Origin: Deltaproteobacteria bacterium
GTDB taxonomy: Bacteria > Desulfobacterota > DSM-4660 > Desulfatiglandales > Desulfatiglandaceae
DNA length: 64,000 nt
Assembly (NCBI GenBank): GCA_021737785.1
Contig: JAIPDI010000003.1
Span: 62,001-126,000 of the forward strand
Reading direction: 5' to 3'
The notes under the pieces are model-generated. The model did not search any database, was not told the DNA's origin, and saw nothing but the letters and a program-made list of their open reading frames with translations. The translations under genes and the position numbers were made by a program. This document shows positions 1-64,000 of the stretch, one piece after another (position 1 is the stretch's first letter; every line of letters starts with the position of its first letter).

Positions 1-296
1 CGTTCCGCAACCGCCTGTTTCTGGCCCTCGGTCAGTGCCTTCCGTAAAAACGGATTCTTGCCCATCCTGAAGTCGAACAGCGGACACATTGGGTCGCAAC
101 AATCCCTCACAAGCTCCACGTTCTCAAGCCTGCCTGGTTTGGTTCGGTCCAGCCCCATGCACTCACGACAAAACAGTTTGACTGCCTGTAAAGGGCTCCT
201 TGCCTTTTTCGGGTAATACGTCCGGCCTGTTTTGTCACGAACCTTGCCATGGGCCATTTCAACAATGCCCTGTTGCCGATATGCTTCAGATGTCAA
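1..296 (-). CDS. Small cysteine-cluster (zinc-binding-like) element protein, partial
   Basis: The gene runs off the left edge; about 98 codons are visible and the C-terminus is missing. The start is TTG at 296, chosen because an AGGAGG ribosome-binding site (305-310) sits 8 nt upstream; the first ATG (257) has none. The protein has a cysteine cluster of the form CREC ... RDCCDPMCPLFDFRMG, likely a structural zinc site. The same layout (KAIRxxCxxC ... EVRECxxxxCPxxPYRMG) occurs in the 60-residue protein at 1817-1999, so the two are paralogues. Proteins of this kind are common as uncharacterised prophage or island genes; function unknown. Confidence 0.7.
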   Translation of the reverse strand, partial: MTSEAYRQQGIVEMAHGKVRDKTGRTYYPKKARSPLQAVKLFCRECMGLDRTKPGRLENVELVRDCCDPMCPLFDFRMGKNPFLRKALTEGQKQAVAE

Positions 297-525
297 ATTC
301 CGATCCTCCTTAAGCAGAATTTTCCGGGCGGGATTATGGTCAGTACCCAGTTTCAGCTATACCGCCCCCCCGTCCGCAGATGGAAGCAGGGGGGGTGTGA
401 TACTTCCTGCTAAAGTACGCCCTGACATTGACAGTGCGGAGTAACGCCACAGTGGGGGGGCGCCCGCGCCCCCTGGGTTTGATCCTGACTCCCGACTTAT
501 TCCTTCGTTGTCGCCGGCTCACTGT

Positions 526-840
526 GTGTCCTCATTGTGTGTTGCCCTCGTGGTGTCCCCATGTCCTCATGGTTGTTGTTGATGATTGATGTCCTTCGTT
601 GTTGTGTGGGTGTCATGTCCCTAGTCCTCATGTCCTTGGTGGTGTTGGTGTTGGTTATGATGTCCTTCACTCACTGCATGGCCCCCGCCCAATGCCCTTG
701 TGTGTGTTGTCCTTGATGTCCTCTCAAGTGGTGTGGTGTGGTGGTCATGGTGTTGATATTGTATGCCACATGCCCTTGACTATGTGTGTGTGCCCCATGT
801 CGCCATGGTGGTGATGTCCTTCATGTCCTCATGTTTATAC
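526..840. repeat. G+T-rich non-coding tract with eight ATGTCC repeats
   Basis: The plus strand is very poor in A and rich in G and T. ATGTCC occurs at 561, 589, 615, 630, 660, 716, 814 and 823, often extended to ATGTCCTCATG or GATGTCCTT; ATGCCC variants occur as well. Spacing is irregular, so it is not a CRISPR. Reading frames across it give low-complexity, non-protein-like translations. It may be a replication or transfer origin, or a protein-binding array of the element; this is inference. Confidence 0.55.
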
Positions 841-924
841 ATCTGATGTGCACCTTCCTTGCACCCTACTCTATCACCGCTTCACCTTCCATTGTGTTCA
901 CAACTACTTATCCATAGTGACCTT

Positions 925-939
925 CGGATATTATATCCG
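925..939. promoter_or_regulatory. 15-bp perfect palindrome at the end of the HTH gene
   Basis: CGGATATTATATCCG is a perfect inverted repeat two bases past the stop codon of the HTH gene at 942-1208. It has no T-tract on the minus strand, so it is not a simple terminator. It could be a binding site for one of the element's HTH proteins or an RNA-stabilising hairpin. Confidence 0.35.
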
Positions 940-941
940 TA

Positions 942-1208
942 TCAGTCTTTAAGGTCAGCCATCACGCTATCCACAAGACTGTTGATGTCCTTGTCTTTGT
1001 GCAGGCGATAGTCCCGCATCCACTTGTCGAACTCTGATTTACGAATCAAGATCTTGCCCCCCAACTTATAGGCAGGTAAGCCAGCCCGCTTAACGTGATC
1101 CCTGATCGTGCTTACCCCCAATGATGCGTACTGACTCAAACCTCTGAGATCGAGGTATTTGTCATTTAAGGATATGCCTTGCTCTATGAGTGAATCAGGG
1201 ATGATCAT
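942..1208 (-). CDS. Excisionase/MerR-type helix-turn-helix protein
   Basis: This 88-residue protein has one HTH_17-like fold: residues 21-60 read as a helix-turn-helix (LRGLSQYASLGVSTIRDHVKRAG) followed by the wing-like LPAYKLGGKILIRKSEFDKWM typical of excisionase-family proteins. In integrative elements such proteins direct excision or regulate transcription. It follows the 104-residue gene by 6 nt and has only a weak ribosome site, so translational coupling is likely. The C-terminal tail (KDKDINSLVDSVMADL) is acidic and may be a protein contact surface. Family assignment is fairly safe; its role as Xis is inferred. Confidence 0.7.
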   Translation of the reverse strand: MIIPDSLIEQGISLNDKYLDLRGLSQYASLGVSTIRDHVKRAGLPAYKLGGKILIRKSEFDKWMRDYRLHKDKDINSLVDSVMADLKD

Positions 1209-1214
1209 TTTATC

Positions 1215-1529
1215 TCAAAGTTTTTTGTCAGCCTTCAGGCCCTTCCGGGCCGCTGCGTCGGCTGCCTTTGCACCTTCGACCATGGACTCATAGGCACCCG
1301 GTATCCCATGTTTTCGAATCCATGCCTTGACCTGCTCCGCCGAGAGGGGTCCCCCTTTTACAGAATCCTCTTCTTTGGCCGAGCCTTCTTTAATTTCGGC
1401 CACAAGATTTTTGTACTCGGCAACCAGGCTCACAAAGTCGTTGGGGGTCCAGTTTTCAGGCAGAGCCTTAGCCTTGGCAAACCGGGACAACATCTTTGCC
1501 AACTCTGAAGCGCAGCGCTGGGGGGTCAT
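1215..1529 (-). CDS. Element protein of unknown function, 104 aa
   Basis: I do not recognise a family. The start ATG is preceded by AGGAGG at good spacing, so the gene is real. The N-terminal third is helical and basic (LAKMLSRFAKAKAL), the middle (VAEYKNLVAEIKEG) could form a coiled coil, and the C-terminus carries an AEQVKAWIRKHGIPGAYESM segment that may be a small helical DNA- or protein-binding unit. It is cotranscribed with the downstream HTH gene (6-nt gap). Two palindromes at 1578-1612 precede it. Confidence 0.6.
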   Translation of the reverse strand: MTPQRCASELAKMLSRFAKAKALPENWTPNDFVSLVAEYKNLVAEIKEGSAKEEDSVKGGPLSAEQVKAWIRKHGIPGAYESMVEGAKAADAAARKGLKADKKL

Positions 1530-1577
1530 ATGCTTTTACCTCCTGGCCTGGCCATAATTGAGGCCGTCACCACTAAC

Positions 1578-1612
1578 CATTGCATTTCTGCAATGTCATT
1601 AACACCTGTTAA
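1578..1612. promoter_or_regulatory. Two adjacent palindromes upstream of the 104-aa gene
   Basis: CATTGCA-TTTC-TGCAATG (1578-1595) and TTAACA-CC-TGTTAA (1599-1612) are perfect inverted repeats lying 50-80 nt upstream of the start at 1529. Their position suits operators for the element's XRE or HTH regulators. The rest of 1530-1816 shows no gene. Confidence 0.4.
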
Positions 1613-1816
1613 CTTACTGTTGTAAATTCCTACACTTTCAAGACCTTGTGGACTGTTTCCATTTTTCTTTCCTGTTTTCATGATTTTCCGAATGCTCACC
1701 ATAAAATGGTCTGAATCCTGGCGGATTGTTTACCGAACCCCACTTGATTACATCCCGGGATACGCTCTAATTTCATTTTCTTGGTGAAAAAACCTGAGAT
1801 AGCCCCCATGATTTTT

Positions 1817-1999
1817 TCAATCCCCCGGTCTTCGGCCCATCCGATAGGGCCAGCATGGGCAGTCAATGCAAAGGCACTCCCTGACCTCTTTCTCTGACCA
1901 TGCTGAACATTCGAGACATTTGAGCCTGATCGCTTTCACTGGGGTCAATAAAACTTTGCGGTGTCCGTCCTTCGTTTTGATCGTATGGGTCACGCTCAT
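1817..1999 (-). CDS. Small cysteine-cluster (zinc-binding-like) element protein
   Basis: Sixty residues, with AGGAGA about 10 nt before the ATG. Residues 20-57 hold the pattern KAIRLKCLEC ... EVRECLCIDCPCWPYRMGRRP, with CxxC followed about 14 residues later by CxCxxCxC, probably a zinc site. It is a paralogue of the partial protein at 1-296. This family is found in phage and island regions without a known function; a DNA-binding or transcription-modulating role is possible but not shown. A longer overlapping frame at 1863-2108 lacks these features and was rejected. Confidence 0.65.
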   Translation of the reverse strand: MSVTHTIKTKDGHRKVLLTPVKAIRLKCLECSAWSEKEVRECLCIDCPCWPYRMGRRPGD

Positions 2000-2040
2000 G
2001 TTGCCGGTTCTCCTTCAGCTGTAAAGTTTTGCACTCCGGG

Positions 2041-2118
2041 TCATGGTAACTGGCCCCGGTAGGACCCGCACCCAGGACAGATGTCCCAAGTCGTGTTTTG
2101 GATTTCAAAACGTCCCAT
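2041..2118 (-). CDS. Possible 25-residue micro-protein with a CPGC motif
   Basis: ATG at 2118 follows GAGG by 7 nt and opens a 25-codon frame containing IQNTTWDICPGCGSYRGQL. CPGCG looks like half of a zinc ribbon. It lies 41 nt upstream of the small cysteine-cluster gene and would be in the same transcript. It is too short to be sure; it could be a leader peptide or a chance frame. The rest of 2119-2275 shows nothing I recognise. Confidence 0.3.
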   Translation of the reverse strand: MGRFEIQNTTWDICPGCGSYRGQLP

Positions 2119-2275
2119 GTTCAAGCCTCAACTTTTACCCACCCTCACCCGCCCGGCCGGGACTCCGGGCACACCCAAATCGGGCCGCCGCAGTCTGCAT
2201 GGCCCTCATAGACCAACTTCAGACCATGTTCCCCATCCCCCGGATCCCCATACCCCTGTGGCTATCCTTAGGATG

Positions 2276-2470
2276 GTATCGATTTTAATACTCGGTTTTT
2301 ACCCCTTTTAGATATCGCCTGTTTTCTTTTAGGTTTCAGCCTGTTAGATTCGTTTTTCCACAGGTTTTGAGTATCGATTTTAATACTCGGTTTTTACCCT
2401 CAAATTTCGAGTTCTAGTATCGAAATGAACACTCGGAACGTACCTTTTGAGTATCGAAATCAACACTTAC
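2276..2470. repeat. Four iteron-like repeats next to a Rep-like gene
   Basis: Four copies of a 20-bp unit (consensus GTATCGAWWTNAACACTCGG) start at 2276, 2371, 2417 and 2451. The first two are identical over 29 bp, including a TTTTTACCC tail, and read TTTTAATACTCGG in the second half. Most units also form an imperfect palindrome (GAGTAT...ATACTC). The last overlaps the stop of the winged-helix gene at 2460. Direct repeats beside a replication-initiator gene are the usual layout of an iteron origin. Confidence 0.7.
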
Positions 2471-2963
2471 GATTTTTCTGTTTCTTAAGCCGGGCAGCTT
2501 CTTGTTTCTTGAGTAGTGCAGCTTTTTTCACCGGGTTATTCCAATGAGAAGCCCACCCCTTGAAAAGGCGTTTATCTGGTTTGCGCCCGTTAATGGGGTT
2601 GAATTTGCTTGTTCCATAATTCTCCCATTCGTCTCGTAGAAAGTATGTCGTCACATCGCCCTTGTGCCCCCCGCCGCCCTGATGGTTGATTTTCAAAAAA
2701 CCTTTCTCAATCAGTTCGTCGATAGCATCCCGAAAATGCTTCCGGCTGATCCCCCAACGCTCGGCCTCAGAATACGGGTATACGATTTCCCCGTTATTCT
2801 TAATAATCCAACCTGATGCCCGGCCCGACCGCTTAACCTCTTGAAATACTCGTTTGTCGAAAAGGTCCATGAGAGTAAGGAGAGCCCAGCGCGATAAGCT
2901 TCTAAAAGCCTTACCCTTAATCATGCGGCTTAAAATCCACACTTTGTCACTTTTGGTAGCCAC
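2460..2963 (-). CDS. Winged-helix replication-initiator-like protein
   Basis: The 167-residue protein has a winged-helix unit at about residues 60-100 (YSEAERWGISRKHFRDAIDELIEKGFL, then a glycine-rich wing and a beta hairpin), and a basic C-terminal tail (KKAALLKKQEAARLKKQK). This resembles the N-terminal domain of small plasmid and phage replication initiators. It lies next to four iteron-like repeats, with the last inside its 3' end, which supports an origin-binding role. It is the third gene of a minus-strand group behind the XRE and AlpA-like genes. Alternative: a transcription regulator binding the same repeats. Confidence 0.6.
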   Translation of the reverse strand: MATKSDKVWILSRMIKGKAFRSLSRWALLTLMDLFDKRVFQEVKRSGRASGWIIKNNGEIVYPYSEAERWGISRKHFRDAIDELIEKGFLKINHQGGGGHKGDVTTYFLRDEWENYGTSKFNPINGRKPDKRLFKGWASHWNNPVKKAALLKKQEAARLKKQKNRKC

Positions 2964-2984
2964 GCCTTGTCCCGGTTAAATTAA

Positions 2985-3182
2985 TTATTTCTCGCTCATC
3001 CCACCTGCCCCCGGCAGCTCATCGAACCACTTGAAAACCTGTTCCAGATCGAATAGAAGGCGTTTCCCGGCTTTGCGGTGCGGGAGCGGGTGAACCGGAT
3101 TCCGCACCAGCTTATAGACCTGGTGAGCCGTAAGTGGCAGGGCTTGAGATAATCCTTTGAGGTCCACGATCTGTCGTGCCAT
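2985..3182 (-). CDS. AlpA/excisionase-like HTH protein
   Basis: Residues 1-60 (IVDLKGLSQALPLTAHQVYK ... PLPHRKAGKRLLFDLEQVFKWFDEL) match the HTH_17 layout of AlpA regulators and excisionases. I chose the ATG at 3182 because the family begins close to this point; a TTG at 3239 would add 19 residues and overlap the XRE gene by 14 nt. It sits between the XRE repressor and the Rep-like gene, so control of replication or excision is likely. Confidence 0.65.
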   Translation of the reverse strand: MARQIVDLKGLSQALPLTAHQVYKLVRNPVHPLPHRKAGKRLLFDLEQVFKWFDELPGAGGMSEK

Positions 3183-3225
3183 GGGTAGCCCCTGTTCCGC
3201 CCAGATCAGGGGCCTTTTCCATTTG

Positions 3226-3423
3226 TCAAGCCGCCTCAAAAAGCTCGATCTCTTTCACTCGCAATGCCTTCGCAATCAAACTCCGCTGATTGCCATCAGG
3301 ATTTAAGCGTCCACTGCAAATCATGGAAACTGTCGTCGGATGAATATTACTCCGCTCGGATAACTCTTTCTGCGTGACCCCCGTTTCGAGTAGCCGCAAG
3401 CGCAATGGTGTGACCCCTTTCAT
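3226..3423 (-). CDS. XRE-family helix-turn-helix regulator
   Basis: This 65-residue protein is a single Cro/C1-type HTH: GVTQKELSERSNIHPTTVSMICSGRL at residues 15-40, followed by helices 4-5. GGGGAGG lies 5-6 nt before the ATG. It is too short to carry a multimerisation domain. As first gene of the XRE-AlpA-Rep group it is the probable autoregulator of the element's core functions. A hairpin with a T-tract upstream (3505-3558) may control its expression. Confidence 0.75.
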   Translation of the reverse strand: MKGVTPLRLRLLETGVTQKELSERSNIHPTTVSMICSGRLNPDGNQRSLIAKALRVKEIELFEAA

Positions 3424-3504
3424 GTCTGCCTCCCCAAATAAAAAGCTTAAGCCCGAAAGACACTACTTTGAAAAACAGCTCTTTGGAGTTAAAATGTTTA
3501 GGCC

Positions 3505-3558
3505 AAAAAAAACGCTCCGCCTGTTGAAGGAAATACCTCTCCCGCAACAAACGGAGCG
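3505..3558 (-). terminator. Rho-independent terminator or attenuator upstream of the XRE gene
   Basis: On the minus strand, CGCTCCGTTTGTTG (3558-3545) pairs with CAACAGGCGGAGCG (3526-3513), giving a 14-bp stem with two G-T pairs. It is followed at once by eight T residues (3512-3505). This is a strong intrinsic terminator placed 80 nt before the XRE start. Confidence 0.75.
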
Positions 3559-3620
3559 ATTGTGCCAGGTGGCCCCACGCTGACTTTAGACTACCTTTCG
3601 CCGCAGCGTCTCGGAAACCC

Positions 3621-3645
3621 AATGAGCTCTGGCAGGCTCATTTTT
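3621..3645 (+). terminator. Hairpin with T-tract, plus-strand orientation
   Basis: AATGAGC (3621-3627) pairs with GCTCATT (3636-3642), followed by TTTTT on the plus strand. No plus-strand gene upstream is apparent, so it may act mainly as a structured part of the minus-strand transcript. Confidence 0.4.
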
Positions 3646-3698
3646 AGATTTAGAGTGTTATTGTTAGATTATTGGTTTAATTGTGCGACTTGAAAAGA

Positions 3699-3727
3699 AC
3701 TTTAACACTTCTTTAGCGAGTTGTCAA
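3699..3727 (-). promoter_or_regulatory. Sigma70-type promoter, minus strand
   Basis: On the minus strand a perfect -35 TTGACA (3727-3722) is followed after 17 nt by TAAAGT (3704-3699), 4 of 6 matches to TATAAT. Transcription would start near 3691 and run towards the XRE-AlpA-Rep genes. Confidence 0.55.
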
Positions 3728-3917
3728 TAGAAAAAATAATGTAACCCATCTTTTTTATTATACTTTCTGGCAAAGTTTTTTGAAAGTTTTATGCCGATAT
3801 GGAAACATCCTCCAAGGTGCAGTGGGGGTGCAGAATCCCCGGATAGTCCGTCAACATCCGTTGGAATCCAGCACCCTAAATGCCTTAACTTATTGAGATC
3901 ACGAAACATCTTCTATA

Positions 3918-3963
3918 ACTACGAATCCGTAGGTCGCAAGTTCGAATCTTGCTGGGCGCGCCA
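3918..3963 (+). other. 3' fragment of tRNA-Arg(ACG): attachment site of the element
   Basis: The sequence matches tRNA positions 31 to CCA: loop CTACGAA (anticodon ACG, 3921-3923), TCCGT, variable AGGTC, a perfect T-arm GCAAG-TTCGAAT-CTTGC, acceptor strand TGGGCGC, G73 and encoded CCA. Upstream of position 31 pairing fails (AA/T where GG is needed) and no D-arm or 5' acceptor strand is present. It is therefore not a working tRNA but the remnant att copy. The break in the anticodon arm is a usual crossover point of tyrosine integrases. Confidence 0.85.
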
Positions 3964-3972
3964 GTTATATCA

Positions 3973-4005
3973 AGGACTTGGGTGATATCGCCTGAGTCCT
4001 TTTTT
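3973..4005 (+). terminator. Rho-independent terminator following the tRNA-Arg fragment
   Basis: AGGACT (3973-3978) pairs with AGTCCT (3995-4000), with extra GG/CC pairing inside, then six T. It was probably the original terminator of the tRNA-Arg gene and lies on the chromosomal side of the junction. Confidence 0.75.
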
Positions 4006-4294
4006 CATTTGGAAAATATAGTGAGGACCATCTTTACGGATAGCCTCAATTAAACGGCATGACGCAAAGCCCAGGAGTATTCCGGGCGGTCGTGGGATCT
4101 ATTTCTCCCGCCGGGAACAAGAAACCTGTGATGCCCAGCGGGAATCCCGCCCAACAGGGGTCCAGGCATAGGGTTTAAGACCACAGAGGTGAATTTGACT
4201 TAAGCTTTTCCAGAGTTATCTTGAGAGAAGTTCTTATAATGGGGATGATGCTTTTTGTCGAAGTCCATCCAATGAAATTAATGAGAAAAAAAGA
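4006..4294. other. Gene-free stretch between the element and tRNA-Ala
   Basis: I see no supported gene in either strand. A minus-strand frame at 4175-4390 overlaps the tRNA promoter and has no ribosome site. A CCCGCCGGGAA / GCGGGAATCCCGCC segment at about 4105-4155 has local self-complementarity but no clear terminator. Confidence 0.5.
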
Positions 4295-4322
4295 TTGATT
4301 TTGCATATCCGATATATATAAT
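4295..4322 (+). promoter_or_regulatory. Promoter of tRNA-Ala
   Basis: TTGATT (4295-4300), a 16-nt spacer and a perfect TATAAT (4317-4322) lie about 75 nt before the tRNA. The region is locally very A+T-rich, as expected for a strong stable-RNA promoter. Confidence 0.55.
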
Positions 4323-4397
4323 AAAAAGGTTATTGTTTGATCCGCCACCGCCACCGAATCCTCTGGACGGCTCGGGACGCGGCAAGGCATGTGATGT

Positions 4398-4473
4398 GGG
4401 GGTGTAGCTCAGTTGGGAGAGCGGTACGTTCGCAACGTACAGGTCAGGGGTTCGAATCCCCTCATCTCCACCA
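4398..4473 (+). tRNA. tRNA-Ala(CGC)
   Basis: The 76-nt sequence folds into a full cloverleaf: acceptor GGGGGTG/CATCTCC, D-arm GCTC/GAGC, anticodon arm GTACG-TTCGCAA-CGTAC, T-arm AGGGG-TTCGAAT-CCCCT, with CCA encoded. The anticodon CGC reads GCG (Ala), and the G3-U70 pair, the alanine identity element, is present. Confidence 0.95.
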
Positions 4474-4541
4474 TCTTTTTTTATGGTTGAAATTGCGGCC
4501 GGGTCTCATAGTCCATACCCCTTGTCAAGATGCGGTTCCCG

Positions 4542-5132
4542 ATGAATCGAGAAGCAACAATAGAGAGAAAAACAAAGGAAACTGAAATTTTCCTGCGCCT
4601 TAACCTTGATAGCGGCGCTCCTTCCAGGGTGGATACAGGAATTCCTTTCATGGACCACATGCTGGATCTGATGTCGGCCCACGGTTTCCTGGAAATGGAA
4701 CTCAAGGCCAGGGGAGATAGGGAGATTGACGACCACCACACCATGGAAGATCTGGGCATCACCCTTGGGATGGCACTCAAGACATCATTGGGTGATAAGC
4801 GAGGAATCCGGCGTTACGGTGAAGCAACCATTCCGATGGATGATGTTCTGGCCAGGGTAGTCATCGATATTTCGAACCGGCCGTTGCTGGCCTTTCGGGT
4901 AAGTCTCGAGAAAACCACTACAGGTACATTTGACACAGGTCTCATCAAGGAATTTTTCCGGGCCCTCGTAACCCATGCAGGGCTGACCCTCCATATTGAT
5001 CTCTTGTCAGGGGACGAGCCTCACCATGTTTCAGAGGCCATCTTCAAGGCCTTCGGCAGGGCACTGGATCAGGCCGTTGGAATCGAAACCCGTCTGAGAG
5101 GGAATTTGCCTTCCACCAAAGGTGTTCTGTAG
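4542..5132 (+). CDS. hisB: Imidazoleglycerol-phosphate dehydratase
   Basis: HisB catalyses the sixth step of histidine synthesis, dehydration of imidazoleglycerol phosphate to imidazoleacetol phosphate. The sequence shows the family signatures: RxTxET at the N-terminus, GIPFMDHMLDLMSAHG, DDHHTMEDLGITLG and, near the end, EPHHVSEAIFKAFGRAL; these His/Glu clusters bind two Mn ions. The length of about 196 residues fits the stand-alone bacterial enzyme. I start at ATG 4542 (MNREATIERKTKET), where the family begins; ATG 4530 would add four residues and neither has a strong ribosome site. It is followed by a lipoprotein gene and hisA. Confidence 0.95.
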   Translation: MNREATIERKTKETEIFLRLNLDSGAPSRVDTGIPFMDHMLDLMSAHGFLEMELKARGDREIDDHHTMEDLGITLGMALKTSLGDKRGIRRYGEATIPMDDVLARVVIDISNRPLLAFRVSLEKTTTGTFDTGLIKEFFRALVTHAGLTLHIDLLSGDEPHHVSEAIFKAFGRALDQAVGIETRLRGNLPSTKGVL

Positions 5133-5146
5133 CGAAAGGGGACTTG

Positions 5147-5875
5147 ATGGCCACGAACCTTCGTGTCACCTGCCTACGATATGGGTTGCCACTCCTGTCG
5201 CTGTTCACTCTCTTGGCCATTGCCGGTTGCCAGAGCGACAAGCGTCTAAACCTGTCTTCTCAATCCCTCTCCGGGTCGGCCATGCAGACCGTTGTTGTTG
5301 TCGGATTCCGGGCCGCTATCACCAACGCAGAAGCGCCTGAGCTGGTCCGAAATCCCATAACGGGCACCTCCTTCATGTCCTGGCCGGTTCCCGAAGAGGT
5401 GGTTGACTGGTTGACCGGTCAGCTTTTCGAGAGATTGATCCAGGACAAGAACCGGCATTTCATTCCGCCGGGACAAGCCCAAGGGGTGGTCGAAAGCATC
5501 ATGGAGTCAGATACAAAATTGGGCATCCATCCGATGGAGATGATACGGCAGGTGGGCAACACCTTTGAGGCCGATGCCGTGCTGATCGGGCACGTATACC
5601 GCTGGCAGGAACGCGTGGGGACCGATTACGGGGTTGAAACCCCTGCCTCCGTGGCATTTGATATCTCTCTTGTGAGGCCGTCGGATGGCGTGATCCTCTG
5701 GCGCGGCAATTATGACAAGTCCCAGAAATCGCTATTCGAAAACCTTTTTGACCTGGATACATATGTCAAGAGCGGCGGCCGGTGGCTGACCGCCAGAGAG
5801 TTGTCGGAATTTGGATTGGAGCATCTTCTTGGCGCGATGCCCGGGGATCCGGCCGAGGCGAAAGGAAAGGATTAG
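5147..5875 (+). CDS. Predicted lipoprotein between hisB and hisA
   Basis: The protein has a signal peptide (basic start, then LPLLSLFTLLAIAGC) with the lipidated cysteine at residue 28, so it is a membrane-anchored periplasmic lipoprotein of about 242 residues. The mature part alternates strands and helices, with EADAVLIGHVYRW and DGVILWRGNYDKS segments that recall the CsgG/LpoB-type lipoprotein fold; this is a weak resemblance and no function can be named. ATG 5147 is preceded by AAAGGGG; a TTG directly before it would add one residue. It starts 14 nt after hisB and ends 4 nt before hisA, so it is cotranscribed with histidine genes without obvious relation to them. Confidence 0.8.
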   Translation: MATNLRVTCLRYGLPLLSLFTLLAIAGCQSDKRLNLSSQSLSGSAMQTVVVVGFRAAITNAEAPELVRNPITGTSFMSWPVPEEVVDWLTGQLFERLIQDKNRHFIPPGQAQGVVESIMESDTKLGIHPMEMIRQVGNTFEADAVLIGHVYRWQERVGTDYGVETPASVAFDISLVRPSDGVILWRGNYDKSQKSLFENLFDLDTYVKSGGRWLTARELSEFGLEHLLGAMPGDPAEAKGKD

Positions 5876-5879
5876 GGCG

Positions 5880-6611
5880 GTGCTGATTATTCCGGCAATA
5901 GATCTCAAGGGCGGCCGTTGCGTCAGACTCAAGCAGGGACGGATGTCGGATGAGACCGTTTTTTCGGATATTCCAGAGGAAATGGCGATCCGATGGCATG
6001 CGTGCGGAGCCCGTAGGCTTCATATCGTAGACTTGGATGGCGCGGTTGAGGGAAAGCCGGTCAACACGGAAGTCATCAAACGGATTGTAGAGGCGGTGCC
6101 CATACCGGTGGAGTTGGGAGGTGGCGTGAGGGACATGGTCGTCTTGGACGCCTACATCGAGCTGGGACTTCGGTATGTGATTCTGGGTACGGTGGCCTGC
6201 AAAGACCCGGAGTTCGTACGCCGTGCATGCCGAGCATATCCCGGACAGATCATTCTGGGAATCGACGCCAAAGATGGTGTTGTTGCAGTGGAGGCGTGGA
6301 CAGAGGAAACCGGCCAGAAACCTGTAGAACTTGCCGAGCAGTTTGAAGATGCCGGTATATCCGCCATCATCTATACGGATATCAACCGGGACGGCATGAG
6401 GACCGGGTGCAATGTAGCCGCCACCGAAGATCTGGCAAGATCTACCCATATCCCGGTTATTGCGTCCGGGGGAATCTCCGGGCTTGCCGATGTCCTGGAG
6501 ATATTGCCCCTGAAAGCACATGGCGTTACAGGGATGATCACAGGCCGGGCCCTGTATGATGGGAGCCTGGACCTGTCCGAGGCCATCAGGGTGTGCGACG
6601 AAAAGCAATAA
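5880..6611 (+). CDS. hisA: Phosphoribosylformimino-5-aminoimidazole carboxamide ribotide isomerase
   Basis: HisA is the (beta/alpha)8-barrel isomerase (ProFAR isomerase) of histidine synthesis. The start MLIIPAIDLKGGRCVRL, catalytic Asp in PAIDLK, the phosphate-binding ELGGGVRD and IASGGISG loops, and catalytic Asp in YTDINRDGM are present. I chose GTG 5880, which places the conserved IIPAIDL at the N-terminus and has AGGAAAGG upstream; the open frame extends further upstream only by overlapping the lipoprotein gene. Length 243 residues is normal. Confidence 0.95.
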   Translation: MLIIPAIDLKGGRCVRLKQGRMSDETVFSDIPEEMAIRWHACGARRLHIVDLDGAVEGKPVNTEVIKRIVEAVPIPVELGGGVRDMVVLDAYIELGLRYVILGTVACKDPEFVRRACRAYPGQIILGIDAKDGVVAVEAWTEETGQKPVELAEQFEDAGISAIIYTDINRDGMRTGCNVAATEDLARSTHIPVIASGGISGLADVLEILPLKAHGVTGMITGRALYDGSLDLSEAIRVCDEKQ

Positions 6612-6634
6612 CACCGCGAAATCAGACTTGAGCA

Positions 6635-6662
6635 TTGACATTTCCAAAATTTGCTATATAAT
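6635..6662 (+). promoter_or_regulatory. Near-consensus sigma70 promoter before yqeY
   Basis: A perfect TTGACA (6635-6640), a 16-nt spacer and a perfect TATAAT (6657-6662) lie 50 nt before the yqeY start. It probably drives yqeY-mutS2-dnaG(-rpoD). Confidence 0.75.
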
Positions 6663-6710
6663 AAAAAGTTTCCTTGTTTTCAGCCCACAATCCGTATCCT
6701 TGGGATAGAT

Positions 6711-7172
6711 ATGTCTCTAAATCAGACCATCGGCGAAGATCTTAAGCAGGCCATGAAGACGAAAGACAGCCTTCGGCTTTCTTGTCTAAGGATGCTCAAG
6801 ACCGCGTTGAAGAATTTACAGGTGGAAAAGGGGCGTGAATTGAACGAGGAGGAGATCCAATCCGTCATCTCATCCACCATACGAAAAGGGAAAGAGGCCG
6901 CAAGGGAATTCAGGAGCGGAAATCGTGAAGACCTGGCCGTTAAGGAAGAAAGAGAGATTGAGATCCTGTATGGGTACTTGCCACAGCAATTGGCTCCGGA
7001 GCAAATTGAAGCGAATGTGCGAGAGATCATTTCAGAGCTGTCTGCTGAAGGTCCCAGGGACATGGGGAAGGTCATGAAAGTAGCCATGACCAGGATGGCA
7101 GGACTGGCACCGGGTGAGGAAGTGAGTAAAATCGCCAAAAAACTTCTGACCGCATCCTCCGCGGGACAGTAA
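6711..7172 (+). CDS. GatB/YqeY-domain protein
   Basis: This 153-residue protein is a stand-alone YqeY domain, related to the tail domain of amidotransferase subunit GatB, which contacts tRNA. Typical motifs are LRLSCLRMLKTALKN, the helical KGKEAAREFRSGNREDL, EEREIEILYGYLPQQL and DMGKVMKVAMTRMAG. The start ATG at 6711 gives the usual N-terminus (MSLNQTIGEDLKQAMKTKD). In many bacteria yqeY lies with rpsU-dnaG-rpoD; here it leads mutS2-dnaG-rpoD and no rpsU is present. Its cellular role is not firmly established. Confidence 0.9.
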   Translation: MSLNQTIGEDLKQAMKTKDSLRLSCLRMLKTALKNLQVEKGRELNEEEIQSVISSTIRKGKEAAREFRSGNREDLAVKEEREIEILYGYLPQQLAPEQIEANVREIISELSAEGPRDMGKVMKVAMTRMAGLAPGEEVSKIAKKLLTASSAGQ

Positions 7173-7273
7173 CGAGTAATTTTTTCGAGTGTTTTCCAAG
7201 ACCAAATGCCTTTCATTGGTCATGAATGCAAGACCAACGCGCCTAAAAGGGTGCACCTGTTGATAGCGCCTGC

Positions 7274-9679
7274 ATGATCGAACATACGTACCAGGTTCTC
7301 GGATATTATCGCCTGTTGGAAATCATGTCCCGCTACGCCTCTTGTCTGCTGGGGCGCTCAGAATGTCTCTCCCTTTCCCCGTCGAAGGATACAAAGAAGA
7401 TCATACGCGAGTTGAGCCTCGTTTCAGAAGCAAGGCTCCTTTTAAAGACAAGAGGATTTCTCACTTTTTCCGATCTTACTGACCTGATGCCGCTCCTTGC
7501 GAGATCCAGGGTCGAAGGGGCGCATCTGGAGGCTGAGGAGCTTTTAACGGTGTTGCGGCTTGCCGAATCAGGCCAGACCGTCAGAGGGTTTCTCCGGTCC
7601 GAGAGGTCCTTTTACCCGGGAGTGACCGCCATCATCGATGACATGCCTGATCTTCAACCGCTGGCCAGGAAGTTAAGAGAAGCGGTCGCACCAAACGGCG
7701 ATATCAAGGATAGTGCGACTCCCCTGCTGGCGAAGATCCGACATGAACGGCGCAGACAACGATCCCATCTGGAAAAAAAGCTCGATGACATCCGGAAGGC
7801 CAAAGGCATAGGCCGAAACAGCGATGCGCATCTGGTAACGGTCAGGGATGGGAGATATGTCATTTCCGTTAGAAGCGATCAGAAATCCCTGTTTGGCGGT
7901 ATTGTCCATGACTACTCCAGGACTAAAGCCACCTGCTTTGTGGAACCGATGGAGGTGATCTCGGACAACAACCGGTCGACTGAACTGGTGCTGGAAGAAA
8001 GGGCAGAGGAGCATCGCATACTGGTGGGTCTGACATTGGCGGTGAGGGATGCCACCCCTGAAATCATCCATGCTCAGGGCCTGATCGCCAGACTCGATGG
8101 CCTGTACGCCAGGGCCAGATACGCTGAAGACTTTTCGTGCGTGCCACCCGAAATAGAAGACGCACGGGGAATCCGGCTCAAGGAAGCCAAGAACCCGATC
8201 CTGCTGGCATTATGCCGAAGCGAAAAAAGGGAGAAAGCGTACGGGCCTGTCGCTGTTGATATTTGCTTGGAACCGGATCGGAATCTCCTCATCGTGTCAG
8301 GACCCAACCGGGGAGGAAAAACCGTGACCCTCAAGACCCTGGGTCTGATGACCCTCATGACGCAGTCAGGGATCCATATCCCGGCAGCCGAAGGAAGTTG
8401 CCTCCCTGTTTTCCATCATTGCGTGGCTGATATCGGGGACGACCAAGATATCCAGACCGGCCAGAGCACCTTCTCGGCCCACGCAGCGCACCTGAAGGAG
8501 ATCATGGGACTTGCTGACCCGAAGAGTCTGGTCATCATCGACGAACCGGGGATGGGAACAGATCCGAACGAGGGAGCGGCGCTCACCATGGCCGTGCTTG
8601 ACGAGCTCTCCCAAAAGGGGGTGTTTGTGGCCCTGGCCACGCACCTCAACCGGCTAAAGGCCTATGGATTGCTGAACCGGCGGGTGCTCAATGCCGCGGT
8701 TGAGTTTGATGCGCAGTGCAATCGGCCCACCTTCAGGCTCCGATACGGATCGCCGGGCATCAGTCACGCCTTGGAAACAGCACGCGATCTGGGGATGCCG
8801 ATGCACATACTCGAAAAGGCCCGGGGATATCTGGAACAGGATGAAGTGCAACTGAACCGACTTATCGAGAAGATGCATCGTCTGCTCACACGGGTCGAGG
8901 CAGAGCGGCAAGAGGCCGAAGACGCCAAGCAGGCGCATCAATCAGCGGCCGAGGACATAAGAGCACGGCTGGCCCGGTTGGAATTGGAAAAACAGGCCGA
9001 GATGGAGACGTATCGGACAGAGGCGGACACGGCCATAAGGTCGGCCAGGGAAGAACTCAAAGAGGCCATCAATCTCCTGAAGAGGAAGAAACGGCTGGTT
9101 CAGGCCGATGTAACCAAGCGGTTTGAAGCTGTGGGGCAGGAATTGACGGCGCATTTTGAATCCTCAGAAAATATCCCCGCATCCCCGATGTCTGATGGAT
9201 TGAAGGAGGGTCAGAGCGTCTTTCATATCAAACTGAAGCAACAAGGGGTGGTTCAGTCGGTGGACCCATCCGGTGACCGCGCCTCTGTCATGCTAGGGGC
9301 TGTCAAGATATCTGCGGATACCCGGGACCTTCAGGTGGTGGCGAAACCAAAAGGAATTCACTCCGATAACACGCCTTGCTCCGTCAACTGGACGTTCAAG
9401 GGACGGCCTTCGGAAAAATCACCATCGGGCGGCCTGAAATCGGGAGAATTAAATGTGGTCGGGTACCGCGTCGATGAGGCCATACCCCTCATCGAAAAAG
9501 CCGTGGACCGCGCATTGGTGGAAGGCAAATTGAGCCTCACCATCATCCACGGGTACGGAACAGGACGGCTGAGGGGAGCGATTCGAGATCACCTGAGGGG
9601 ATTGCCTTTTATCAAAACCGTTAACAGCGCCGATCCTCGATCGGGAGGCGATGGCGTAACCGTTGCAGAAATCGGATAG
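7274..9679 (+). CDS. mutS2: MutS2 family ATPase (ribosome-rescue/recombination-control type)
   Basis: The 801-residue protein has the MutS2 layout: core and clamp (1-310), ABC-type ATPase with Walker A GPNRGGKT (343-350), Walker B LVIIDEPGMGTD (about 418-430), a long coiled-coil insertion rich in Glu/Lys/Arg (about 510-620), and a C-terminal Smr domain (about 725-801). MutS2 proteins suppress recombination or split collided ribosomes (RqcU). The Smr domain keeps HGYGTGRLR, but the usual LDLR/LDLH motif is LNVV at about 726, so the acidic residue linked to Smr nuclease activity is absent. No good ribosome site precedes ATG 7274; the N-terminus fits the family. Confidence 0.93.
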   Translation: MIEHTYQVLGYYRLLEIMSRYASCLLGRSECLSLSPSKDTKKIIRELSLVSEARLLLKTRGFLTFSDLTDLMPLLARSRVEGAHLEAEELLTVLRLAESGQTVRGFLRSERSFYPGVTAIIDDMPDLQPLARKLREAVAPNGDIKDSATPLLAKIRHERRRQRSHLEKKLDDIRKAKGIGRNSDAHLVTVRDGRYVISVRSDQKSLFGGIVHDYSRTKATCFVEPMEVISDNNRSTELVLEERAEEHRILVGLTLAVRDATPEIIHAQGLIARLDGLYARARYAEDFSCVPPEIEDARGIRLKEAKNPILLALCRSEKREKAYGPVAVDICLEPDRNLLIVSGPNRGGKTVTLKTLGLMTLMTQSGIHIPAAEGSCLPVFHHCVADIGDDQDIQTGQSTFSAHAAHLKEIMGLADPKSLVIIDEPGMGTDPNEGAALTMAVLDELSQKGVFVALATHLNRLKAYGLLNRRVLNAAVEFDAQCNRPTFRLRYGSPGISHALETARDLGMPMHILEKARGYLEQDEVQLNRLIEKMHRLLTRVEAERQEAEDAKQAHQSAAEDIRARLARLELEKQAEMETYRTEADTAIRSAREELKEAINLLKRKKRLVQADVTKRFEAVGQELTAHFESSENIPASPMSDGLKEGQSVFHIKLKQQGVVQSVDPSGDRASVMLGAVKISADTRDLQVVAKPKGIHSDNTPCSVNWTFKGRPSEKSPSGGLKSGELNVVGYRVDEAIPLIEKAVDRALVEGKLSLTIIHGYGTGRLRGAIRDHLRGLPFIKTVNSADPRSGGDGVTVAEIG

Positions 9680-9712
9680 GCAGATAGACACATGCCGCCA
9701 GATGAGACTTTC

Positions 9713-9755
9713 GTCACTTTAGCTCACTTAGGCACTTTAGGCACTTTAGGCACTT
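9713..9755. repeat. Tandem CACTTTAGG repeats before dnaG
   Basis: Between mutS2 and dnaG there are five imperfect tandem units of about 10 bp with the consensus CACTTTAGG. The same unit occurs on both sides of a small inverted-repeat element at 15681-15896. The array takes the place of a normal ribosome-binding region directly before the dnaG start. Confidence 0.6.
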
Positions 9756-9758
9756 CCC

Positions 9759-11504
9759 ATGTCAGATAACCCATCGGCCAAAGAAGAAATAAAGAGGGCG
9801 GCTGATATCGTACAGGTTATCGGCCAGTATGTTCAGCTCAAGAAGGCCGGGAAGAATTTCATGGGGCTATGCCCGTTTCATGCTGAAAAGGCTCCTTCTT
9901 TCACGGTCAGCCCGGACAGGCAGATGTTTCACTGTTTCGGATGCAAGAAGGGAGGCGATGTCTTCGCCTTCTGGATGGAATATCATGGGATGACCTTTCC
10001 CGAGACGCTAAAGGACCTTGCCGAGAGATATAACATAACGATCGTGGAGACATTTTCCTCTGAAGAAGAGAAAAAAAGGACGCGACTCCGGGAGGCCCTG
10101 TTTAAAATCAATCAGATGGCCATGCAATATTTTCAGGAAGCATTGGGCCAGGCGGAGAGAGGGAACCCGGCGGCTGAATATTTGAAAAAGCGGGCGCTTT
10201 CAACACAAATCATATCGGAATTCCGACTGGGTTACGCCCCTGATACATGGGACGGGCTCACGCTTTATTTGAAGCACCGCCGGATTGATCTGGAAAGGGC
10301 TGTTCAGGCGGGTCTGATCATCCCCAAAAAAGGAGGAGGATACTACGACCGATTCAGGGGACGGGTAATGTTCCCCATTTTCAATCAAAGAGGTCAGGTT
10401 GTCGGTTTCGGCGGGAGAGTCCTGAACGATGCCCTGCCCAAATACCTGAACACGCCAGAAACCCTTCTCTTTCACAAGGGAGAGTTCCCCTATGGACTGC
10501 ATGCCTCTTACAAGGCGATCCGTCAGAAGGGCGTAACGGTGATTGTCGAGGGGTATATGGATCTGCTGGCCCTGAGAAATCACGGCCTCGAGGAGGTGGT
10601 GGCCACTCTCGGAACGGCCCTGACCCATGACCATATCCGGAAGATCAAGGGGTATGCCAGGGAGGCGATCGTGGTCTTTGATTCTGATGAGGCAGGCAGA
10701 ATCGCTGCCTTGAGAAGTCTCCCCCTTTTTTTGAATGAAGGCCTCCCTGCCAGAGCGGTTGTCCTGCCCCACGGGCACGATCCGGACAGTTTTGTAAACA
10801 AGAACGGCCTGTCCGCGTTTTTGGCGCTCATTGAAAAGGCCGCCCCCATGTTTGATTTTTTCCTTGATCAGAAATTAACCCTGGGGGGGAGCGATATAGA
10901 GGGGAAAGTCACTGTCCTGAAGGAGATTCTGCCGGTCCTTGCCCTGCTCCGGAACAGCGCACAACGTTCCCTCTACGCCGGACGCCTGTCAGAGCGGATC
11001 GGAATCAAGGAAGATGTGATTCTATCCGAGTTGAGGGCTGTCGCCAAAGGGCTTTCAGAAGGCGGACTTCAAAAAAATCTCAAGGAGCGGGTGGCCGCAT
11101 CCCAGGCAAAACAACGAATCGGAGATGTTCAGTTGCTCAACCTCCTCGTGCATCATCCCGTAGCCGTCACCGGACTGCTGGACACTGACTGCATGAAGCT
11201 CCTGTCGGACGCAACAACATTGCAGATCGTTAAACGAATTTTCGAAAAATACCGGCAGGAAGGCCGGTTTTCCCCTGAACACCTGGAAGAGAGCCTGGAA
11301 AGCGAGGAAGTCCGCATCCGGCTCAGAGAAGCCCTGGTGGCCGACTCGATTTATTCAGATCAGGAGGTGAACCAGGCGGTCCGGGAGATCGCGGAAAAGG
11401 TGCGACAGAAAAAGCTGACGAGTTCCATCAAGACAGCCGGAGGGGATCCGGAGACATTGAACCGTCTGCTGCAACTGAAGGCACGGGAGGCGCGGAGCCA
11501 CTGA
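9759..11504 (+). CDS. dnaG: DNA primase
   Basis: DnaG makes RNA primers at the replication fork. The 581-residue protein has the N-terminal CHC2 zinc finger (LCPFHAEKAPSFTV ... FHCFGCKKGGD), the RNA-polymerase-like core and the TOPRIM fold with acidic motifs VIVEGYMDLL and VVFDSDEAGRIAA. It ends in a helical C-terminal DnaB-binding region. It follows mutS2 by about 80 nt holding CACTTTAGG repeats and precedes rpoD, the classic dnaG-rpoD pairing. Confidence 0.96.
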   Translation: MSDNPSAKEEIKRAADIVQVIGQYVQLKKAGKNFMGLCPFHAEKAPSFTVSPDRQMFHCFGCKKGGDVFAFWMEYHGMTFPETLKDLAERYNITIVETFSSEEEKKRTRLREALFKINQMAMQYFQEALGQAERGNPAAEYLKKRALSTQIISEFRLGYAPDTWDGLTLYLKHRRIDLERAVQAGLIIPKKGGGYYDRFRGRVMFPIFNQRGQVVGFGGRVLNDALPKYLNTPETLLFHKGEFPYGLHASYKAIRQKGVTVIVEGYMDLLALRNHGLEEVVATLGTALTHDHIRKIKGYAREAIVVFDSDEAGRIAALRSLPLFLNEGLPARAVVLPHGHDPDSFVNKNGLSAFLALIEKAAPMFDFFLDQKLTLGGSDIEGKVTVLKEILPVLALLRNSAQRSLYAGRLSERIGIKEDVILSELRAVAKGLSEGGLQKNLKERVAASQAKQRIGDVQLLNLLVHHPVAVTGLLDTDCMKLLSDATTLQIVKRIFEKYRQEGRFSPEHLEESLESEEVRIRLREALVADSIYSDQEVNQAVREIAEKVRQKKLTSSIKTAGGDPETLNRLLQLKAREARSH

Positions 11505-11795
11505 CCCACAAGACCGCGGCCACGCCTTATCCTGGAAAAGACGGATTGACCAATCCCCGAAAAGGTGGAATCCCGTTTCATAGCGGTTTATAACTTCCCT
11601 GCATGATGCGGAGGAGTTGGTGCCTTAACCGCTCAAAAATTACCGGGATTTGCACCCATACCTTTTTGGTTGCGGCTGTTGGCCCGCCTTGGGATCAGGG
11701 CCAAGATGTTACGTGGTGGATAAGAGGAACCCATATAGTCATGGTTACGATTCAAAATTCACTATCCCGGTTCATCCGGACTCGGAGGTACGATA

Positions 11796-13565
11796 ATGGA
11801 TAAGAATGCCGATATGATCAATTTAAAGCGGTTGATCGATAACGGAAAAAATAAGGGGTATATTACCTTTGAAGAGCTGAATGATGACCTTTCTGAAGAT
11901 TTCGTATCCTCTGAGGAGCACATTGACGAGCTCATGATGATGTTCGAAGAGTTGGACATCATGGTCATTGACGAAGCTGCCAAAAAGAAGATCGAAAAGG
12001 CCGACGGTGCCAAGAAAAGGGAGTTGGAAGAGGAAGAAAAGGTCGATGATGCGGCTATTGACCTCACAGACGCCTCATCTCGTGTATCAGATCCTGTCAA
12101 GATGTATCTGAAGGAAATGGGACGGATCTCTCTTCTCACGCGGGAGGGCGAGGTGGAGATCGCCAAACGAATTGAAGAAGGAGAAAAAAAGGCACTGGAG
12201 ACGCTTCTTCTTTGTGGCGTGGGCGTAGAGCACATTATTGAGCTGGGTGAAAAACTGAATGAAGGCGAAGTAAAATTAAAAGATGTGATTAATGACCTGG
12301 AAGAAGACGACAGCTATATGCTGATAGGTGAAAAAAAGGAATCCGTCATTAATCTGATCGATCAAATCAGGGCATTAAATGAAGGGATGTGCCTGAAAAG
12401 GCGTGAAAGAGCCAAGACCGGGTGCGCTGAAAACATTAAGAAGGAGCTTGCCGCACAGATCAAACAGGATCAGAAGGAGATTATGAAGCTGGTCAATTCC
12501 TTCAGTATGGAAGATCGACAGATACAGAATATGATAGCAAAACTCAGGGCCTTGGCGGCAGAGGTCGGGGAATCCGAAAGACGATTGGAAGAATGCATGT
12601 TGCGGGCAGGCGGGAGGCCGATATCCTATCTGAAACGATGTCTGGCCAAAATTCCGAAATCCGCCAAGGATGACCAGATCATCACCCCCATCGGTCTGAC
12701 AAAGAGTGACATCACGGCCTTGAAGACCAAAGCGGAAAAGGCCCAGCGAACGATCCGACAGGCCAAGGAACGAACGGATATGACCCCCCGCCAGATTAAG
12801 CTGAAACTCCAGAAGGTCGAGAAAAGCCTGGAGATGGCCAATAGAGCCAAATCAGAACTTATTCAGGCCAATTTGAGGCTGGTCGTCAGCATTGCCAAAA
12901 AATATACCAACAGGGGACTCATGTTTCTGGATCTCATCCAGGAAGGGAATATCGGTCTGATGAAGGCCGTGGACAAATTCGAATACCAGCGGGGATACAA
13001 ATTCAGTACCTATGCGACCTGGTGGATCAGACAGGCGATTACACGCGCCATAGCGGATCAGGCCCGCACGATCCGCATCCCCGTGCACATGATTGAAACG
13101 ATCAACAAACTCATGCGGACATCGAGATATCTGGTGCAGGAACACGGTCGGGAGCCGACCTCCGAAGAAATCGCCGAAAAAATGGAATTTCCCCTTGAAA
13201 AGGTGCGAAAGGTACTGAAAATCGCTAAAGAGCCGATCTCGCTGGAGACCCCCATCGGTGAAGAGGAAGACAGCCATTTAGGTGATTTCATTGAAGATAA
13301 GAATGTTCTCTCTCCCGGTGATGCAGTCGTCAACTTCGGCTTGGCCGAACAGACCAGAAAGGTGCTGACCACCCTGACGCCCAGAGAGGAAAAGGTTCTC
13401 AGAATGAGATTCGGTATCGGCGAGAAGGCGGATCATACCCTGGAAGAGGTGGGCCGTGATTTCAGTGTAACCCGGGAGCGTATCCGGCAGATAGAGGCCA
13501 AGGCCCTTAGAAAGCTGAGGCACCCCAGCAGAAGCAGAAAGCTGAAAAGTTTTATAGATAACTGA
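11796..13565 (+). CDS. rpoD: Primary sigma factor of RNA polymerase (sigma70)
   Basis: The 589-residue protein has all regions of a primary sigma factor: region 1.1 ([22 protein letters not shown]), region 1.2 ([29 protein letters not shown]), a non-conserved region of about 220 residues, region 2 ([37 protein letters not shown]), region 3 and the region 4 helix-turn-helix ([20 protein letters not shown]). GGAGG lies about 10 nt before the ATG. The 290-nt gap after dnaG shows no clear promoter to me, though one inside or before it is likely. Confidence 0.97.
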
Positions 13566-13598
13566 GGCCCGCAGAAAACCCGCAGGGGATATTTTCCC

Positions 13599-13628
13599 TT
13601 GACAAATTTCTATAGGATGCGCATTGTA
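13599..13628 (+). promoter_or_regulatory. Probable promoter of the CAU-anticodon tRNA
   Basis: TTGACA (13599-13604) is followed after 18 nt by ATTGTA (13623-13628), a weak -10. It lies 25 nt before the tRNA, the right distance. Confidence 0.45.
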
Positions 13629-13652
13629 TCGCCCAGTAACTGGGAATTTTTA

Positions 13653-13728
13653 GGGCCCATAGCTCAGCTGGCAGAGCCACCGGCTCATAACCGGTAGGTC
13701 CCTGGTTCGAGACCAGGTGGGCCCACCA
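13653..13728 (+). tRNA. tRNA with CAU anticodon (elongator Met or lysidine-type Ile2)
   Basis: The 76-nt cloverleaf is complete: acceptor GGGCCCA/TGGGCCC, D-arm GCTC/GAGC, anticodon arm ACCGG-CTCATAA-CCGGT, T-arm CCTGG-TTCGAGA-CCAGG, CCA encoded. The 1-72 pair is G-C, so it is not the initiator, which would have an unpaired 1-72. CAU in an elongator may be Met, or Ile when C34 is modified to lysidine; the anticodon stem resembles known Ile2 tRNAs but I cannot decide. Confidence 0.9.
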
Positions 13729-13762
13729 TGATTTCACCCCAGAAATTATTTAAGTGTCCTGG

Positions 13763-13791
13763 CGCAGCCCTCGTGTTGAAGCGAGGCTGCG
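13763..13791 (+). terminator. Stable hairpin downstream of the tRNA
   Basis: CGCAGCC-C-TCG pairs with CGA-GGCTGCG around an 8-nt loop. No T-tract follows, so it may be a processing or Rho-linked hairpin rather than a classic terminator. Confidence 0.4.
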
Positions 13792-13916
13792 GCGGATCAA
13801 TGATTGAACCCTGCCGCGAAAGCCGGGGACCCGCTTCGTGGTAACTAACGGAACAAATCTTGCGACTGCTAACATTACTCAAAATATTTCCGACATACCG
13901 GAAGTGACCTTGCTGT

Positions 13917-13947
13917 AAAGGGCGTATTCGTAAAGGATACGCCCTTT
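13917..13947. terminator. Rho-independent terminator
   Basis: AAAGGGCGTAT (13917-13927) pairs perfectly with ATACGCCCTTT (13937-13947) around a 9-nt loop. It can work in either direction (A-tract and T-tract flank the stem) and closes the rpoD-tRNA block. Confidence 0.7.
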
Positions 13948-14013
13948 CCAATTATTGGCCTGTGCATCAGCAGGGAGGGGTCTTCCCTGAGGGAATGATC
14001 GACACTTTTTGAA

Positions 14014-14826
14014 ATGGTACTCAAACTGAAGGATTTCTTGAATGTGCTGGAAACCGTGGCCTCGGCCCGATGGGCCGAACCATGGGATAATCCGGGTCTT
14101 CAAATAGGTTCTCCCAACCAGGAAATCCATAAGATTTTCTCATCCCTGGATCCCACCCTCAAGGCCCTGATGTCTGCCTCAAAGGCCGGTGCGCAGCTCC
14201 TGTTCACCCATCATCCCCTGATCTTCAAACCTTTATCACGACTTCAGACAGATGTCTTTCCGGGTAATATCATTGCAGAAGCTGCCAGGCGGGGGATTGC
14301 CGTCGTGGCTGCACACACAAATCTGGATGCAGCCCCGGGAGGCATCAACGATATCCTGGCCGGGCTGCTGGATCTGACGGATATGGAGGTCCTGAAACCG
14401 GTTGACACGGCCGATGGCGCGGGGTTGGGACGGATCGGGGATCTGCCCGGTCCCACCAGCCTGTCCGCCGTGGCAGAGGCCGTCAGGAAGGTGATGGGAA
14501 CGGCAGACATACGGGTGGTTGGAGCACCGGACCTTCTGATCCGTCGCATTGCCGTCGTGGGGGGATCGGGCGGAAGTCTCGTGGGTCTGGCCTATGAAAG
14601 GAGTGCTGATCTTCTCTTGACCGGCGACATTGGCCACCATGTTGCCCTGGAGGCCGAGGCATTGGGAATCGCTCTTATAGATGCAGGCCATTTCTGTTCG
14701 GAAAAGACGGCGTTCAACCTTTTTGCCGGGAATCTGGAAACCCTGTTGAGGTCAAAAGGCTGGGAAACCGTAGTCGAAATAGATGAGGGGGAGGGAGATC
14801 CTCTCCGGATATGTGATGGAGGATGA
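14014..14826 (+). CDS. Nif3-like dinuclear metal-centre protein (DUF34/YbgI family)
   Basis: The 270-residue protein belongs to the NIF3/YbgI family, toroidal hexamers with a two-metal site. Metal ligands are visible: HHPLIFKPL (two His, about 66-67), AAHTNLDAAPGGIND (His, Asp) and near the C-terminus DAGHFCSEKTAF (His, Glu). The family is often labelled GTP cyclohydrolase I type 2, which is doubtful; some members may repair or hydrolyse nucleotides. Next to a zinc-ribbon coiled-coil gene it forms a pair seen in many bacteria. Confidence 0.9.
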   Translation: MVLKLKDFLNVLETVASARWAEPWDNPGLQIGSPNQEIHKIFSSLDPTLKALMSASKAGAQLLFTHHPLIFKPLSRLQTDVFPGNIIAEAARRGIAVVAAHTNLDAAPGGINDILAGLLDLTDMEVLKPVDTADGAGLGRIGDLPGPTSLSAVAEAVRKVMGTADIRVVGAPDLLIRRIAVVGGSGGSLVGLAYERSADLLLTGDIGHHVALEAEALGIALIDAGHFCSEKTAFNLFAGNLETLLRSKGWETVVEIDEGEGDPLRICDGG

Positions 14827-14954
14827 TGACCGCGGGGCGGAATATCGCCCATGTGAAGATTACCATAAGGCACAGAACAATACGGATATTCGTGATAAAT
14901 GTAGGATCTTCCTTCCGAACCTGAACAGGTTAAACTGTTAAGCGAGGTAATAAA

Positions 14955-15695
14955 TTGAAAGAAATGGTAAAATTTCTGATTACGCTCCAGGATTTCGATT
15001 CCCGAATGGGGCATATTAGGGCCCGTAAAGAGGAGGGGCCTAAAAGAATCCAGAGGCTTGAACAGCGCTTAAACGACGTGGAAACCCAGTTGGCAGAAGC
15101 GACGCGCCAGGTGGAAGAATTCACCCGTGACCGGCGCGAAACAGAGAAGAGTATTGAGGATGCCGAACATCGACTGAAAAAAGCCGATATAAAACTTTCC
15201 AGTATAAAATCCAACAAGGAGTATCAGGCCGCTCTGAAGGAAATTGACGATTTGAAAAAGGCCAAATTTATTTTGGAAGATAGGGCCATTGAGATGATGG
15301 AGCAGTTGGAGGCCCTCGAAGCCAAGTGCGCCGCCAGCAGGGAACAGGCCGCGGAAATGAAGCGGCAGTTTATAATGGATCGTGATGCGGTCACCCAATC
15401 GCTCAAGGCACTGGACCGGGACCTTAACGCCCTCGACCAGGATAGGTTCGCGGTCTCCCGCGCCGTTGACATCGCCCTGTTAAAAAGATACGATATGATC
15501 AGGGAACGTAAGGGAGGCATTGCCGTCAGCCCGGTCATTCAGGGCGTCTGCCAGACATGCCACATCCGGATCCCGCCCCAGGAATTTAATGAACTGATTC
15601 GGGGGGACAAGCTCATGACCTGCCCGAATTGTACCCGGATTATCTATTGGGGCGATGATGGGCAGTACCAGGATAAAGAAAGTGAGCTAAAGTGA
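14955..15695 (+). CDS. C4-type zinc-ribbon coiled-coil protein (DUF164/CdsZ-like)
   Basis: The 246-residue protein has a long coiled coil (residues about 15-175, rich in Glu, Arg, Lys and Ala) and a C-terminal four-cysteine zinc ribbon, CQTCHIRIPPQEFNEL ... MTCPNC. Family members bind nucleic acid or act as chaperone-like factors; no firm function. I keep TTG 14955, which has GAGGT 6-7 nt upstream; an ATG three codons later is the alternative. It follows the Nif3-like gene as is usual and may share its transcript. Confidence 0.88.
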   Translation: MKEMVKFLITLQDFDSRMGHIRARKEEGPKRIQRLEQRLNDVETQLAEATRQVEEFTRDRRETEKSIEDAEHRLKKADIKLSSIKSNKEYQAALKEIDDLKKAKFILEDRAIEMMEQLEALEAKCAASREQAAEMKRQFIMDRDAVTQSLKALDRDLNALDQDRFAVSRAVDIALLKRYDMIRERKGGIAVSPVIQGVCQTCHIRIPPQEFNELIRGDKLMTCPNCTRIIYWGDDGQYQDKESELK

Positions 15696-15896
15696 ACTAA
15701 AGTGCCTAAAATGCCTAAAGTTGATGGTCTCGTAAAAGTCGAAGATGCTCTCTTTCCGTCATTCCGGCGAAAGCCGGAATCCAGTGTTCTCAAGCGCTTA
15801 TGAAAACTCTGGACCCCGTTCTTCAACGGGGTGACGACTTTTTACGAATGCATCAACTTTAGTCACTTTAGATCACTTTAGGCATTTTAGGCACTT
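15681..15896. repeat. CACTTTAGG repeats in inverted orientation around a MITE-like element
   Basis: Left arm 15681-15720 (CTAAAGTG units) and right arm 15857-15896 (CACTTTAG units) are inverted copies of the same 10-bp tandem repeat seen before dnaG. They enclose the 138-bp inverted-repeat element and lie just before rnpB. Confidence 0.6.
15720..15857. mobile_element. MITE-like 138-bp element, copy 1
   Basis: Terminal inverted repeats of about 22 bp: GTTGATGGTCTCGTAAAAG (15720-) and, reversed on the right, GTTGATGCATTCGTAAAAAG (15857-). The inside holds CGTCATTCCGGCGAAAGCCGG and GGACCCCGTT...AACGGGGT, both self-complementary. No coding capacity. A second, diverged copy of similar size is at 41543-41675. 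Confidence 0.65.
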
Positions 15897-15905
15897 AAAA
15901 CACGT

Positions 15906-16298
15906 GTCAGAGCAGGACAGATGACCGCTGCCCTGCCTGCGGGCAAAGGGGGAGGAAAGTCCGGGCTCCAGAGGACAAGGTGCTGGGTAACACCCAGTCC
16001 CGGCGACGGGAAGGAAAGTGCAACAGAAAGGAAACCGCCCGGTCAGCCGCTTTGTGGTCTGACAGGGTAAGGGTGAAAGGGCGAGGTAAGAGCTCACCAG
16101 CCCCGCCGGTGACGGCGGGGGCTTGGCAAACCCCACCTGGAGCAAGACCAAATAGGGGAACATTGGAGGGTGGTCCGCCCGAGTTCCCGGGTAGGTCGCT
16201 CGAACTCGACGGCAACGCCGAGCCTAGATGAATGGTCATCGCCCCGAAGGAGGGTGACCCCTTCGGGGAACAGAACCCGGCTTATTTCCTGCTCTGAC
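15906..16298 (+). ncRNA. rnpB: RNase P RNA, bacterial type A
   Basis: RNase P RNA is the catalytic RNA that matures tRNA 5' ends. Conserved parts are visible: GAGGAAAGTCCGGGCTCC near the 5' end, ACAGAAAGGAAACCGCC, GGGTGAAAGGGCGAGGTAAGAGCTCACC, and ACAGAACCCGGCTTA at the 3' end. GTCAGAGCAGG (15906-15916) pairs with CCTGCTCTGAC (16288-16298) as stem P1, which sets the ends. Length of 393 nt is normal for type A. Confidence 0.95.
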
Positions 16299-16372
16299 AC
16301 AATTTTAGGCGTGAGGTGTAAGGCACAAGGCATGAGGAGTGAGGCCCAGGATAAAATGCGCAAGGCGAAGGA

Positions 16373-17077
16373 ATGGATATTGACCTGGACCCGATAGATG
16401 AAAAAGCTGTTTTCATTATAGGCGCCGGCCACTTCGGGGCCAGGGCCGCACGCCTTATCCGGCAACGATCCGATGTCCCTGTTTTCGTTGTAGATCCGGA
16501 TGAGAAAGGGCTCTCAAGCATAGGGGACCTGAGGGTAGAAAAAATCCAAGGCGACGGGATTCAGTTTCTGTTGGACAACTTCCATTACCTGAAAGATGCG
16601 AACACCGTTGTCCCTGCGCTTCCGGTACACCTTGCCTATGAATGGCTGGTACGCTATCTCCCAGAGGACATGGAAACAAGAAAGGTACCCGTCCCCGAAA
16701 CGAATCCTCCGCTCCCTCATGCGTACCCTGCAAGCGAGGGATCGACCCTGATCAGTTATGCTGATTTCCTCTGCCCGGATGACTGCCCGGAACCTGTGTA
16801 TTGCACCGTAACAGGAGAAAAGCGTGAACAGCCCCTGTATGCCCTCCTGAAAAATCTCCAACTCCCTCCCTTCCGGGTGCATATTATACGCAGTCATCAG
16901 CTTGCCCCGGGATTGGGGGGATACAAGGCCGGGGACCTGAGGGAAACGGCAAAAAGGGTCTTAACCGATGGCGCCGGGATGTGGATACTGGGGACGGCCT
17001 GCAAATGCCACGGCATCCTGACGGCATTTGAACTGAATGATCTCTCACAGAGTTCACAGAGGCACAGAGGGGTTTGA
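16373..17077 (+). CDS. Rossmann-fold NAD-binding protein with C-terminal cysteines
   Basis: The N-terminus is a TrkA-N-like Rossmann unit: VFIIGAGHFGARAARLI (GxGxxG, residues 15-23) then VFVVDPDEKGL, where the Asp would bind the NAD ribose. Later come cysteine-rich stretches, YADFLCPDDCPEPVYC and ACKCHG, suggesting a metal site. No partner channel or transporter is nearby, so a potassium-uptake role is not supported. The last dozen residues (DLSQSSQRHRGV) are encoded by a dispersed CACAGAG repeat that runs over the stop, so the original C-terminus may have been changed. Function unknown. Confidence 0.75.
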   Translation: MDIDLDPIDEKAVFIIGAGHFGARAARLIRQRSDVPVFVVDPDEKGLSSIGDLRVEKIQGDGIQFLLDNFHYLKDANTVVPALPVHLAYEWLVRYLPEDMETRKVPVPETNPPLPHAYPASEGSTLISYADFLCPDDCPEPVYCTVTGEKREQPLYALLKNLQLPPFRVHIIRSHQLAPGLGGYKAGDLRETAKRVLTDGAGMWILGTACKCHGILTAFELNDLSQSSQRHRGV

Positions 17078-17160
17078 AAGCAAACAAAGTCTGATGATCT
17101 CGCAAAAGTCTTTTCACATGGGCATCAAGTTTATCTCCATGAACTCTGTGGGCGCTATCG
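17043..17160. repeat. CACAGAG-type dispersed inverted repeat
   Basis: CTCACAGAGTTCACAGAG (about 17043) is matched on the other strand by CCCACAGAGTTCATGGAG (about 17152-17135). Between them lies GATGATCTCGCAAAAGTC, similar to the end of the MITE-like elements. The left arm forms the 3' end of the preceding gene. A related repeat occurs at 24219-24292. Confidence 0.5.
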
Positions 17161-17196
17161 TAACGGGTGAGAGAATTCTGAGGAGGGATTTGTTTC

Positions 17197-17496
17197 ATGT
17201 TTGTTATCGGTAATTTCCTGACCGCTGTGGCTAAAATCATTGATATCGGCCTGACCCTTTATATGTGGATCATTATCGCACGGGCAGTGATCTCGTGGGT
17301 CAATCCGGATCCCTATAACCCTATTGTCCGTTTCCTGACATCGGTGACCGAGCCGGTCCTGTACCAGATACGGAGGAGACTCCCCATAAATCTGGGGGGT
17401 ATAGATCTCTCCCCCATCCTTGTCATTCTGGCCATCATCTTTATTCAATCCTTTCTGGTCCGGAGCCTGGCGGAAATGGCAGCCCGACTCGGATGA
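17197..17496 (+). CDS. YggT family membrane protein
   Basis: This 99-residue protein has two hydrophobic segments (about 3-30 and 68-90) separated by ARAVISWVNPDPYNPIVRFLTSVTEPVL, the hallmark of the YggT (CCB3/YlmG) family of inner-membrane proteins. GAGG precedes the start at suitable spacing. It directly precedes a DUF167 (YggU) gene, the usual yggT-yggU pairing. The family is implicated in membrane or osmotic homeostasis and, in some lineages, division. Confidence 0.9.
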   Translation: MFVIGNFLTAVAKIIDIGLTLYMWIIIARAVISWVNPDPYNPIVRFLTSVTEPVLYQIRRRLPINLGGIDLSPILVILAIIFIQSFLVRSLAEMAARLG

Positions 17497-17515
17497 CGGG
17501 GAGACCTCCGACATT

Positions 17516-17797
17516 TTGGAAGTTGCCTCCCAAACCACCCTTTCAATCAGGGTCCTGCCCCGATCCTCCAGAAATGAAATCGTGGGGAAGCAAAATGACG
17601 TCTACAGGATAAAGCTGACTGCACCGGCCATCGAGGGGAAGGCAAATAAGGCCCTGACAACACTCCTTGCCAAACGTTTGGGTCTTCCCAAGGCAAAGAT
17701 CCAAATTATCTCGGGAGAACGATCCCGGGCAAAAACAATCCGGATCCAAGGGTTGCGGCCCGAGCAGGTTGAGGCCCTTCTCATCCAACCCTCCTGA
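17516..17797 (+). CDS. DUF167 (YggU) family protein
   Basis: The 93-residue protein shows the YggU pattern: LSIRVLPRSSRNEIVG, KLTAPAIEGKANKALTTLLAKRLGLPKAKIQIISGERSRAK. I chose TTG 17516, with GGGGAG upstream, because the family is about 95 residues and starts here; the open frame extends upstream only inside yggT. Biochemical role unknown. The 3' end overlaps the 3' end of the convergent phosphatase gene by 17 nt. Confidence 0.85.
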   Translation: MEVASQTTLSIRVLPRSSRNEIVGKQNDVYRIKLTAPAIEGKANKALTTLLAKRLGLPKAKIQIISGERSRAKTIRIQGLRPEQVEALLIQPS

Positions 17798-18692
17798 TCA
17801 TCCCACCCTCCCCGCTTTTCATCCCCTGGCCTTTGTCCTCCGTGTCCTCCGACCCCTCTCTTCTGTCTTCTGACCTCCCGCTTCCGCGTTCCGCATTCCG
17901 ACTTTCGGGTTCCATCTGCCACCCCTTAACCACCTCCAGCATGTCATCATGGATGAGACCGTTGGAGGCCAGTACACTCTCCAGGTAGGGGGTATAGGGT
18001 TTCCCGGCAAAGGTGGTCACCCTCCCCCCGGCCTCTCTCACGATGATCTCCCCGGCCGCCGTGTCCCAGGGTTTGAGGTCCTGTTCCCAGAATCCCTCCA
18101 ATCTGCCCGCGGCCACGTAACACAGGTCCAACGCAGCCGAACCGAGTCGCCGGATCCCCTGCGCCCTCACAAGCATCCCTTCAAACAGGTCCATCACCTG
18201 TTCGGGTCTTTGGTGGACGTCATAGGGAAACCCGGTGGCGAGGAGGGAATCCTGAAAACTGGCAATTTCGGAAACCCGGAGCGGCTCACCGTTCAGGCGG
18301 GCCCCCTTACCTTTTGCGGCCTCGAAAAATTCATTCATGCAGGGATTGTAAACAATTCCCAACACCCCTTCGTTTTCCACTTCAAGGGCGATGGATACGG
18401 CAAAAAAGGGAAAGCCATGGGCATAGTTGGTGGTACCGTCCAGCGGATCGATGAGCCAGGTCCTGACCCCTTCCGCATTCTGCCTTCCCGTCTCCTCCGC
18501 CAAGATAGCGTCACCGGGAAAATTCCGACCGACGATCTCCAGGACCCGCTTCTCGGCCGCAAGGTCTGCCTCGGTGACCAGATCGATCTCCCCTTTCTTC
18601 ACAATGTGATGGGCATCTCCCAGCATACGCATCAAGATCTCCCCGGCCGCCCGTGCGGCCTCCCCTGCAATGGCTGATTCTTTTTCAAACAT
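17781..18692 (-). CDS. suhB: Inositol-1-monophosphatase family enzyme with repeat-derived tail
   Basis: This is a Mg-dependent phosphatase of the IMPase/SuhB family: EETG (metal Glu), WLIDPLDGTTNYAHGFPFFAVSIAL (metal Asp pair) and LKPWDTAAGEIIVREAGG are intact. The catalytic domain ends near residue 262. The last 40 residues (RNAERGSGRSEDRREGSEDTEDK...) are low-complexity, charged, and encoded by a C+T-rich (plus strand) stretch of short repeats such as TCTTCTGACCTCC, so the tail is likely a secondary extension. It follows two glycosyltransferase genes and may share their transcript. Confidence 0.9.
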   Translation of the reverse strand: MFEKESAIAGEAARAAGEILMRMLGDAHHIVKKGEIDLVTEADLAAEKRVLEIVGRNFPGDAILAEETGRQNAEGVRTWLIDPLDGTTNYAHGFPFFAVSIALEVENEGVLGIVYNPCMNEFFEAAKGKGARLNGEPLRVSEIASFQDSLLATGFPYDVHQRPEQVMDLFEGMLVRAQGIRRLGSAALDLCYVAAGRLEGFWEQDLKPWDTAAGEIIVREAGGRVTTFAGKPYTPYLESVLASNGLIHDDMLEVVKGWQMEPESRNAERGSGRSEDRREGSEDTEDKGQGMKSGEGGMIRRVG

Positions 18693-18699
18693 AATGCAA

Positions 18700-19941
18700 T
18701 TAACCTTCCCCTTCTATCACGTTTTTCATCTTCTCAAGAAAAATGCTTATGTCAAAACGGCTCGCCCGGGCCTCGCACGCCCCCCGCATCCGAATGGCCC
18801 TTTCAGGCGTCATCCACTCCACTGCTTCAACAATATCTTCTATCCCTGGATCTCTTGTCACCAACACCCCGCAATCCGTAATCATCATTTCTCTCCCGGC
18901 CTCCGCCCTCCGATCTCCCACCTCCTTGCCCCGTTGAACAGGGTCCCCTTCAAGGGTGTTCAACCGGGGGGACCTCTGACCTCCGCCCCCTGCCCCCTGC
19001 GCCTTGCTCCCTGCTCCCCGCTCCCTCCCTACGGTCTCAAGAAGCGCCCCCTCCTGGACACCGATCACCGGCTTGCCCGCTGCCATAGACTCCACCGGCG
19101 AGATCCCGAAATCCTCATCCCTCGGGATATAGATGGTGGCAATACACCTCCCCATCAGATCGCAAAGTTTTTCATCATCCACCCACCCCAATACATCGAT
19201 ATTCTCAACCCGCCCTGCCATCTCCCGTATCCTGGGCATATCGGACCCTCCTGAAATCACAACCAGTCTCTTATCCGGCATCTTCATGAATGCCTCGACG
19301 ATCAGGGCTACTCGCTTTAAGGGGTCCACCCTCGCGGTGGAAAGAAAATAATTCCCCTCTTCAATCCACCGGAACCTCCCTGTTTCGCAGGGAGGATAAA
19401 CAACGAGGCTGTCATGCCCCAAGAATTTTCGAAGTCGTTTCCTCACGGTTTCGGAATTGGTAACAATGGTGTTCATCCCCCGCACGGCCCGCTCATACGC
19501 CAGGCGGTACAGGACCATTACCCCCCTCAGAAAGGGCCTTTGCCATGGGGGAAGCTGCCGCACCATAAAACTTCTTTGGTCATAGAGGACCCTTGGCGGG
19601 GTATGGCAGTAGAAGATCTTGCGGCCTGCAATCTTTTTGTATGCCAAGGGTGAAAATGATCCGCTGAAGACAGCCCATGACGTCGCTACCTTCGGCAGGT
19701 GGGCAAATGCCCACCAGAGTTGAAGGATCTGTGAAAAGCCCAACACGCGCGGAGACGTTTTATACGCATCAAGGCTCCTCAGTTTCAAGCCATCAAAGCA
19801 CCCTTCGAAAAAAGACCCCTTATCCAGCTGGCCGGTCCATAGCTCAGCGTGAAAGTCCTTGGCCAAGGCCATAGCCACTCTCTCACCACCACCCAAAAAA
19901 GCAAAAGAATCGTGGAGTACAATCTTTCGGTCAACTGTCAT
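18700..19941 (-). CDS. Glycosyltransferase family 4 with low-complexity insertion
   Basis: The 413-residue protein has the GT-B fold: N-terminal HDSFAFLGGGERVAMALAK, donor-side STARVDPLKRVALIVEAF, VVISGGSD and YIPRDEDFGISPVESMAAGKPVIG (the EX7E motif). Between GALLETV and ITDCGVLVT, about 50 residues (ERGAGSKAQGAGGGGQRSP...) are inserted; the DNA is a C+T-rich run of short words (GACCTCTGACCTCC, CCCCTGCCCCCTGC). The reading frame is kept. It probably adds a sugar in surface polysaccharide synthesis, with the second glycosyltransferase and the flippase upstream. Confidence 0.88.
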   Translation of the reverse strand: MTVDRKIVLHDSFAFLGGGERVAMALAKDFHAELWTGQLDKGSFFEGCFDGLKLRSLDAYKTSPRVLGFSQILQLWWAFAHLPKVATSWAVFSGSFSPLAYKKIAGRKIFYCHTPPRVLYDQRSFMVRQLPPWQRPFLRGVMVLYRLAYERAVRGMNTIVTNSETVRKRLRKFLGHDSLVVYPPCETGRFRWIEEGNYFLSTARVDPLKRVALIVEAFMKMPDKRLVVISGGSDMPRIREMAGRVENIDVLGWVDDEKLCDLMGRCIATIYIPRDEDFGISPVESMAAGKPVIGVQEGALLETVGRERGAGSKAQGAGGGGQRSPRLNTLEGDPVQRGKEVGDRRAEAGREMMITDCGVLVTRDPGIEDIVEAVEWMTPERAIRMRGACEARASRFDISIFLEKMKNVIEGEG

Positions 19942-21071
19942 TTCAACACTGCCTCAAACACCTCAAATGTCTTTCGCGCGGTTTCTTTCCACGAAAATCC
20001 CCTGGCCCTTTCCAGTCCTGCTGCTGCGATGCCGTCTCTCATGGCGTGATTTTCAACCAGGTCCTTCAAAATTCGGGCAAGGTCCTTCACGTCCCGAGGA
20101 TCCTTCATATACAGGGCCGTGTCTCCGGCCACCTCAGGGAGGCTCGTCTCTCTCGTGGTCACCACCGGGCAGCCGCAGGCCATGGCCTCCAGAACAGGGA
20201 GGCCGAATCCTTCATAGGTGCTGGGGAAAACCATCCCGATGGCCCCCGAATAGGCCCGTGCCAGATCCTCATCACTGACAAACCCGAGTGGAAAGACCCT
20301 TTGTGACACGGCCCCGTCGGCCCAGCCCGACCATCCCGCTGTCACAAGTGGCACATCAAGACCGGCCTTTTTCAGCGCCTCCGGGATAACGTCCATATTT
20401 TTGCGGGGATCTCCGCTGCCCACGAACAGAAAATACTTTTCAGGCAGGGCATGATCTTGAAGAAAGGCACGGATCTCGTCAGCCGATCTGGGATAGAAAA
20501 TCGTATTGTCATGGGCCTCGGGAGTAATCGTTGTTCGTCCAGGGTCAATGCCCAGATATGTCCGCATTTCCCGTGCAGTGAATTGGGAAACCGCCAGAAA
20601 GTGATCTACGCCATCACACCTGCGCCTCAAAAAGAGACGAGAATAAAGTACCCGTTCCCGCGGATGGTACTGCGGAAAACGGATCAGAGACAGATCATGG
20701 ATGGTAAATACGGTTTTTAATCTGGCGGGAACAGAAAAAGGAAAAAATCCCGCCTCATGATACACATCAAAATGCCGGCTCCATTTCCGGAAAATCCCCT
20801 CTCTCAAAAAGTGGAATCCAAGTCTGACCATAAGGGCCGGATAGACCGGCATTCGCCAAAAAAGGTCCACACCCCGCGTCCACCGACCCAAATCGCCCGG
20901 ACCGCCCGGCATCCTGGAGATAACCTTGAACCCGTCAAAATAACCGATCTCCAACCTGTCGCCATAAGACCGCTCCATCTCCCCATAAAGGCACCTCAGA
21001 TAGCGGCTGATCCCGGTGTTCACATTCACCATCGGCACGGCGTTGACAAGGAGTTTGATATGAGAATTCAT
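19938..21071 (-). CDS. Glycosyltransferase family 4 (group 1)
   Basis: A 377-residue GT-B glycosyltransferase. Donor-site motifs: FVGSGDPRKNMDVIPEAL and VFPSTYEGFGLPVLEAMACGCPVVTT. The N-terminal acceptor domain starts LLVNAVPMVNVNTGISRYLRCL. ATG 21071 overlaps the stop of the flippase gene (ATGA), giving translational coupling, so I prefer it to a longer frame. It overlaps the next glycosyltransferase by 4 nt. Substrate unknown; role in O-antigen, capsule or exopolysaccharide assembly is likely from context. Confidence 0.9.
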   Translation of the reverse strand: MNSHIKLLVNAVPMVNVNTGISRYLRCLYGEMERSYGDRLEIGYFDGFKVISRMPGGPGDLGRWTRGVDLFWRMPVYPALMVRLGFHFLREGIFRKWSRHFDVYHEAGFFPFSVPARLKTVFTIHDLSLIRFPQYHPRERVLYSRLFLRRRCDGVDHFLAVSQFTAREMRTYLGIDPGRTTITPEAHDNTIFYPRSADEIRAFLQDHALPEKYFLFVGSGDPRKNMDVIPEALKKAGLDVPLVTAGWSGWADGAVSQRVFPLGFVSDEDLARAYSGAIGMVFPSTYEGFGLPVLEAMACGCPVVTTRETSLPEVAGDTALYMKDPRDVKDLARILKDLVENHAMRDGIAAAGLERARGFSWKETARKTFEVFEAVLK

Positions 21072-22270
21072 CTGCTTGATCCTGAAGTCCTGAGACCAAA
21101 AATAAGCGCAACCGTAAGAAACGCCTCTGTCACGATGGTGGCCCACGCAGCTCCAAACCCGCCGAATTCGGGGATCAGAAACAGGTTAAGTCCGATATTG
21201 AGCACGGCTCCCGCACCTGCCGCCACAGCATACACGCGTTCCCTGTTCCTGGCAATGGCCGCCTGGGTCAATATCCCGTTCGGCAAGAGGAAAATCAAGG
21301 CCCCAAGGAGCCACGGCAAAAGACGTGCCGAATCCATGTACTCATCACCGAACGTCAAAACCATAATCTCCCAACTGAAGAGGCTCCCCACAGCAATAAC
21401 AAGAACCGATGCCGCAAGCATGATCATGCTCATCCAGCCTATCTGAGCCCAAAAAGCCTTCTCGTCTTTCCAGACTATCCTCAGTTTTCTGAACCAGATG
21501 ACGCTCAAAGGCGCCGCCAGAAGGACAACCCCGTCCAAAAACCGGTAAGCAGCGGCATAGTACCCCACCAGCGCAGGTTCCGCCAATCGCTCAAGCAGTA
21601 TAATGTCACAACGGAAATATACCGTCGTTGCCGCATCTATGGCCATCAGATACATGCAGGGCTTCCGGATATCCCGAATACGAAAGCCGCCCAATAACGG
21701 CCTCGGCACCGGACGTGGAGACAGAAGGAGACACACCAGGAGTCCAAAAGACCAGCCGGCAAAGATGATCCATGGTACAGGCGTGACCAAAAACATGCCG
21801 AGGAGAATGCCGGCTGCGCCCGATGTGCGAACCATGGCCTGCCACATGGCATCACGGGGAAACAGTCCCTTGGCCCTCAATTCCGAAGAGATGAAATTGA
21901 CCACCGCCTGAAATCCGAAACAGATAACCGCAGCAACTATTCCTAATCGATACTGTGACGGGATGACCCAGACAAAAAAGGCCCCGACCACGGTTGTCAT
22001 CGCCGAGTGACCCAGTGCCCATGAGAACAGCCGATCCTCATAGCTTTTCAGCTCTTCGGAAGGAAGTGTCTTTTCACGAAAAAGGAGCGTCTTGAATCCC
22101 CCATCCTGGAGGATAAAAAACAGCGTGGCAATGGTCAGGATATAGCTGTAACTGCCAAACCCATCAGGCCCCAGGACACGCCCCAAAATAAAAGTGAGTC
22201 CGAGAGAAACTGCAGCAGTATACAGTGTTGCCAACCACTGCGATGTCAGATTGATGCTAAACGATGCCAT
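21068..22270 (-). CDS. Polysaccharide flippase (Wzx/RfbX-like)
   Basis: The 400-residue protein has about 12 hydrophobic segments and the oligosaccharide-flippase N-terminus (SQWLATLYTAAVSLGLTFILGRVLGPDGFGSYSYI). It would move lipid-linked glycans across the inner membrane. I chose ATG 22270, where the family starts; an in-frame start at 22318 adds 16 polar residues. First gene of a flippase-GT-GT-phosphatase group on the minus strand. Confidence 0.85.
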   Translation of the reverse strand: MASFSINLTSQWLATLYTAAVSLGLTFILGRVLGPDGFGSYSYILTIATLFFILQDGGFKTLLFREKTLPSEELKSYEDRLFSWALGHSAMTTVVGAFFVWVIPSQYRLGIVAAVICFGFQAVVNFISSELRAKGLFPRDAMWQAMVRTSGAAGILLGMFLVTPVPWIIFAGWSFGLLVCLLLSPRPVPRPLLGGFRIRDIRKPCMYLMAIDAATTVYFRCDIILLERLAEPALVGYYAAAYRFLDGVVLLAAPLSVIWFRKLRIVWKDEKAFWAQIGWMSMIMLAASVLVIAVGSLFSWEIMVLTFGDEYMDSARLLPWLLGALIFLLPNGILTQAAIARNRERVYAVAAGAGAVLNIGLNLFLIPEFGGFGAAWATIVTEAFLTVALIFGLRTSGSSR

Positions 22271-22692
22271 ACCCGATCCGCACTGCCCCTTTTCCGGCTC
22301 CGATCTCTCAAAAAGCAACCTTCTTCAATCTTTTCATCGTCCCAACTTAACGTCCCGGGATTTCTACCAAGACAAGGCGGGGTAATCATACGTTCTTTCA
22401 GCGACCGTTGTTGGCTTCCATTCCTCTATCCCATAATTTCACTATCTTAGCGTTCCATCATTCCAATCGGGACGAAGTCCTGAAGTTTTAGAGGATATAC
22501 CTATTTATTTGAAAATTCAAACCGTGATTGATCAGTTGAGATGGCGGCCCCCACTATTTTTGTTGCTAAAGGAACTTCTTTTCTGTTTAACTATTGGCTG
22601 TCGCTCAAACGCCTATGCCCGGCCGGATATGTTGTTTTTTATGCGCGGGCATCTTTTCAGACCTTCGACACTTTCTGGATACTAAGCCGCAT
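22271..22692. other. Divergent intergenic region
   Basis: About 420 nt between the flippase (minus) and peptidase (plus) genes. I see no RNA gene or repeat. It must hold divergent promoters, but no site stands out. The plus-strand frame open from 22594 (TTG) gives a cysteine-rich, unlikely N-terminal extension of the peptidase. Confidence 0.4.
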
Positions 22693-24168
22693 ATGGAATT
22701 GGCACATATCGAAAATGCCCTCTTTCACCTGGACTACCGGTGGAAGCTCCACTCCCTTGCCATGTGGAAGGGGGAGCGCCCCCCATTCGAGCTATATCGG
22801 TTCTATGAGGCCTATGAGGAGTTCGTCAGCCTAAAAACACTGGCCCTGATCGACAGCTTCGATGGTATACAGGGGAAGGTCCGATTGAGACACGCCCTGA
22901 TGGATCATTACCTGCAAAGGGCCCTTCTCCCCCATGAGATGGAAATGCGCACCTGGATGAAGGGCGCCTCAGCGCATGTGGATGGCCGAAAGATCTATTT
23001 CAGCGACATCATCTCTTGGTGTCAAAAACAGAGCGATTACGAGGGACGGCAGGTGCTCCAGAGGGAAACCGCGCCCCTTTGTAAATTCCTCGCCCCCTTT
23101 GCCTTGAATTACTGGAATATCCTTCTGGAGATCCTCACCGGCGAACTGGGGTTTGAGAGCTACCTGGATTATTGTGGCGAAAAAAAGGGGCTCGACTATC
23201 ATTATTATTATCAGATGCTGAAAAACTTCCTGCCGCAGAGCGACGACATCTATTTTCCGGCCATGGAACAATGGTGCAAAGAGCGGTTCGGTCATAAGCT
23301 CGATGAGCTGACCCGGTTCGATGCCATCCATATCCTGGGCTTGGGCCATCTGGATGCCCTTTTTCCGGACAGCCCCGTCAATGGATACACGCCTTTTTTT
23401 CACCATTGGGGGATTGACCTCGAAAACGCTTCTGGGCTCAATCTGGAGATCGGCACGGAAAAGGGAAAGAACGCGCAGGCCATCAGTTTCATTCTGCAGG
23501 TCCCGGATGAGGTCTATGTCCTGATGAAACCTGAAGGCGGATGGATCGACCTGGAGACCCTGTGGCACGAACTGGGGCACGGACTGTCCGCGGTGTTCAC
23601 ATCCCCCGGGCTCTCTATCGTGAATAAAGATCTGGCCACCAGCTTCAGCCTGTCCGAGGCATTTGCGTTTCTCAATCAGAATATTACCCTTTCGGTCCCT
23701 TTTCTGGTAGACTATCTCGGTTTCGAGCCTGCTGTTTCTGAAACGCTTCATTATTACAAGGTCCTCAAAGACCTCTCCATGTTCCGAAGGTATGCGGCCA
23801 AGTTTGTGGCCGAGTATGAGATGTTTCAAACCGGTAACCTCTCCGATGGAAGGCCCTATGCAGAGGTGATGGCGCGGTACACAGGCTTCTATTACCAACC
23901 GGAAAGCCATCTCTTTGACCTGGTCCCCGAGTTCTACAGCCTCGACTATGTCCTGGGCTGGCTGACAGAGACCATCCTGGAAGGGCATCTGAGGGACCGA
24001 CTGGGAGTAGACTGGATGTTTCAGGAAGCGGGGGGCCGGATCCTGAAGGACTGGTGGGGCCAGGGGAATGAAAACCATATCCCGGACTTTCTCCGGTTAA
24101 ACGGACTGGAGACGCTCAATACCGACCGGATCATGCGGCGATGGAAAGAGGTCCTGGGACGGAAGTAA
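22693..24168 (+). CDS. M3-like (oligoendopeptidase-type) metallopeptidase
   Basis: This is a 491-residue helical protein with the zinc motif HELGH (residues 292-296) and a third ligand Glu at about 322 (SLSEAF), spaced 26 residues on, as in M3 peptidases (thimet oligopeptidase/PepF type). No signal peptide, so it is probably cytoplasmic and cuts short peptides. The N-terminal half is helical and poor in known motifs. ATG 22693 (MELAHIENALFHLDY) is the most likely start, although its ribosome site is weak; a TTG at 22594 would add 33 residues. It may be cotranscribed with the UPF0182 gene 140 nt downstream. Confidence 0.8.
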   Translation: MELAHIENALFHLDYRWKLHSLAMWKGERPPFELYRFYEAYEEFVSLKTLALIDSFDGIQGKVRLRHALMDHYLQRALLPHEMEMRTWMKGASAHVDGRKIYFSDIISWCQKQSDYEGRQVLQRETAPLCKFLAPFALNYWNILLEILTGELGFESYLDYCGEKKGLDYHYYYQMLKNFLPQSDDIYFPAMEQWCKERFGHKLDELTRFDAIHILGLGHLDALFPDSPVNGYTPFFHHWGIDLENASGLNLEIGTEKGKNAQAISFILQVPDEVYVLMKPEGGWIDLETLWHELGHGLSAVFTSPGLSIVNKDLATSFSLSEAFAFLNQNITLSVPFLVDYLGFEPAVSETLHYYKVLKDLSMFRRYAAKFVAEYEMFQTGNLSDGRPYAEVMARYTGFYYQPESHLFDLVPEFYSLDYVLGWLTETILEGHLRDRLGVDWMFQEAGGRILKDWWGQGNENHIPDFLRLNGLETLNTDRIMRRWKEVLGRK

Positions 24169-24218
24169 TGCCTAAAATTGTAACCGGCAAACCCGGATAA
24201 GCCAACACCGAAAATTCT

Positions 24219-24292
24219 CACACGGAGACACAGAGACAAAGAGATTTTTTGACCATATCGTATTTCTTTGTGGCCTTTGTGGCTGTGTGATA
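24219..24292. repeat. CACGGAGACACAGAG inverted repeat
   Basis: TCACACGGAGACACAGAGACAAAG on the left is mirrored by CTTTGTGGCCTTTGTGGCTGTGTGA on the right, with a T-run in the loop. It resembles the repeat at 17043-17160 and may act as an mRNA hairpin between the peptidase and UPF0182 genes. Confidence 0.5.
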
Positions 24293-24310
24293 CAAAACGG
24301 AGATTGAATC

Positions 24311-27184
24311 ATGAAAATAAAGCTGCTCATCGGATTCGCGATCCTCATCCTTCTGTCACTCTTCTCGATTATCTCCATATACCCGGACTGGCTGTGGTTC
24401 AAGAACTTAGGCTTTGCCCCGGTGTTCTGGACCATGCTGTCGGCCCGATTCGGATTCGGTTTTGCGGTCTGGCTCTTTCTAATCTTGATCATTACAATCA
24501 ATCTCTATATTGCCAGACGGTTGAGCCCGGTTCCGGGAGCCGGGGCCAGAGATGAGAGCCCTTTTGCCTCCCAGATCGGCCTTTCCGCCAATACCCTGAA
24601 TCTCCTTTTCTTGGCCTTCATCCTGATCGCCAGCTTCGTCATCGCGTCAAAGGGATCGGATAAATGGAATATGGTCCTCCGGTATCTCAACTGGCAGCCT
24701 TTTGGCGAGGCAGATCCCATCTTCAACAGGGACATCGGCTTTTACGTGTTTGTCCTCCCATTTTATGCCTTTATCCGCAGCGGTCTGATGACCCTTTTCC
24801 TTTTGGCCGCGGGTCTGACCATTATCTGGTACCTGAAAAACGGCGCCCTCCAGGTCACCGGCGAGATGGCCCAGGCAGAAGGAGGGCCGCCTTCTCTGCC
24901 GAAAATCAGCGTAGCGCCGGCGGTCAAGAAACACCTGATTTTCTTAGGGGGCATTATTGTCCTCCTCATGGCCTGGGGGTATCACCTCAAGATCTACGGC
25001 CTCATGTACTCCACCCTGGGCCCGGCCTTCGGCGCCGGGTATACGGATGTACACATCAAGGTCTGGGGCTACAGAATCCTGACAGGCGTCTCCATTATCT
25101 TTGCGGTCTTTTTGTTCCTCGAGGCCTTTAAATCAAGGACCCGGCTCATGCTGGGGACCGGAGCGGTCTGGGTGGCCGCCATCCTGGTTTTCAGCGCCAT
25201 ACTCCCGATGGCGATCCAGAAGGTGGTGGTGAAACCCAATGAACTGGCCAAGGAATCCCAATATATCGCCTACAATATCGACTTCACCCGAAAGGCCTAT
25301 GGTCTGAACAGGATCAAAGAGGTCAGTTTTGACGTGAAAGACGAACTCACACTCGAAGAGGTCCAGAAGGAAGAGACCACCGTCCAGAACATCCGGATCT
25401 GGGATGAACGGCCACTGCTCCAGACCTATCGGCAGATCCAGGCCATCCGGCTCTACTACGATTTCAGCAATGTGGACGTGGACCGCTATCAAATCAAGAA
25501 TCAGTACAGGCAACTCATGCTGGCCGCGAGGGAACTGGAAATCGATCTTCTTCCCCGCCAGGCCGGCACCTGGGTAAACCGTCATCTCATCTATACCCAT
25601 GGCTATGGACTGACCGCGAGTCCGGTCAATGAAGTGACCAGGGAAGGCCTCCCCGACCTGTTCATCAAAGATGTCCCGCCCGTCTCTGATCCGGGACTTG
25701 AAATCGACCGCCCCGAGATCTATTACGGTGAAAAGACCAATCACTATGTCCTGGTAAAAACCCGGACCAAGGAATTTGATTATCCCAAGGGGGACAGCAA
25801 TGTCTACACCGTTTATCAGGGCAAGGGGGGCGTGCCCATCAACTCTTTTATGAGAAGAATCCTCTATGCCATTGAATTTACAGATACACGGATACTCTTC
25901 ACCGAATATCTCACGCCTGAAACCAGGATCATGTACAACCGGAATATCATGGCCCGGGCCAAGGTGCTGGCCCCCTTCTTGAGCTACGATCGGGACCCTT
26001 ATCTGGTCCTCTCAGAGGGGAAGCTCTACTGGATGCTGGATGCCTATACCACATCCGATATGTACCCCTATTCGGTCCGGTCCCTGTCTCCCTTTAAAAA
26101 CGAGCCGCTCAACTATATCCGCAACTCCGTCAAGGTCACTGTGGACGCCTACAACGGCGATACCGCCTTCTATCTGATAGACGATCAGGACCCTGTTGCC
26201 AAGACCTATGCGACCATATTTCCGGATCTGTTCACGCCGTTTCAAGAGATGCCTGAGGACCTGCAACGGCACATCCGGTATCCTAAAGATCTCTTCAACA
26301 TCCAGGCAGTCGCCTATGCCAAGTACCACATGCAGGATGCGCAGGTTTTTTACAACCAGGAGGATCTCTGGCAGCTCCCCGATGAAATGTATGGCGATGC
26401 CCGTCAGAGAATGGAACCCTATTACATCATCATCAAGCTTCCCCAGGGGGACAAAGAGGAATTTCTGCTCATGCTCCCGTACACCCCTTCGGAAAAGGAC
26501 AATATGATCGGGTGGCTGGCAGCCAGAAGCGATCTTCCAAACTATGGAAACCTCATCGTCTACAATCTGCCCAAGGAAAAGCTGGTCTACGGACCGATGC
26601 AGGTGGAGGCCCGGATCAATCAGCAGACGGAGATTGCCCGTCAGTTGAGTCTCTGGGACCAGCGGGGCTCCCGGGTCATCAGGGGAAATCTCCTGGCCAT
26701 TCCGGTGTCCGGCTCCTTTATCTACGTAGAACCGATCTACCTGCAGGCAAAACGGGAAGAAAACAGGGGACCGTTGGCCGGGGAAACCCCAGCTGCGGGA
26801 TCCGGAAAATCCAGGATGAGACAGGGTGTGACGCCGGCCGTGCAAGACCGCTCCGCGGCCCTTCCGGAACTCAAACGGGTCATTGCCGTATCCTCCAACC
26901 GCATCTCCATGGAAGAAAATCTGGACAAGGCCCTGAGCCGCGTGCTGGGGGGGGACATCGCGCCTCAGGAACGGGCCGTGCCCCAAGCCATGGAAATTCT
27001 GAAATCCTCCAGCCTGGGCGTGGTTGCCCTGGATCACTACAACAAGGCCAAGGAATATCTTCGCAGAGGAGACTGGTCAGGATACGGAAGGGAACTCGAA
27101 AAACTGGAGGAAACGCTTCAACAACTGGCCGAGACAACGGAAAAGAAGGATCTGCAACCTGTAATTCAGATGAAAAGTGACTGA
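24311..27184 (+). CDS. UPF0182 family large membrane protein
   Basis: The 957-residue protein matches UPF0182: about seven membrane segments within residues 1-300, including FAVWLFLILIITINLYIA and LNLLFLAFILIASFVIAS, then a large extracytoplasmic domain. Family motifs include WDERPLLQTYRQIQAIRLYYDF, NEVTREGLPDLFIKDVPP, SYDRDPYLVLSEGKLYWMLDAYTTS and LPQGDKEEFLLMLPYTP. The C-terminus is a helical tail. No function is established for the family. It lies 140 nt after the peptidase gene, with a hairpin repeat between. Confidence 0.92.
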   Translation: MKIKLLIGFAILILLSLFSIISIYPDWLWFKNLGFAPVFWTMLSARFGFGFAVWLFLILIITINLYIARRLSPVPGAGARDESPFASQIGLSANTLNLLFLAFILIASFVIASKGSDKWNMVLRYLNWQPFGEADPIFNRDIGFYVFVLPFYAFIRSGLMTLFLLAAGLTIIWYLKNGALQVTGEMAQAEGGPPSLPKISVAPAVKKHLIFLGGIIVLLMAWGYHLKIYGLMYSTLGPAFGAGYTDVHIKVWGYRILTGVSIIFAVFLFLEAFKSRTRLMLGTGAVWVAAILVFSAILPMAIQKVVVKPNELAKESQYIAYNIDFTRKAYGLNRIKEVSFDVKDELTLEEVQKEETTVQNIRIWDERPLLQTYRQIQAIRLYYDFSNVDVDRYQIKNQYRQLMLAARELEIDLLPRQAGTWVNRHLIYTHGYGLTASPVNEVTREGLPDLFIKDVPPVSDPGLEIDRPEIYYGEKTNHYVLVKTRTKEFDYPKGDSNVYTVYQGKGGVPINSFMRRILYAIEFTDTRILFTEYLTPETRIMYNRNIMARAKVLAPFLSYDRDPYLVLSEGKLYWMLDAYTTSDMYPYSVRSLSPFKNEPLNYIRNSVKVTVDAYNGDTAFYLIDDQDPVAKTYATIFPDLFTPFQEMPEDLQRHIRYPKDLFNIQAVAYAKYHMQDAQVFYNQEDLWQLPDEMYGDARQRMEPYYIIIKLPQGDKEEFLLMLPYTPSEKDNMIGWLAARSDLPNYGNLIVYNLPKEKLVYGPMQVEARINQQTEIARQLSLWDQRGSRVIRGNLLAIPVSGSFIYVEPIYLQAKREENRGPLAGETPAAGSGKSRMRQGVTPAVQDRSAALPELKRVIAVSSNRISMEENLDKALSRVLGGDIAPQERAVPQAMEILKSSSLGVVALDHYNKAKEYLRRGDWSGYGRELEKLEETLQQLAETTEKKDLQPVIQMKSD

Positions 27185-27312
27185 CAAGGGGGATTGCCTA
27201 CCCTGAACCCCTGGCCCGGACCGATGACGGCAAGTATGACCGAGAGGCGGTGTACAGCCTTCGGATACACACTCTGAGCAGTTCCCGATGCGTTACACCA
27301 GGTTCCGGGCCT

Positions 27313-27344
27313 TGAACCCGTGAACGGCCACAAATCGGGGTTCA
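27313..27344. terminator. Weak bidirectional hairpin between convergent genes
   Basis: TGAACCC (27313-27319) pairs with GGGTTCA (27338-27344) around an 18-nt loop, between the convergent UPF0182 and RNase D genes. There is no T-tract. Confidence 0.3.
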
Positions 27345-27353
27345 GGATGCCGG

Positions 27354-28502
27354 TCAGCCGGTCTCTTTAAGCAGATTACAGATCTCGGGACCCAGCAACT
27401 CGATCTGCCAGTTTCGAATCTCCTCAATGGCCTTCATGTCCTGGGGCCTTCGGGGATTTGAAATGGCGATCTCCCGTATCTGGGCGTTGGTGCAGATAAC
27501 GGCCGGATCCACCCCCCATTGATCGCCCACCCGGTCACGCCAGGATTTCAATACCTCCACACGGGCGCCCTCTCTGGATCTCAGACGCTGCCAGATCTTT
27601 CTGGGATACACCGGGAGGGCCTCGTCAGGAACATGCAGTCCCTCCCTGACCTTTTCAATAAGTGCCTCCCCCATATGGTCAATCTGTTTGCGGCTGAGGC
27701 CTTTGATGTCGCTCAGATCAGACTTGGACAGCGGCCTGTTCTGGACGATGTCCAAAATCGGCTGGTTCCCCAACACCTTGAAATGGGGGCAATCCCGACG
27801 CCTTGCCAACTCATCCCGTAACTGGAGAATATTCTCCAGGATCGCGAGGCTTCGGGGATCGAGCCTGGCTGCGCCCTTGAAACTGGTAAAAAACGGCCCG
27901 CTTCTGGGTGAATTGGGCCGGACTGCGCTCAGCAGATCGCACTCCTCCTTTACGCAGAAGAGCAACCCCTTTTCTTTTAATTTATCTTCCAGAATGCGGG
28001 CCAATGGGAGGAGATAACAGATATCCTGAACCGCATACGCCATCATGGGCACGGGCAGGGGTCTTTGAGACCAATCCTTCTTCTGATATTTCTTATCGCT
28101 CGAGATGTGAAAATTCTCGTGGAGGAGGCTGGCGAGACTGATCTCCCTGGACCCGAGAAATCTGGCGGCGATCTGGGTGTCGAACAGGGAATGGACCTCA
28201 ATGCCGAAATCCCTGTAAAGCGAACGGATGTCATAGTCTGCCCCATGAAACACCTTACGAATGCGCCTGTCCGCGAATATCGGAGCCAGAGGCGAAAGAT
28301 CCCTTACCGAGAGCGGATCGATCAGCAGGTTCAGCCTTCTGGTGGCGATCTGAATCAGGCAGACCTTTTCCTGGTAGTGGAACATGGAGTCCGCCTCCAG
28401 GTCCACGCCGATCACCGGTTCACCTCGAAGCTCCGCCATCAGCCTCTGGAGATCGGTATCCTGCTCAACAAGGATGTATTCAGGGGGGGTGTGATCCGTC
28501 AT
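27354..28502 (-). CDS. rnd: Ribonuclease D
   Basis: RNase D trims tRNA and other RNA 3' ends. The 382-residue protein has the DEDD exonuclease motifs: IGVDLEADSMFHYQEKVCLIQIAT (Exo I, Asp/Glu), KVFHGADYDIRSL (Exo II) and YAVQDICYLLPL (Exo III, Asp). One HRDC domain follows (about 215-290: AILENILQLRDELARRRDCPHFKVLGNQPI...LSDIKGLSR), with a second helical region at the C-terminus, as in the full-length enzyme. GAGAAAG precedes the start. Single gene, divergent from typA. Confidence 0.93.
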   Translation of the reverse strand: MTDHTPPEYILVEQDTDLQRLMAELRGEPVIGVDLEADSMFHYQEKVCLIQIATRRLNLLIDPLSVRDLSPLAPIFADRRIRKVFHGADYDIRSLYRDFGIEVHSLFDTQIAARFLGSREISLASLLHENFHISSDKKYQKKDWSQRPLPVPMMAYAVQDICYLLPLARILEDKLKEKGLLFCVKEECDLLSAVRPNSPRSGPFFTSFKGAARLDPRSLAILENILQLRDELARRRDCPHFKVLGNQPILDIVQNRPLSKSDLSDIKGLSRKQIDHMGEALIEKVREGLHVPDEALPVYPRKIWQRLRSREGARVEVLKSWRDRVGDQWGVDPAVICTNAQIREIAISNPRRPQDMKAIEEIRNWQIELLGPEICNLLKETG

Positions 28503-28673
28503 GAATCTTTCTCAACACGTCAAATTGCCTTACCCTCTTACCTTCTCAACTTCTTACCTTCTTAACCTTCTATCCCTCAGAATGCAACAGGATTTTACGC
28601 TCAGGGCGTGCGCTGACGGAGAGATATCCCCGGGCAAGCCATTTGGTGAAAATTGCTGATGCCGTGTTTTTTA

Positions 28674-28703
28674 TTGACATTTCAGCTTGAATGAACGATA
28701 TAA
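28674..28703 (+). promoter_or_regulatory. Probable typA promoter
   Basis: A perfect TTGACA (28674-28679) is followed after 17-18 nt by GATATAA. It lies about 90 nt before the typA start, in an A+T-rich stretch. Confidence 0.5.
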
Positions 28704-28793
28704 AAAGGTTACCTTAAACACGATAGGGGGACCATCCCCCCATATAACCTTTATACATTACCGTCCTTTCCGGATGGTCAGAGAAGAACCTTT

Positions 28794-30560
28794 ATGGAAC
28801 AGAATACCATCAGAAATGTCGCCATTATCGCCCATGTCGATCATGGCAAAACCACCCTTGTGGACCAGATGTTCAAGCACAGCGGGATGTTCAGGGCCAA
28901 TGAACATGTGGCCGAGCGCTTCATGGATTCCATCGATCTGGAACGGGAACGGGGCATCACCATCGCATCCAAAAATGCCTCTTTTCACTACAAGGGCTTT
29001 CGGATCAACATCATCGACACGCCCGGGCATGCCGATTTCGGCGGTCAGGTGGAACGGGTCCTCCGGATGGCAGACGGCGCCCTCCTCCTGGTGGACGCCC
29101 AGGAAGGGCCCATGCCCCAGACCTATTTTGTGCTCAAGAAATCCCTCGCCCTGGAGCTTCCCATCATCGTGGTCATCAACAAGATCGACAAACCCGCAGC
29201 CCGTCCCGAATGGGCCGTCGATCAGGTCTTCGATCTCTTTGTCAAATTGAAAGCGCCCGATCATATCCTCGACTTTCCGGTTATCTTCGCCTCTGCAAAA
29301 CAAGGATACACCTCTCTGGAGGCCGGCGGGGCCGAACTCTCCATGGAGCCCCTTTTCGAAAAAATCATCTCCCATATTCCCGCACCTGCCGGCGATCCCA
29401 ATGCCCCCCTCCAGATGCTGGTAAGTTCCATCGAGTATTCTCCCTATCTGGGCCGGCTGGGGCTCGGCAAGATAACGGGGGGGACATTGAACATCAACAA
29501 GGAAATTGTGGTGGCCAGGCGCGACGGCACACTTGCCCCTGCCCGTATCAGCAAGGTCTATCGCTTTGAGGGGGCCAAGAAATCGGCCACCGATATCGCG
29601 GGCGTGGGGGAGATCGTCGCCGTGGCAGGAATGGAGGACGTCACCCTGGGGGTAACATTCACCGACCCGGACCATCCCATGCCTCTGCCCCCGATGGAGA
29701 TCGACCCCTGCACCATTTCCATCCATTTCATTCCCAATGAATCCCCTTTTGCCGGAACCGAGGGTTCGTACGCCACATCGCAGCATCTCACCGAGCGGTT
29801 GAAGCGCGAGGCCCTCTCCGATGCGGCCCTTCAGGTGGAAGAAGTGGACGGCGGCAGGGGGTTCAAGGTATCGGGCAGGGGAGAACTCCACCTCTCCATT
29901 CTGATCGAAAAAATGCGGCGTGAGGGCTATGAATTTGAGATCACCCGGCCCCAGGTCATCATGAAGGAAGAAGACGGCAAAATCCTGGAGCCGATCGAGG
30001 AGCTGACCATCGACGTTGACAAGGTCTACATGGGCACGGTCATTGAAAAGTTGGGGGCGCGAAAAGGTCAGATGCTCCAGATGAACCAGGAAAACGGGAT
30101 GGCCCGCCTGACCTACAGGATCCCCACCCGGGGACTGCTGGGATTCCGGTCGGAGTTTCTGACCGATACCAAGGGGATGGGGGTCATGAACTATCGCTTT
30201 CTGGAATACGGACCCTTTGCCGGCGACATCCGTACCCGCACCAAAGGGGTGATGGTGGCCAAGGAACCCTGCACCACCGTCGCCTATGCCCTGTTCAATC
30301 TTCAGGACCGTGGAAGGCTCTTTTACGGGCCGGGGACCCGGGTCTATCGGGGCCAGATTATCGGCGAGCACTGCAGGCCCCAGGACCTCCTGGTAAATCC
30401 GGCAAAAGGAAAGAAATTGACAAACGTACGGGCCTCAGGGTCGGATGAAAACGTCATCCTCACCCCCCCCATCCGGATGAGCCTGGAACAATGCATCGCC
30501 TATATCAACGAGGACGAACTGGTGGAGGTCACGCCCCAGGCCATCCGCCTGCGTAAATGA
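28794..30560 (+). CDS. typA: Ribosome-associated GTPase TypA/BipA
   Basis: A translational GTPase of 588 residues, near the usual 600. G motifs: AHVDHGKTTLVDQM (G1), ERGITI (G2), DTPGHADFGG (G3), NKIDKPAARP (G4) and ASAKQGY (G5). Domains II, III and V and the specific C-terminal domain (CTTVAYALFNLQDRGRLFYGPGTRVYRGQIIGEH) follow. TypA helps ribosome assembly and stress growth, especially in the cold. It is the last core gene before the minus-strand catabolic region, which converges on it. Confidence 0.96.
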   Translation: MEQNTIRNVAIIAHVDHGKTTLVDQMFKHSGMFRANEHVAERFMDSIDLERERGITIASKNASFHYKGFRINIIDTPGHADFGGQVERVLRMADGALLLVDAQEGPMPQTYFVLKKSLALELPIIVVINKIDKPAARPEWAVDQVFDLFVKLKAPDHILDFPVIFASAKQGYTSLEAGGAELSMEPLFEKIISHIPAPAGDPNAPLQMLVSSIEYSPYLGRLGLGKITGGTLNINKEIVVARRDGTLAPARISKVYRFEGAKKSATDIAGVGEIVAVAGMEDVTLGVTFTDPDHPMPLPPMEIDPCTISIHFIPNESPFAGTEGSYATSQHLTERLKREALSDAALQVEEVDGGRGFKVSGRGELHLSILIEKMRREGYEFEITRPQVIMKEEDGKILEPIEELTIDVDKVYMGTVIEKLGARKGQMLQMNQENGMARLTYRIPTRGLLGFRSEFLTDTKGMGVMNYRFLEYGPFAGDIRTRTKGVMVAKEPCTTVAYALFNLQDRGRLFYGPGTRVYRGQIIGEHCRPQDLLVNPAKGKKLTNVRASGSDENVILTPPIRMSLEQCIAYINEDELVEVTPQAIRLRK

Positions 30561-30824
30561 CATGGCCTTTTGAATGATCAAGGATCAATTTTGGGTTCTT
30601 TTTCTGACTCGCGAAGTGATTGCCGGACAATCTTTTGGTCCCGGCAAAGGCAATTTGCAGCGAAGCCATCAATAAATGGGATGTCTTGTTGATGCACCAG
30701 CCAGATCTCCCTATCAGATTTTCGCACTGCCCTCATAAGGTTTTCTGACCGGTACGGTCATGCATGGTTCCTTTTTCCCTTATATCATACGGGCATGGGT
30801 TATGTGTGGTGTACGTAATCCTCA

Positions 30825-31610
30825 TCATCCCCTGGAGCCCAACCGTAGACCCCCGTGGATGAAGAAGGTCTCTCCTGCCAGTGCCTCGTTCCGGAAGATC
30901 TCCCCGACTAGCGAAGCCACCTCTTCGGGCTCGATCAGTCGTCCGATGGGGACATTTTCTATGATCTTTTCCAAGGCTTTTTGATTCATGCCGCGCACCA
31001 TTTCCGTCCCCACATAGCCGGGTGCAACCGCAACAGCTCGGATTCGCTCGGAAAGCCCCTTTCGTAAAAATTCCGCTGTCAGGACCTTCGGCATGACCGA
31101 CATGGCGGCCTTGGTGGAAGAGTAATTGATCTGCCCAGCTGTTCCCAGAGAACCGGTGGAAGAGATCAAGCAGATGAGTCCGCGACAATTGTGATTGATC
31201 ATCCGTTCGGTACATTCCCGCACTGTTAGAAAAACACCGGCCAAGTTGATATCAACGACCTTTTGAAAAAATTCAAGGGGCATTTTACGGTTTACTTTGC
31301 CAGTTTCTCTGTCTGTGGACACCATCAGTCCGTCCAGGATTATACCTGCAAAAGGGGCAACCAGGTTTATCTCTCCAAAAGCGTCTATAGCCCTATCAGC
31401 CAATTTGGCACAATCATCCTCACGAGTGACATCACACACCACGGTAACTACATCTCCACCCAGCTTCTTTTTGGCACTGGCCAGTCCCCCCTCGGCCACA
31501 TCGGCCAAAATCAATTTGCCCTGTCGAGCTGCCCAATATTGAGCAAGAGCCATGCCGATCCCTCCACTGCCGCCAGTAATCACCGCCACAGCATTCTTGA
31601 TTTCTAGCAT
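30825..31610 (-). CDS. Short-chain dehydrogenase/reductase (SDR)
   Basis: Rossmann SDR of 261 residues: TGGSGGIG cofactor loop, DVTRED, catalytic Ser in SSTGSLG and YSSTK (Tyr/Lys). It resembles 3-oxoacyl-ACP/acyl-CoA reductases and would interconvert a hydroxyl and a keto group using NAD(P)H. GAGGAG lies close before the ATG. It is the last gene of the minus-strand catabolic cluster and is separated from the transporter gene by 140 nt. Confidence 0.88.
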   Translation of the reverse strand: MLEIKNAVAVITGGSGGIGMALAQYWAARQGKLILADVAEGGLASAKKKLGGDVVTVVCDVTREDDCAKLADRAIDAFGEINLVAPFAGIILDGLMVSTDRETGKVNRKMPLEFFQKVVDINLAGVFLTVRECTERMINHNCRGLICLISSTGSLGTAGQINYSSTKAAMSVMPKVLTAEFLRKGLSERIRAVAVAPGYVGTEMVRGMNQKALEKIIENVPIGRLIEPEEVASLVGEIFRNEALAGETFFIHGGLRLGSRG

Positions 31611-31751
31611 GATTCTCCTCGAAAATCTACCTTTTCAAAACCCATTCTTTAACCAGCCCTCGAAGATCGTGCAAAATTTGCCAATTTGAAAAAAGGAGTT
31701 GGCCAGGCTCCATTTGCCCAGTTTTCGCGTTAGAAAATGCCTTCTCAAAAC

Positions 31752-32672
31752 TTATTGGTTGTCTATTTGCAGATAGTATGTAGAAATGCCAGATGAAATG
31801 ATTAAAGCCCCACCTATAATCTGGATCCAATTCATTTCTTCCTTCAGAAATGCTACAGCGAGAACCGTAACAATAACCGGCGTTATCATTGACATCATAG
31901 TCAAATACGAAGCACTAGCAACCTTCAAAGTCCTGTTTAGATATAGGAACAACAAAGCCAGGAAAAAACCGTTTCCGACTACAAGAAAAGGAAATGGAAT
32001 TTCAAGAATATCTACCTGAAAAACTCTTTTAATGGGCTCTGGATAAAGGGGAGAGAGAACAACAAAAGCCAAGAGAAGTGGAATGCCAGCAACCGGTCTC
32101 AGTAGTGTCACAATTTCATCGCTAAGATCACTACCTCTTAAAAACTTTCTAACTAATACATTAGCTGTTGACCAGCATAAACATGCCACAATAATCAATA
32201 TGTCTCCAAACTGAGGAATAATTGCCTTTCCTTTAGTGCTAATAAGCAAACTTCCTGTTAACATAAGTAAAATAGTTATTATCTTCGACAACGTCATTTT
32301 TTCTTTTAGAACAATAAGAGCTAATACGGTAGTTGTTATTAAGCCAAATTTTATTAAAAATCCTACATTTATTGCTGAGGTAAGCGCAGTTCCGGCATTA
32401 CAGAAAAAAATCCCCAAACCGAAATGAATGCCATTTGCTAAAAGCAGACCAGCTATGATTTCTTTAGGTGTATTCATTAATGCTTTATATTTTCTAGGTA
32501 AAATATAACTACCTAATATAATGAAAGCGACAATTCCAGATTGAATTGTAAAGGAAACTGGATCAGCCCCACCTTCAAAAGCTAATTTGGCCACAAAAAT
32601 CTGAAGCGCCCAAAAAAGGGAAAACAATAAGACATTAAAGATCGGCAACTGCGATAAATTATTTGTACTCAC
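31752..32672 (-). CDS. EamA/DMT family membrane transporter
   Basis: The 306-residue protein has ten hydrophobic segments arranged as two EamA repeats, with FNVLLFSLFWALQIFVAKLAF at the start and FLKEEMNWIQIIGGALIISSGI at the end. DMT exporters move amino acids, purines or metabolites; the substrate is not predictable. It starts with GTG and is markedly A+T-rich. In this cluster it may export a by-product or import a substrate. Confidence 0.85.
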   Translation of the reverse strand: MSTNNLSQLPIFNVLLFSLFWALQIFVAKLAFEGGADPVSFTIQSGIVAFIILGSYILPRKYKALMNTPKEIIAGLLLANGIHFGLGIFFCNAGTALTSAINVGFLIKFGLITTTVLALIVLKEKMTLSKIITILLMLTGSLLISTKGKAIIPQFGDILIIVACLCWSTANVLVRKFLRGSDLSDEIVTLLRPVAGIPLLLAFVVLSPLYPEPIKRVFQVDILEIPFPFLVVGNGFFLALLFLYLNRTLKVASASYLTMMSMITPVIVTVLAVAFLKEEMNWIQIIGGALIISSGISTYYLQIDNQ

Positions 32673-33012
32673 GATTAATCAATTCCAAGGTGGCATGAAA
32701 AAGAATATGAATCGGCTCATCTCCTACTCGACAAAAGACGCCGACCAGAATCCCGTGTATTGATAGAGGTGCATTCAGACGTCAACAATTGAGAAAGAGT
32801 TAACAAAGGAGACGCACGGCCAATCATGAAACGTTGCCATTAACTCGCCGTCTATGAAAACAAACAGGGTGATTAGGAAGGCTGCGCTAGCTAGTGAAGG
32901 GCACTTCGCGACCGCCCCCAGAAAAGGTTGCTATTTGTTGGCTATTAGGTGTTTTTTGAGACCTTCAGCGTGATGAGAGCTTAAAAGGAGCAAAAAAAAT
33001 GGAATATGACTA
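32673..33012. other. Gene-free stretch with a truncated start signal
   Basis: No full gene is visible in these 340 nt. At 32982-33022 the plus strand has AAAAGGAG, 8 nt, then ATG followed by six codons and TAA: a good ribosome site without a gene, possibly the remnant of a lost plus-strand gene. The rest shows no repeat or RNA I recognise. Confidence 0.4.
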
Positions 33013-33879
33013 TTATTCATAAGCTGCTTTGGCCTGATCGAGTACCTTTTGAGCTCTTTTCAAAATTGGCATGTCAATCATTCTTCCATCGAGTGCAAAG
33101 GCTGCCCGCCCCTTTTGGCGCTGCGATTTATAAATTTCGATCACTCTCTTGGCATAAGCAATAGCCTCATTACTTGGAGTGAAAGCCGCCTGAACGGGCA
33201 CGACCTGATTAGGATGAATAACCTGTTTCCCCGTGAACCCGAGTGTCGCACCGAATTCCGCCTCACGGCGGACTCGCTCGATATCTTTGAAATGGGTTGT
33301 CACGATGTCCATCGAATCTATTCCATACGCGGCGCAAGTCGTAACTAAAGCTTGCCTTGCATACAGCAACTCTATACACGAGTCTGTTCGAGTTGCACCA
33401 ATCGATAAAGCAAAATCCTCTCCACCAAAAAGCATGGCTTTTACCCTGGGAATTGTGCCAAATTCCTTAAGATTTAATATCCCCTTTGCGCTCTCTATCC
33501 CCGCTAAAATACTTATCGGTTTAGCCGCACAGTCGTCTCCCACTTCTGTCGCTTCGATCCTATTAATGCACCATGTAATCTGCTCTACTGATTCAACTTT
33601 TGGTATGACAATCCCGTCTGGGCTATAAGGCAACACATATTCTAAATCATCCCTTTCCAAGCCGGAGTGTATCGCATTTATACGAACTAGCTTTTCGCTA
33701 TTGCCAAAATCGAGTTCCGAAAGAGCTTTAGCAACATTTAGACGTGCCTGGTTTTTTTGATTATCTGCTACACCATCCTCCATATCGATACAGATACAAT
33801 CAACATTTAAGGTCATAGCCTTTTCTATCTTTTTCCAATCACTACCCGGTGTGTATAGGAGAGCTCGACGTGCTCGCAT
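33013..33879 (-). CDS. CitE-like HpcH/HpaI-family C-C lyase
   Basis: A (beta/alpha)8-barrel of 288 residues in the citrate lyase beta / malyl-CoA lyase group. It starts RARRALLYTPGSDWKKIEKA, with CICIDMEDGV (Mg-binding Asp/Glu), LVRINAI (CoA-site Arg), MLFGGEDFALSIGATR (Glu/Asp), GFTGKQVIHPNQV and the C-terminal ALDGRMIDMPILKRAQ lid segment with Asp, as in malyl-, citramalyl- and beta-methylmalyl-CoA lyases. It would split or form a hydroxyacyl-CoA. Start ATG 33879 fits the family; TTG 33897 is possible. Within the cluster it is a second candidate cleavage enzyme. Confidence 0.85.
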   Translation of the reverse strand: MRARRALLYTPGSDWKKIEKAMTLNVDCICIDMEDGVADNQKNQARLNVAKALSELDFGNSEKLVRINAIHSGLERDDLEYVLPYSPDGIVIPKVESVEQITWCINRIEATEVGDDCAAKPISILAGIESAKGILNLKEFGTIPRVKAMLFGGEDFALSIGATRTDSCIELLYARQALVTTCAAYGIDSMDIVTTHFKDIERVRREAEFGATLGFTGKQVIHPNQVVPVQAAFTPSNEAIAYAKRVIEIYKSQRQKGRAAFALDGRMIDMPILKRAQKVLDQAKAAYE

Positions 33880-34435
33880 AATTTGATTTAACCACAAATG
33901 GATTTATCACATCTGACACAGGGGGTTTTTGACTCACCATACCTCCGGAAAAGCCGGAAGCTTGCAATATGTGAACCGCTCAAAGCGGTTGATTTATTAG
34001 CCAACTCAAAGGTGACGCGACCTTACTTGAAAGCGCCAAGTTGATCTAAAACCGATGCTCGGGTTCCTAACAACCGCTAGCATCGTGGCGAATCTTCTTT
34101 TCATCGCGACTACAATGGAGCAACTTGGCCCTGCAACCTTTGCCCCGCAACGCTTCTATAGGCAACGTACATGGAAACTTCAAGGTTGCATTCACTATTG
34201 GGTCGGCGGTTGTTTGAAATACTTGAGACATCACCAACGTCTTTTCCCAATTTGAGAGGGTCACAAAAACTGGCCAGGCTTCCATATCCCGTAAATGTCA
34301 AACTCTGGTGAGTCGCCCGACAAAGCCGGGGGTTTACCTAACCGAAATTAAATTCATACAGCGTTAATAAAGAAATATTGCCGCTACATTCAACGCGTAG
34401 CTACCTTTTGATTAAAACCAGCTTGCGAAACAGGA
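33880..34435. repeat. Gene-free region with REP-like palindromes
   Basis: This 556-nt stretch has no supported gene. It holds CCTCCGGAAAAGCCGGAAG (33942-33960), a perfect AACCGCT-CAA-AGCGGTT hairpin (33974-33990), and CGCCCGACAAAGCCGGGGG followed by TTTACCTAA (about 34314-34341). The last resembles the copy at 51319-51345 (TCCGGCAAAGCCGGAGTCTACCTAA). The hairpins may end or stabilise transcripts between the DUF2284 and lyase genes. Confidence 0.55.
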
Positions 34436-35119
34436 CTACATAATTAATATCAGACCGAGCAATGACGCGCTGGGTACGTTCTCCGGTTCTGACCTACCTC
34501 CTATAGGATAAATGGGCCAACCCAAATTGTTAGCCATTCCATAAGCGTCGAAACCAACTGCTTCCATAGAAGGTCGGGCGCGCAATGGATTACGACAGCC
34601 GGCACCGGGCGTCAGTCCTTGACATTTCTTTTTGAAGCAAAACACGTTCTTGCATGACCCTGCAGCAAAACCCATGGCGAAATAGTAGCCATCATAGAAT
34701 GCTTTCGATTCAATTTCTGAGACAATAAAAAACATCTTTTTATACTTTCTTCCCAATGTAACGTAATGTTTTTCATTGTCTATTTCAGCCCTTAAATAAC
34801 AGTTGTGTATCAAAGCGCCAGCTGTATACTCAGGCTTAATGCTAAGCCTGACTGCGATTCCATAGTTATATTCCTCCAATATCTTCTTTATTTCATGCAC
34901 TGTTGGAGAATATGGTGGGCAATGTAAATTGGTGCCGTATTCAGCGCATTTCGGTATGCTACATTTGGCTCTAATCCTTTCTTGAACTACCAAGCTCTCG
35001 CTGCGGATGATAGCAGCATCATCCGCACCAATTTCCATAGCCATGCTTTGATAAAATTCCAGGTCTTTCTGAGCCTGACTGTCGTCGATCTTCGTTACCC
35101 TTCGTGGAATTGCTTTCAT
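34436..35119 (-). CDS. DUF2284 predicted metal-binding protein
   Basis: The 227-residue protein has the DUF2284 signature: RAKCSIPKCAEYGTNLHCPPYSP, GFAAGSCKNVFCFKKKC, GAGCRNPLRARPSMEAVGFDAYGMA and NNLGWPIYPI. The seven or so conserved cysteines probably hold an iron-sulfur cluster or other metal. I start at ATG 35119 because GGAG lies 7 nt before it; two upstream in-frame starts lack one. It follows the Fe-S protein gene by about 30 nt and is the third member of a DUF362-CCG-DUF2284 group. Function unknown; electron transfer is a fair guess. Confidence 0.85.
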   Translation of the reverse strand: MKAIPRRVTKIDDSQAQKDLEFYQSMAMEIGADDAAIIRSESLVVQERIRAKCSIPKCAEYGTNLHCPPYSPTVHEIKKILEEYNYGIAVRLSIKPEYTAGALIHNCYLRAEIDNEKHYVTLGRKYKKMFFIVSEIESKAFYDGYYFAMGFAAGSCKNVFCFKKKCQGLTPGAGCRNPLRARPSMEAVGFDAYGMANNLGWPIYPIGGRSEPENVPSASLLGLILIM

Positions 35120-35150
35120 GCCATATCTCCGGAAGTACATCAAAAGTGAT

Positions 35151-36137
35151 TCAGATCTGTATCTCTCCCAAGGCTGCGCGACAAAGTTGACTTATTGGGT
35201 AGAGTTTAAGATTATGTTGTGGCGCTCGCTTATTTAGGTTTGCAAAACAAACCGGACATAGGGTAACCATAATTTCAGCACCAGCCGCCTGTGCGTCGTT
35301 CAGGTTTAAGTGTTTAATCCTATTGGCGAACTCCCAATCCCGTGGAACAATAGCTCCTCCACAACATAAGGCCTTAGCACCTTCGTATAAACGTCTCGGT
35401 TTTTCGGCACCAATTAACTCGAATAGGCTGTCCACATAGTGATCCTTCTCTGGAGTGTATCGAGAAGCGCAAGGCCTCTGGTACGCAACCTTTCTTTCAA
35501 TTGGCTGTATACGGTCCTCAAGAGCTTTCATTCTCTTATAAAGAAATTCAGGCCAGGAAACCGGGCGGAATGGGACTTCAAGTCCGAATTCGAATGCCTT
35601 TACCTTAAAAAGTGTATAACAGTCGTCATGGTAAAAGACAATTTCCTTGGTTCCTATCCTGGCTATTCTATCGATCACTATCTTCGCATTTTCTTTCACA
35701 GGTGTTTCCGCACCGATATGGTAGTATCCTATTCCGCAAAAATATTCACCACCCATAAAAAAACTGGCATCTTCATACAAAAGCCCATCGAACAACTCAG
35801 AGTTGCCAGTGTAGATACACAAATCAATTACCGGCCCCCTATTCTTACGTCCATTAAACTTCGAGGGGATATTGTATGCATCATTCATCAGTTTCTTAGC
35901 CTTATCAAAACGCTCTATTTCACCCTGCTCCTCTTGTCTCCTGATGATAAGAGAGAAAGGGTTGGCTTTTTCTGGGCAAAGCTCGTCACAGGCCATGCAT
36001 GAAACACATTGGGACACAACAAATGAAGGTTTTCCACTAATTAACTTTTGGAATTCCTCTTTGGCCTCTTCCCCATCTATGTCTATATAGAAACAGGAAC
36101 TAAGACAATCTCCACATTTGGTACATCTATCGGACAT
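35151..36137 (-). CDS. CCG-domain iron-sulfur protein (HdrD/GlpC-like)
   Basis: The 328-residue soluble protein starts with two [4Fe-4S] ferredoxin motifs (CTKCGDCLSSC and CVSCMACDELCPEKANP), followed by the two CCG-type halves (around HDDCYTLFK and LCCGGAIVP ... CPVCFANL) that in heterodisulfide reductase subunits hold a non-cubane cluster. The protein should pass electrons to or from a disulfide, quinone or partner protein. It lies between the DUF362 and DUF2284 genes with short gaps. In this cluster it may serve as electron acceptor for the acyl-CoA dehydrogenases, via an unseen ETF; this is inference. Confidence 0.85.
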   Translation of the reverse strand: MSDRCTKCGDCLSSCFYIDIDGEEAKEEFQKLISGKPSFVVSQCVSCMACDELCPEKANPFSLIIRRQEEQGEIERFDKAKKLMNDAYNIPSKFNGRKNRGPVIDLCIYTGNSELFDGLLYEDASFFMGGEYFCGIGYYHIGAETPVKENAKIVIDRIARIGTKEIVFYHDDCYTLFKVKAFEFGLEVPFRPVSWPEFLYKRMKALEDRIQPIERKVAYQRPCASRYTPEKDHYVDSLFELIGAEKPRRLYEGAKALCCGGAIVPRDWEFANRIKHLNLNDAQAAGAEIMVTLCPVCFANLNKRAPQHNLKLYPISQLCRAALGEIQI

Positions 36138-36180
36138 GAACATAGCATAATCCTATTTATTAAACATAGACCTTACTAAA

Positions 36181-37338
36181 TCAACATAGGCCCTCTGTTA
36201 ACCCATCAACAACATCACTAACTCCGACAGGGCAACCCTTTATAGAGATAGCATCTTGTCGGCTTTTATTCGCGGCCATAGGGCATTTCCCTAACAGCAC
36301 AACAGGATTTGACTTTTCATCTGCTACAGCATCTCCAATGCAAATTTCAGCTCCACCAAAATCGCTCCCAGCATTCGCCTTCAAAAAATTACGTAATCCA
36401 GCAAATACAGTGATTGTGCAGCCCGAGCAAAAAACTGTTCCAGGATTTTTGATTGTTAGACCCTCTATATTGTAGTCTTTAAGGAGTTCATCGGTCCAAG
36501 GATACCACCATTCCAATGGCTGCCTTACGTCCTCAATATTCTCTCCAACGATTTCAACACTATCAAGATCAAACGAATGTCCTAGATGTCGAGCCAACTT
36601 TCTTAAATGAACAACTTCTCCGTGATCAATACCCATAACTTCGCTGCCTACCATATCAGTCGCAATAACATCTCGGCCGGCGATTATGAGGTTAAATGGT
36701 TTAGCATCCTCCCCAAAGGGGCCCTTTTGCAGTCCGTAAATCCCGTCAATGATGCAAAGGCTTACTTTTATTTCATTACCAAGCAACGCGATAAATTCCT
36801 CCAGATTTTGTTGATGAAATATTTTTCTACTTGTAAGTGATAAAAATCCTTTTAAATTTTTTACTCCGAGTGAAACCCGAGTTTGTGTATGCGTTTTCAA
36901 AACAGGCAAATCGATCAGGAAGTCTGTTTCAAAAGCTGCTTCAGCTATTTTGACCTTATGACCTACAAATTCAAATTGTCGGTATGGCCCTTCGTTAAAA
37001 TCCTGCAAGGACACACCATACTTATCGGCTATCTCATCAAAACCGGCCCATCTATAACATCCCATGGTGGACGTCTTGAGCTCTTTTATGACAATAGTCC
37101 CTTCGCCTATAGTAATAGCACCTGCTCCGGCGTCCTTTAAGACTTCGACCAGTTCAGTCATTATCGGCGCATTTGTGACGGTGCCAGCTGGTTTTCTCTT
37201 GGGTGAACCAGGGAAAACGCAGTTAGGCTTTATCAAAACGCTGCTTCCCCTTTTAAAATCAGAAAGACCGTCACACAACTGAATAGCATTTGCTATACTC
37301 CCACTTTCTGGTTTATATCGTACAATACTCGTTTTCAT
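36181..37338 (-). CDS. DUF362 protein with an unusual cysteine-rich C-terminus
   Basis: The 385-residue protein is DUF362 for residues 1-290: VLIKPNCVFPGSPKRKPAGTVTNAPIMTELVEVLKDAGA, IGEG, DLPVLKTHTQTRVSLGVKNLKGFLS and IIDGIYGLQKGPFG. In place of a classic two-cluster ferredoxin tail it ends with FCSGCTITVF ... EICIGD ... LLGKCPMA ... IKGCPVG, a different cysteine set. GGAGG lies close before the ATG. It overlaps the 3-hydroxyacyl-CoA dehydrogenase gene by 4 nt, so it is tied to the acyl-CoA genes. Likely an Fe-S protein; reaction unknown. Confidence 0.85.
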   Translation of the reverse strand: MKTSIVRYKPESGSIANAIQLCDGLSDFKRGSSVLIKPNCVFPGSPKRKPAGTVTNAPIMTELVEVLKDAGAGAITIGEGTIVIKELKTSTMGCYRWAGFDEIADKYGVSLQDFNEGPYRQFEFVGHKVKIAEAAFETDFLIDLPVLKTHTQTRVSLGVKNLKGFLSLTSRKIFHQQNLEEFIALLGNEIKVSLCIIDGIYGLQKGPFGEDAKPFNLIIAGRDVIATDMVGSEVMGIDHGEVVHLRKLARHLGHSFDLDSVEIVGENIEDVRQPLEWWYPWTDELLKDYNIEGLTIKNPGTVFCSGCTITVFAGLRNFLKANAGSDFGGAEICIGDAVADEKSNPVVLLGKCPMAANKSRQDAISIKGCPVGVSDVVDGLTEGLC

Positions 37339-38222
37339 GATTTTCCTCCTTCCTTATGATATTCGTAAAAACCTGCTCCAGTTTTTCGACCTAGTCGGCC
37401 CGCTTCGACTAACCGATTAAGCCGCTCTGGCGGACAATATCTTTCATCTCCTGTATCTTCCCATATTGAAATCATCGCGTTTCTTATTATATCTAACCCG
37501 GCAAGATCCGCTGCTTCCAAAGGCCCTTTGCTCCAACCGTACCCAACCCGCATGGCGCGGTCAATATCTTCCACTGTAGCCACACCTCTGGCATACAGCC
37601 GGATCGCTTCTCCGGCGGCTGCGAGATAGATTCGATTCATAATGAATCCGGCAGTGTCAATTTTGACTTCTACGATTTCTCTTTCAAGGCGGATGAGCAG
37701 GTCACGAGTTCGTGACAGGGTGTCCGCCGTTGTGGTCAGGGAGGGAATGATTTCGACCAGTTTCTGTATGACGGGAGGGCTGGCAAAATGAGTGCCGATA
37801 AATCTATCTTGCCGGGTGGTGGTTGAAGCCAATTTCCCGATTGGCAACGCCGAGGTGTTTGTGGCAAAGATAGTGTGTGGCGGGCAAATGCCATCGTAGG
37901 TGGACAGGACCTCTTTTTTTATGGTAAAGTCCTCTGGGAGACATTCAACCAGAAAATCCAGTGCGTCATAAAGTTGAGGGGCTTTTCTCTCAAAGTGTAT
38001 CCTCGACAATGTCGAGACAGGTTCTTCTTCGACCCTTCCTTTGTCATACATCTTTGTCAACGACCAAATGATGTGTGTCCTTGAATCGGCCAAGGCTTTT
38101 TCATGGGGGTCAATCAGCCATGCAGAAATCTTATGTTGTGCACATATCTGAGCAATTCCCCTCCCCATGAAACCCGCGCCGATAATCCAGATACGTTTAC
38201 TGTTCTTCGATTCTATATCCAT
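37335..38222 (-). CDS. 3-hydroxyacyl-CoA dehydrogenase
   Basis: The 295-residue enzyme (3-hydroxybutyryl-CoA dehydrogenase type) oxidises L-3-hydroxyacyl-CoA with NAD. Rossmann loop GAGFMGRGIAQ (residues 15-25), NAD ribose Asp in LIDPHEKAL, the catalytic VECLPEDFTIK and GTHFASPPVIQKLVEIIP (His), and the C-terminal dimer domain (GYGWSKGPLEAADLAGLDII ... GRKTGAGFYEY) are all present. It lies 4 nt from the acyl-CoA synthetase upstream and overlaps DUF362 downstream, so it is part of one operon. Confidence 0.92.
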   Translation of the reverse strand: MDIESKNSKRIWIIGAGFMGRGIAQICAQHKISAWLIDPHEKALADSRTHIIWSLTKMYDKGRVEEEPVSTLSRIHFERKAPQLYDALDFLVECLPEDFTIKKEVLSTYDGICPPHTIFATNTSALPIGKLASTTTRQDRFIGTHFASPPVIQKLVEIIPSLTTTADTLSRTRDLLIRLEREIVEVKIDTAGFIMNRIYLAAAGEAIRLYARGVATVEDIDRAMRVGYGWSKGPLEAADLAGLDIIRNAMISIWEDTGDERYCPPERLNRLVEAGRLGRKTGAGFYEYHKEGGKS

Positions 38223-38225
38223 GAT

Positions 38226-39788
38226 CTAATGAATCCGTTTTTGAAGATCTTTCCAGAAGGGTTCCCTTAAAATCCGTTTCAGAACTTTACCGGCAGGATT
38301 GTGTGGGATTTCCTTTACAAATTCAACTGATTTGGGAATTTTATATCTTGCGAGTCTGCACGAACAAAACTCGAAGACCTCTTTGTCGATCATCCTTTTG
38401 CCTTTATGCAACCGGATGACCGCGTGTCCCACCTCCCCCCACTTCTCATCAGGTATACCAATCACGGCGACCTCGGCAATTTTTGGGTTAAGATACAGCG
38501 TCTTTTCGACTTCCGTAGGATAGACATTTTCACCACCACTGATATACATGTCTTTTTTTCGGTCTACCAGAAAGAAATACCCGTCCTCATCCTTATAGCC
38601 TAAGTCTCCCGTGTGAAACCACTGATCCCGAAATGCTTCTTCAGTTGCTTCGGGTTTGTTCCAATATCCGGGAACAACAGCTGGACCCTGCAGTACGACT
38701 TCTCCAACGTCACCTTGTGGAACTTCGTGTCCTCTCTGATCAACTATGCATAACGATGTATGAAAAGAGGGCACACCAATGGAGCCGGCTTTTGTTATCG
38801 CCTCTTCTGCTGGCAAGAGAGTCGCATCAGGGCCGGCTTCAGTCAAACCATACCCTTGTCTGAAAAGAAGTCCTTTGCTTTGGAGTGCCTCTATGACCGA
38901 AGGTGGACAAGGGGCGCCTCCCGTCCAAGCCAAACGCAACCCTGAAAAATCGGTGCTACCAAAACTCGGTTCCTGGATAACAAAGAGCCACATGGTTGGA
39001 ATCAGATGAATCGTATTCACTTGTTTTCGATGGATAACCTTCAGGACCTCCGCGGGCTCAAACGATCTCATAATGACGATAGTACCTCCCTGGTGGATTG
39101 TGGGCGTGGTCATCACATGTAACCCGCCGGTGTGAAAAAGAGGCAGACTGCACAGATTGACATCTGTGGAAACGATATCGAGTCCGATATTGGCATTGAC
39201 CGAATTAAAGAGTATATTCCCTTGAGTTTGGATAGCACCTTTCGGATAGCCGGTTGTACCTGATGTATACAGAATAAGCTGTGGATCATCCAATGCATTC
39301 GGCTTCTTCAAAACTGGTTTCTCCCCACTGGCCAAATTCAAGAAACCTTCATAACCGGGCATGTCTTCATACTCGTCCCTACTTATAAGAAGGATATGGG
39401 ACACGTCTATCTCACTTCGTATTTCCGATATTGTCTCCATGTAGTCTTCCTCGAGAATCAAGCCTTTGGGTTTGCAGTCTTTGAATATGTATACTAATTC
39501 CGGGCCTGATAGCCGGATATTAATCGGCACTAGGATGGCCCCAATCTTCGCTGCGGCAAACAAGGCCTCCAGGTATTCAGGGCCATTCTTGGCAAGTATG
39601 GCAAACCGGTCACCTTTCCGAACACCCCAGGCTTCTCGTAATCCATTGGCCAATCGATTCGTCCGTTCATTGAATTGACGATAGGTAAATCGTCTTCCTG
39701 AATACAAATCTACCAAAGCCGTCTTATTTGGAGAAAGCTGGCGCCGCTGCTCAAGCCAGTCGAACGCAATACGAGCCATATCTACCAT
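38226..39788 (-). CDS. Acyl-CoA synthetase (AMP-forming), copy A of a tandem pair
   Basis: A 520-residue ANL ligase: P-loop YTSGTTGYPKGAIQT, GYGLTEAGPD, WFHTGDLGYKDEDGYFFLVDRKKDMYISGGENVYPTEVE (hinge) and the catalytic Lys in NPAGKVLKRILR. It would activate a carboxylic acid to its CoA ester through an acyl-AMP. GAGGAGG precedes the start. The neighbouring synthetase (39940-41493) is very similar along its whole length, so the two are a tandem duplicate that may differ in substrate. Confidence 0.92.
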   Translation of the reverse strand: MVDMARIAFDWLEQRRQLSPNKTALVDLYSGRRFTYRQFNERTNRLANGLREAWGVRKGDRFAILAKNGPEYLEALFAAAKIGAILVPINIRLSGPELVYIFKDCKPKGLILEEDYMETISEIRSEIDVSHILLISRDEYEDMPGYEGFLNLASGEKPVLKKPNALDDPQLILYTSGTTGYPKGAIQTQGNILFNSVNANIGLDIVSTDVNLCSLPLFHTGGLHVMTTPTIHQGGTIVIMRSFEPAEVLKVIHRKQVNTIHLIPTMWLFVIQEPSFGSTDFSGLRLAWTGGAPCPPSVIEALQSKGLLFRQGYGLTEAGPDATLLPAEEAITKAGSIGVPSFHTSLCIVDQRGHEVPQGDVGEVVLQGPAVVPGYWNKPEATEEAFRDQWFHTGDLGYKDEDGYFFLVDRKKDMYISGGENVYPTEVEKTLYLNPKIAEVAVIGIPDEKWGEVGHAVIRLHKGKRMIDKEVFEFCSCRLARYKIPKSVEFVKEIPHNPAGKVLKRILREPFWKDLQKRIH

Positions 39789-39939
39789 AGTCCTTCCACC
39801 TCCTCATTTTTTTAGCCCATATGGACAAGGTAAAAGAACCGGTTTATAAACTCCCAACTGGTTCATTCATTTCGAAGGATCTAGGGAAAACTGCTTTTCT
39901 CGACAACTCGGCGCCTCTTTTCAACGGATTTTTCTGCCC

Positions 39940-41493
39940 TCACTTTTCCTCACCTTCCCAGTAAGGTTCACGCAATGTTCTTTTCAGGACCTTCCCCGCT
40001 GGCGTGCGCGGCAACTGATCCTTGAAACTGACCGACTTCGGGATCTTATACTTGGCCAGCTTCCCTTTCAGAAATGTGATGACTTCTTCCTCAGTGATGG
40101 TCTCACCCGGCTTGGCCACCACCACAGCGTGTCCGACCTCGCCCCATTTTTCGTGTGGTATGCCGAAAATGGCAATTTCTGCAATCTTGGGGTATTGATA
40201 AAGGGTTTTCTCCACCTCGGCGGGATATACGTTTTCACCTCCGCTGACGTACATGTCCTTCTTTCGATCTACCAGGAACACGTATCCCTCTTCATCCATA
40301 TAGGCCAGGTCTCCCGTGTGGAACCATCCGTTTTTGAGAGCCTCTGAGGTAGCCTCAGGTTTATTCCAATAGCCTGGCGTCACCGTTGGGCCGCGGAAGA
40401 TCAATTCTCCAACTTCTCCGGGGAGAACGTCTTGGTCGTTTATATCAACTACACGCATGGCTGCATGGAAAGGCGGCAACCCGATTGAGCCGACCTTACG
40501 CAGGGCGTCTTCCGCGGGCAGGATCATAGCGTCGGGACCGACTTCGGTCAATCCGTATCCCTGTCGGAAAGGCACGCCTTTTTCCTGATAGGCCTGCAAA
40601 ACATTTAGAGGACAAGGCGCACCACCTGTCCAGGCTAGACGCAACCCGGAAAAATCCGTACTTTCGAAATCCTCGTGCTGGTACATGAACAACCATTGGG
40701 TAGCCACAAAAAAAACGGTGTTGATATCCTTGTTATGGATGACCTTTAACGCCTCTCCGGGATCAAAAGCGCGCATGATCACGACGGTACCACCAGCATG
40801 CAGGGTAGGCGTGGTCATGACATGGAGCCCGCCCGTGTGAAATAAGGGCAACGCACAGAGGTTGACATCTGTCGATACAATGTCCAACCCAATATTGGCA
40901 TTTACTGAATTGAAGAGAATCTTGCTGTGAGTTTGTATGGCCCCCTTGGGATAACCCGTCGTTCCTGAAGTATAAAGAATAACGTGAGGGTCATCTAGGC
41001 TAATCTCTTCTTCGAGTTGAGGTTTCTGGATGTCCGCCTCATCCAGGAATCTTTCATAGGGAAACATATCGTCCGCATAGGCATCGTCAAGAAGGAGGTA
41101 GTTCGATATCTTAATATCATTTCGGATTTCTGAAATAACATTCAGAAAATCTTCCCCCAAAATCATCCCCTTTGGCTCACAGTCATTAAATATGTAAGAC
41201 AGCTCAGGCCCCACCAGCCGTATGTTCACGGGAACAAGAATGGCCCCTAATTTGGCCACCGCGAACAGGGCTTCAAGGTATTCGGTGCAGTTATGAGCCA
41301 ATATGGAAACGCGGTCTCCTTTTCTAACCCCCCATTGCTGACGAAAACCGTTTGCCAGCCGATTCGCCCGTTCATTTAATTCACAATATGTGTACCTTCG
41401 GCCGGTATGCAGATCCCGCAAAGCCTCTTTGCGAGGTGAGAGCTGATTGCGACGCTCCAACCAATCAAATGAAATTCTCGACATCTGCAACAT
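39940..41493 (-). CDS. Acyl-CoA synthetase (AMP-forming), copy B of a tandem pair
   Basis: A 517-residue ANL ligase closely related to the gene downstream: identical P-loop YTSGTTGYPKGAIQT, GYGLTEVGPD, WFHTGDLAYMDEEGYVFLVDRKKDMYVSGGENVYPAEVE and catalytic Lys in TPAGKVLKRTLR. Roughly two residues in three are the same in the segments I compared. GGAGGAGG lies before the ATG. The variable part around FVATQWLFMYQHEDF, versus LIPTMWLFVIQEPSF in copy A, lies in the substrate-pocket region and could shift specificity. Confidence 0.92.
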   Translation of the reverse strand: MLQMSRISFDWLERRNQLSPRKEALRDLHTGRRYTYCELNERANRLANGFRQQWGVRKGDRVSILAHNCTEYLEALFAVAKLGAILVPVNIRLVGPELSYIFNDCEPKGMILGEDFLNVISEIRNDIKISNYLLLDDAYADDMFPYERFLDEADIQKPQLEEEISLDDPHVILYTSGTTGYPKGAIQTHSKILFNSVNANIGLDIVSTDVNLCALPLFHTGGLHVMTTPTLHAGGTVVIMRAFDPGEALKVIHNKDINTVFFVATQWLFMYQHEDFESTDFSGLRLAWTGGAPCPLNVLQAYQEKGVPFRQGYGLTEVGPDAMILPAEDALRKVGSIGLPPFHAAMRVVDINDQDVLPGEVGELIFRGPTVTPGYWNKPEATSEALKNGWFHTGDLAYMDEEGYVFLVDRKKDMYVSGGENVYPAEVEKTLYQYPKIAEIAIFGIPHEKWGEVGHAVVVAKPGETITEEEVITFLKGKLAKYKIPKSVSFKDQLPRTPAGKVLKRTLREPYWEGEEK

Positions 41494-41542
41494 GAAATAT
41501 TCCTCCTCCAGGTCCCAAGATATGCCCTCGATCTTGGCTATT

Positions 41543-41675
41543 TTGACAGTCTCATAATTGCCTTTAAACCGTCATTCCGACGACGGCTGGGAACTGGTCC
41601 GGCCACAGCAGGATTGCTGAATGCCGGATCAGGTTCGGCATAATGAAGACGTCGGCACCATTTCGAGACAGTCAA
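41543..41675. mobile_element. MITE-like element, copy 2 (diverged)
   Basis: Ends TTGACAGTCTCATAATTG (41543-41560) and, inverted, TTGACTGTCTCGAAATGG (41675-41658) form imperfect terminal repeats. Inside, CCGTCATTCCGACGACGGCTGG matches CGTCATTCCGGCGAAAGCCGG of the copy at 15720-15857, and the total lengths are alike (133 and 138 bp). It is non-coding and lies between the DUF169 and synthetase genes. No other feature appears in the 300-nt gap. Confidence 0.5.
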
Positions 41676-41793
41676 TAAATCATTTATTACTTGAGGTCAG
41701 ATTAATCCAGTCTCAAAGTGTTAGAAAGGCTTTTAAATGGATACATGGCTTTCCTGAAAGGATCATGTTGGCCATCAAATTCCTGGCCATAAT

Positions 41794-42573
41794 TCACACC
41801 AATGAATTCTCCGAGAACTCTTCATATCTTTTTGGAAACTGCGGGCTAAAGAACTGATAGAATGGGATTGGATACCGAGCAGTTCCAATTTCATGCTCGT
41901 TCTTTATCCCCTTTATCAAATCATCCACCTGGTCAGCAGGCACATAAAAGGCCATTTCATGCTCGTTGGTCATGGCAAAAACCCGCTCTCCAATCCCCGG
42001 AACAACCACCTGCGCAGAATGGTTTTGCCGACAGGCGATAAGAGCCTCCGCACAAGAAAGACCCCCCAAAAAACTAGATGGGATAGGAATTCCTGTAAAA
42101 TTCACGTACCCCCTAATAAGGCGCATTACCTGGGCCGGACTTCCGTAGATCATTACGGCTTCAGGCTCAATGGTTAGTCGGGTTAGAGGAGAATAGACGA
42201 TGCCGACACCCAACTTTGGCCGATTCTTCAGAAAGTCCTCGGTTCTAACCTCAGCTACGTGGTTATCAGCACAATATTTAGCATCTGAAAACCATTTCAC
42301 CATATCCTCTTTAGATTTAACTTGCCTCCAACCAAGGGCCAACAACGGGAAAAAACAGGCCTCAATTTCGTCCGGCAGGGCCACCGTGGTCCAGCCCAGA
42401 CGACGTGACATATTCATCAATTGGCACAATGCCATATTCACCTTGAAATCCCCAGGCCTCTTGGCCTTGGCTGGAATCTCATCCTCACTCTCAATGATCC
42501 GAATCCCGACGGGCGTTGTCTGCAATTTCACAAAACGTTCCAGATCTCCAGCCCTTTCTTCCCAGGTAGACAT
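41794..42573 (-). CDS. DUF169 family protein
   Basis: The 259-residue protein has the DUF169 pattern: TTPVGIRII near the start, NMALCQLMNMSRRLGWTTVA, FFPLLALGW, VGIVYSPLTRLTIEPEAVMIYGSPAQVMRLI and SFLGGLSCAEALIACRQNHSAQVVVPGIGERVFAM. The conserved cysteines and His suggest a metal or heme-like cofactor, but the family has no known reaction. AAAGGAG precedes the start. It lies between acyl-CoA dehydrogenase and synthetase genes and is common in such anaerobic CoA clusters. Confidence 0.85.
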   Translation of the reverse strand: MSTWEERAGDLERFVKLQTTPVGIRIIESEDEIPAKAKRPGDFKVNMALCQLMNMSRRLGWTTVALPDEIEACFFPLLALGWRQVKSKEDMVKWFSDAKYCADNHVAEVRTEDFLKNRPKLGVGIVYSPLTRLTIEPEAVMIYGSPAQVMRLIRGYVNFTGIPIPSSFLGGLSCAEALIACRQNHSAQVVVPGIGERVFAMTNEHEMAFYVPADQVDDLIKGIKNEHEIGTARYPIPFYQFFSPQFPKRYEEFSENSLV

Positions 42574-42590
42574 TTAGTTTCTCCTTTCCT

Positions 42591-43742
42591 TTAGAGTCCT
42601 ATTTTGCGGGCAATAACATTTTTCAATATTTCAGGCGTGCCACCCCCTATGACTAATGCCAGCGAATCGCGAAGGAAACGTTGGGCATCAAACTCCATAC
42701 AATAGCCATATCCTCCCAGTATCTGCATAGCAGCTATCCCGGCTTTCCTAGCAGTCTCCGCTGAAAAAAGCTTCGCTTGCGTGCTCTCAAGGGGGGCCGG
42801 TCGACCCTCCTCTAAAACCCAGCAGGCATGATAGAGCAGCATTCGCGATGCTGCAATGTCAGTGGCCAGATCGGCCAACTGATGGCTGACTCCCTGGAAT
42901 TTGCCTATCGATCTGCCAAACTGGGTACGCTCCTGAGCATATTGCAGGGCCTCCTGATAAGCACCCTCGGCAACTCCCAGCGCGCAGGCTGCCACTTCTA
43001 AATGCTCTACATCTAGAGTTGAGAGGAGTTGGGGCCACCCTTGATTCAGCATCTCAGGTCCGCCAAGGATGTTTTCTTTGGCAACCGTAACATCCTCTAT
43101 TACCACTTCACAAAAGGATGAACATTTGTATCCCAACTTCTTGATGTGGCGGATCGTCAGCCCTTCCACGGGACAGTCGATAAGGAACATACTGAGTCCC
43201 TTACGCTTATCCACATTCTTGTCGGTTCGCACTAATATATTTAAGGTACCAGCAACGTCTGCACCGGTGATAAACGTCTTCGTCCCATTGATAACGAAGT
43301 CGTCTCCAGCGGGTGCGGCAAAAGTTGCGGCTGCAGCTGCATCTGAGCCTGCGTTGGGTTCAGTCAGCGCGTAAGAGAAAAGCCTTTTACCCGAGGCTAT
43401 TTCGGGCAAATAGCGCTCCTTTTGCGCTTTACTCCCCAGCTTCGAGATAGTCTCCCCCCCGTAAAATGCCGCTTGTACAAAAGCCCAGCCCAAGGCCGGA
43501 AAACGACTGGAAAGCATTTCTAATACGGTGATAGCCGAGAAAAGATCTCTGCCTGTGCCTGCATATTCTACCGGTGTGGTAAGCCCTAAGACACCCAGAT
43601 CCGCCAATTTTGAAAAAATCTCGGACGGAAATCTATCCGATTCATCCAATTCACGAATTTTCTCTTTAGGACATTCGTTCTCAATGAAACGGCTCATGGT
43701 TTGCCGCAACATTTTTTGTTCTTCAGTCAAATTGAAATCCAT
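42591..43742 (-). CDS. Acyl-CoA dehydrogenase
   Basis: The 383-residue flavoprotein oxidises an acyl-CoA to its 2-enoyl form and passes electrons to ETF. It shows FAD motifs YALTEPNAGSDAAA and KTFITGAD, the QFGRSIGKFQGVSHQLADLA region and AMQILGGYGYCMEFDAQRFLRD. At the site where many members have YEGT with the catalytic Glu it reads VIGGGTPEI, so the base must lie elsewhere, as in the isovaleryl-CoA type. GAGAGG precedes the start. It is 6 nt from the MaoC gene. Confidence 0.92.
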   Translation of the reverse strand: MDFNLTEEQKMLRQTMSRFIENECPKEKIRELDESDRFPSEIFSKLADLGVLGLTTPVEYAGTGRDLFSAITVLEMLSSRFPALGWAFVQAAFYGGETISKLGSKAQKERYLPEIASGKRLFSYALTEPNAGSDAAAAATFAAPAGDDFVINGTKTFITGADVAGTLNILVRTDKNVDKRKGLSMFLIDCPVEGLTIRHIKKLGYKCSSFCEVVIEDVTVAKENILGGPEMLNQGWPQLLSTLDVEHLEVAACALGVAEGAYQEALQYAQERTQFGRSIGKFQGVSHQLADLATDIAASRMLLYHACWVLEEGRPAPLESTQAKLFSAETARKAGIAAMQILGGYGYCMEFDAQRFLRDSLALVIGGGTPEILKNVIARKIGL

Positions 43743-43748
43743 CTTTAT

Positions 43749-44198
43749 CTACCTCTCTTTTCGTCGAACCAAAAAAATCGGTTCGTAAGCCATAACAGTC
43801 GCTTCATTTTGATTAAAAATCTCATAACCCATGGTAATAAGCCCTCTGTCAGGCTTACGACTCTCTCCCTTCTTTAAAACCGTCCCCCGTGTCTGGATAG
43901 TATCCCCAATGAAAACAGGGCCAGGGATTCGCATGTTTTCAACCCCCAACCATGCCATAACAGAGTCTCCGTAAAATCCCGTGCTGGTCATCATTCCAAC
44001 TCCAAGTGAGAATATCAGTGGCCCGTGTGCAATCCGTCTTCCAAACTCTGCTTTGCGGGCGAACGTCTCATCCATGTGAAGCGGATAAAAATCAAGGGTC
44101 AAGTGTGCCCACTGCACAAGGTGGGCTTCAGTAATTGTCAGACGAATACTAAAGACCCTCTCTCCCACTTGAAAATCTTCCCACGTCTTATCGCTCAC
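43749..44198 (-). CDS. MaoC-like hydratase
   Basis: A single hot-dog domain of 149 residues with the R-specific hydratase motif (DFYPLHMDETFARKAEFGRRIAHGPL: catalytic Asp and His). It would add water to a 2-enoyl-CoA, or remove it. It begins with GTG behind AAGGGG. It directly precedes the acyl-CoA dehydrogenase gene in the transcript, so dehydrogenation and hydration are coupled. Confidence 0.88.
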   Translation of the reverse strand: MSDKTWEDFQVGERVFSIRLTITEAHLVQWAHLTLDFYPLHMDETFARKAEFGRRIAHGPLIFSLGVGMMTSTGFYGDSVMAWLGVENMRIPGPVFIGDTIQTRGTVLKKGESRKPDRGLITMGYEIFNQNEATVMAYEPIFLVRRKER

Positions 44199-44266
44199 AA
44201 GAATCCCCTTACCTTACACATAATGGATCTATTATTACCTTTTGTTATCAACAAATACGTTTTGGC

Positions 44267-44968
44267 TCATAGGCCCAGGTAGGATTGCCTGACGTGCGAA
44301 TCTGTTTCAACTTCCTTTGTGTCTCCATCAATAACTATCCTACCGTGCTCCATAACATAACATCGATTACTTATATTAAACGCCAATTGGGCATTTTGCT
44401 CCACTAATAAGATGCACGTCTTTCGATCAGCTATTTCCTTAAGATTCCTGGCCAATTCCATGCAGACCTTCGGGGCTAGACCCAATGTAGGCTCGTCAAC
44501 TAATAGTAGCGTGGGATTAACCATAAGCGCCGTGCTGACACTTAGCATAATGCGCTCGCCCCCACTTAAATCTCTGGCGCGCTGTGTTTGACGCATTTTT
44601 AATATTGGAAACAATGAAAATATGTATTCAAAATCCTTACCAATATCATCAGTGCGTAGATAAGCACCAACCTTGAGATTCTCCAAGACCGTCAAACCCG
44701 GAAAAACCTTTCCCCCCTCTGAACAATGCGCGATTCCCATTTTCGCCATCTCGAATGAGGCTGAGCCCAATACATCCTTTTCATTTAGCAGTATCCGCCC
44801 CGACAAAGCCGGAACCAAACCAGAAATTGTACGAAGCAAGGTTGTCTTTCCAGCCCCGTTGGGTCCAATCAGGGCGACGATTTCTTGACTGTCAACGCTT
44901 AAACTGACACTGTCTAACACCCTCGCCTTCCCATAATATACAGTAAGCTCCTGTACTTCAAATAGCAT
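44267..44968 (-). CDS. livF: HAAT-type ABC importer ATPase LivF, set 2
   Basis: The 233-residue ABC ATPase has Walker A GPNGAGKTTLL, signature LSGGERIM, Walker B LLLVDEPTLGLAPK and the H-loop region replaced by ILLVEQNAQ as in LivF proteins. It powers uptake with LivG. ATG 44968 (MLFEVQEL) fits the family and overlaps livG by 11 nt; a start at 44995 would add nine residues. Last gene of the second transporter set. Confidence 0.9.
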   Translation of the reverse strand: MLFEVQELTVYYGKARVLDSVSLSVDSQEIVALIGPNGAGKTTLLRTISGLVPALSGRILLNEKDVLGSASFEMAKMGIAHCSEGGKVFPGLTVLENLKVGAYLRTDDIGKDFEYIFSLFPILKMRQTQRARDLSGGERIMLSVSTALMVNPTLLLVDEPTLGLAPKVCMELARNLKEIADRKTCILLVEQNAQLAFNISNRCYVMEHGRIVIDGDTKEVETDSHVRQSYLGL

Positions 44969-45689
44969 GATCCCACTCTTTTCCCAAATAAGCATTCACC
45001 ACGTTTTCGTCGCCAACAATTTCCCGAGGCGTTCCTTCCGCCAATTTGCTGCCAAAGTTGAGAACAATAATTCTGTCTGCCAGTGGCATTAGCTCACGTA
45101 ATATGTGTTCGATAATCACCAATGTGACACCATAGTCCTTAAGTTTCACGAGCATCTCGGAAAGCGTTCGAATTTCAGAAATGGTCAAACCCGAAAATGG
45201 TTCATCAAGCAAAACCAATTTAGGCGAAGTCGCCAAAGCACGGGCAACATCAAGACGTTTTAGGTACCCATGCGAGAGCTCTCCAGGAAGCATCTCTTCA
45301 GATCCGGACAGTCCTACCAATTCAATACAATCTCTTGCCTTATCATCACAGTCTCGACCTGTGAGTTTACGCAATGTGGCAACCTTGACATTCTCCCAAA
45401 CCGTCATCTCAGGAAAAGAACTCGTCATTTGAAATGTTTTGCAGAGGCCCAATGGCGCAATTTGATATGGCTTCATCTTACTGATGTCTTGGTTTTCAAG
45501 CACAACGCTACCGCTTGACTTCGATATAGATCCACAAATCAAATTGAACAGAGTTGTCTTGCCAGCACCATTTGGACCGATTAAGCCGACGATCTCATCA
45601 CGTGAAATATCAAAACTTATATCATTAACAGCGACCAATCCACCAAAGCGCTTCGTTAGCCTTTCAACTTTAAGTAATGCCGTACTCAT
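44958..45689 (-). CDS. livG: HAAT-type ABC importer ATPase LivG, set 2
   Basis: A 243-residue ABC ATPase: Walker A GPNGAGKTTLF, Q-loop, a signature motif of the divergent form PGELSHGYLKRLD in place of LSGGQ, Walker B LVLLDEPFSGL and IIEHILREL. AGGAG precedes the ATG. It overlaps livM upstream and livF downstream, as is usual in this transporter family. Confidence 0.9.
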   Translation of the reverse strand: MSTALLKVERLTKRFGGLVAVNDISFDISRDEIVGLIGPNGAGKTTLFNLICGSISKSSGSVVLENQDISKMKPYQIAPLGLCKTFQMTSSFPEMTVWENVKVATLRKLTGRDCDDKARDCIELVGLSGSEEMLPGELSHGYLKRLDVARALATSPKLVLLDEPFSGLTISEIRTLSEMLVKLKDYGVTLVIIEHILRELMPLADRIIVLNFGSKLAEGTPREIVGDENVVNAYLGKEWDHAI

Positions 45690-46627
45690 ATCTTACTCCT
45701 AGAGGTGAATTTGGGGGACCACGGTAATAGGCCTTTAGGTCTAAAGAAAAGAATGAGAATTAAGACAACGGCATAAATAATCATACGCAATTCAGGAACA
45801 TAAAGGAGGTAATTGTTCAAAAATGTGACGATATAAGCCCCGATGATAGGCCCCATAATACTCCCTAAGCCCCCAATGATGACCATTATGATGACCAAAA
45901 TGGACATATCAACAGCCAACAATTCCGGGGTCATCGACTTAAAAAAATGGGCGTAGAAGGCACCCGAGATCCCTGCCATCACACCACTTAAAGCAAAAAA
46001 AAGCACCTTAAATTTGCCGATATTGATTCCAACAGATTCGGCAAGGATATCATTATCGCGAATACTCTGAATAATCAGGCCATAGCGAGAGTTCACAATT
46101 GTAAAACAGAGTACCACGGAGGCAACGAGAAGTATTAAAGAAAGATAATAATTGACATTGTACGAGGATGAAAGACCTTGATATCCTGAAATGCCCATCT
46201 CGCCTCCAAATATTTCGTTGAAGTACATGGCGACCCCACCCAGAATGAGAGGAAAGGCCCATGTCATCAAAGCCAGATATATGCCTCGAACCCGCAGACA
46301 GGGATAACCCAAAATAAAACCTGCCGTACCGCACATAAAACCACTGACGATGATCGCGATAGGCGTTGGAACAGAAAGATATTTATTTAGTAAAATTGAA
46401 GCATAAGCACCACCTCCAAAAAAGAACGCATGTCCAAAGCTAATTTGACCGGTATATCCGACCAGTATGTTCCAGCTTATCGCAAACATTGCAAAGATAT
46501 TCGCAATGATGAATATGCGTAGCATCCACAGGTTTGGGACGATATACGGAACAACCAGGAGCAGTATCAAGGCACTCAGAAGTTGGTATCGCGCATCTAA
46601 AAAAATCGATCTGAAGCCAGAAGACAT
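45686..46627 (-). CDS. livM: HAAT-type ABC importer permease LivM, set 2
   Basis: The 313-residue permease has about nine membrane segments and the conserved NILVGYTGQISFGHAFFFGGGAY and MTWAFPLILGGVA motifs. I start at ATG 46627, 8 nt after GGGAGG; the open frame continues upstream only inside livH. It is shorter than the set-1 LivM, which has a C-terminal addition. Confidence 0.9.
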   Translation of the reverse strand: MSSGFRSIFLDARYQLLSALILLLVVPYIVPNLWMLRIFIIANIFAMFAISWNILVGYTGQISFGHAFFFGGGAYASILLNKYLSVPTPIAIIVSGFMCGTAGFILGYPCLRVRGIYLALMTWAFPLILGGVAMYFNEIFGGEMGISGYQGLSSSYNVNYYLSLILLVASVVLCFTIVNSRYGLIIQSIRDNDILAESVGINIGKFKVLFFALSGVMAGISGAFYAHFFKSMTPELLAVDMSILVIIMVIIGGLGSIMGPIIGAYIVTFLNNYLLYVPELRMIIYAVVLILILFFRPKGLLPWSPKFTSRSKI

Positions 46628-46631
46628 ACGA

Positions 46632-47483
46632 TTACGCCTCCCCTCTTTTCCCAAAAAGTCCATAAGGTCTGACTAAAAGCACAATGATCATAATCATCAC
46701 GTACACTGCTTGTCTAAAAAACCCACCGTTCGGGATAAAAAAACTGACGAGTGTTTCCGAGAAAGCGATAATGCCCATGGCCATAAGAGCTCCCCATATA
46801 CTCCCCAAACCGCCTACCACCACCCCGGCAAAGGAAAGAAGAATCGCATCGAACCATATGAATGGCGTCAGGCAAAAGACAGGAACGACCAGTATACTGC
46901 TTAAGGCTGCCAACCCTCCGCCAATGCAGGCAACGATCAATTGTATTTTCTTTGGATTGATACCCACCAGTCCAGCAATTTCTGTTCCCTGAATCAACGC
47001 CTGTATGGCCAAGCCTTGTTTTGTTTTTTTTAAATAGAGCCAAAGGAGGGTGAATACAATCAACGCGACACCGCCCGCCAGGAGTCTCTGGCAGGAGAGC
47101 GTTGCACCTACAATTTCAATAGAGCCCTCCCACAAGGGTGCTACGTATTTGAATTCCGTACCGAAAATAAGAGTGATGATTTCACCCACCGCAATTGCGA
47201 CTGCACAAGACAAAACCATTACCACGATCGGCGTTTCTCTGAAAGGATAAAGGAGATACCTGTGAATCGGCCAAGCCATCCCACCCGCTAAAGGAATGGT
47301 CACAACGAGAGCAGTAAAACTTCCAAGTATGGGTGCTAAAACTGCAAATAAATAAGCACTTACAAGGTAATACGACCCAAAACATAGATCAAAGATTCGA
47401 GAAGTGCCTAATATGAGTGCAAATCCGGAGGCAATGAGCGCATACATCAGGCTAAGCGTCAGCCCAAACATCAGAATTTCCAT
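46632..47483 (-). CDS. livH: HAAT-type ABC importer permease LivH, set 2
   Basis: A 283-residue permease with about eight membrane segments: LTLSLMYALIASGFALILGTSRIFDLCFGSYYLVSAY at the start, GIAIQALIQGTEIAGLVGINPKKIQ (cytoplasmic coupling loop) and GGLGSIWGALMA. First permease after the binding-protein gene; a hairpin (47517-47543) lies between. Confidence 0.9.
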   Translation of the reverse strand: MEILMFGLTLSLMYALIASGFALILGTSRIFDLCFGSYYLVSAYLFAVLAPILGSFTALVVTIPLAGGMAWPIHRYLLYPFRETPIVVMVLSCAVAIAVGEIITLIFGTEFKYVAPLWEGSIEIVGATLSCQRLLAGGVALIVFTLLWLYLKKTKQGLAIQALIQGTEIAGLVGINPKKIQLIVACIGGGLAALSSILVVPVFCLTPFIWFDAILLSFAGVVVGGLGSIWGALMAMGIIAFSETLVSFFIPNGGFFRQAVYVMIMIIVLLVRPYGLFGKRGEA

Positions 47484-47516
47484 AAGAAATAACCTTTACC
47501 TATAACAAGAGGTTCA

Positions 47517-47543
47517 GGAGCTTCCCAATTATAGGAAAGCTCC
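47517..47543 (-). other. Intercistronic hairpin after the binding-protein gene, set 2
   Basis: GGAGCTTTCC and GGGAAGCTCC pair around TATAATT on the minus strand, without a T-tract. Such hairpins behind binding-protein genes protect upstream mRNA, giving more binding protein than permease. Set 1 has a counterpart at 57651-57687. Confidence 0.55.
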
Positions 47544-47562
47544 CGTTAAGAAGAGTGCTTCG

Positions 47563-48843
47563 TTATTTCTTAAACATCCATGGAGGAAGCAACAACTTAC
47601 CATCCACGTACTTATCCTGTTTCTCCTTTGGCTCTATCGGCCCAATATGAACCATAACGAACTTGCCTCCTGGCTGATGTTGTAGGGTCCACATCGGCGA
47701 ACCTACACCGACCGGCCCGTAACGGAAGGTATGGTTTTGCTGATAATCTATAGTTCCGCCGACACTTTCAAATTTAATGTCTTCGAGAGCACTTATCATT
47801 GCATCATCTTCCAGAGACTTCGCTTTATCTGCTGCGTGTTTCAGAGACCAAATTGCGACATATGTACCCGCCGAATTAAAATAGCATGTGCCAACCTCTT
47901 TTTGCAGATAGTCCCATAATTTTTTGGTGTCCGCAGTTACAGGAACGTGCGCTGCACCAAAATTATAAGTACAAACATATGCGCATTTACCACCAGTCTG
48001 TTCCCAAAATTTGGGACTCATGGCAAGAACATTCACACCAGCCCAAATCGCTGGGACTTTCATTTCATGCCACTGTCTGATTAACGGGAGTGAGCTCTTA
48101 TAAGCCATTGTACCGACTATAATGTGTGCTCCGCTCTTCTTTATTGCCGTCAACTCAACAGATGCATCAGTTGCACTAGTCGATAGCTTACTCTCATAAA
48201 CTATTTCATAGCCTTTTTCTTTGAATTCATTTAGACAGGCTTCGTGAACCAATTCGGTCCATTGGGCCGCATCTGACAATACAGCCAATTTGATCTTGTC
48301 GATTCCGAGTTCACTCTTAATTTGTTCTGCTATGAACGGGACCTGTTCTTCTATGACATATCTCGCTTCACCATCTAATTCATCATGTGGTGAATTACGA
48401 AAGGCATATTTATACTTCTCATAATTCTTATCGGTACTGGTGACCCAGTCGTGCGTTGCACCCCCTGAAAATATTGAAACTACCTTGAGATCACACGCGG
48501 TTTCGCGCGCTGCCATAGTCTCCTCACTCCCAAAGCACCCTATTAGAAACTTTACATCATCCACTTCAACTAGCTTATGAACAGCATTAGCAGCTCCCGA
48601 CGCTTTCAGCCCGCTATCAGCGATGTAAAGCTTCAGAGGCCTGCCTAAGATACCTCCTCCTTTATTAACCTCCTCTATTGCCAATTTTGCAGCAGCGATT
48701 TGTGTCTTTCCATAGTCCCAAGTCACTGCGCCCACATACCCAATCTTGAGCGGCTCTTCCCCACAAGTTGCCCCAGTTGAGAAGCCTAAAGCAAAGCAAA
48801 AGCCCAGAGCACTTACGAACAACACCCTTAAAAATCCTTTCAT
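47563..48843 (-). CDS. HAAT-type periplasmic binding protein, set 2
   Basis: The 426-residue protein has a signal peptide (MKGFLRVLFVSALGFCFALGFSTGATCG) and the two-lobed leucine-binding fold: LKIGYVGAVTWDYGKTQIAAAKLAIEEVN, GILGRPLKLYIADS, KFLIGCFGSEETMAARE. AAGGAGG precedes the start. Such proteins bind amino acids, amides, or often aromatic and other carboxylic acids in catabolic clusters; given the neighbours a carboxylic acid is likely. The ligand pocket cannot be read from the sequence. Confidence 0.9.
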   Translation of the reverse strand: MKGFLRVLFVSALGFCFALGFSTGATCGEEPLKIGYVGAVTWDYGKTQIAAAKLAIEEVNKGGGILGRPLKLYIADSGLKASGAANAVHKLVEVDDVKFLIGCFGSEETMAARETACDLKVVSIFSGGATHDWVTSTDKNYEKYKYAFRNSPHDELDGEARYVIEEQVPFIAEQIKSELGIDKIKLAVLSDAAQWTELVHEACLNEFKEKGYEIVYESKLSTSATDASVELTAIKKSGAHIIVGTMAYKSSLPLIRQWHEMKVPAIWAGVNVLAMSPKFWEQTGGKCAYVCTYNFGAAHVPVTADTKKLWDYLQKEVGTCYFNSAGTYVAIWSLKHAADKAKSLEDDAMISALEDIKFESVGGTIDYQQNHTFRYGPVGVGSPMWTLQHQPGGKFVMVHIGPIEPKEKQDKYVDGKLLLPPWMFKK

Positions 48844-49035
48844 TTTTGACCTCCTTGCTTAACTTCGTGAGATTGTTGTCCTGTTCACATACACCGTCTC
48901 ACTCATCTTTTTGTCTTTTCCGTTTCACCTCCTTCCCCATCCAATCTAAGGATCAACTTCAGCAGCCTCGATTAAAACTGAATATCATGAGGTCAAATCA
49001 AATATGCTCGCCTTATCCTGGCTGCTACAACTATT

Positions 49036-49830
49036 TCAGATTCCTCTAAATTCCGGCTTTCGCTTTTCCAAGAAGGCTGCTACGCCCTCAGCACAATCCT
49101 CTGAACCCATGAGCGCTGATATCGCACCTCTTTCGATGGATAACGCAGCATCCATATCTGAACATTCAAGAGAATAATTTATCACCATTTTGGCCATTTT
49201 GAGTGCATTCGGTGCCTTCGAAGTCAATTCTGAAGCAAGCTTCATCGCCTCGTCCATTAAGGCATTCTTTTCCACAAGTTTGTATATCAAGCCCGATTCC
49301 TTTGCTTCCTTTGCGCCCACCTGCTTACCGGTCATGATCCACTTTTTAGCACCTCTGGCACCAAGAGCGCGTGCAAGACGAACACATCCCCCCCAACCTG
49401 GAATTATTCCAATGTTAATTTCCGGGAGTCCAAAAACAGCGCCATCTCCAGCTATAATCAAGTCACATGCCAGTGCTATTTCCAGTCCACCTGCCAGGCA
49501 ATAGCCATTTACAGCAGCAATAAGGGGCTTCTCCATAATTTCCATCAACCGATGTACCTCATATCCCGGATCACGCATGAGGTGATATCCTTTGATAGAA
49601 GATATTTCATCGAAAATCCTGATATCAGCTCCGGCGCAGAATGCTTTTTCTCCCTTGCCGGTAATTATTATCACCTTAGACTTATTATCATCCCGAACAT
49701 ACCTGAGTGCCCTAAGCAATTCTTTCTCCATGTCCAAATTCAAGGCATTCAGTTTATCTGGATTGTTGAGTGTTATAGTTGTCACCCCATCCTTATTGGA
49801 AAGTAGCAAATATTCATATTCTGTATTCAT
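49036..49830 (-). CDS. Enoyl-CoA hydratase/isomerase (crotonase) family protein
   Basis: The 264-residue crotonase has CoA-binding AFCAGADIRIF and the oxyanion-hole AAVNGYCLAGGLEIALACDL. Of the two hydratase glutamates, the one in GLPEINIGIIPGWGG is present, while the second appears to be Lys (ARGAKKWIMTG), so the reaction may be isomerisation, hydrolysis or hydration of an altered substrate. Start ATG 49830 has AAGGAG 10 nt upstream; 49851 would add seven residues. Confidence 0.88.
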   Translation of the reverse strand: MNTEYEYLLLSNKDGVTTITLNNPDKLNALNLDMEKELLRALRYVRDDNKSKVIIITGKGEKAFCAGADIRIFDEISSIKGYHLMRDPGYEVHRLMEIMEKPLIAAVNGYCLAGGLEIALACDLIIAGDGAVFGLPEINIGIIPGWGGCVRLARALGARGAKKWIMTGKQVGAKEAKESGLIYKLVEKNALMDEAMKLASELTSKAPNALKMAKMVINYSLECSDMDAALSIERGAISALMGSEDCAEGVAAFLEKRKPEFRGI

Positions 49831-50037
49831 ATCGTCCAACTCCTTAATCATATGTCCAGTAATCGCAAGAGCAGCCTTGAGAGATGGGCCAAATCAGCGT
49901 GATCTAATCCACCTACACAACGTGTAACGGCATCAAGTGACTTATAGCCCAATCCACCTCCGTCAGTTTAAGGTACTATGGAGCATTACTTTCAAAAATG
50001 TTGATTAACACGCCCATCCGTATCAAATTCAGTTTTC

Positions 50038-50802
50038 TTATACAAAACCATACGCAGACCAACCACCGTCTACAACGAGAGTGTGCCCCGTTATGAAATT
50101 AGCGTTATCTGAAACCAAAAACATAACAGCATTGGCTATATCTTTCGGCGTCGCGATTCGACCCAACGGGGTGCGCTTCGCAAGGGTCTTTTCATCCAAA
50201 ATCCCATTTTCAACCATTTCAGCTATAAATTCTGTTTTCACGTATCCAGGCGCCACGGCATTCACCGTGATACCCCTATTCGCCCATTCAAGCGCCAGAA
50301 TTTGAGTAAGCTTGATAACACCACTTTTCGCTGGACCATATGCGGTTCTTGAAGGAAAGGTGAGTATGCCTGCAATCGAGGAGATATTTACAATCCTGCC
50401 TTGCTTGCTAGAAAACATAAGGGGAGCGCAAGTCTTGCTCATTAAATATGTCCCTTTTAAATGAACATCGACGAGCCTTTCCCATATTTGCAAATCTTGT
50501 TCAATTATCGGACCTTGTTGATCTACAAGACCAGCGTTGTTAATCAACACATCGATCCGCCCCCAGCTTTTCTGAATACTGGATATCATTTTCCTAACAT
50601 CGGTCTCTACTGAGACATCTCCTGGCAATGCCATTGCATGATTCCCTGTGGTAATAATTTCAGCTACAAGTGCCTCAGCATTCTCAAAACGAATATCATT
50701 AACTCCTACAGCGTAATTCTCACTCGATAAGGATAAAGCGATTTCTTTTCCGATCCCTTGACCGGCCCCAGTTACAACTGCGATCCTAAAATGATCCATC
50801 AT
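50038..50802 (-). CDS. SDR oxidoreductase, paralogue of the gene at 53050
   Basis: A 254-residue SDR: TGAGQGIG, INNAG (LINNAGLVDQQGP), catalytic Ser in NISSIAGIL and YGPAK, and C-terminal ITGHTLVVDGGWSAYGFV. It is closely similar to the SDR at 53050-53814, so one is probably a duplicate. It would oxidise a hydroxyacyl-CoA or reduce a keto group. ATG 50802 is preferred to TTG 50808; the ribosome site is weak. Confidence 0.88.
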   Translation of the reverse strand: MMDHFRIAVVTGAGQGIGKEIALSLSSENYAVGVNDIRFENAEALVAEIITTGNHAMALPGDVSVETDVRKMISSIQKSWGRIDVLINNAGLVDQQGPIIEQDLQIWERLVDVHLKGTYLMSKTCAPLMFSSKQGRIVNISSIAGILTFPSRTAYGPAKSGVIKLTQILALEWANRGITVNAVAPGYVKTEFIAEMVENGILDEKTLAKRTPLGRIATPKDIANAVMFLVSDNANFITGHTLVVDGGWSAYGFV

Positions 50803-50833
50803 TCTCAATCCGTCTTTTGAAATTTGATATTCT

Positions 50834-51283
50834 CTATCTTCCCCTCTCGGGAGATACCCCTTTTAATATATAGCTATAATAAATGTAAATCCTTCGTTCC
50901 TTGAAATACCAGATACCATAATCTTTGACCAACATGTCATCGTAACGACCGAATGTAATGATCGGCTCGTTTGTGTTGATTTTGATGGAATCAGCATCAA
51001 GATAACTGACCGAAATCGCACTATCATCCTCGATAGATATGAAAGGAGATTGAACTTTATGTCGTAAAAACTTTAAACGTGCTTGTACCCTATTTTTATA
51101 ATTGGTATACCAGGCGAGAATAGCCTTCCAACCCTCATATCGATTTTCGCCTTCATAAATCGGGAAAAGGACGGCCGTAGGATGAAACAGCTCCACCAAT
51201 TCATCAACCGTTCCCCTATCCAGAACATGGCAGTATCTATTTAATAGCTGCTCTATCGCTAGAATATCTTCAATCGGTATCAC
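50834..51283 (-). CDS. SnoaL/NTF2-like fold protein
   Basis: The 149-residue protein has an NTF2-like cone: N-terminal helix AIEQLLNRYCHVLDRGTVDELVELFHPTAVL, then strands FGRYDDMLVKDYGIWYFKERRIYIYYSYI. Such folds act as ketosteroid isomerases, dehydratases, or small subunits. Start is GTG with a weak ribosome site. It lies next to the DUF35/thiolase-fold pair, so it may be a dehydratase or isomerase of the same pathway; this is inference. Confidence 0.75.
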   Translation of the reverse strand: MIPIEDILAIEQLLNRYCHVLDRGTVDELVELFHPTAVLFPIYEGENRYEGWKAILAWYTNYKNRVQARLKFLRHKVQSPFISIEDDSAISVSYLDADSIKINTNEPIITFGRYDDMLVKDYGIWYFKERRIYIYYSYILKGVSPERGR

Positions 51284-51318
51284 TGTTTCAAATTACTGAA
51301 TAAACTAGAGTGAACATG

Positions 51319-51345
51319 CCTCCGGCAAAGCCGGAGTCTACCTAA
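51319..51345. repeat. REP-like palindrome
   Basis: CTCCGGCAAAGCCGGAG followed by TCTACCTAAT. The same hairpin-plus-tail is found near 34314-34341 and, in part, at 33942-33960. It lies between the DUF35 and NTF2-like genes. Confidence 0.5.
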
Positions 51346-51353
51346 TATTAAAT

Positions 51354-51767
51354 CTAGAACCCTACAGGTCTAAATCTGGGGAACGTAAAATCGTCAGTTA
51401 CCTGATCAAAAACAACTTCTACATCCATATCACATCGAACTTTTTCAGGATCGCACTCCACTACATTACTCATCATCCGAACTCCTTCATCAAGCTCGAT
51501 AACACCGATGATGTAAGGTACGTCATCAGAAAATTCTGTTGGTTGATAAGAGTACACAACAGTAAATGAATAAATCTTTCCTTTGCCCCTGGCCTCTACC
51601 CAACTCAGTTCTTGAGATAAGCAGAAAGGACAAAACAATTTGGGATAAAAAATATATTTCTCACACTCCCTACATCTCTGGACCAAAAGTTTCTTTTCCT
51701 TGCAACCTTGCCAAAATGGCATGCTCCAAGGCGTTGGCTTAGGTAGAGGCTTTTTATAATCTCTCAT
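51354..51767 (-). CDS. DUF35 zinc-ribbon/OB-fold protein, partner of the thiolase-fold protein
   Basis: The 137-residue protein has a rubredoxin-like zinc ribbon (RCREC ... LFCPFC, about 31-49) and a C-terminal OB fold (GKGKIYSFTVVYSYQP ... IIGVIELDEGVRMMSNVV). DUF35 proteins form complexes with thiolase-fold partners, for example ChsH2 with Ltp2 in steroid side-chain breakdown. GGGAGGG precedes the ATG, and the start overlaps the thiolase-fold gene by 4 nt, which supports an obligate pair. Confidence 0.88.
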   Translation of the reverse strand: MRDYKKPLPKPTPWSMPFWQGCKEKKLLVQRCRECEKYIFYPKLFCPFCLSQELSWVEARGKGKIYSFTVVYSYQPTEFSDDVPYIIGVIELDEGVRMMSNVVECDPEKVRCDMDVEVVFDQVTDDFTFPRFRPVGF

Positions 51768-52948
51768 GGCACTTCCCTCCCTAGAATGACAATGTGTGAA
51801 TCCATAAACGTCCCACCGAGCGACGATTCTACGGCAATTTTTGCATCTTCTACTTGTCGTTCACCTGCCTTACCCATAAGCTGCCTGAAGGCTTCCACCA
51901 GTACGGCGACCCCACCCCCTGCAGCAGTATGTCCTTGACCCAGCATGCCTCCGTTCGTCGTCATCGGCAATTTTCCCCCGGGCCACGTATTCCCATCATA
52001 AACAAAGGCACCGGCTTCCCCCCTTCTACAAAGTCCTAATCCCTCCAAAGTGATAAGCGGAAAAATTGGATATCCATCATACAGCTCAGCTATGTCAATA
52101 TCTTCCGGACCAACCCCAGCCATTTGATAAGCGTCATGTGAAGCTTCATAAAAACCGAGCCTTGTAAGATCCACATCCTGAGAAATGGAATAGTGGCATA
52201 CTCTTGAACCGAAACCTAAAGGATATACAGGTGGGTTCTTGAGGTCTTTGGCCCTATCAGCAGAAGTCACGATAAATGCAGCGCCTCCATCGGCAAGTAC
52301 ATTACCTTCCTTCGTGGTGAAGGGTGTGGCAACCATTTTTGCATCGAGCACTTCGTCAACAGTCAGTTCTCTTCGAAGCATTGCGTTAGGATTCAGCGCC
52401 GCCCATTTTCTCATGGAAACTACAACTGAGGCTAACTCTTCAGCCGTTGCGCCAGTCTCATGCATATATCTGGTAGCGAAGAGGCTTCCCGTACCTGCCA
52501 TAAAGAATCCATATGGAGTTTCCCATTCGTCCGGGATTCCAAACGTTGCAAATAAGTTGATCATCTCCTGGACTGGAGCTGAACCGGTTTTATCAGATTG
52601 AACACAAAGAATGACTTCAGCGAGACCCGAATTTATCAAACCACAGGCTGTCTTAAGCATCGCCGAACTACTCGATCCCCCCGCAAAGACCTGAAAATTG
52701 TTATGGGCCTTGTTCAGCAACCCCAACTCCTCCACCAGTTTCGAGAAAATCATATCCGTGTTATATCTTCTATCGAAAAATGTTCCCGTGGGAATAATGG
52801 TATCAATCTCATCTTTTTCGATCCCACAATCAAGAATTGCTCCTCTACAGGCCTCAAGGGCGTTTTGCAAACAAGGCCGATCCGGAAACTTGCCAGTCGG
52901 CACCTCCCCTATTCCTACAACTGCAACTTTGCCTTTAAATGAATTCAT
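51764..52948 (-). CDS. Thiolase-fold protein without catalytic Cys/His (Ltp2-like lyase candidate)
   Basis: The 394-residue protein has the SCP2-thiolase fold and length. In true thiolases a Cys sits in the Nxx-C-xSGxxA motif; here the aligned stretch (about 87-97) is VFAGGSSSSAM with no Cys. The usual catalytic His in the HDxF motif is Tyr (AELYDGYP, Tyr290), while GQGH (His340) is kept. The Ltp2-type retro-aldolases show the same changes and use Tyr residues. It overlaps its DUF35 partner gene by 4 nt. It therefore probably cleaves a tertiary 3-hydroxyacyl-CoA rather than a 3-ketoacyl-CoA. AAGGAGG precedes the ATG. Confidence 0.85.
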   Translation of the reverse strand: MNSFKGKVAVVGIGEVPTGKFPDRPCLQNALEACRGAILDCGIEKDEIDTIIPTGTFFDRRYNTDMIFSKLVEELGLLNKAHNNFQVFAGGSSSSAMLKTACGLINSGLAEVILCVQSDKTGSAPVQEMINLFATFGIPDEWETPYGFFMAGTGSLFATRYMHETGATAEELASVVVSMRKWAALNPNAMLRRELTVDEVLDAKMVATPFTTKEGNVLADGGAAFIVTSADRAKDLKNPPVYPLGFGSRVCHYSISQDVDLTRLGFYEASHDAYQMAGVGPEDIDIAELYDGYPIFPLITLEGLGLCRRGEAGAFVYDGNTWPGGKLPMTTNGGMLGQGHTAAGGGVAVLVEAFRQLMGKAGERQVEDAKIAVESSLGGTFMDSHIVILGREVP

Positions 52949-53049
52949 ATTTTCCTCCTTATTACTTCATTTTTAAATAATTAGTAGCGAAAGAGCTGAT
53001 CCTAACCACAGCCTGAATCCTTAATGCGATTCTCGTGCCATTTTGTGGT

Positions 53050-53814
53050 TCAAATATAACCATATGCAGTAAATCCACCGTCAACAACAATCGTTTGTCC
53101 GGTAATGTAGTTTGCAGTATCTGAGCACAAAAATAAGACGATATCGGCGATTTCTTCAGGAGTTCCAAGCCTTTTCATAGGTATCCTATTACATATTTCC
53201 TTCTGATTCATTTTTCCCTGACGAATGAAGTTATCAACCATTTCCGTCTGAATATAGCCAGGCGCAACGGCATTGACATTAATGTTGGCGGAAGCCCATT
53301 CTAATGCAAGGACTTTTGTCAGCATAATAATTGCACTTTTTGCCGTTCCGTAGCCCGTCCGCATAGGGAAGCCGTTCAACCCTGCAATAGACGACATATT
53401 GATAATTCTCCCAAAACCGATCTTTAACATAGTCTTGGCAATTTCTTTGCTGCATATATAGGTCGCCTTCAGGTGTATATCCATCAATCTCTGCCATTTA
53501 TCAGTATCTTGTTCGATAATAGGAACTAATTGCTCAGATATACCGGCGTTATTGACAAGATAGTCGACATGTCCCCATCGGCTGATGACCCGATCTATCA
53601 TGGATCTTATTTCATTCTCAAAACCGATATCGGCCTGAAAGCTTAACGCTATTCCACCCTGCTGACTTATCTCATTAACCACATATTGCGCTGCCTGTTC
53701 ATCAATATCATTCACCGCGACTTTGATCTTTTGCCGTGCCATCAATTGACACACAGCCTTCCCGATACCGTTCCCTCCTCCTGTTACAAGCGCAACTTTA
53801 TCCCTTTTTGACAT
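53050..53814 (-). CDS. SDR oxidoreductase, paralogue of the gene at 50038
   Basis: A 254-residue SDR with TGGGNGIG, VNNAG, NMSSIAGL and YGTAK, ending YITGQTIVVDGGFTAYGYI. It matches the SDR at 50038-50802 along its length. It is the last gene after the set-1 transporter and directly precedes the thiolase-fold gene in the transcript. Likely substrate: a hydroxyacyl-CoA intermediate. Confidence 0.88.
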   Translation of the reverse strand: MSKRDKVALVTGGGNGIGKAVCQLMARQKIKVAVNDIDEQAAQYVVNEISQQGGIALSFQADIGFENEIRSMIDRVISRWGHVDYLVNNAGISEQLVPIIEQDTDKWQRLMDIHLKATYICSKEIAKTMLKIGFGRIINMSSIAGLNGFPMRTGYGTAKSAIIMLTKVLALEWASANINVNAVAPGYIQTEMVDNFIRQGKMNQKEICNRIPMKRLGTPEEIADIVLFLCSDTANYITGQTIVVDGGFTAYGYI

Positions 53815-53864
53815 TTCATTTTCCCGTTATCTCATCAAGAATATTGTCAAGTTTACGTCGCTCG

Positions 53865-53880
53865 GGCTTCTGAAGAAGCC
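53865..53880. other. Hairpin between livF (set 1) and the SDR gene
   Basis: GGCTTCT-GA-AGAAGCC is a perfect 7-bp stem with a very short loop. It could mark the end of the transporter part of the transcript; no T-tract follows. Confidence 0.35.
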
Positions 53881-53917
53881 GGATCTCGCTTACTGCAAAT
53901 CAAAATGACACAGAACT

Positions 53918-54622
53918 TTAGACTTCAAGCCATTCTTTGCGAACACTTGCATTTGCCCTAAAATCTTCAGCCGTGCCTTCGAACACGATATTCCCGTGGC
54001 CCATGACCAAAAGACGTTGTGATATCTTGAGAGCAATCGCCAGTTTTTGCTCAACAAGCAAAATCGATACACCCCTTGCCTTGATCTCTTCAAGCATCCT
54101 CGCCAGGAGACTGATAACTTTGGGAGCTAATCCTTCGGTTGGCTCATCAATCATAATTAAATCGGGATCCCCCAAGAGGGACCTACATAACGTAAGCATC
54201 TGCTGTTCTCCTCCCGATAGCTTTCCGGCACAAACACCGGCGCGTTTTTCCAGAATGGGAAAAACCTCGAACATGTCATCCATTGTCCAGCGGCTTAATT
54301 TTTTTCCAGTTTTAATTCCCATCATTAAATTTTGCTCAACAGTAAGATTGCTAAAGATGTCGCGATTTTCTGGAACATACCCGAGACCTTTGTGTACGAT
54401 TTCGTATGGTTTGAGTCCTGCTATTGATTCACCTTTAAAGGAGATTGAGCCTGCGGGATCAATCTCACCAATGATCGTCTTGAGCGTCGTTGATTTGCCG
54501 ACCCCATTGCGGCCCAGGAGGCTGACAATTTCGCTCGTTTGAATATCAAAACTGACATCAAATAGGATATGGCTTTTTCCATAATAGCTATTCAGATTTT
54601 CTACTTTCAGCATCGTATCCAC
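53918..54622 (-). CDS. livF: HAAT-type ABC importer ATPase LivF, set 1
   Basis: A 234-residue ABC ATPase: Walker A GRNGVGKSTTL, signature LSGGEQQML, Walker B LIMIDEPTEGLAPK and LLVEQKLAIAL. The start is GTG 54622 or ATG 54613, with neither site strong. It follows livG by 49 nt. Confidence 0.9.
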   Translation of the reverse strand: MDTMLKVENLNSYYGKSHILFDVSFDIQTSEIVSLLGRNGVGKSTTLKTIIGEIDPAGSISFKGESIAGLKPYEIVHKGLGYVPENRDIFSNLTVEQNLMMGIKTGKKLSRWTMDDMFEVFPILEKRAGVCAGKLSGGEQQMLTLCRSLLGDPDLIMIDEPTEGLAPKVISLLARMLEEIKARGVSILLVEQKLAIALKISQRLLVMGHGNIVFEGTAEDFRANASVRKEWLEV

Positions 54623-54671
54623 TACTATACTCGTAAACCTCTTCGAATTTTCTATTAACTAATTAACTATA

Positions 54672-55436
54672 TTAGTCCCTATTCGCCTCTTCAAGACTTC
54701 CAAGATAAGCCGCTTGAACTCGCTTATTTTCCTTGATCATGCGCGGTTCATCCGTAGCGATAATATGGCCATAAACCAATACGGAAATATGATTTGAAAT
54801 GGCGAAGACAACATCCATGTTATGCTCGACAAAAACAAGGGTTTTACCCTTCATAGTTTTTTGTATTAAAGCGATCATTTCCGTGGTTTCCTGCCTACTC
54901 AATCCTGCTGTCGGCTCATCAAGAAGAATGACCTCAGCGCCGCTACCTATTGTAATTCCAATTTCCAAAAGGCGCTGCTCTGCATACGATAAGGTACCTG
55001 CGATAATGTTCCTCCGCTCAGTCATACCGATCTGCTCAAGGATTTGTTCGGCACGATCTCGAACATGTTTCAGTGAATTGACGGTCTTCCAAAAGGCGTA
55101 TTTCTCCCCAAGTACCCACAATAGGGAACACCTAATATTCTCAAATACGCTCATTTCTCTGAAAATGTTTGTGATCTGAAAACTTCGGCTTAACCCTTTC
55201 CTGTTGATTTCAAATGGCCTGAGCCGGGCGATCTCCTCCCCTTTGAATTTGATACTCCCAGATGTCGGCTTGTATATACCGGTAATGAGGTTGAAGAGGG
55301 TAGACTTGCCAGCGCCATTAGGACCGATTATGGAATGGAATTCCCCTTTCCTTACGGAAAGTTTACAATCAACGATGACCTTTGTCTTACCGAAGCTCTT
55401 ACTCAGTCCCTCTATATTCAGAATCAATTTATTCAC
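54672..55436 (-). CDS. livG: HAAT-type ABC importer ATPase LivG, set 1
   Basis: A 254-residue ABC ATPase: Walker A GPNGAGKSTLF, divergent signature LSYAEQRLLEIG, Walker B VILLDEPTAGLSRQE and VEHNMDVVFAI. The GTG start overlaps the end of livM by 8 nt, indicating coupling. It differs clearly from the set-2 LivG, so the two transporter sets are not a recent duplicate. Confidence 0.9.
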   Translation of the reverse strand: MNKLILNIEGLSKSFGKTKVIVDCKLSVRKGEFHSIIGPNGAGKSTLFNLITGIYKPTSGSIKFKGEEIARLRPFEINRKGLSRSFQITNIFREMSVFENIRCSLLWVLGEKYAFWKTVNSLKHVRDRAEQILEQIGMTERRNIIAGTLSYAEQRLLEIGITIGSGAEVILLDEPTAGLSRQETTEMIALIQKTMKGKTLVFVEHNMDVVFAISNHISVLVYGHIIATDEPRMIKENKRVQAAYLGSLEEANRD

Positions 55437-56670
55437 CTGATTCCATTTCTATTGAAACCTGACTCCATTTTCTCTTAACGATTGCTAGGCTCTTCATAAA
55501 TAGAAATCCCCCAGCCAATAGACCAAAAATGGGGACACCCCATGTGAGAAATCCACTCACGTCAAGTGTTATGCCAGAAATGGTGATAATCGGGTCGGAA
55601 TAACCTGTTGAAGACCAGCGGTAGATTATCTCGATGAGGGCCACACCTGATAAGATCAATAAGAGACAGGGCAACAGCGACAAAGTATATGCCGGAATGA
55701 TCCTGTGCAAGAGCTTCCCCTGCCAGAGAGGTTTGTGAATCATGAAAATCCCTGCAATACCCGTTGGAGCGAAAAGTACCATCAGCAGAAAAAGGAATCC
55801 GACATAAAAGAGCCAGGCCGCTGTAAATGCGCTCAAATAATAGCCCAGAAAAGTCACAAGAACTGCGCCAAATATCGGTCCGAAGAAATATTTTGAACCA
55901 CCGATGAACACCATAAAAAGCACAAAAGCCGATTCATGTATTCCAACCTTTTCATAGGACACGACTTCCCAGCTAATTGCGTAAAGCCCCCCTGCCAGCC
56001 CGGCAAAAAAACCAGAAGCCATCATAGCGAGACCACGAACCCTTAATGGATTATAACCGATAAATTCTGAGCGCTGAGGATTGTCTCGTACGGTATTCAA
56101 AATCCTCCCAAGAGGCGTATGCGTAAACGCGTACATCAAAACAATGCAGATAAATACCCAGATAGCAATTAAATAATAGACTTGGACTTGGGAACCGAAT
56201 GAAAAAACAAAAAATGCCTCTCGCATAGCGGATATCCCTGTTTCGCTCCCAAAAAAACCAGAGAACATCAAGGCACTTGAAGCGATAAGTTCATTGATCC
56301 CCATGGTAATCATTGCGAATGTTGCTCCTGCCCGCCTCGTTGCTATTAATCCGACAATAGTGCCCAAAATCAGACCACTGAACGCGCCGACCAGCGGGAG
56401 TAGCGGTGTGGGAACTGAAAATTGACCGGCATTACCGAGGGCCATGGCATGAATCGTAAAAAAGGCACCAAGACCGAAGAACACGGCATGACCAAATGAC
56501 AATAATCCGCATTCGCCAAGAAGAATATTGTAAGAAAGTGCAAAAACAATAGCGATGCCCATCTGGTTGATCAGAGACAACGACATATCTGATCTAAAAT
56601 AGAAGGGAACCACGGCCATCAATGCCGCCATAATGAGCCAGACTTTATATTTGAAAAACAAATCCATCAT
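55429..56670 (-). CDS. livM: HAAT-type ABC importer permease LivM with C-terminal extension, set 1
   Basis: The 413-residue permease has the LivM core (NILLGECGLLSFGHAVFFGLGAFF, ATFAMITMGINELIASSALM) over about 310 residues, and about 100 more with at least two further membrane segments (AYTLSLLPCLLLILSGVALIEI and FLTWGVPIFGLLAGGFLFM). Such long forms exist in some lineages. It overlaps livH by 4 nt. The extension's role is unknown. Confidence 0.9.
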   Translation of the reverse strand: MMDLFFKYKVWLIMAALMAVVPFYFRSDMSLSLINQMGIAIVFALSYNILLGECGLLSFGHAVFFGLGAFFTIHAMALGNAGQFSVPTPLLPLVGAFSGLILGTIVGLIATRRAGATFAMITMGINELIASSALMFSGFFGSETGISAMREAFFVFSFGSQVQVYYLIAIWVFICIVLMYAFTHTPLGRILNTVRDNPQRSEFIGYNPLRVRGLAMMASGFFAGLAGGLYAISWEVVSYEKVGIHESAFVLFMVFIGGSKYFFGPIFGAVLVTFLGYYLSAFTAAWLFYVGFLFLLMVLFAPTGIAGIFMIHKPLWQGKLLHRIIPAYTLSLLPCLLLILSGVALIEIIYRWSSTGYSDPIITISGITLDVSGFLTWGVPIFGLLAGGFLFMKSLAIVKRKWSQVSIEMESGE

Positions 56671-57602
56671 GTCTCACGCGTGCCCATTAGGCCCTTTGGC
56701 CTGAATATGAGGATAAGCACCATAAATAAAAAGGGCAATGCCTCAGCAGTCTGTGAGATCTTGATCCCCAGAATCCCAACGTTTGGACAGCTTATTCCCA
56801 GAGAGTTAAAAAGATCCGAAAGGGCGTATTCGCTTCCAGCAGCAAAGTTCTGAATAACTCCGATGATAATCGAGGCAATGAGCGCGCCGACTAACGATCC
56901 CAATCCGCCCACAATCACAACAACAAAGACAATCAAACCCAAGCGATCAGCCATTCCTGGCTCCGTACCAAACATGTTGCCACTAATAACTCCTGCTAAT
57001 CCTGCCATGGCGCAACCCACTGAGAATACACTCATAAAAATTCGGGAGACGTTATGCCCTAACTCTCCTACCATAACAGGATTGACAAGTGCAGCTTGAA
57101 CGATCATGCCAACCCGGGTCTTCTTCATAAATAGATAAAGACCGGTGAACATAAGTAAGGAAACCGAGAACATGAACCCTCTATAGGAATGAAAGCTCGT
57201 GGTAAATATGGTGAACAATGAGAAATCCAATGATTCCGGAATATTATATTCAACGGGCAATCTGCCCCAAACCAAACTTACCAACTCGCCGATTAGGTAA
57301 GCTAGGCCGAAAGTAAATAAGAGTTCAGCCATATGGCCATATTTGTGCACGAGCCGCAGTCCGTATTTTTCCACCATTGCGCCACTAAAGCCGACAGCAA
57401 TCGGTGAGATAATCAGTGCAGGCCAGAAACCTATGAACACACTAATCTGGTAGGCGATGTATGCACCCAGCATGTAGAAACTGGCATGGGCAAAGTTGAG
57501 AACCCCCATCATTCCAAAAATCAAAGTCAACCCGCTGGACAGCATAAATAGAAGAAGACCGTACAAAAGGCCATTAATCAATGAAATGATAAAAAACTCC
57601 AT
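56667..57602 (-). CDS. livH: HAAT-type ABC importer permease LivH, set 1
   Basis: A 311-residue permease: INGLLYGLLLFMLSSGLTLIFGMMGVLNFAHASFYMLGAY, the coupling loop GMIVQAALVNPVMVGELGHN and GGLGSLVGALIASIIIG. It follows the binding-protein gene across a strong hairpin. Confidence 0.9.
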   Translation of the reverse strand: MEFFIISLINGLLYGLLLFMLSSGLTLIFGMMGVLNFAHASFYMLGAYIAYQISVFIGFWPALIISPIAVGFSGAMVEKYGLRLVHKYGHMAELLFTFGLAYLIGELVSLVWGRLPVEYNIPESLDFSLFTIFTTSFHSYRGFMFSVSLLMFTGLYLFMKKTRVGMIVQAALVNPVMVGELGHNVSRIFMSVFSVGCAMAGLAGVISGNMFGTEPGMADRLGLIVFVVVIVGGLGSLVGALIASIIIGVIQNFAAGSEYALSDLFNSLGISCPNVGILGIKISQTAEALPFLFMVLILIFRPKGLMGTRET

Positions 57603-57650
57603 AATCGCCTATCCTTTATCATACTCTTACAGACTTCGATCCTTCCGATG

Positions 57651-57687
57651 GGCAGAGGATTTCTCTTTAGGTTTGAAATCCTCTGCC
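57651..57687 (-). other. Intercistronic hairpin after the binding-protein gene, set 1
   Basis: GGCAGAGGATTTC (57651-57663) pairs perfectly with GAAATCCTCTGCC (57675-57687) around an 11-nt loop, extended by CCGA/TCGG outside. There is no T-tract on the minus strand, so it probably stabilises binding-protein mRNA, like the hairpin in set 2. Confidence 0.65.
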
Positions 57688-57707
57688 TTCGGTCTCGGGC
57701 AGCGCCT

Positions 57708-58955
57708 TTATTTGGAAGGTCGTTCCATTTTGCAGCTTGTTTGCAAATATACGTCTTCAGAAGGTACGATCATCAGGGTCTTCCAACCATATCCGGTATC
57801 CTCTACATCATATTTGACATCCTTCGAAAAGACCGATATGACCTGTGGCATAACTGCTTGATGGTTATCTGCTCTCATCAAAAGTTCTCCGGTTGGTGTA
57901 TTTACTCTCATGCCCTCCAAGGCATAGGCTATATCTATTGCCCTAATGGATTTCGTATTTTCGATCGCGCTGCAGAGCATTTTTATCATTGTGTTAATCT
58001 CTTGATAGTAAAAATCGACTCCATATTTTTCTTTGAATTTGAGTGCAAATTTGGTAGTTTCGTTGTCCCCGTCATTATAATTTATGTGCCAGGTCGTAAC
58101 CTGAACAGTACCCTCGCCAGCTTCTTGAAGAGCAGATGGCGCGCCAATAACCCCAGCATAAGTTGTTATCCATTTTGCTTTCAGCCCGGCATTGTGTGAG
58201 GCCTTAATTAACATATTTAGGTCGGTTCCCCAATCACCAGTGACAACGGCATCTGCACTTGAAGCTTTTATTTTGTTTATGTAGGGGGCAAAATCCTTTA
58301 TTTTTCCCACCGGATGGAATACATCGCCAACAATTTCAATGTCTGGTCGACGTTCTTTCAATTCCTTCTTGGAAGCCGCGCTAATTCCATGACCATGCGA
58401 GTAATCCATATTTATCAAAAAGACTTTCTTTACAGATTTATCTGAAGCCAGATATTTAATAAGCGCCGTAATCTTTTGATCTGCGGTCGGCCCCCAGCGA
58501 AAGAACCAAAAATTGCATTTTTCATTCGTAAGTGATGGCTCTGTAGAATCCGGACAGAGAAAAACAACTCTTTTGTCAGGGTTCCGAAAATTATGCTTCT
58601 CAACCGCATCCAGCATCGCGGCTGTTGCACCGGAACTGTGGCCTTGGCAAATGATGGAAATGCCTTGATCGATAGCGCGCTTGAGTTGAAATACACTTTC
58701 ACTTGGACTGTTTTTATTGTCAAAAAGTACGATTTCCAGTTTTTTCCCTAAGACACCTCCTGCTTCATTGATATGATCAGCAATCATCTGATATTGTTTA
58801 TTACTTTGATCGCCAACAGCCGCAAAAGGTCCTGAAGCTGGGTCTATAACTGCAATTTTAATAGTGTCTGCAGCGAAAGTTGAAAGGGGAATTAACATTG
58901 CGGAAAGAAGAATAATGGTAACTATTCCAGCCCTGCTTAGCTTTCCTTTTATCAT
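57708..58955 (-). CDS. HAAT-type periplasmic binding protein, set 1
   Basis: A 415-residue binding protein with signal peptide (AGIVTIILLSAMLIPLSTFAAD) and leucine-binding fold: IKIAVIDPASGPFAAVGDQSNKQ, AGGVLGKKLEIVLFDNKNSP, IICQGHSSGATAAMLDAV. AAGGAGG precedes the start. It is only distantly similar to the set-2 binding protein, so the two importers probably take up different compounds. It is the first gene of the set-1 transporter. Confidence 0.9.
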   Translation of the reverse strand: MIKGKLSRAGIVTIILLSAMLIPLSTFAADTIKIAVIDPASGPFAAVGDQSNKQYQMIADHINEAGGVLGKKLEIVLFDNKNSPSESVFQLKRAIDQGISIICQGHSSGATAAMLDAVEKHNFRNPDKRVVFLCPDSTEPSLTNEKCNFWFFRWGPTADQKITALIKYLASDKSVKKVFLINMDYSHGHGISAASKKELKERRPDIEIVGDVFHPVGKIKDFAPYINKIKASSADAVVTGDWGTDLNMLIKASHNAGLKAKWITTYAGVIGAPSALQEAGEGTVQVTTWHINYNDGDNETTKFALKFKEKYGVDFYYQEINTMIKMLCSAIENTKSIRAIDIAYALEGMRVNTPTGELLMRADNHQAVMPQVISVFSKDVKYDVEDTGYGWKTLMIVPSEDVYLQTSCKMERPSK

Positions 58956-59052
58956 CTTTAAACCTCCTTTTCATGTTAATGTTTCGGATCGTTTAAGTTT
59001 TATAGAGCCAATTTTTCGATTAATCCCTCCTTTCCATTGAAGAGTTTTGATT

Positions 59053-59808
59053 TTAAAACATAAATGCGCCTCCGTTTATACTGAGGGTTGCTCCAGTAAC
59101 ACAGCTTGACTCATCAGACGCCAGATACAGAGCCCCGTCAGCGATATCTAAGGGCACCGCATGTCTTCCAAGAGGGACTCTTTTGAGGTATTCATCGCCA
59201 ACATTGATCGCCGCCTCATCCCCCATTTGGGTTTCAACGGTCACTCCAGGGCATATATTGTTCGTTCTTATGCCATACGGCCCTAATTCAAGTGCGATCG
59301 CCCTGGTGAACCCCATCATTCCCGCCTTGCTTGTAGCATAGTGCGAATGTCCAAAGCTCGGTGCTGTTTGGCCACCGATCGAAGCTATATTGATGATTAC
59401 ACCACCGTTCTTCTGTGACTTCATGTAATTGCCCACCGCTCTAGAACAATAAAAGCAACCGTAAAGGTTGATTCTCAATGTTCTATCCCAATCCTCATCA
59501 CTCATGTCAAGTATGGCCTTTTTTTCATAAATCCCTGCACAGTTTACGAGAATATCGATTTTGCCAAATTTTTCATATATTCCATCGGCCATCTTACTAA
59601 CTTCAACGGACCTTGAAACATCAGTGATAAAAAACTCTGCCTTGCCGTCATATCGCTTCAAGATATCTTGGACTTCCCTTTTATCATTGCTCATAACGGC
59701 ATCTGCCAGAACAACTGTCGAACCCTCCTGCAGAAAACGAACCGCAATAGCCCTACCTATCCCACCACAGCCCCCAGTTATAATCGAAATCTTGTCTTGC
59801 AGCCTCAT
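59053..59808 (-). CDS. SDR oxidoreductase
   Basis: A 251-residue SDR: TGGCGGIG, VNCAGIYE, NIASIGGQTAP and YATSK, ending in CVTGATLSINGGAFMF. I start at ATG 59808, which has GAGGTG 4-5 nt upstream; a frame from 59841 would add 11 residues. It lies between the ligase and binding-protein genes and is a separate type from the 50038/53050 pair. Confidence 0.88.
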   Translation of the reverse strand: MRLQDKISIITGGCGGIGRAIAVRFLQEGSTVVLADAVMSNDKREVQDILKRYDGKAEFFITDVSRSVEVSKMADGIYEKFGKIDILVNCAGIYEKKAILDMSDEDWDRTLRINLYGCFYCSRAVGNYMKSQKNGGVIINIASIGGQTAPSFGHSHYATSKAGMMGFTRAIALELGPYGIRTNNICPGVTVETQMGDEAAINVGDEYLKRVPLGRHAVPLDIADGALYLASDESSCVTGATLSINGGAFMF

Positions 59809-59843
59809 ATTCACCTCACATTCCAAATCTGTTCCTTCCACAA

Positions 59844-61400
59844 TTAAACATCTTTCTTATGCTTGTCTCTAAATTTCGTCCGCAGCTCTGATTTGAGTAC
59901 TTTTCCACTTGGATTTCGAGGAAGGGCTTCGACAAATTCGACAAATCTTGGTTTTTTGTAGCTTGCCATATTTGCTTTGCAATATTCGACGAGCTCTTGG
60001 CTTGTCAGCTGTTGGCCCGGAAGCAATACTACGATTGCCTTGACAGATTCAACCCATTTTGGGTCCGGGACACCTATTACCGCCGATTCTAACACTGCAG
60101 GATGGGAGTTGATAACATCCTCTACCTCCTTTGAATAGATGTTTTCACCCCCGCTAATGATCATATCCTTTTTCCGATCGACAATATATATATAGCCTTC
60201 CTCGTCAGTCCGGGCTAGATCCCCTGTGCACAACCACCCCTCTTTAATGGTCTCCATCGTAGCCTCATGATTGTTCCAGTAGCCCTTCATCACCGTATCC
60301 CCCTTTATTACGATCTCCCCAACTTGCCCAGGTCTCACGTCCTCCATTTGATCATCTACCACCCGAACATGCAGTGAAATGAGCTCTTTCCCAACCGAAT
60401 AAAGCCTTTCTATCTTTTCTTTTGGCCCCTCTGTGAAATGTTCCGAGATTGGCAAACAGGTCGCACTTGACGTATTCTCGGTCAAACCGTAAAGGCCCCA
60501 AAAAACCTTACCAAACACCGAAAATCCCCTTTTCAGCAACTCAACTGGCATGGGAGATCCTGCATACATAATGCTGCGAATGGACGAATGATCCTTCTTC
60601 TTAAGTGAGGGTGAGTTCAATAAATCCGTCAGCATCGCCGCGTTCCACCATGAGGTTGTAATTTTCTCTTGCTCGATTAGCTCCAGTGCATGATCTGCAT
60701 CCCACTTTTTCATAATCACAATTTTGGCACCAACATACATTGCACTATAGCTAATAGCTGTTCCGGCTGCATGATAGAGAGGAGGTGTCACAAGCAGGGC
60801 ATCTTCCTTTTTCATCTCATACGCATACATATCATCCAACGCGTCCGTTAGAACATTCTTATGTGTGATCATGACACCCTTCGGACGTCCGGTGGTACCG
60901 CTCGTATACATGATCCAAAAAAGGTCACTTTCATCAATCTGTGTATGACACTCGCTAGATGATTGGTTCTGAATGAATTCCTCATATCCCAAAATCTCGC
61001 CATCGGCACCCCCAAACGTAATAAAATACTTGAGGTGATCTAATTCTCTCTGGATTTGGCGTATCGTTTCGACGTACTCAGGTCCCATAACAATTGCAAT
61101 TGCCCCTGAATTATTCAGGATGTAGAGAAGCTCACGACCAGCCAATCGATAGTTCAACGGAACCAATATGATGCCGCTCTTCCCGCAGGCACAGTAACAT
61201 TCCCAATACTCATGACAGTTTCCAGAAAGTACCGCGACTCTATCACCCTTTGATATTCCTAATTCCTCAAGAGCATGAACCAGTTTATTAACTCTCCCAT
61301 TGGCCTGCTGCCATGTTAATCTCTGGGCCTCGCAAATAACTCCTTCCTTATCCGGAAAGCGACGCGCGTTACGCACAATCAAATCTCCGAAAATCATCAT
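59844..61400 (-). CDS. Acyl-CoA synthetase (AMP-forming)
   Basis: A 518-residue ANL ligase: P-loop YTSGTTGRPKGVMIT, GLYGLTENTS, WLCTGDLARTDEEGYIYIVDRKKDMIISGGENIYSKEVE and catalytic Lys in NPSGKVLKSELR. AGGAGG precedes the start. It is clearly different from the tandem pair at 38226-41493, so it may serve the compound imported by set 1. It follows the acyl-CoA dehydrogenase gene by 8 nt. Confidence 0.92.
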   Translation of the reverse strand: MMIFGDLIVRNARRFPDKEGVICEAQRLTWQQANGRVNKLVHALEELGISKGDRVAVLSGNCHEYWECYCACGKSGIILVPLNYRLAGRELLYILNNSGAIAIVMGPEYVETIRQIQRELDHLKYFITFGGADGEILGYEEFIQNQSSSECHTQIDESDLFWIMYTSGTTGRPKGVMITHKNVLTDALDDMYAYEMKKEDALLVTPPLYHAAGTAISYSAMYVGAKIVIMKKWDADHALELIEQEKITTSWWNAAMLTDLLNSPSLKKKDHSSIRSIMYAGSPMPVELLKRGFSVFGKVFWGLYGLTENTSSATCLPISEHFTEGPKEKIERLYSVGKELISLHVRVVDDQMEDVRPGQVGEIVIKGDTVMKGYWNNHEATMETIKEGWLCTGDLARTDEEGYIYIVDRKKDMIISGGENIYSKEVEDVINSHPAVLESAVIGVPDPKWVESVKAIVVLLPGQQLTSQELVEYCKANMASYKKPRFVEFVEALPRNPSGKVLKSELRTKFRDKHKKDV

Positions 61401-61408
61401 GCAACCTC

Positions 61409-62575
61409 CTATATGGCTGGTGAGTTGATTACGTTTCGTGCAATAACAACTTCCAGAATATCCGCAGCTCCACCTCCTATCTCCACTCCCATATTATCTC
61501 TAAAAAATCTCTCGACCTCGTATTCACGACAATAACCGTACCCCCCCAATATGTGCATTGCCCACATAGTTGTATCCTGAGCATGGCGAGAAGCCAAACG
61601 TTTTGCCATGGCCGCTTCTAAGGTACATCTTTTCCCCTGTTCATAGGCAATCACCGCATGGTGCCCAAGCAACCGACTCGCATGGATATAGGTAGCCATT
61701 TTGGAGAGCATTAACTGAACGCTCTGGAAATCCACTACATGCTGTCCGAATACTTCTCTTTCATGTGCATACTTGAGAGCACGCTCGTAGGCGCCTCGCG
61801 CTATCCCCGTAGATAACGCACAACATAAAATTCGATCAACATCAATCCCCGACAAGGAAACCATCATTCCCCTGCCCTCACCTACCATCAGATTTTCCGC
61901 TGGGACCGGGCAATTCTCAAAACTGATCTCGGCCTGTGATGAAGACCTCATACCGCAGGTTTCTATTTCTCTCGAAACAGTGACCCCTGGAAAGTCCTTT
62001 TCGACCAAGAAACTTGACATCCCCTTGGTCCCACGTGTAGGATCAGTTACGGTAATGAAAACACCGACACTCGGAAGGAGGGCTCCAAAATTCGTTATGA
62101 GAGTCTTGGTTCCGTTCAGCAGATAGTTACCATCTTCATCCTTAACCGCTCTTGTTTTCATATTGGCCACGTCCGAACCTGCATTTGGTTCAGTCATACC
62201 TATTGCACCGATCATTTCTCCATTAACCAGTTTCCGCAGGTATTTTTTCCGTTGAACATCCGTGCCCAGCTTATAAATCGAGCCATAAGCAATGACACCA
62301 GCGGTCACCATGTAATCCATGGCCAGGGACGGCAAAGCAGTCGCCAATTCCTCAACTACAATATATACAGCCATCAAATCCATCTCTGACCCGCCATATT
62401 TAGAAGGTATTGCCGCACCGATAAACCCCAGCTCAGCCATTTTTCTAAATATTTCCAATGGGAACTGAGCCTTTTCATCAAGATCTCGCGCATAAGGCGC
62501 AATTTCATTCTTCACAAAATCCCTGATTGTGTCCCTGAGCATCTTCTGTTCATCGCTGAATCGATATTCCAACAT
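61409..62575 (-). CDS. Acyl-CoA dehydrogenase
   Basis: A 388-residue flavoprotein: GAIGMTEPNAGSDVANM, KTLITNFG, EVFGQHVVDFQSVQLMLSKMATYI and AMHILGGYGYCREYEVERFFRD. As in the other dehydrogenase, the YEGT site reads EIGGGAADI, so the catalytic Glu is not at the usual place. AAGGAGGATG lies before the start. It is the first enzyme gene after the regulator, from which it is separated by a 178-nt gap that could hold the main promoter and operator. Confidence 0.92.
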   Translation of the reverse strand: MLEYRFSDEQKMLRDTIRDFVKNEIAPYARDLDEKAQFPLEIFRKMAELGFIGAAIPSKYGGSEMDLMAVYIVVEELATALPSLAMDYMVTAGVIAYGSIYKLGTDVQRKKYLRKLVNGEMIGAIGMTEPNAGSDVANMKTRAVKDEDGNYLLNGTKTLITNFGALLPSVGVFITVTDPTRGTKGMSSFLVEKDFPGVTVSREIETCGMRSSSQAEISFENCPVPAENLMVGEGRGMMVSLSGIDVDRILCCALSTGIARGAYERALKYAHEREVFGQHVVDFQSVQLMLSKMATYIHASRLLGHHAVIAYEQGKRCTLEAAMAKRLASRHAQDTTMWAMHILGGYGYCREYEVERFFRDNMGVEIGGGAADILEVVIARNVINSPAI

Positions 62576-62753
62576 CCTATTTCATCCTCCTTTTCAAAAC
62601 GGAATTAGTACTCTGGAGACGAATGCCCTTTCAATACGTTCATATACAAAATAAAGAGCGGCAGCTTTGCGTTAACCCCAAATGTCCCTTTTCAACTTAA
62701 CAGCCGGTGCCGACGCAATCCGCTAAAAATTAACCGTAAGCCATTTCAAAATG

Positions 62754-63986
62754 CTAAGCAATCACCGCATCACTAAGTAAATTGGTAACTTGGTTAATTT
62801 CATCTGTTTTATCAATTGCAGCCTGTTTTCCCAAGAAGAACCATCTCAGGCCCATGTGGGTAAAAGCCCCTAAAAACATATTTCTGAAAATTCTAATATC
62901 AGTATCGGGCGCAAAGCTCCCAGCATCAATTCCTTTTTGAATTATATCTTCTAATAGTTTTAAATACCTACGCAAACCATCATATGCACGGGATTGGTAA
63001 AACCTTCTATTCAAAAGGATCAAGCTTAAATAGACTTTGAGAAAATCGGTATCAGTCAAATAAAGATTGAAATGATACTTGATGAAACGACGCAGCATCT
63101 TTACTGGATCTTTAATATTAAAGGCCACTTCCAACTGATTTATATGTTCTTCAAAACGCTGTTCCGGGATACAAAGCAAAAGCTCTTCCTTATTGGTAAA
63201 GTATTCATAAACGGTTCCATCCGCCACACCGGCTTGCTTGGCAATCTCTGAAATGGTGGCTTTTGTGTAACCTTTTTCCGCAAACGCCCTAATTGCCGAG
63301 CGCAGGATACGACACCTCGTAGTCTCAAACGATTTATCATTTTTACCTATATTGCATGTAAGTATCCGCTCAATAAGCCTCATGCAAGCCCCGTGATCTG
63401 GTGTAGCCTCATTAATTTCTTTGGTGATCAAACATGTAATCGCTTCAAAATCTACAAGACCAAAAATTAGGTCGCGAACCAAAACCATATTTATAGCCGG
63501 CCTGAAAGCTCCCTCTTCAACGCCTTCCCTGAGAACACATGATAAAATCCCGGCGTAGTGTCGTATCAACTGATAACCCTTTGTACGATAAAAATTCAAA
63601 TTAGAGCGACATTCTAAATTAACCAAAGTTATATAATCTCTATTAATATCATTAAAATGTAAATGTGCCCAAATAAGCTTTCTTAATTTATTGTATGCTC
63701 CGCTAATCCCCTGAAGCTGTTCGTTTAGGTACTGAAGGAACTTAACCATATGATCTTCAACAACAGCAAAAAGAAGCTCTTCTTTTCCCCTAAAATACTG
63801 ATAAATAACAGGATCTTTTATTCCTACCGCTGAAGCTATTTCGCTGATACTGGATTCAGAGCACCCTCTTCGATTCATGGCTTCTGCAGCTGCGCGCAAG
63901 ATACTCTGCTTTACCTGAGGATCCTTGTTTAACCGCCTTATAGCTTTTTGATTTTCTTTCTTTCTCTCCGATTTTTGTTCTCTCAA
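62754..63986 (-). CDS. Double TetR-type regulator (two HTH domains in one chain)
   Basis: The 410-residue protein consists of two TetR halves. HTH 1 at about 24-75: ILRAAAEAMNRRGCSESSISEIASAVGIKDPVIYQYF. HTH 2 at about 219-270: ILRSAIRAFAEKGYTKATISEIAKQAGVADGTVYEYF. Each is followed by about 140 helical residues like a TetR ligand domain. A normal TetR has about 200 residues and one HTH. The start is probably TTG 63986, with GAGGTGA just upstream. Placed at the head of the cluster, it may control it in response to an acyl-CoA; that is inference. Confidence 0.9.
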   Translation of the reverse strand: MREQKSERKKENQKAIRRLNKDPQVKQSILRAAAEAMNRRGCSESSISEIASAVGIKDPVIYQYFRGKEELLFAVVEDHMVKFLQYLNEQLQGISGAYNKLRKLIWAHLHFNDINRDYITLVNLECRSNLNFYRTKGYQLIRHYAGILSCVLREGVEEGAFRPAINMVLVRDLIFGLVDFEAITCLITKEINEATPDHGACMRLIERILTCNIGKNDKSFETTRCRILRSAIRAFAEKGYTKATISEIAKQAGVADGTVYEYFTNKEELLLCIPEQRFEEHINQLEVAFNIKDPVKMLRRFIKYHFNLYLTDTDFLKVYLSLILLNRRFYQSRAYDGLRRYLKLLEDIIQKGIDAGSFAPDTDIRIFRNMFLGAFTHMGLRWFFLGKQAAIDKTDEINQVTNLLSDAVIA

Positions 63987-64000
63987 AATTCACCTCATTA

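Follow-up and report, generated by a model that had tools for sequence, protein, structure and literature searches.

The window analysed here, a stretch of 64,000 nucleotides, carries on its reverse strand a run of acyl-CoA genes in which lies a gene pair encoding a thiolase-fold protein without the nucleophile Cys and a DUF35 protein (Table 1). Two sets of LIV-type transporters, i.e., ABC importers of the branched-chain amino acid type, belong to the same surroundings, and a conventional thiolase gene is located ~1.5 kb beyond the window end. The gene run also includes a CitE/RipC-like C-C lyase gene (HpcH/HpaI type, 33013-33897), a second possible acyl-CoA lyase. Between CoA genes, positions 34436-37338 code for proteins resembling, by sequence, DUF2284, heterodisulfide-reductase-like Fe-S and DUF362 proteins, which could perhaps constitute an electron-transfer unit for the acyl-CoA dehydrogenases. 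The SnoaL gene was considered as a conserved part of the module and rejected, as it was not found in the loci of relatives; its product has no significant match among the proteins of the Rhizobium etli cluster described below, and no solved relative.

Table 1. Genes of the catabolic run surrounding the thiolase-fold/DUF35 pair, in order of position in the window
Feature	Position	Strand	Remark
3-hydroxyacyl-CoA dehydrogenase	37335-38222	-	
Two acyl-CoA ligases	38226-41493	-	
Acyl-CoA dehydrogenase	42591-43742	-	Glu246 at IVD/LCAD site, Gly367 at MCAD Glu376 site
MaoC (PaaZ-like) enoyl-CoA hydratase	43749-44198	-	Pfam; DFYPLH Asp/His dyad
LIV-type ABC importer, set 2	44267-48843	-	named from sequence
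Crotonase-type enoyl-CoA hydratase	49036-49851	-	Pfam; both Glu (GGLE, GLPE)
SDR oxidoreductase	50038-50808	-	Pfam
SnoaL_4-like protein	50834-51283	-	Pfam; directly downstream of DUF35
DUF35 partner	51354-51767	-	137 aa; zinc ribbon and OB fold
Thiolase-fold protein without Cys (PF22691), proposed acyl-CoA retro-aldolase	51764-52948	-	394 aa
SDR oxidoreductase	53050-53814	-	Pfam
LIV-type ABC importer, set 1	53918-58955	-	binding protein, two permeases, two ATPases; named from sequence
SDR-type oxidoreductase	59053-59841	-	named by sequence, no Pfam scan
Acyl-CoA ligase	59844-61400	-	
Second acyl-CoA dehydrogenase	61409-62575	-	Asp at IVD site, Gly at MCAD site
Regulator	62754-63986	-	two TetR-type halves in one ORF; by sequence

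The host assembly totals 5.33 Mb in 96 contigs. Orthologues of the 394-aa protein are absent from 45 genomes of the same genus or family (best E 1.6e-51, ~33% identity), and one with 85% identity occurs in the genome of another family. G+C content ranges between 0.49 and 0.55 at 1-32 kb and between 0.43 and 0.49 at 32-64 kb; the fall coincides with the start of the catabolic run, with housekeeping genes on the other side. Patchy distribution, the close match in another family and the shift in G+C together suggest a horizontally acquired catabolic island. At L039, a 61% identical copy of the regulator with two TetR halves is the immediate upstream neighbour of the aldolase candidate with 85% identity, and relatives of this regulator are also found at two other loci (L044 and L050).

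Pfam assigned the 394-aa protein to PF22691 (Thiolase_C_1, 2.9e-52) and the 137-aa protein to PF12172 (zf-ChsH2) and PF01796 (OB_ChsH2_C). The DUF35 protein possesses a complete C4 zinc ribbon (C32-x2-C35-x10-C46-x2-C49), the four Cys of which are invariant across aligned relatives. The two ORFs share 4 nt (51764-51767), in agreement with the overlap reported in an earlier sequence-only reading of this DNA. Comparison of the 394-aa gene with its 85% identical orthologue gave dN = 0.106 with saturated dS, hence the aldolase-candidate gene is under purifying selection.

The same reading had described a catalytic loop free of Cys and a Tyr at the place of the catalytic His, and both observations were upheld. 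The thiolase-fold protein bears the motifs GGSSSSAM (90-97), YDGYP (from 290) and GQGH (337-340), and none of its Cys (26, 34, 41, 102, 115, 251 and 307) is in the nucleophile loop. In an active-site alignment of 115 proteins, including Cys-type thiolases and three paralogues of the same genome, Gly91 aligns with the nucleophile Cys and Tyr290 with the His of HDCF. The Cys-type thiolases display Cys, HD[AC]F and GH, and the three paralogues keep Cys, HDCF and GHP. The 394-aa protein and its 80 nearest relatives display GG, then Y-x-x-Y, then GH, one incomplete row being without the last two; the third place of Y-x-x-Y in these relatives is taken by G, S or A, all small residues, and the nucleophile site reads GG in all 80. 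Gly90, Gly91, Tyr290, His340, Gly378 and Gly379 are invariant over 53 aligned rows. Since GG, Tyr290 and His340 are invariant, yet the paralogues keep the Cys motifs, the loss is not a matter of chance.

Two explanations have to be weighed against this pattern. The Ser-rich loop, the thiolase fold and the retained GH motif could be read as those of a thiolase using an alternative nucleophile, e.g., a Ser of the GGSSSS loop; nevertheless, position 92 varies between S, A and G over the clade, GG alone is invariant, no conserved Ser replaces the Cys, and Cys thiolases already exist in the genome, which makes this explanation hardly credible. That the protein serves as a non-catalytic scaffold holding DUF35 and the hydratase, as the lost nucleophile and the role of DUF35 in holding known complexes together might indicate, is very improbable given the strong purifying selection and the conservation across phyla of Tyr290, Tyr293, His340 and the glycines in the loops of the active site.

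Tyr290 aligns with Tyr294 of TcLtp2 and Tyr302 of CtSal, two bases established by mutagenesis, the Y302F mutant of CtSal being essentially inactive (PMC12329534). Gly292 aligns with Ltp2 His296 and Sal Cys304, and His340 with Ltp2 Tyr344 and Sal Gln352. Compared with thiolases, the protein is devoid of the nucleophile Cys and of the HDxF His (replaced by Tyr290), and retains the GHP His (His340 in GQGHT). Compared with Ltp2, it has the Tyr base and is devoid of the Tyr344 acid and of His296, where His340 and Gly292 stand. From the Sal dyad Tyr302/Cys304, the Tyr is present and the site of Cys304 is Gly292. The predicted base is common to Ltp2, Sal and the 394-aa protein, and the second residue differs. 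Retention of His340, stressed in the earlier reading, is real as regards the GQGH motif, but with Tyr344 at this place in Ltp2 it is a difference rather than a likeness. His340, the old thiolase His and the sole invariant candidate found, is the proposed acid. As Ltp2 Tyr344 and Sal Cys304 are both absent, we propose that the Tyr290/His340 pair represents a third version of the active site.

In a tree of thiolase-fold proteins (bootstrap and SH-aLRT), Cys and Cys-less proteins are parted by a single 100/100 branch, and both characterised aldolases, Sal and Ltp2, fall on the Cys-less side. The 394-aa protein also falls on this side, within an 84-sequence clade that is distinct from the Cys thiolases and that 100/100 support sets apart from Sal as well as Ltp2/4u4e. 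The protein is an orthologue of neither Ltp2 nor Sal, from which it differs by clade and by second catalytic residue. A larger tree of 113 rows was also built. Two subclades are supported, I (96/96) and II (99/96), the first of which contains the 394-aa protein and members from Desulfobacterota, Chloroflexota, Actinomycetota, Bacillota, and Rhizobium etli and Rhodococcus plasmids; subclade II has Desulfosarcina widdelii and Desulfatibacillum alkenivorans among its cultured representatives. NCBIfam models gave scores below their cut-offs, i.e., 196 of 469 bits for the lipid-transfer protein PRK07855, and 156 of 750 bits (BbsB) and 53 of 250 bits (BbsA) for the equivalogs. The clade constitutes a large uncharacterised family across several phyla of mostly anaerobic bacteria. 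At least five members are found in the genome of isolate PL23a_bin.76 (L064, L066, L083, L104 and L113), two of which (L066 and L113) have neighbours resembling the DUF1302/DUF1329 outer-membrane pair.

The AlphaFold2 model of the 394-aa protein (pLDDT 91, pTM 0.93) has 4u4e, Sal (9myr) and Ltp2 (6ok1) as its best three PDB matches by Foldseek. However, Z-scores for thiolase 6esq (50.8) and TbSLP (51.5) are as high as those for Sal (49.5) and Ltp2 (48.8). The fold alone is thus not diagnostic of the reaction, and fold likeness was dropped as proof of chemistry.

The gene context is more specific about the partners. A scan of the genome collection provided 80 loci with flanks, in which DUF35 adjoins the aldolase-candidate gene in 70 of 78 cases. 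Of the 32 loci of subclade I, 28 have a MaoC hydratase gene after DUF35, within 1.5 kb downstream, and none has a crotonase gene there; subclade II shows the opposite, 30 of its 44 loci having a crotonase gene within this distance and none a MaoC gene. Of the eight loci where DUF35 does not adjoin, seven have as their next ORF a fusion of DUF35 and crotonase, and two further loci bring the fusions to nine. Fusion genes immediately follow the Cys-less thiolase gene in Desulfosarcina widdelii PP31 (L101:11176-12489) and at L092, L094, L095, L099, L102, L103, L106 and L107. Among the 15 titles listed by a literature search, none concerned this fusion. Fusion in relatives is strong evidence that the hydratase would work with the putative aldolase via DUF35. 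Shy is a fusion of DUF35 and MaoC (PMC11321319) and ChsH2 one of MaoC and DUF35 (PMC12502768); the domain logic is the same, but the fusion of the relatives carries a hydratase of another fold, a crotonase.

Both types of hydratase are present in the window, where the MaoC gene is ~7 kb from the pair. The sequence-only reading did not mention these two partners, on which the functional argument mainly rests. DFYPLH in the MaoC protein, and GGLE and GLPE in the crotonase, hold the catalytic residues according to established knowledge of both families. A profile of the linked MaoCs scored the window MaoC at 199 bits (66 for the next protein of the same genome), and in the corresponding crotonase profile the window crotonase reached 305 bits (211 for the next). 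Linkage, together with fusion in relatives, supports a likely coupling of hydratase and aldolase.

This coupling also bears on whether the enzyme performs other enolate chemistry, namely hydrolytic or retro-Claisen cleavage, decarboxylation or synthetic aldol condensation. The Cys-less homologue TbSLP slowly decarboxylates malonyl-CoA (PMC12329534), and members of subclade II, in which position 291 is not Asp, are encoded in a cluster with an amidohydrolase and OYE-type enzymes. Conversely, hydratase linkage and the DUF35-hydratase fusion point to a 3-hydroxyacyl-CoA substrate, and CtSal, whose base is the equivalent Tyr, does not decarboxylate malonyl-CoA (PMC12329534). We regard such chemistry as unlikely, although it retains some weight.

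Several neighbourhoods deserve separate mention. On R. etli plasmid pRetNXC12e (L119), the genes of a 52% identical aldolase candidate and of DUF35 overlap by 4 nt, as in the window. Their cluster also encodes CoA-transferase, acetoacetate decarboxylase family, hydantoinase-like, P450 and NTF2-like proteins. The hydantoinase-like gene was considered as a ketone carboxylase, which would imply a ketone product, and rejected, its nearest solved relative being 5-oxoprolinase and not acetone carboxylase. Three kinds of protein recur at subclade I loci (e.g., L058:7463-8902): of 85 neighbours scanned, 13 are HpaB-family flavoproteins, 15 FabK/NMO-like proteins and 13 amine-oxidase-like flavoproteins. 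Identification of the HpaB-family neighbours as 4-hydroxybutyryl-CoA dehydratase was discarded, as the five copies read have no Cys at 99 and 103, which we take to be the positions of its Fe-S ligands. Finally, HMG-CoA synthase-like proteins with a fused C-terminal DUF35 are encoded beside Cys-type thiolases in anaerobic clusters (L040:5544-6959 and L062:16827-18251).

As to the substrate, the linked acyl-CoA dehydrogenases have Glu at the site of IVD Glu254 and none at that of MCAD Glu376 in 30 of 40 cases in subclade I and 37 of 38 in subclade II, and the window dehydrogenase at 42591-43742 is of this type. Among the ACADs compared, only IVD and LCAD have their base at this site, and LCAD accepts branched and bulky acyl-CoAs (PMC10925408). 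The Glu placement thereby suggests branched or bulky substrates, which lends circumstantial support to the branched or ring-attached acid of the sequence-only reading. Hydration of a beta-branched or ring-carbon acyl-CoA yields a tertiary 3-hydroxyl, which is not oxidisable. Ltp2 acts where a tertiary 3-hydroxyl blocks oxidation (PMC8399759), and so does ThnQ/ThnS of naphthalene degradation, from a different protein family (PMC12016498). A tertiary substrate is thus likely but not certain, because Sal acts on a secondary alcohol.

By its loss of Cys, predicted Tyr base, DUF35 partner and hydratase linkage, the 394-aa protein belongs to the broad class of thiolase-fold acyl-CoA aldolases. We consider it probable that the pair is a DUF35-stabilised retro-aldolase acting on a 3-hydroxyacyl-CoA, probably tertiary, to release acetyl- or propionyl-CoA and a ketone or aldehyde. 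To our knowledge, such retro-aldol cleavage has so far been characterised mainly in steroid-degrading bacteria. The retro-aldol lyase put forward earlier is thus well supported as an aldolase-type class, through alignment, phylogeny, hydratase linkage and natural fusion in relatives, and membership of Ltp2 or Sal is not supported. The acid would be taken up by a LIV-type importer, activated by a CoA ligase and converted into a 2-enoyl-CoA by an acyl-CoA dehydrogenase with an IVD/LCAD-type base, before addition of water at C3 by the MaoC or crotonase hydratase. The aldolase would then split the 3-hydroxyacyl-CoA, a step requiring neither free CoA nor an acyl-enzyme: Tyr290 would accept the proton of the 3-hydroxyl, the C2-C3 bond would break, and His340 could protonate the enolate. 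Expected products are acetyl-CoA, or propionyl-CoA from a 2-methyl substrate, along with a ketone if the 3-hydroxyl is tertiary and otherwise an aldehyde. No aldehyde dehydrogenase family is found among the 25 commonest families of 85 neighbours, and no ketone-handling enzyme is evident in the context. With conventional beta-oxidation genes close by (3-hydroxyacyl-CoA dehydrogenase and thiolase), some intermediates are presumably thiolysed. These points count against the retro-aldolase reading, as do the distance of the MaoC gene from the pair, the presence of two hydratases and the lack of the second catalytic residue of either known aldolase.

More broadly, and tentatively, with the chances slightly against it, the family could define a mostly anaerobic, non-steroid "aldolytic beta-oxidation" module of several phyla, consisting of a Tyr/His aldolase with DUF35 and one of the two hydratases (MaoC or crotonase), which some members fuse with DUF35, and cleaving beta-branched or alicyclic acids whose tertiary 3-hydroxyl resists oxidation for thiolysis. 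What appears to be new is an uncharacterised clade with its own combination of active-site residues, a second type of hydratase, and a mostly anaerobic and apparently non-steroid setting. Current annotation calls such proteins acetyl-CoA acetyltransferase or thiolase; should they be aldolases, the cleavage step is wrong in reconstructed pathways of anaerobic degradation in which they appear, and branched and cyclic acids would have an oxygen-independent route bypassing thiolysis. Next to the designs of Ltp2 and Sal, the conserved Tyr/His pair and the fusion of DUF35 with crotonase offer a third one that is clear and testable, and possibly biocatalysts for compounds other than steroids.

The pair could also be an anaerobic counterpart of Sal or Ltp2 acting on the side chain of bile acids or sterols. 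Fold, DUF35 partner and hydratase linkage are all shared, the window MaoC is PaaZ-like as Shy was reported nearest to PaaZ (PMC11321319), and DUF1302/DUF1329 proteins occur near some relatives. Yet the clade stands apart and is spread over many anaerobic phyla, the second catalytic residue is that of neither enzyme, and in the window cluster two LIV-type importers are present but no gene was recognised as steroid-specific. A steroid substrate is accordingly quite improbable. No anaerobic side-chain aldolase of sulfate reducers turned up in a literature search.

CtSal-CtShy, the aldolase system of the bile acid C5 side chain (9MYR; PMC12329534, PMC11321319), shares with the pair the thiolase fold, GG in place of Cys, a Tyr base in YDxY, a DUF35 partner and a hydratase coupled via DUF35. 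CtSal differs by its clade and by Cys304 (YDCY) and Gln352 in place of Gly292 and His340, and Shy by the fusion of DUF35 to MaoC, whereas the window proteins are separate and relatives fuse DUF35 with crotonase. TcLtp2-ChsH2, acting on the steroid C3 side chain (6OK1), is similar in fold, Tyr base, DUF35 partner and neighbouring dehydrogenase and MaoC; TcLtp2 belongs to another clade and has His296 (YDHF) and Tyr344 instead of Gly292 and His340, and its system includes a heteromeric MaoC pair that the window does not have. The nearest solved relative (34% identity), the uncharacterised "putative thiolase" 4U4E of Sphaerobacter, presents the GG loop, YDSF and a His at the same site, but the tree places it with Ltp2-side proteins, outside the window clade. 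The benzoylsuccinyl-CoA thiolase BbsAB (7PXP) is likewise a DUF35-paired thiolase fold of anaerobic acyl-CoA catabolism, but it has Cys, HDAF and GHP and falls with the thiolases at the 100/100 branch. Finally, although annotated as another protein family in an operon that lists no DUF35, the AtuA-like lyase ThnQ/ThnS of anaerobic naphthalene degradation in sulfate reducers is reported to cleave a C-C bond at a non-oxidisable tertiary hydroxyl of an acyl-CoA (PMC12016498).
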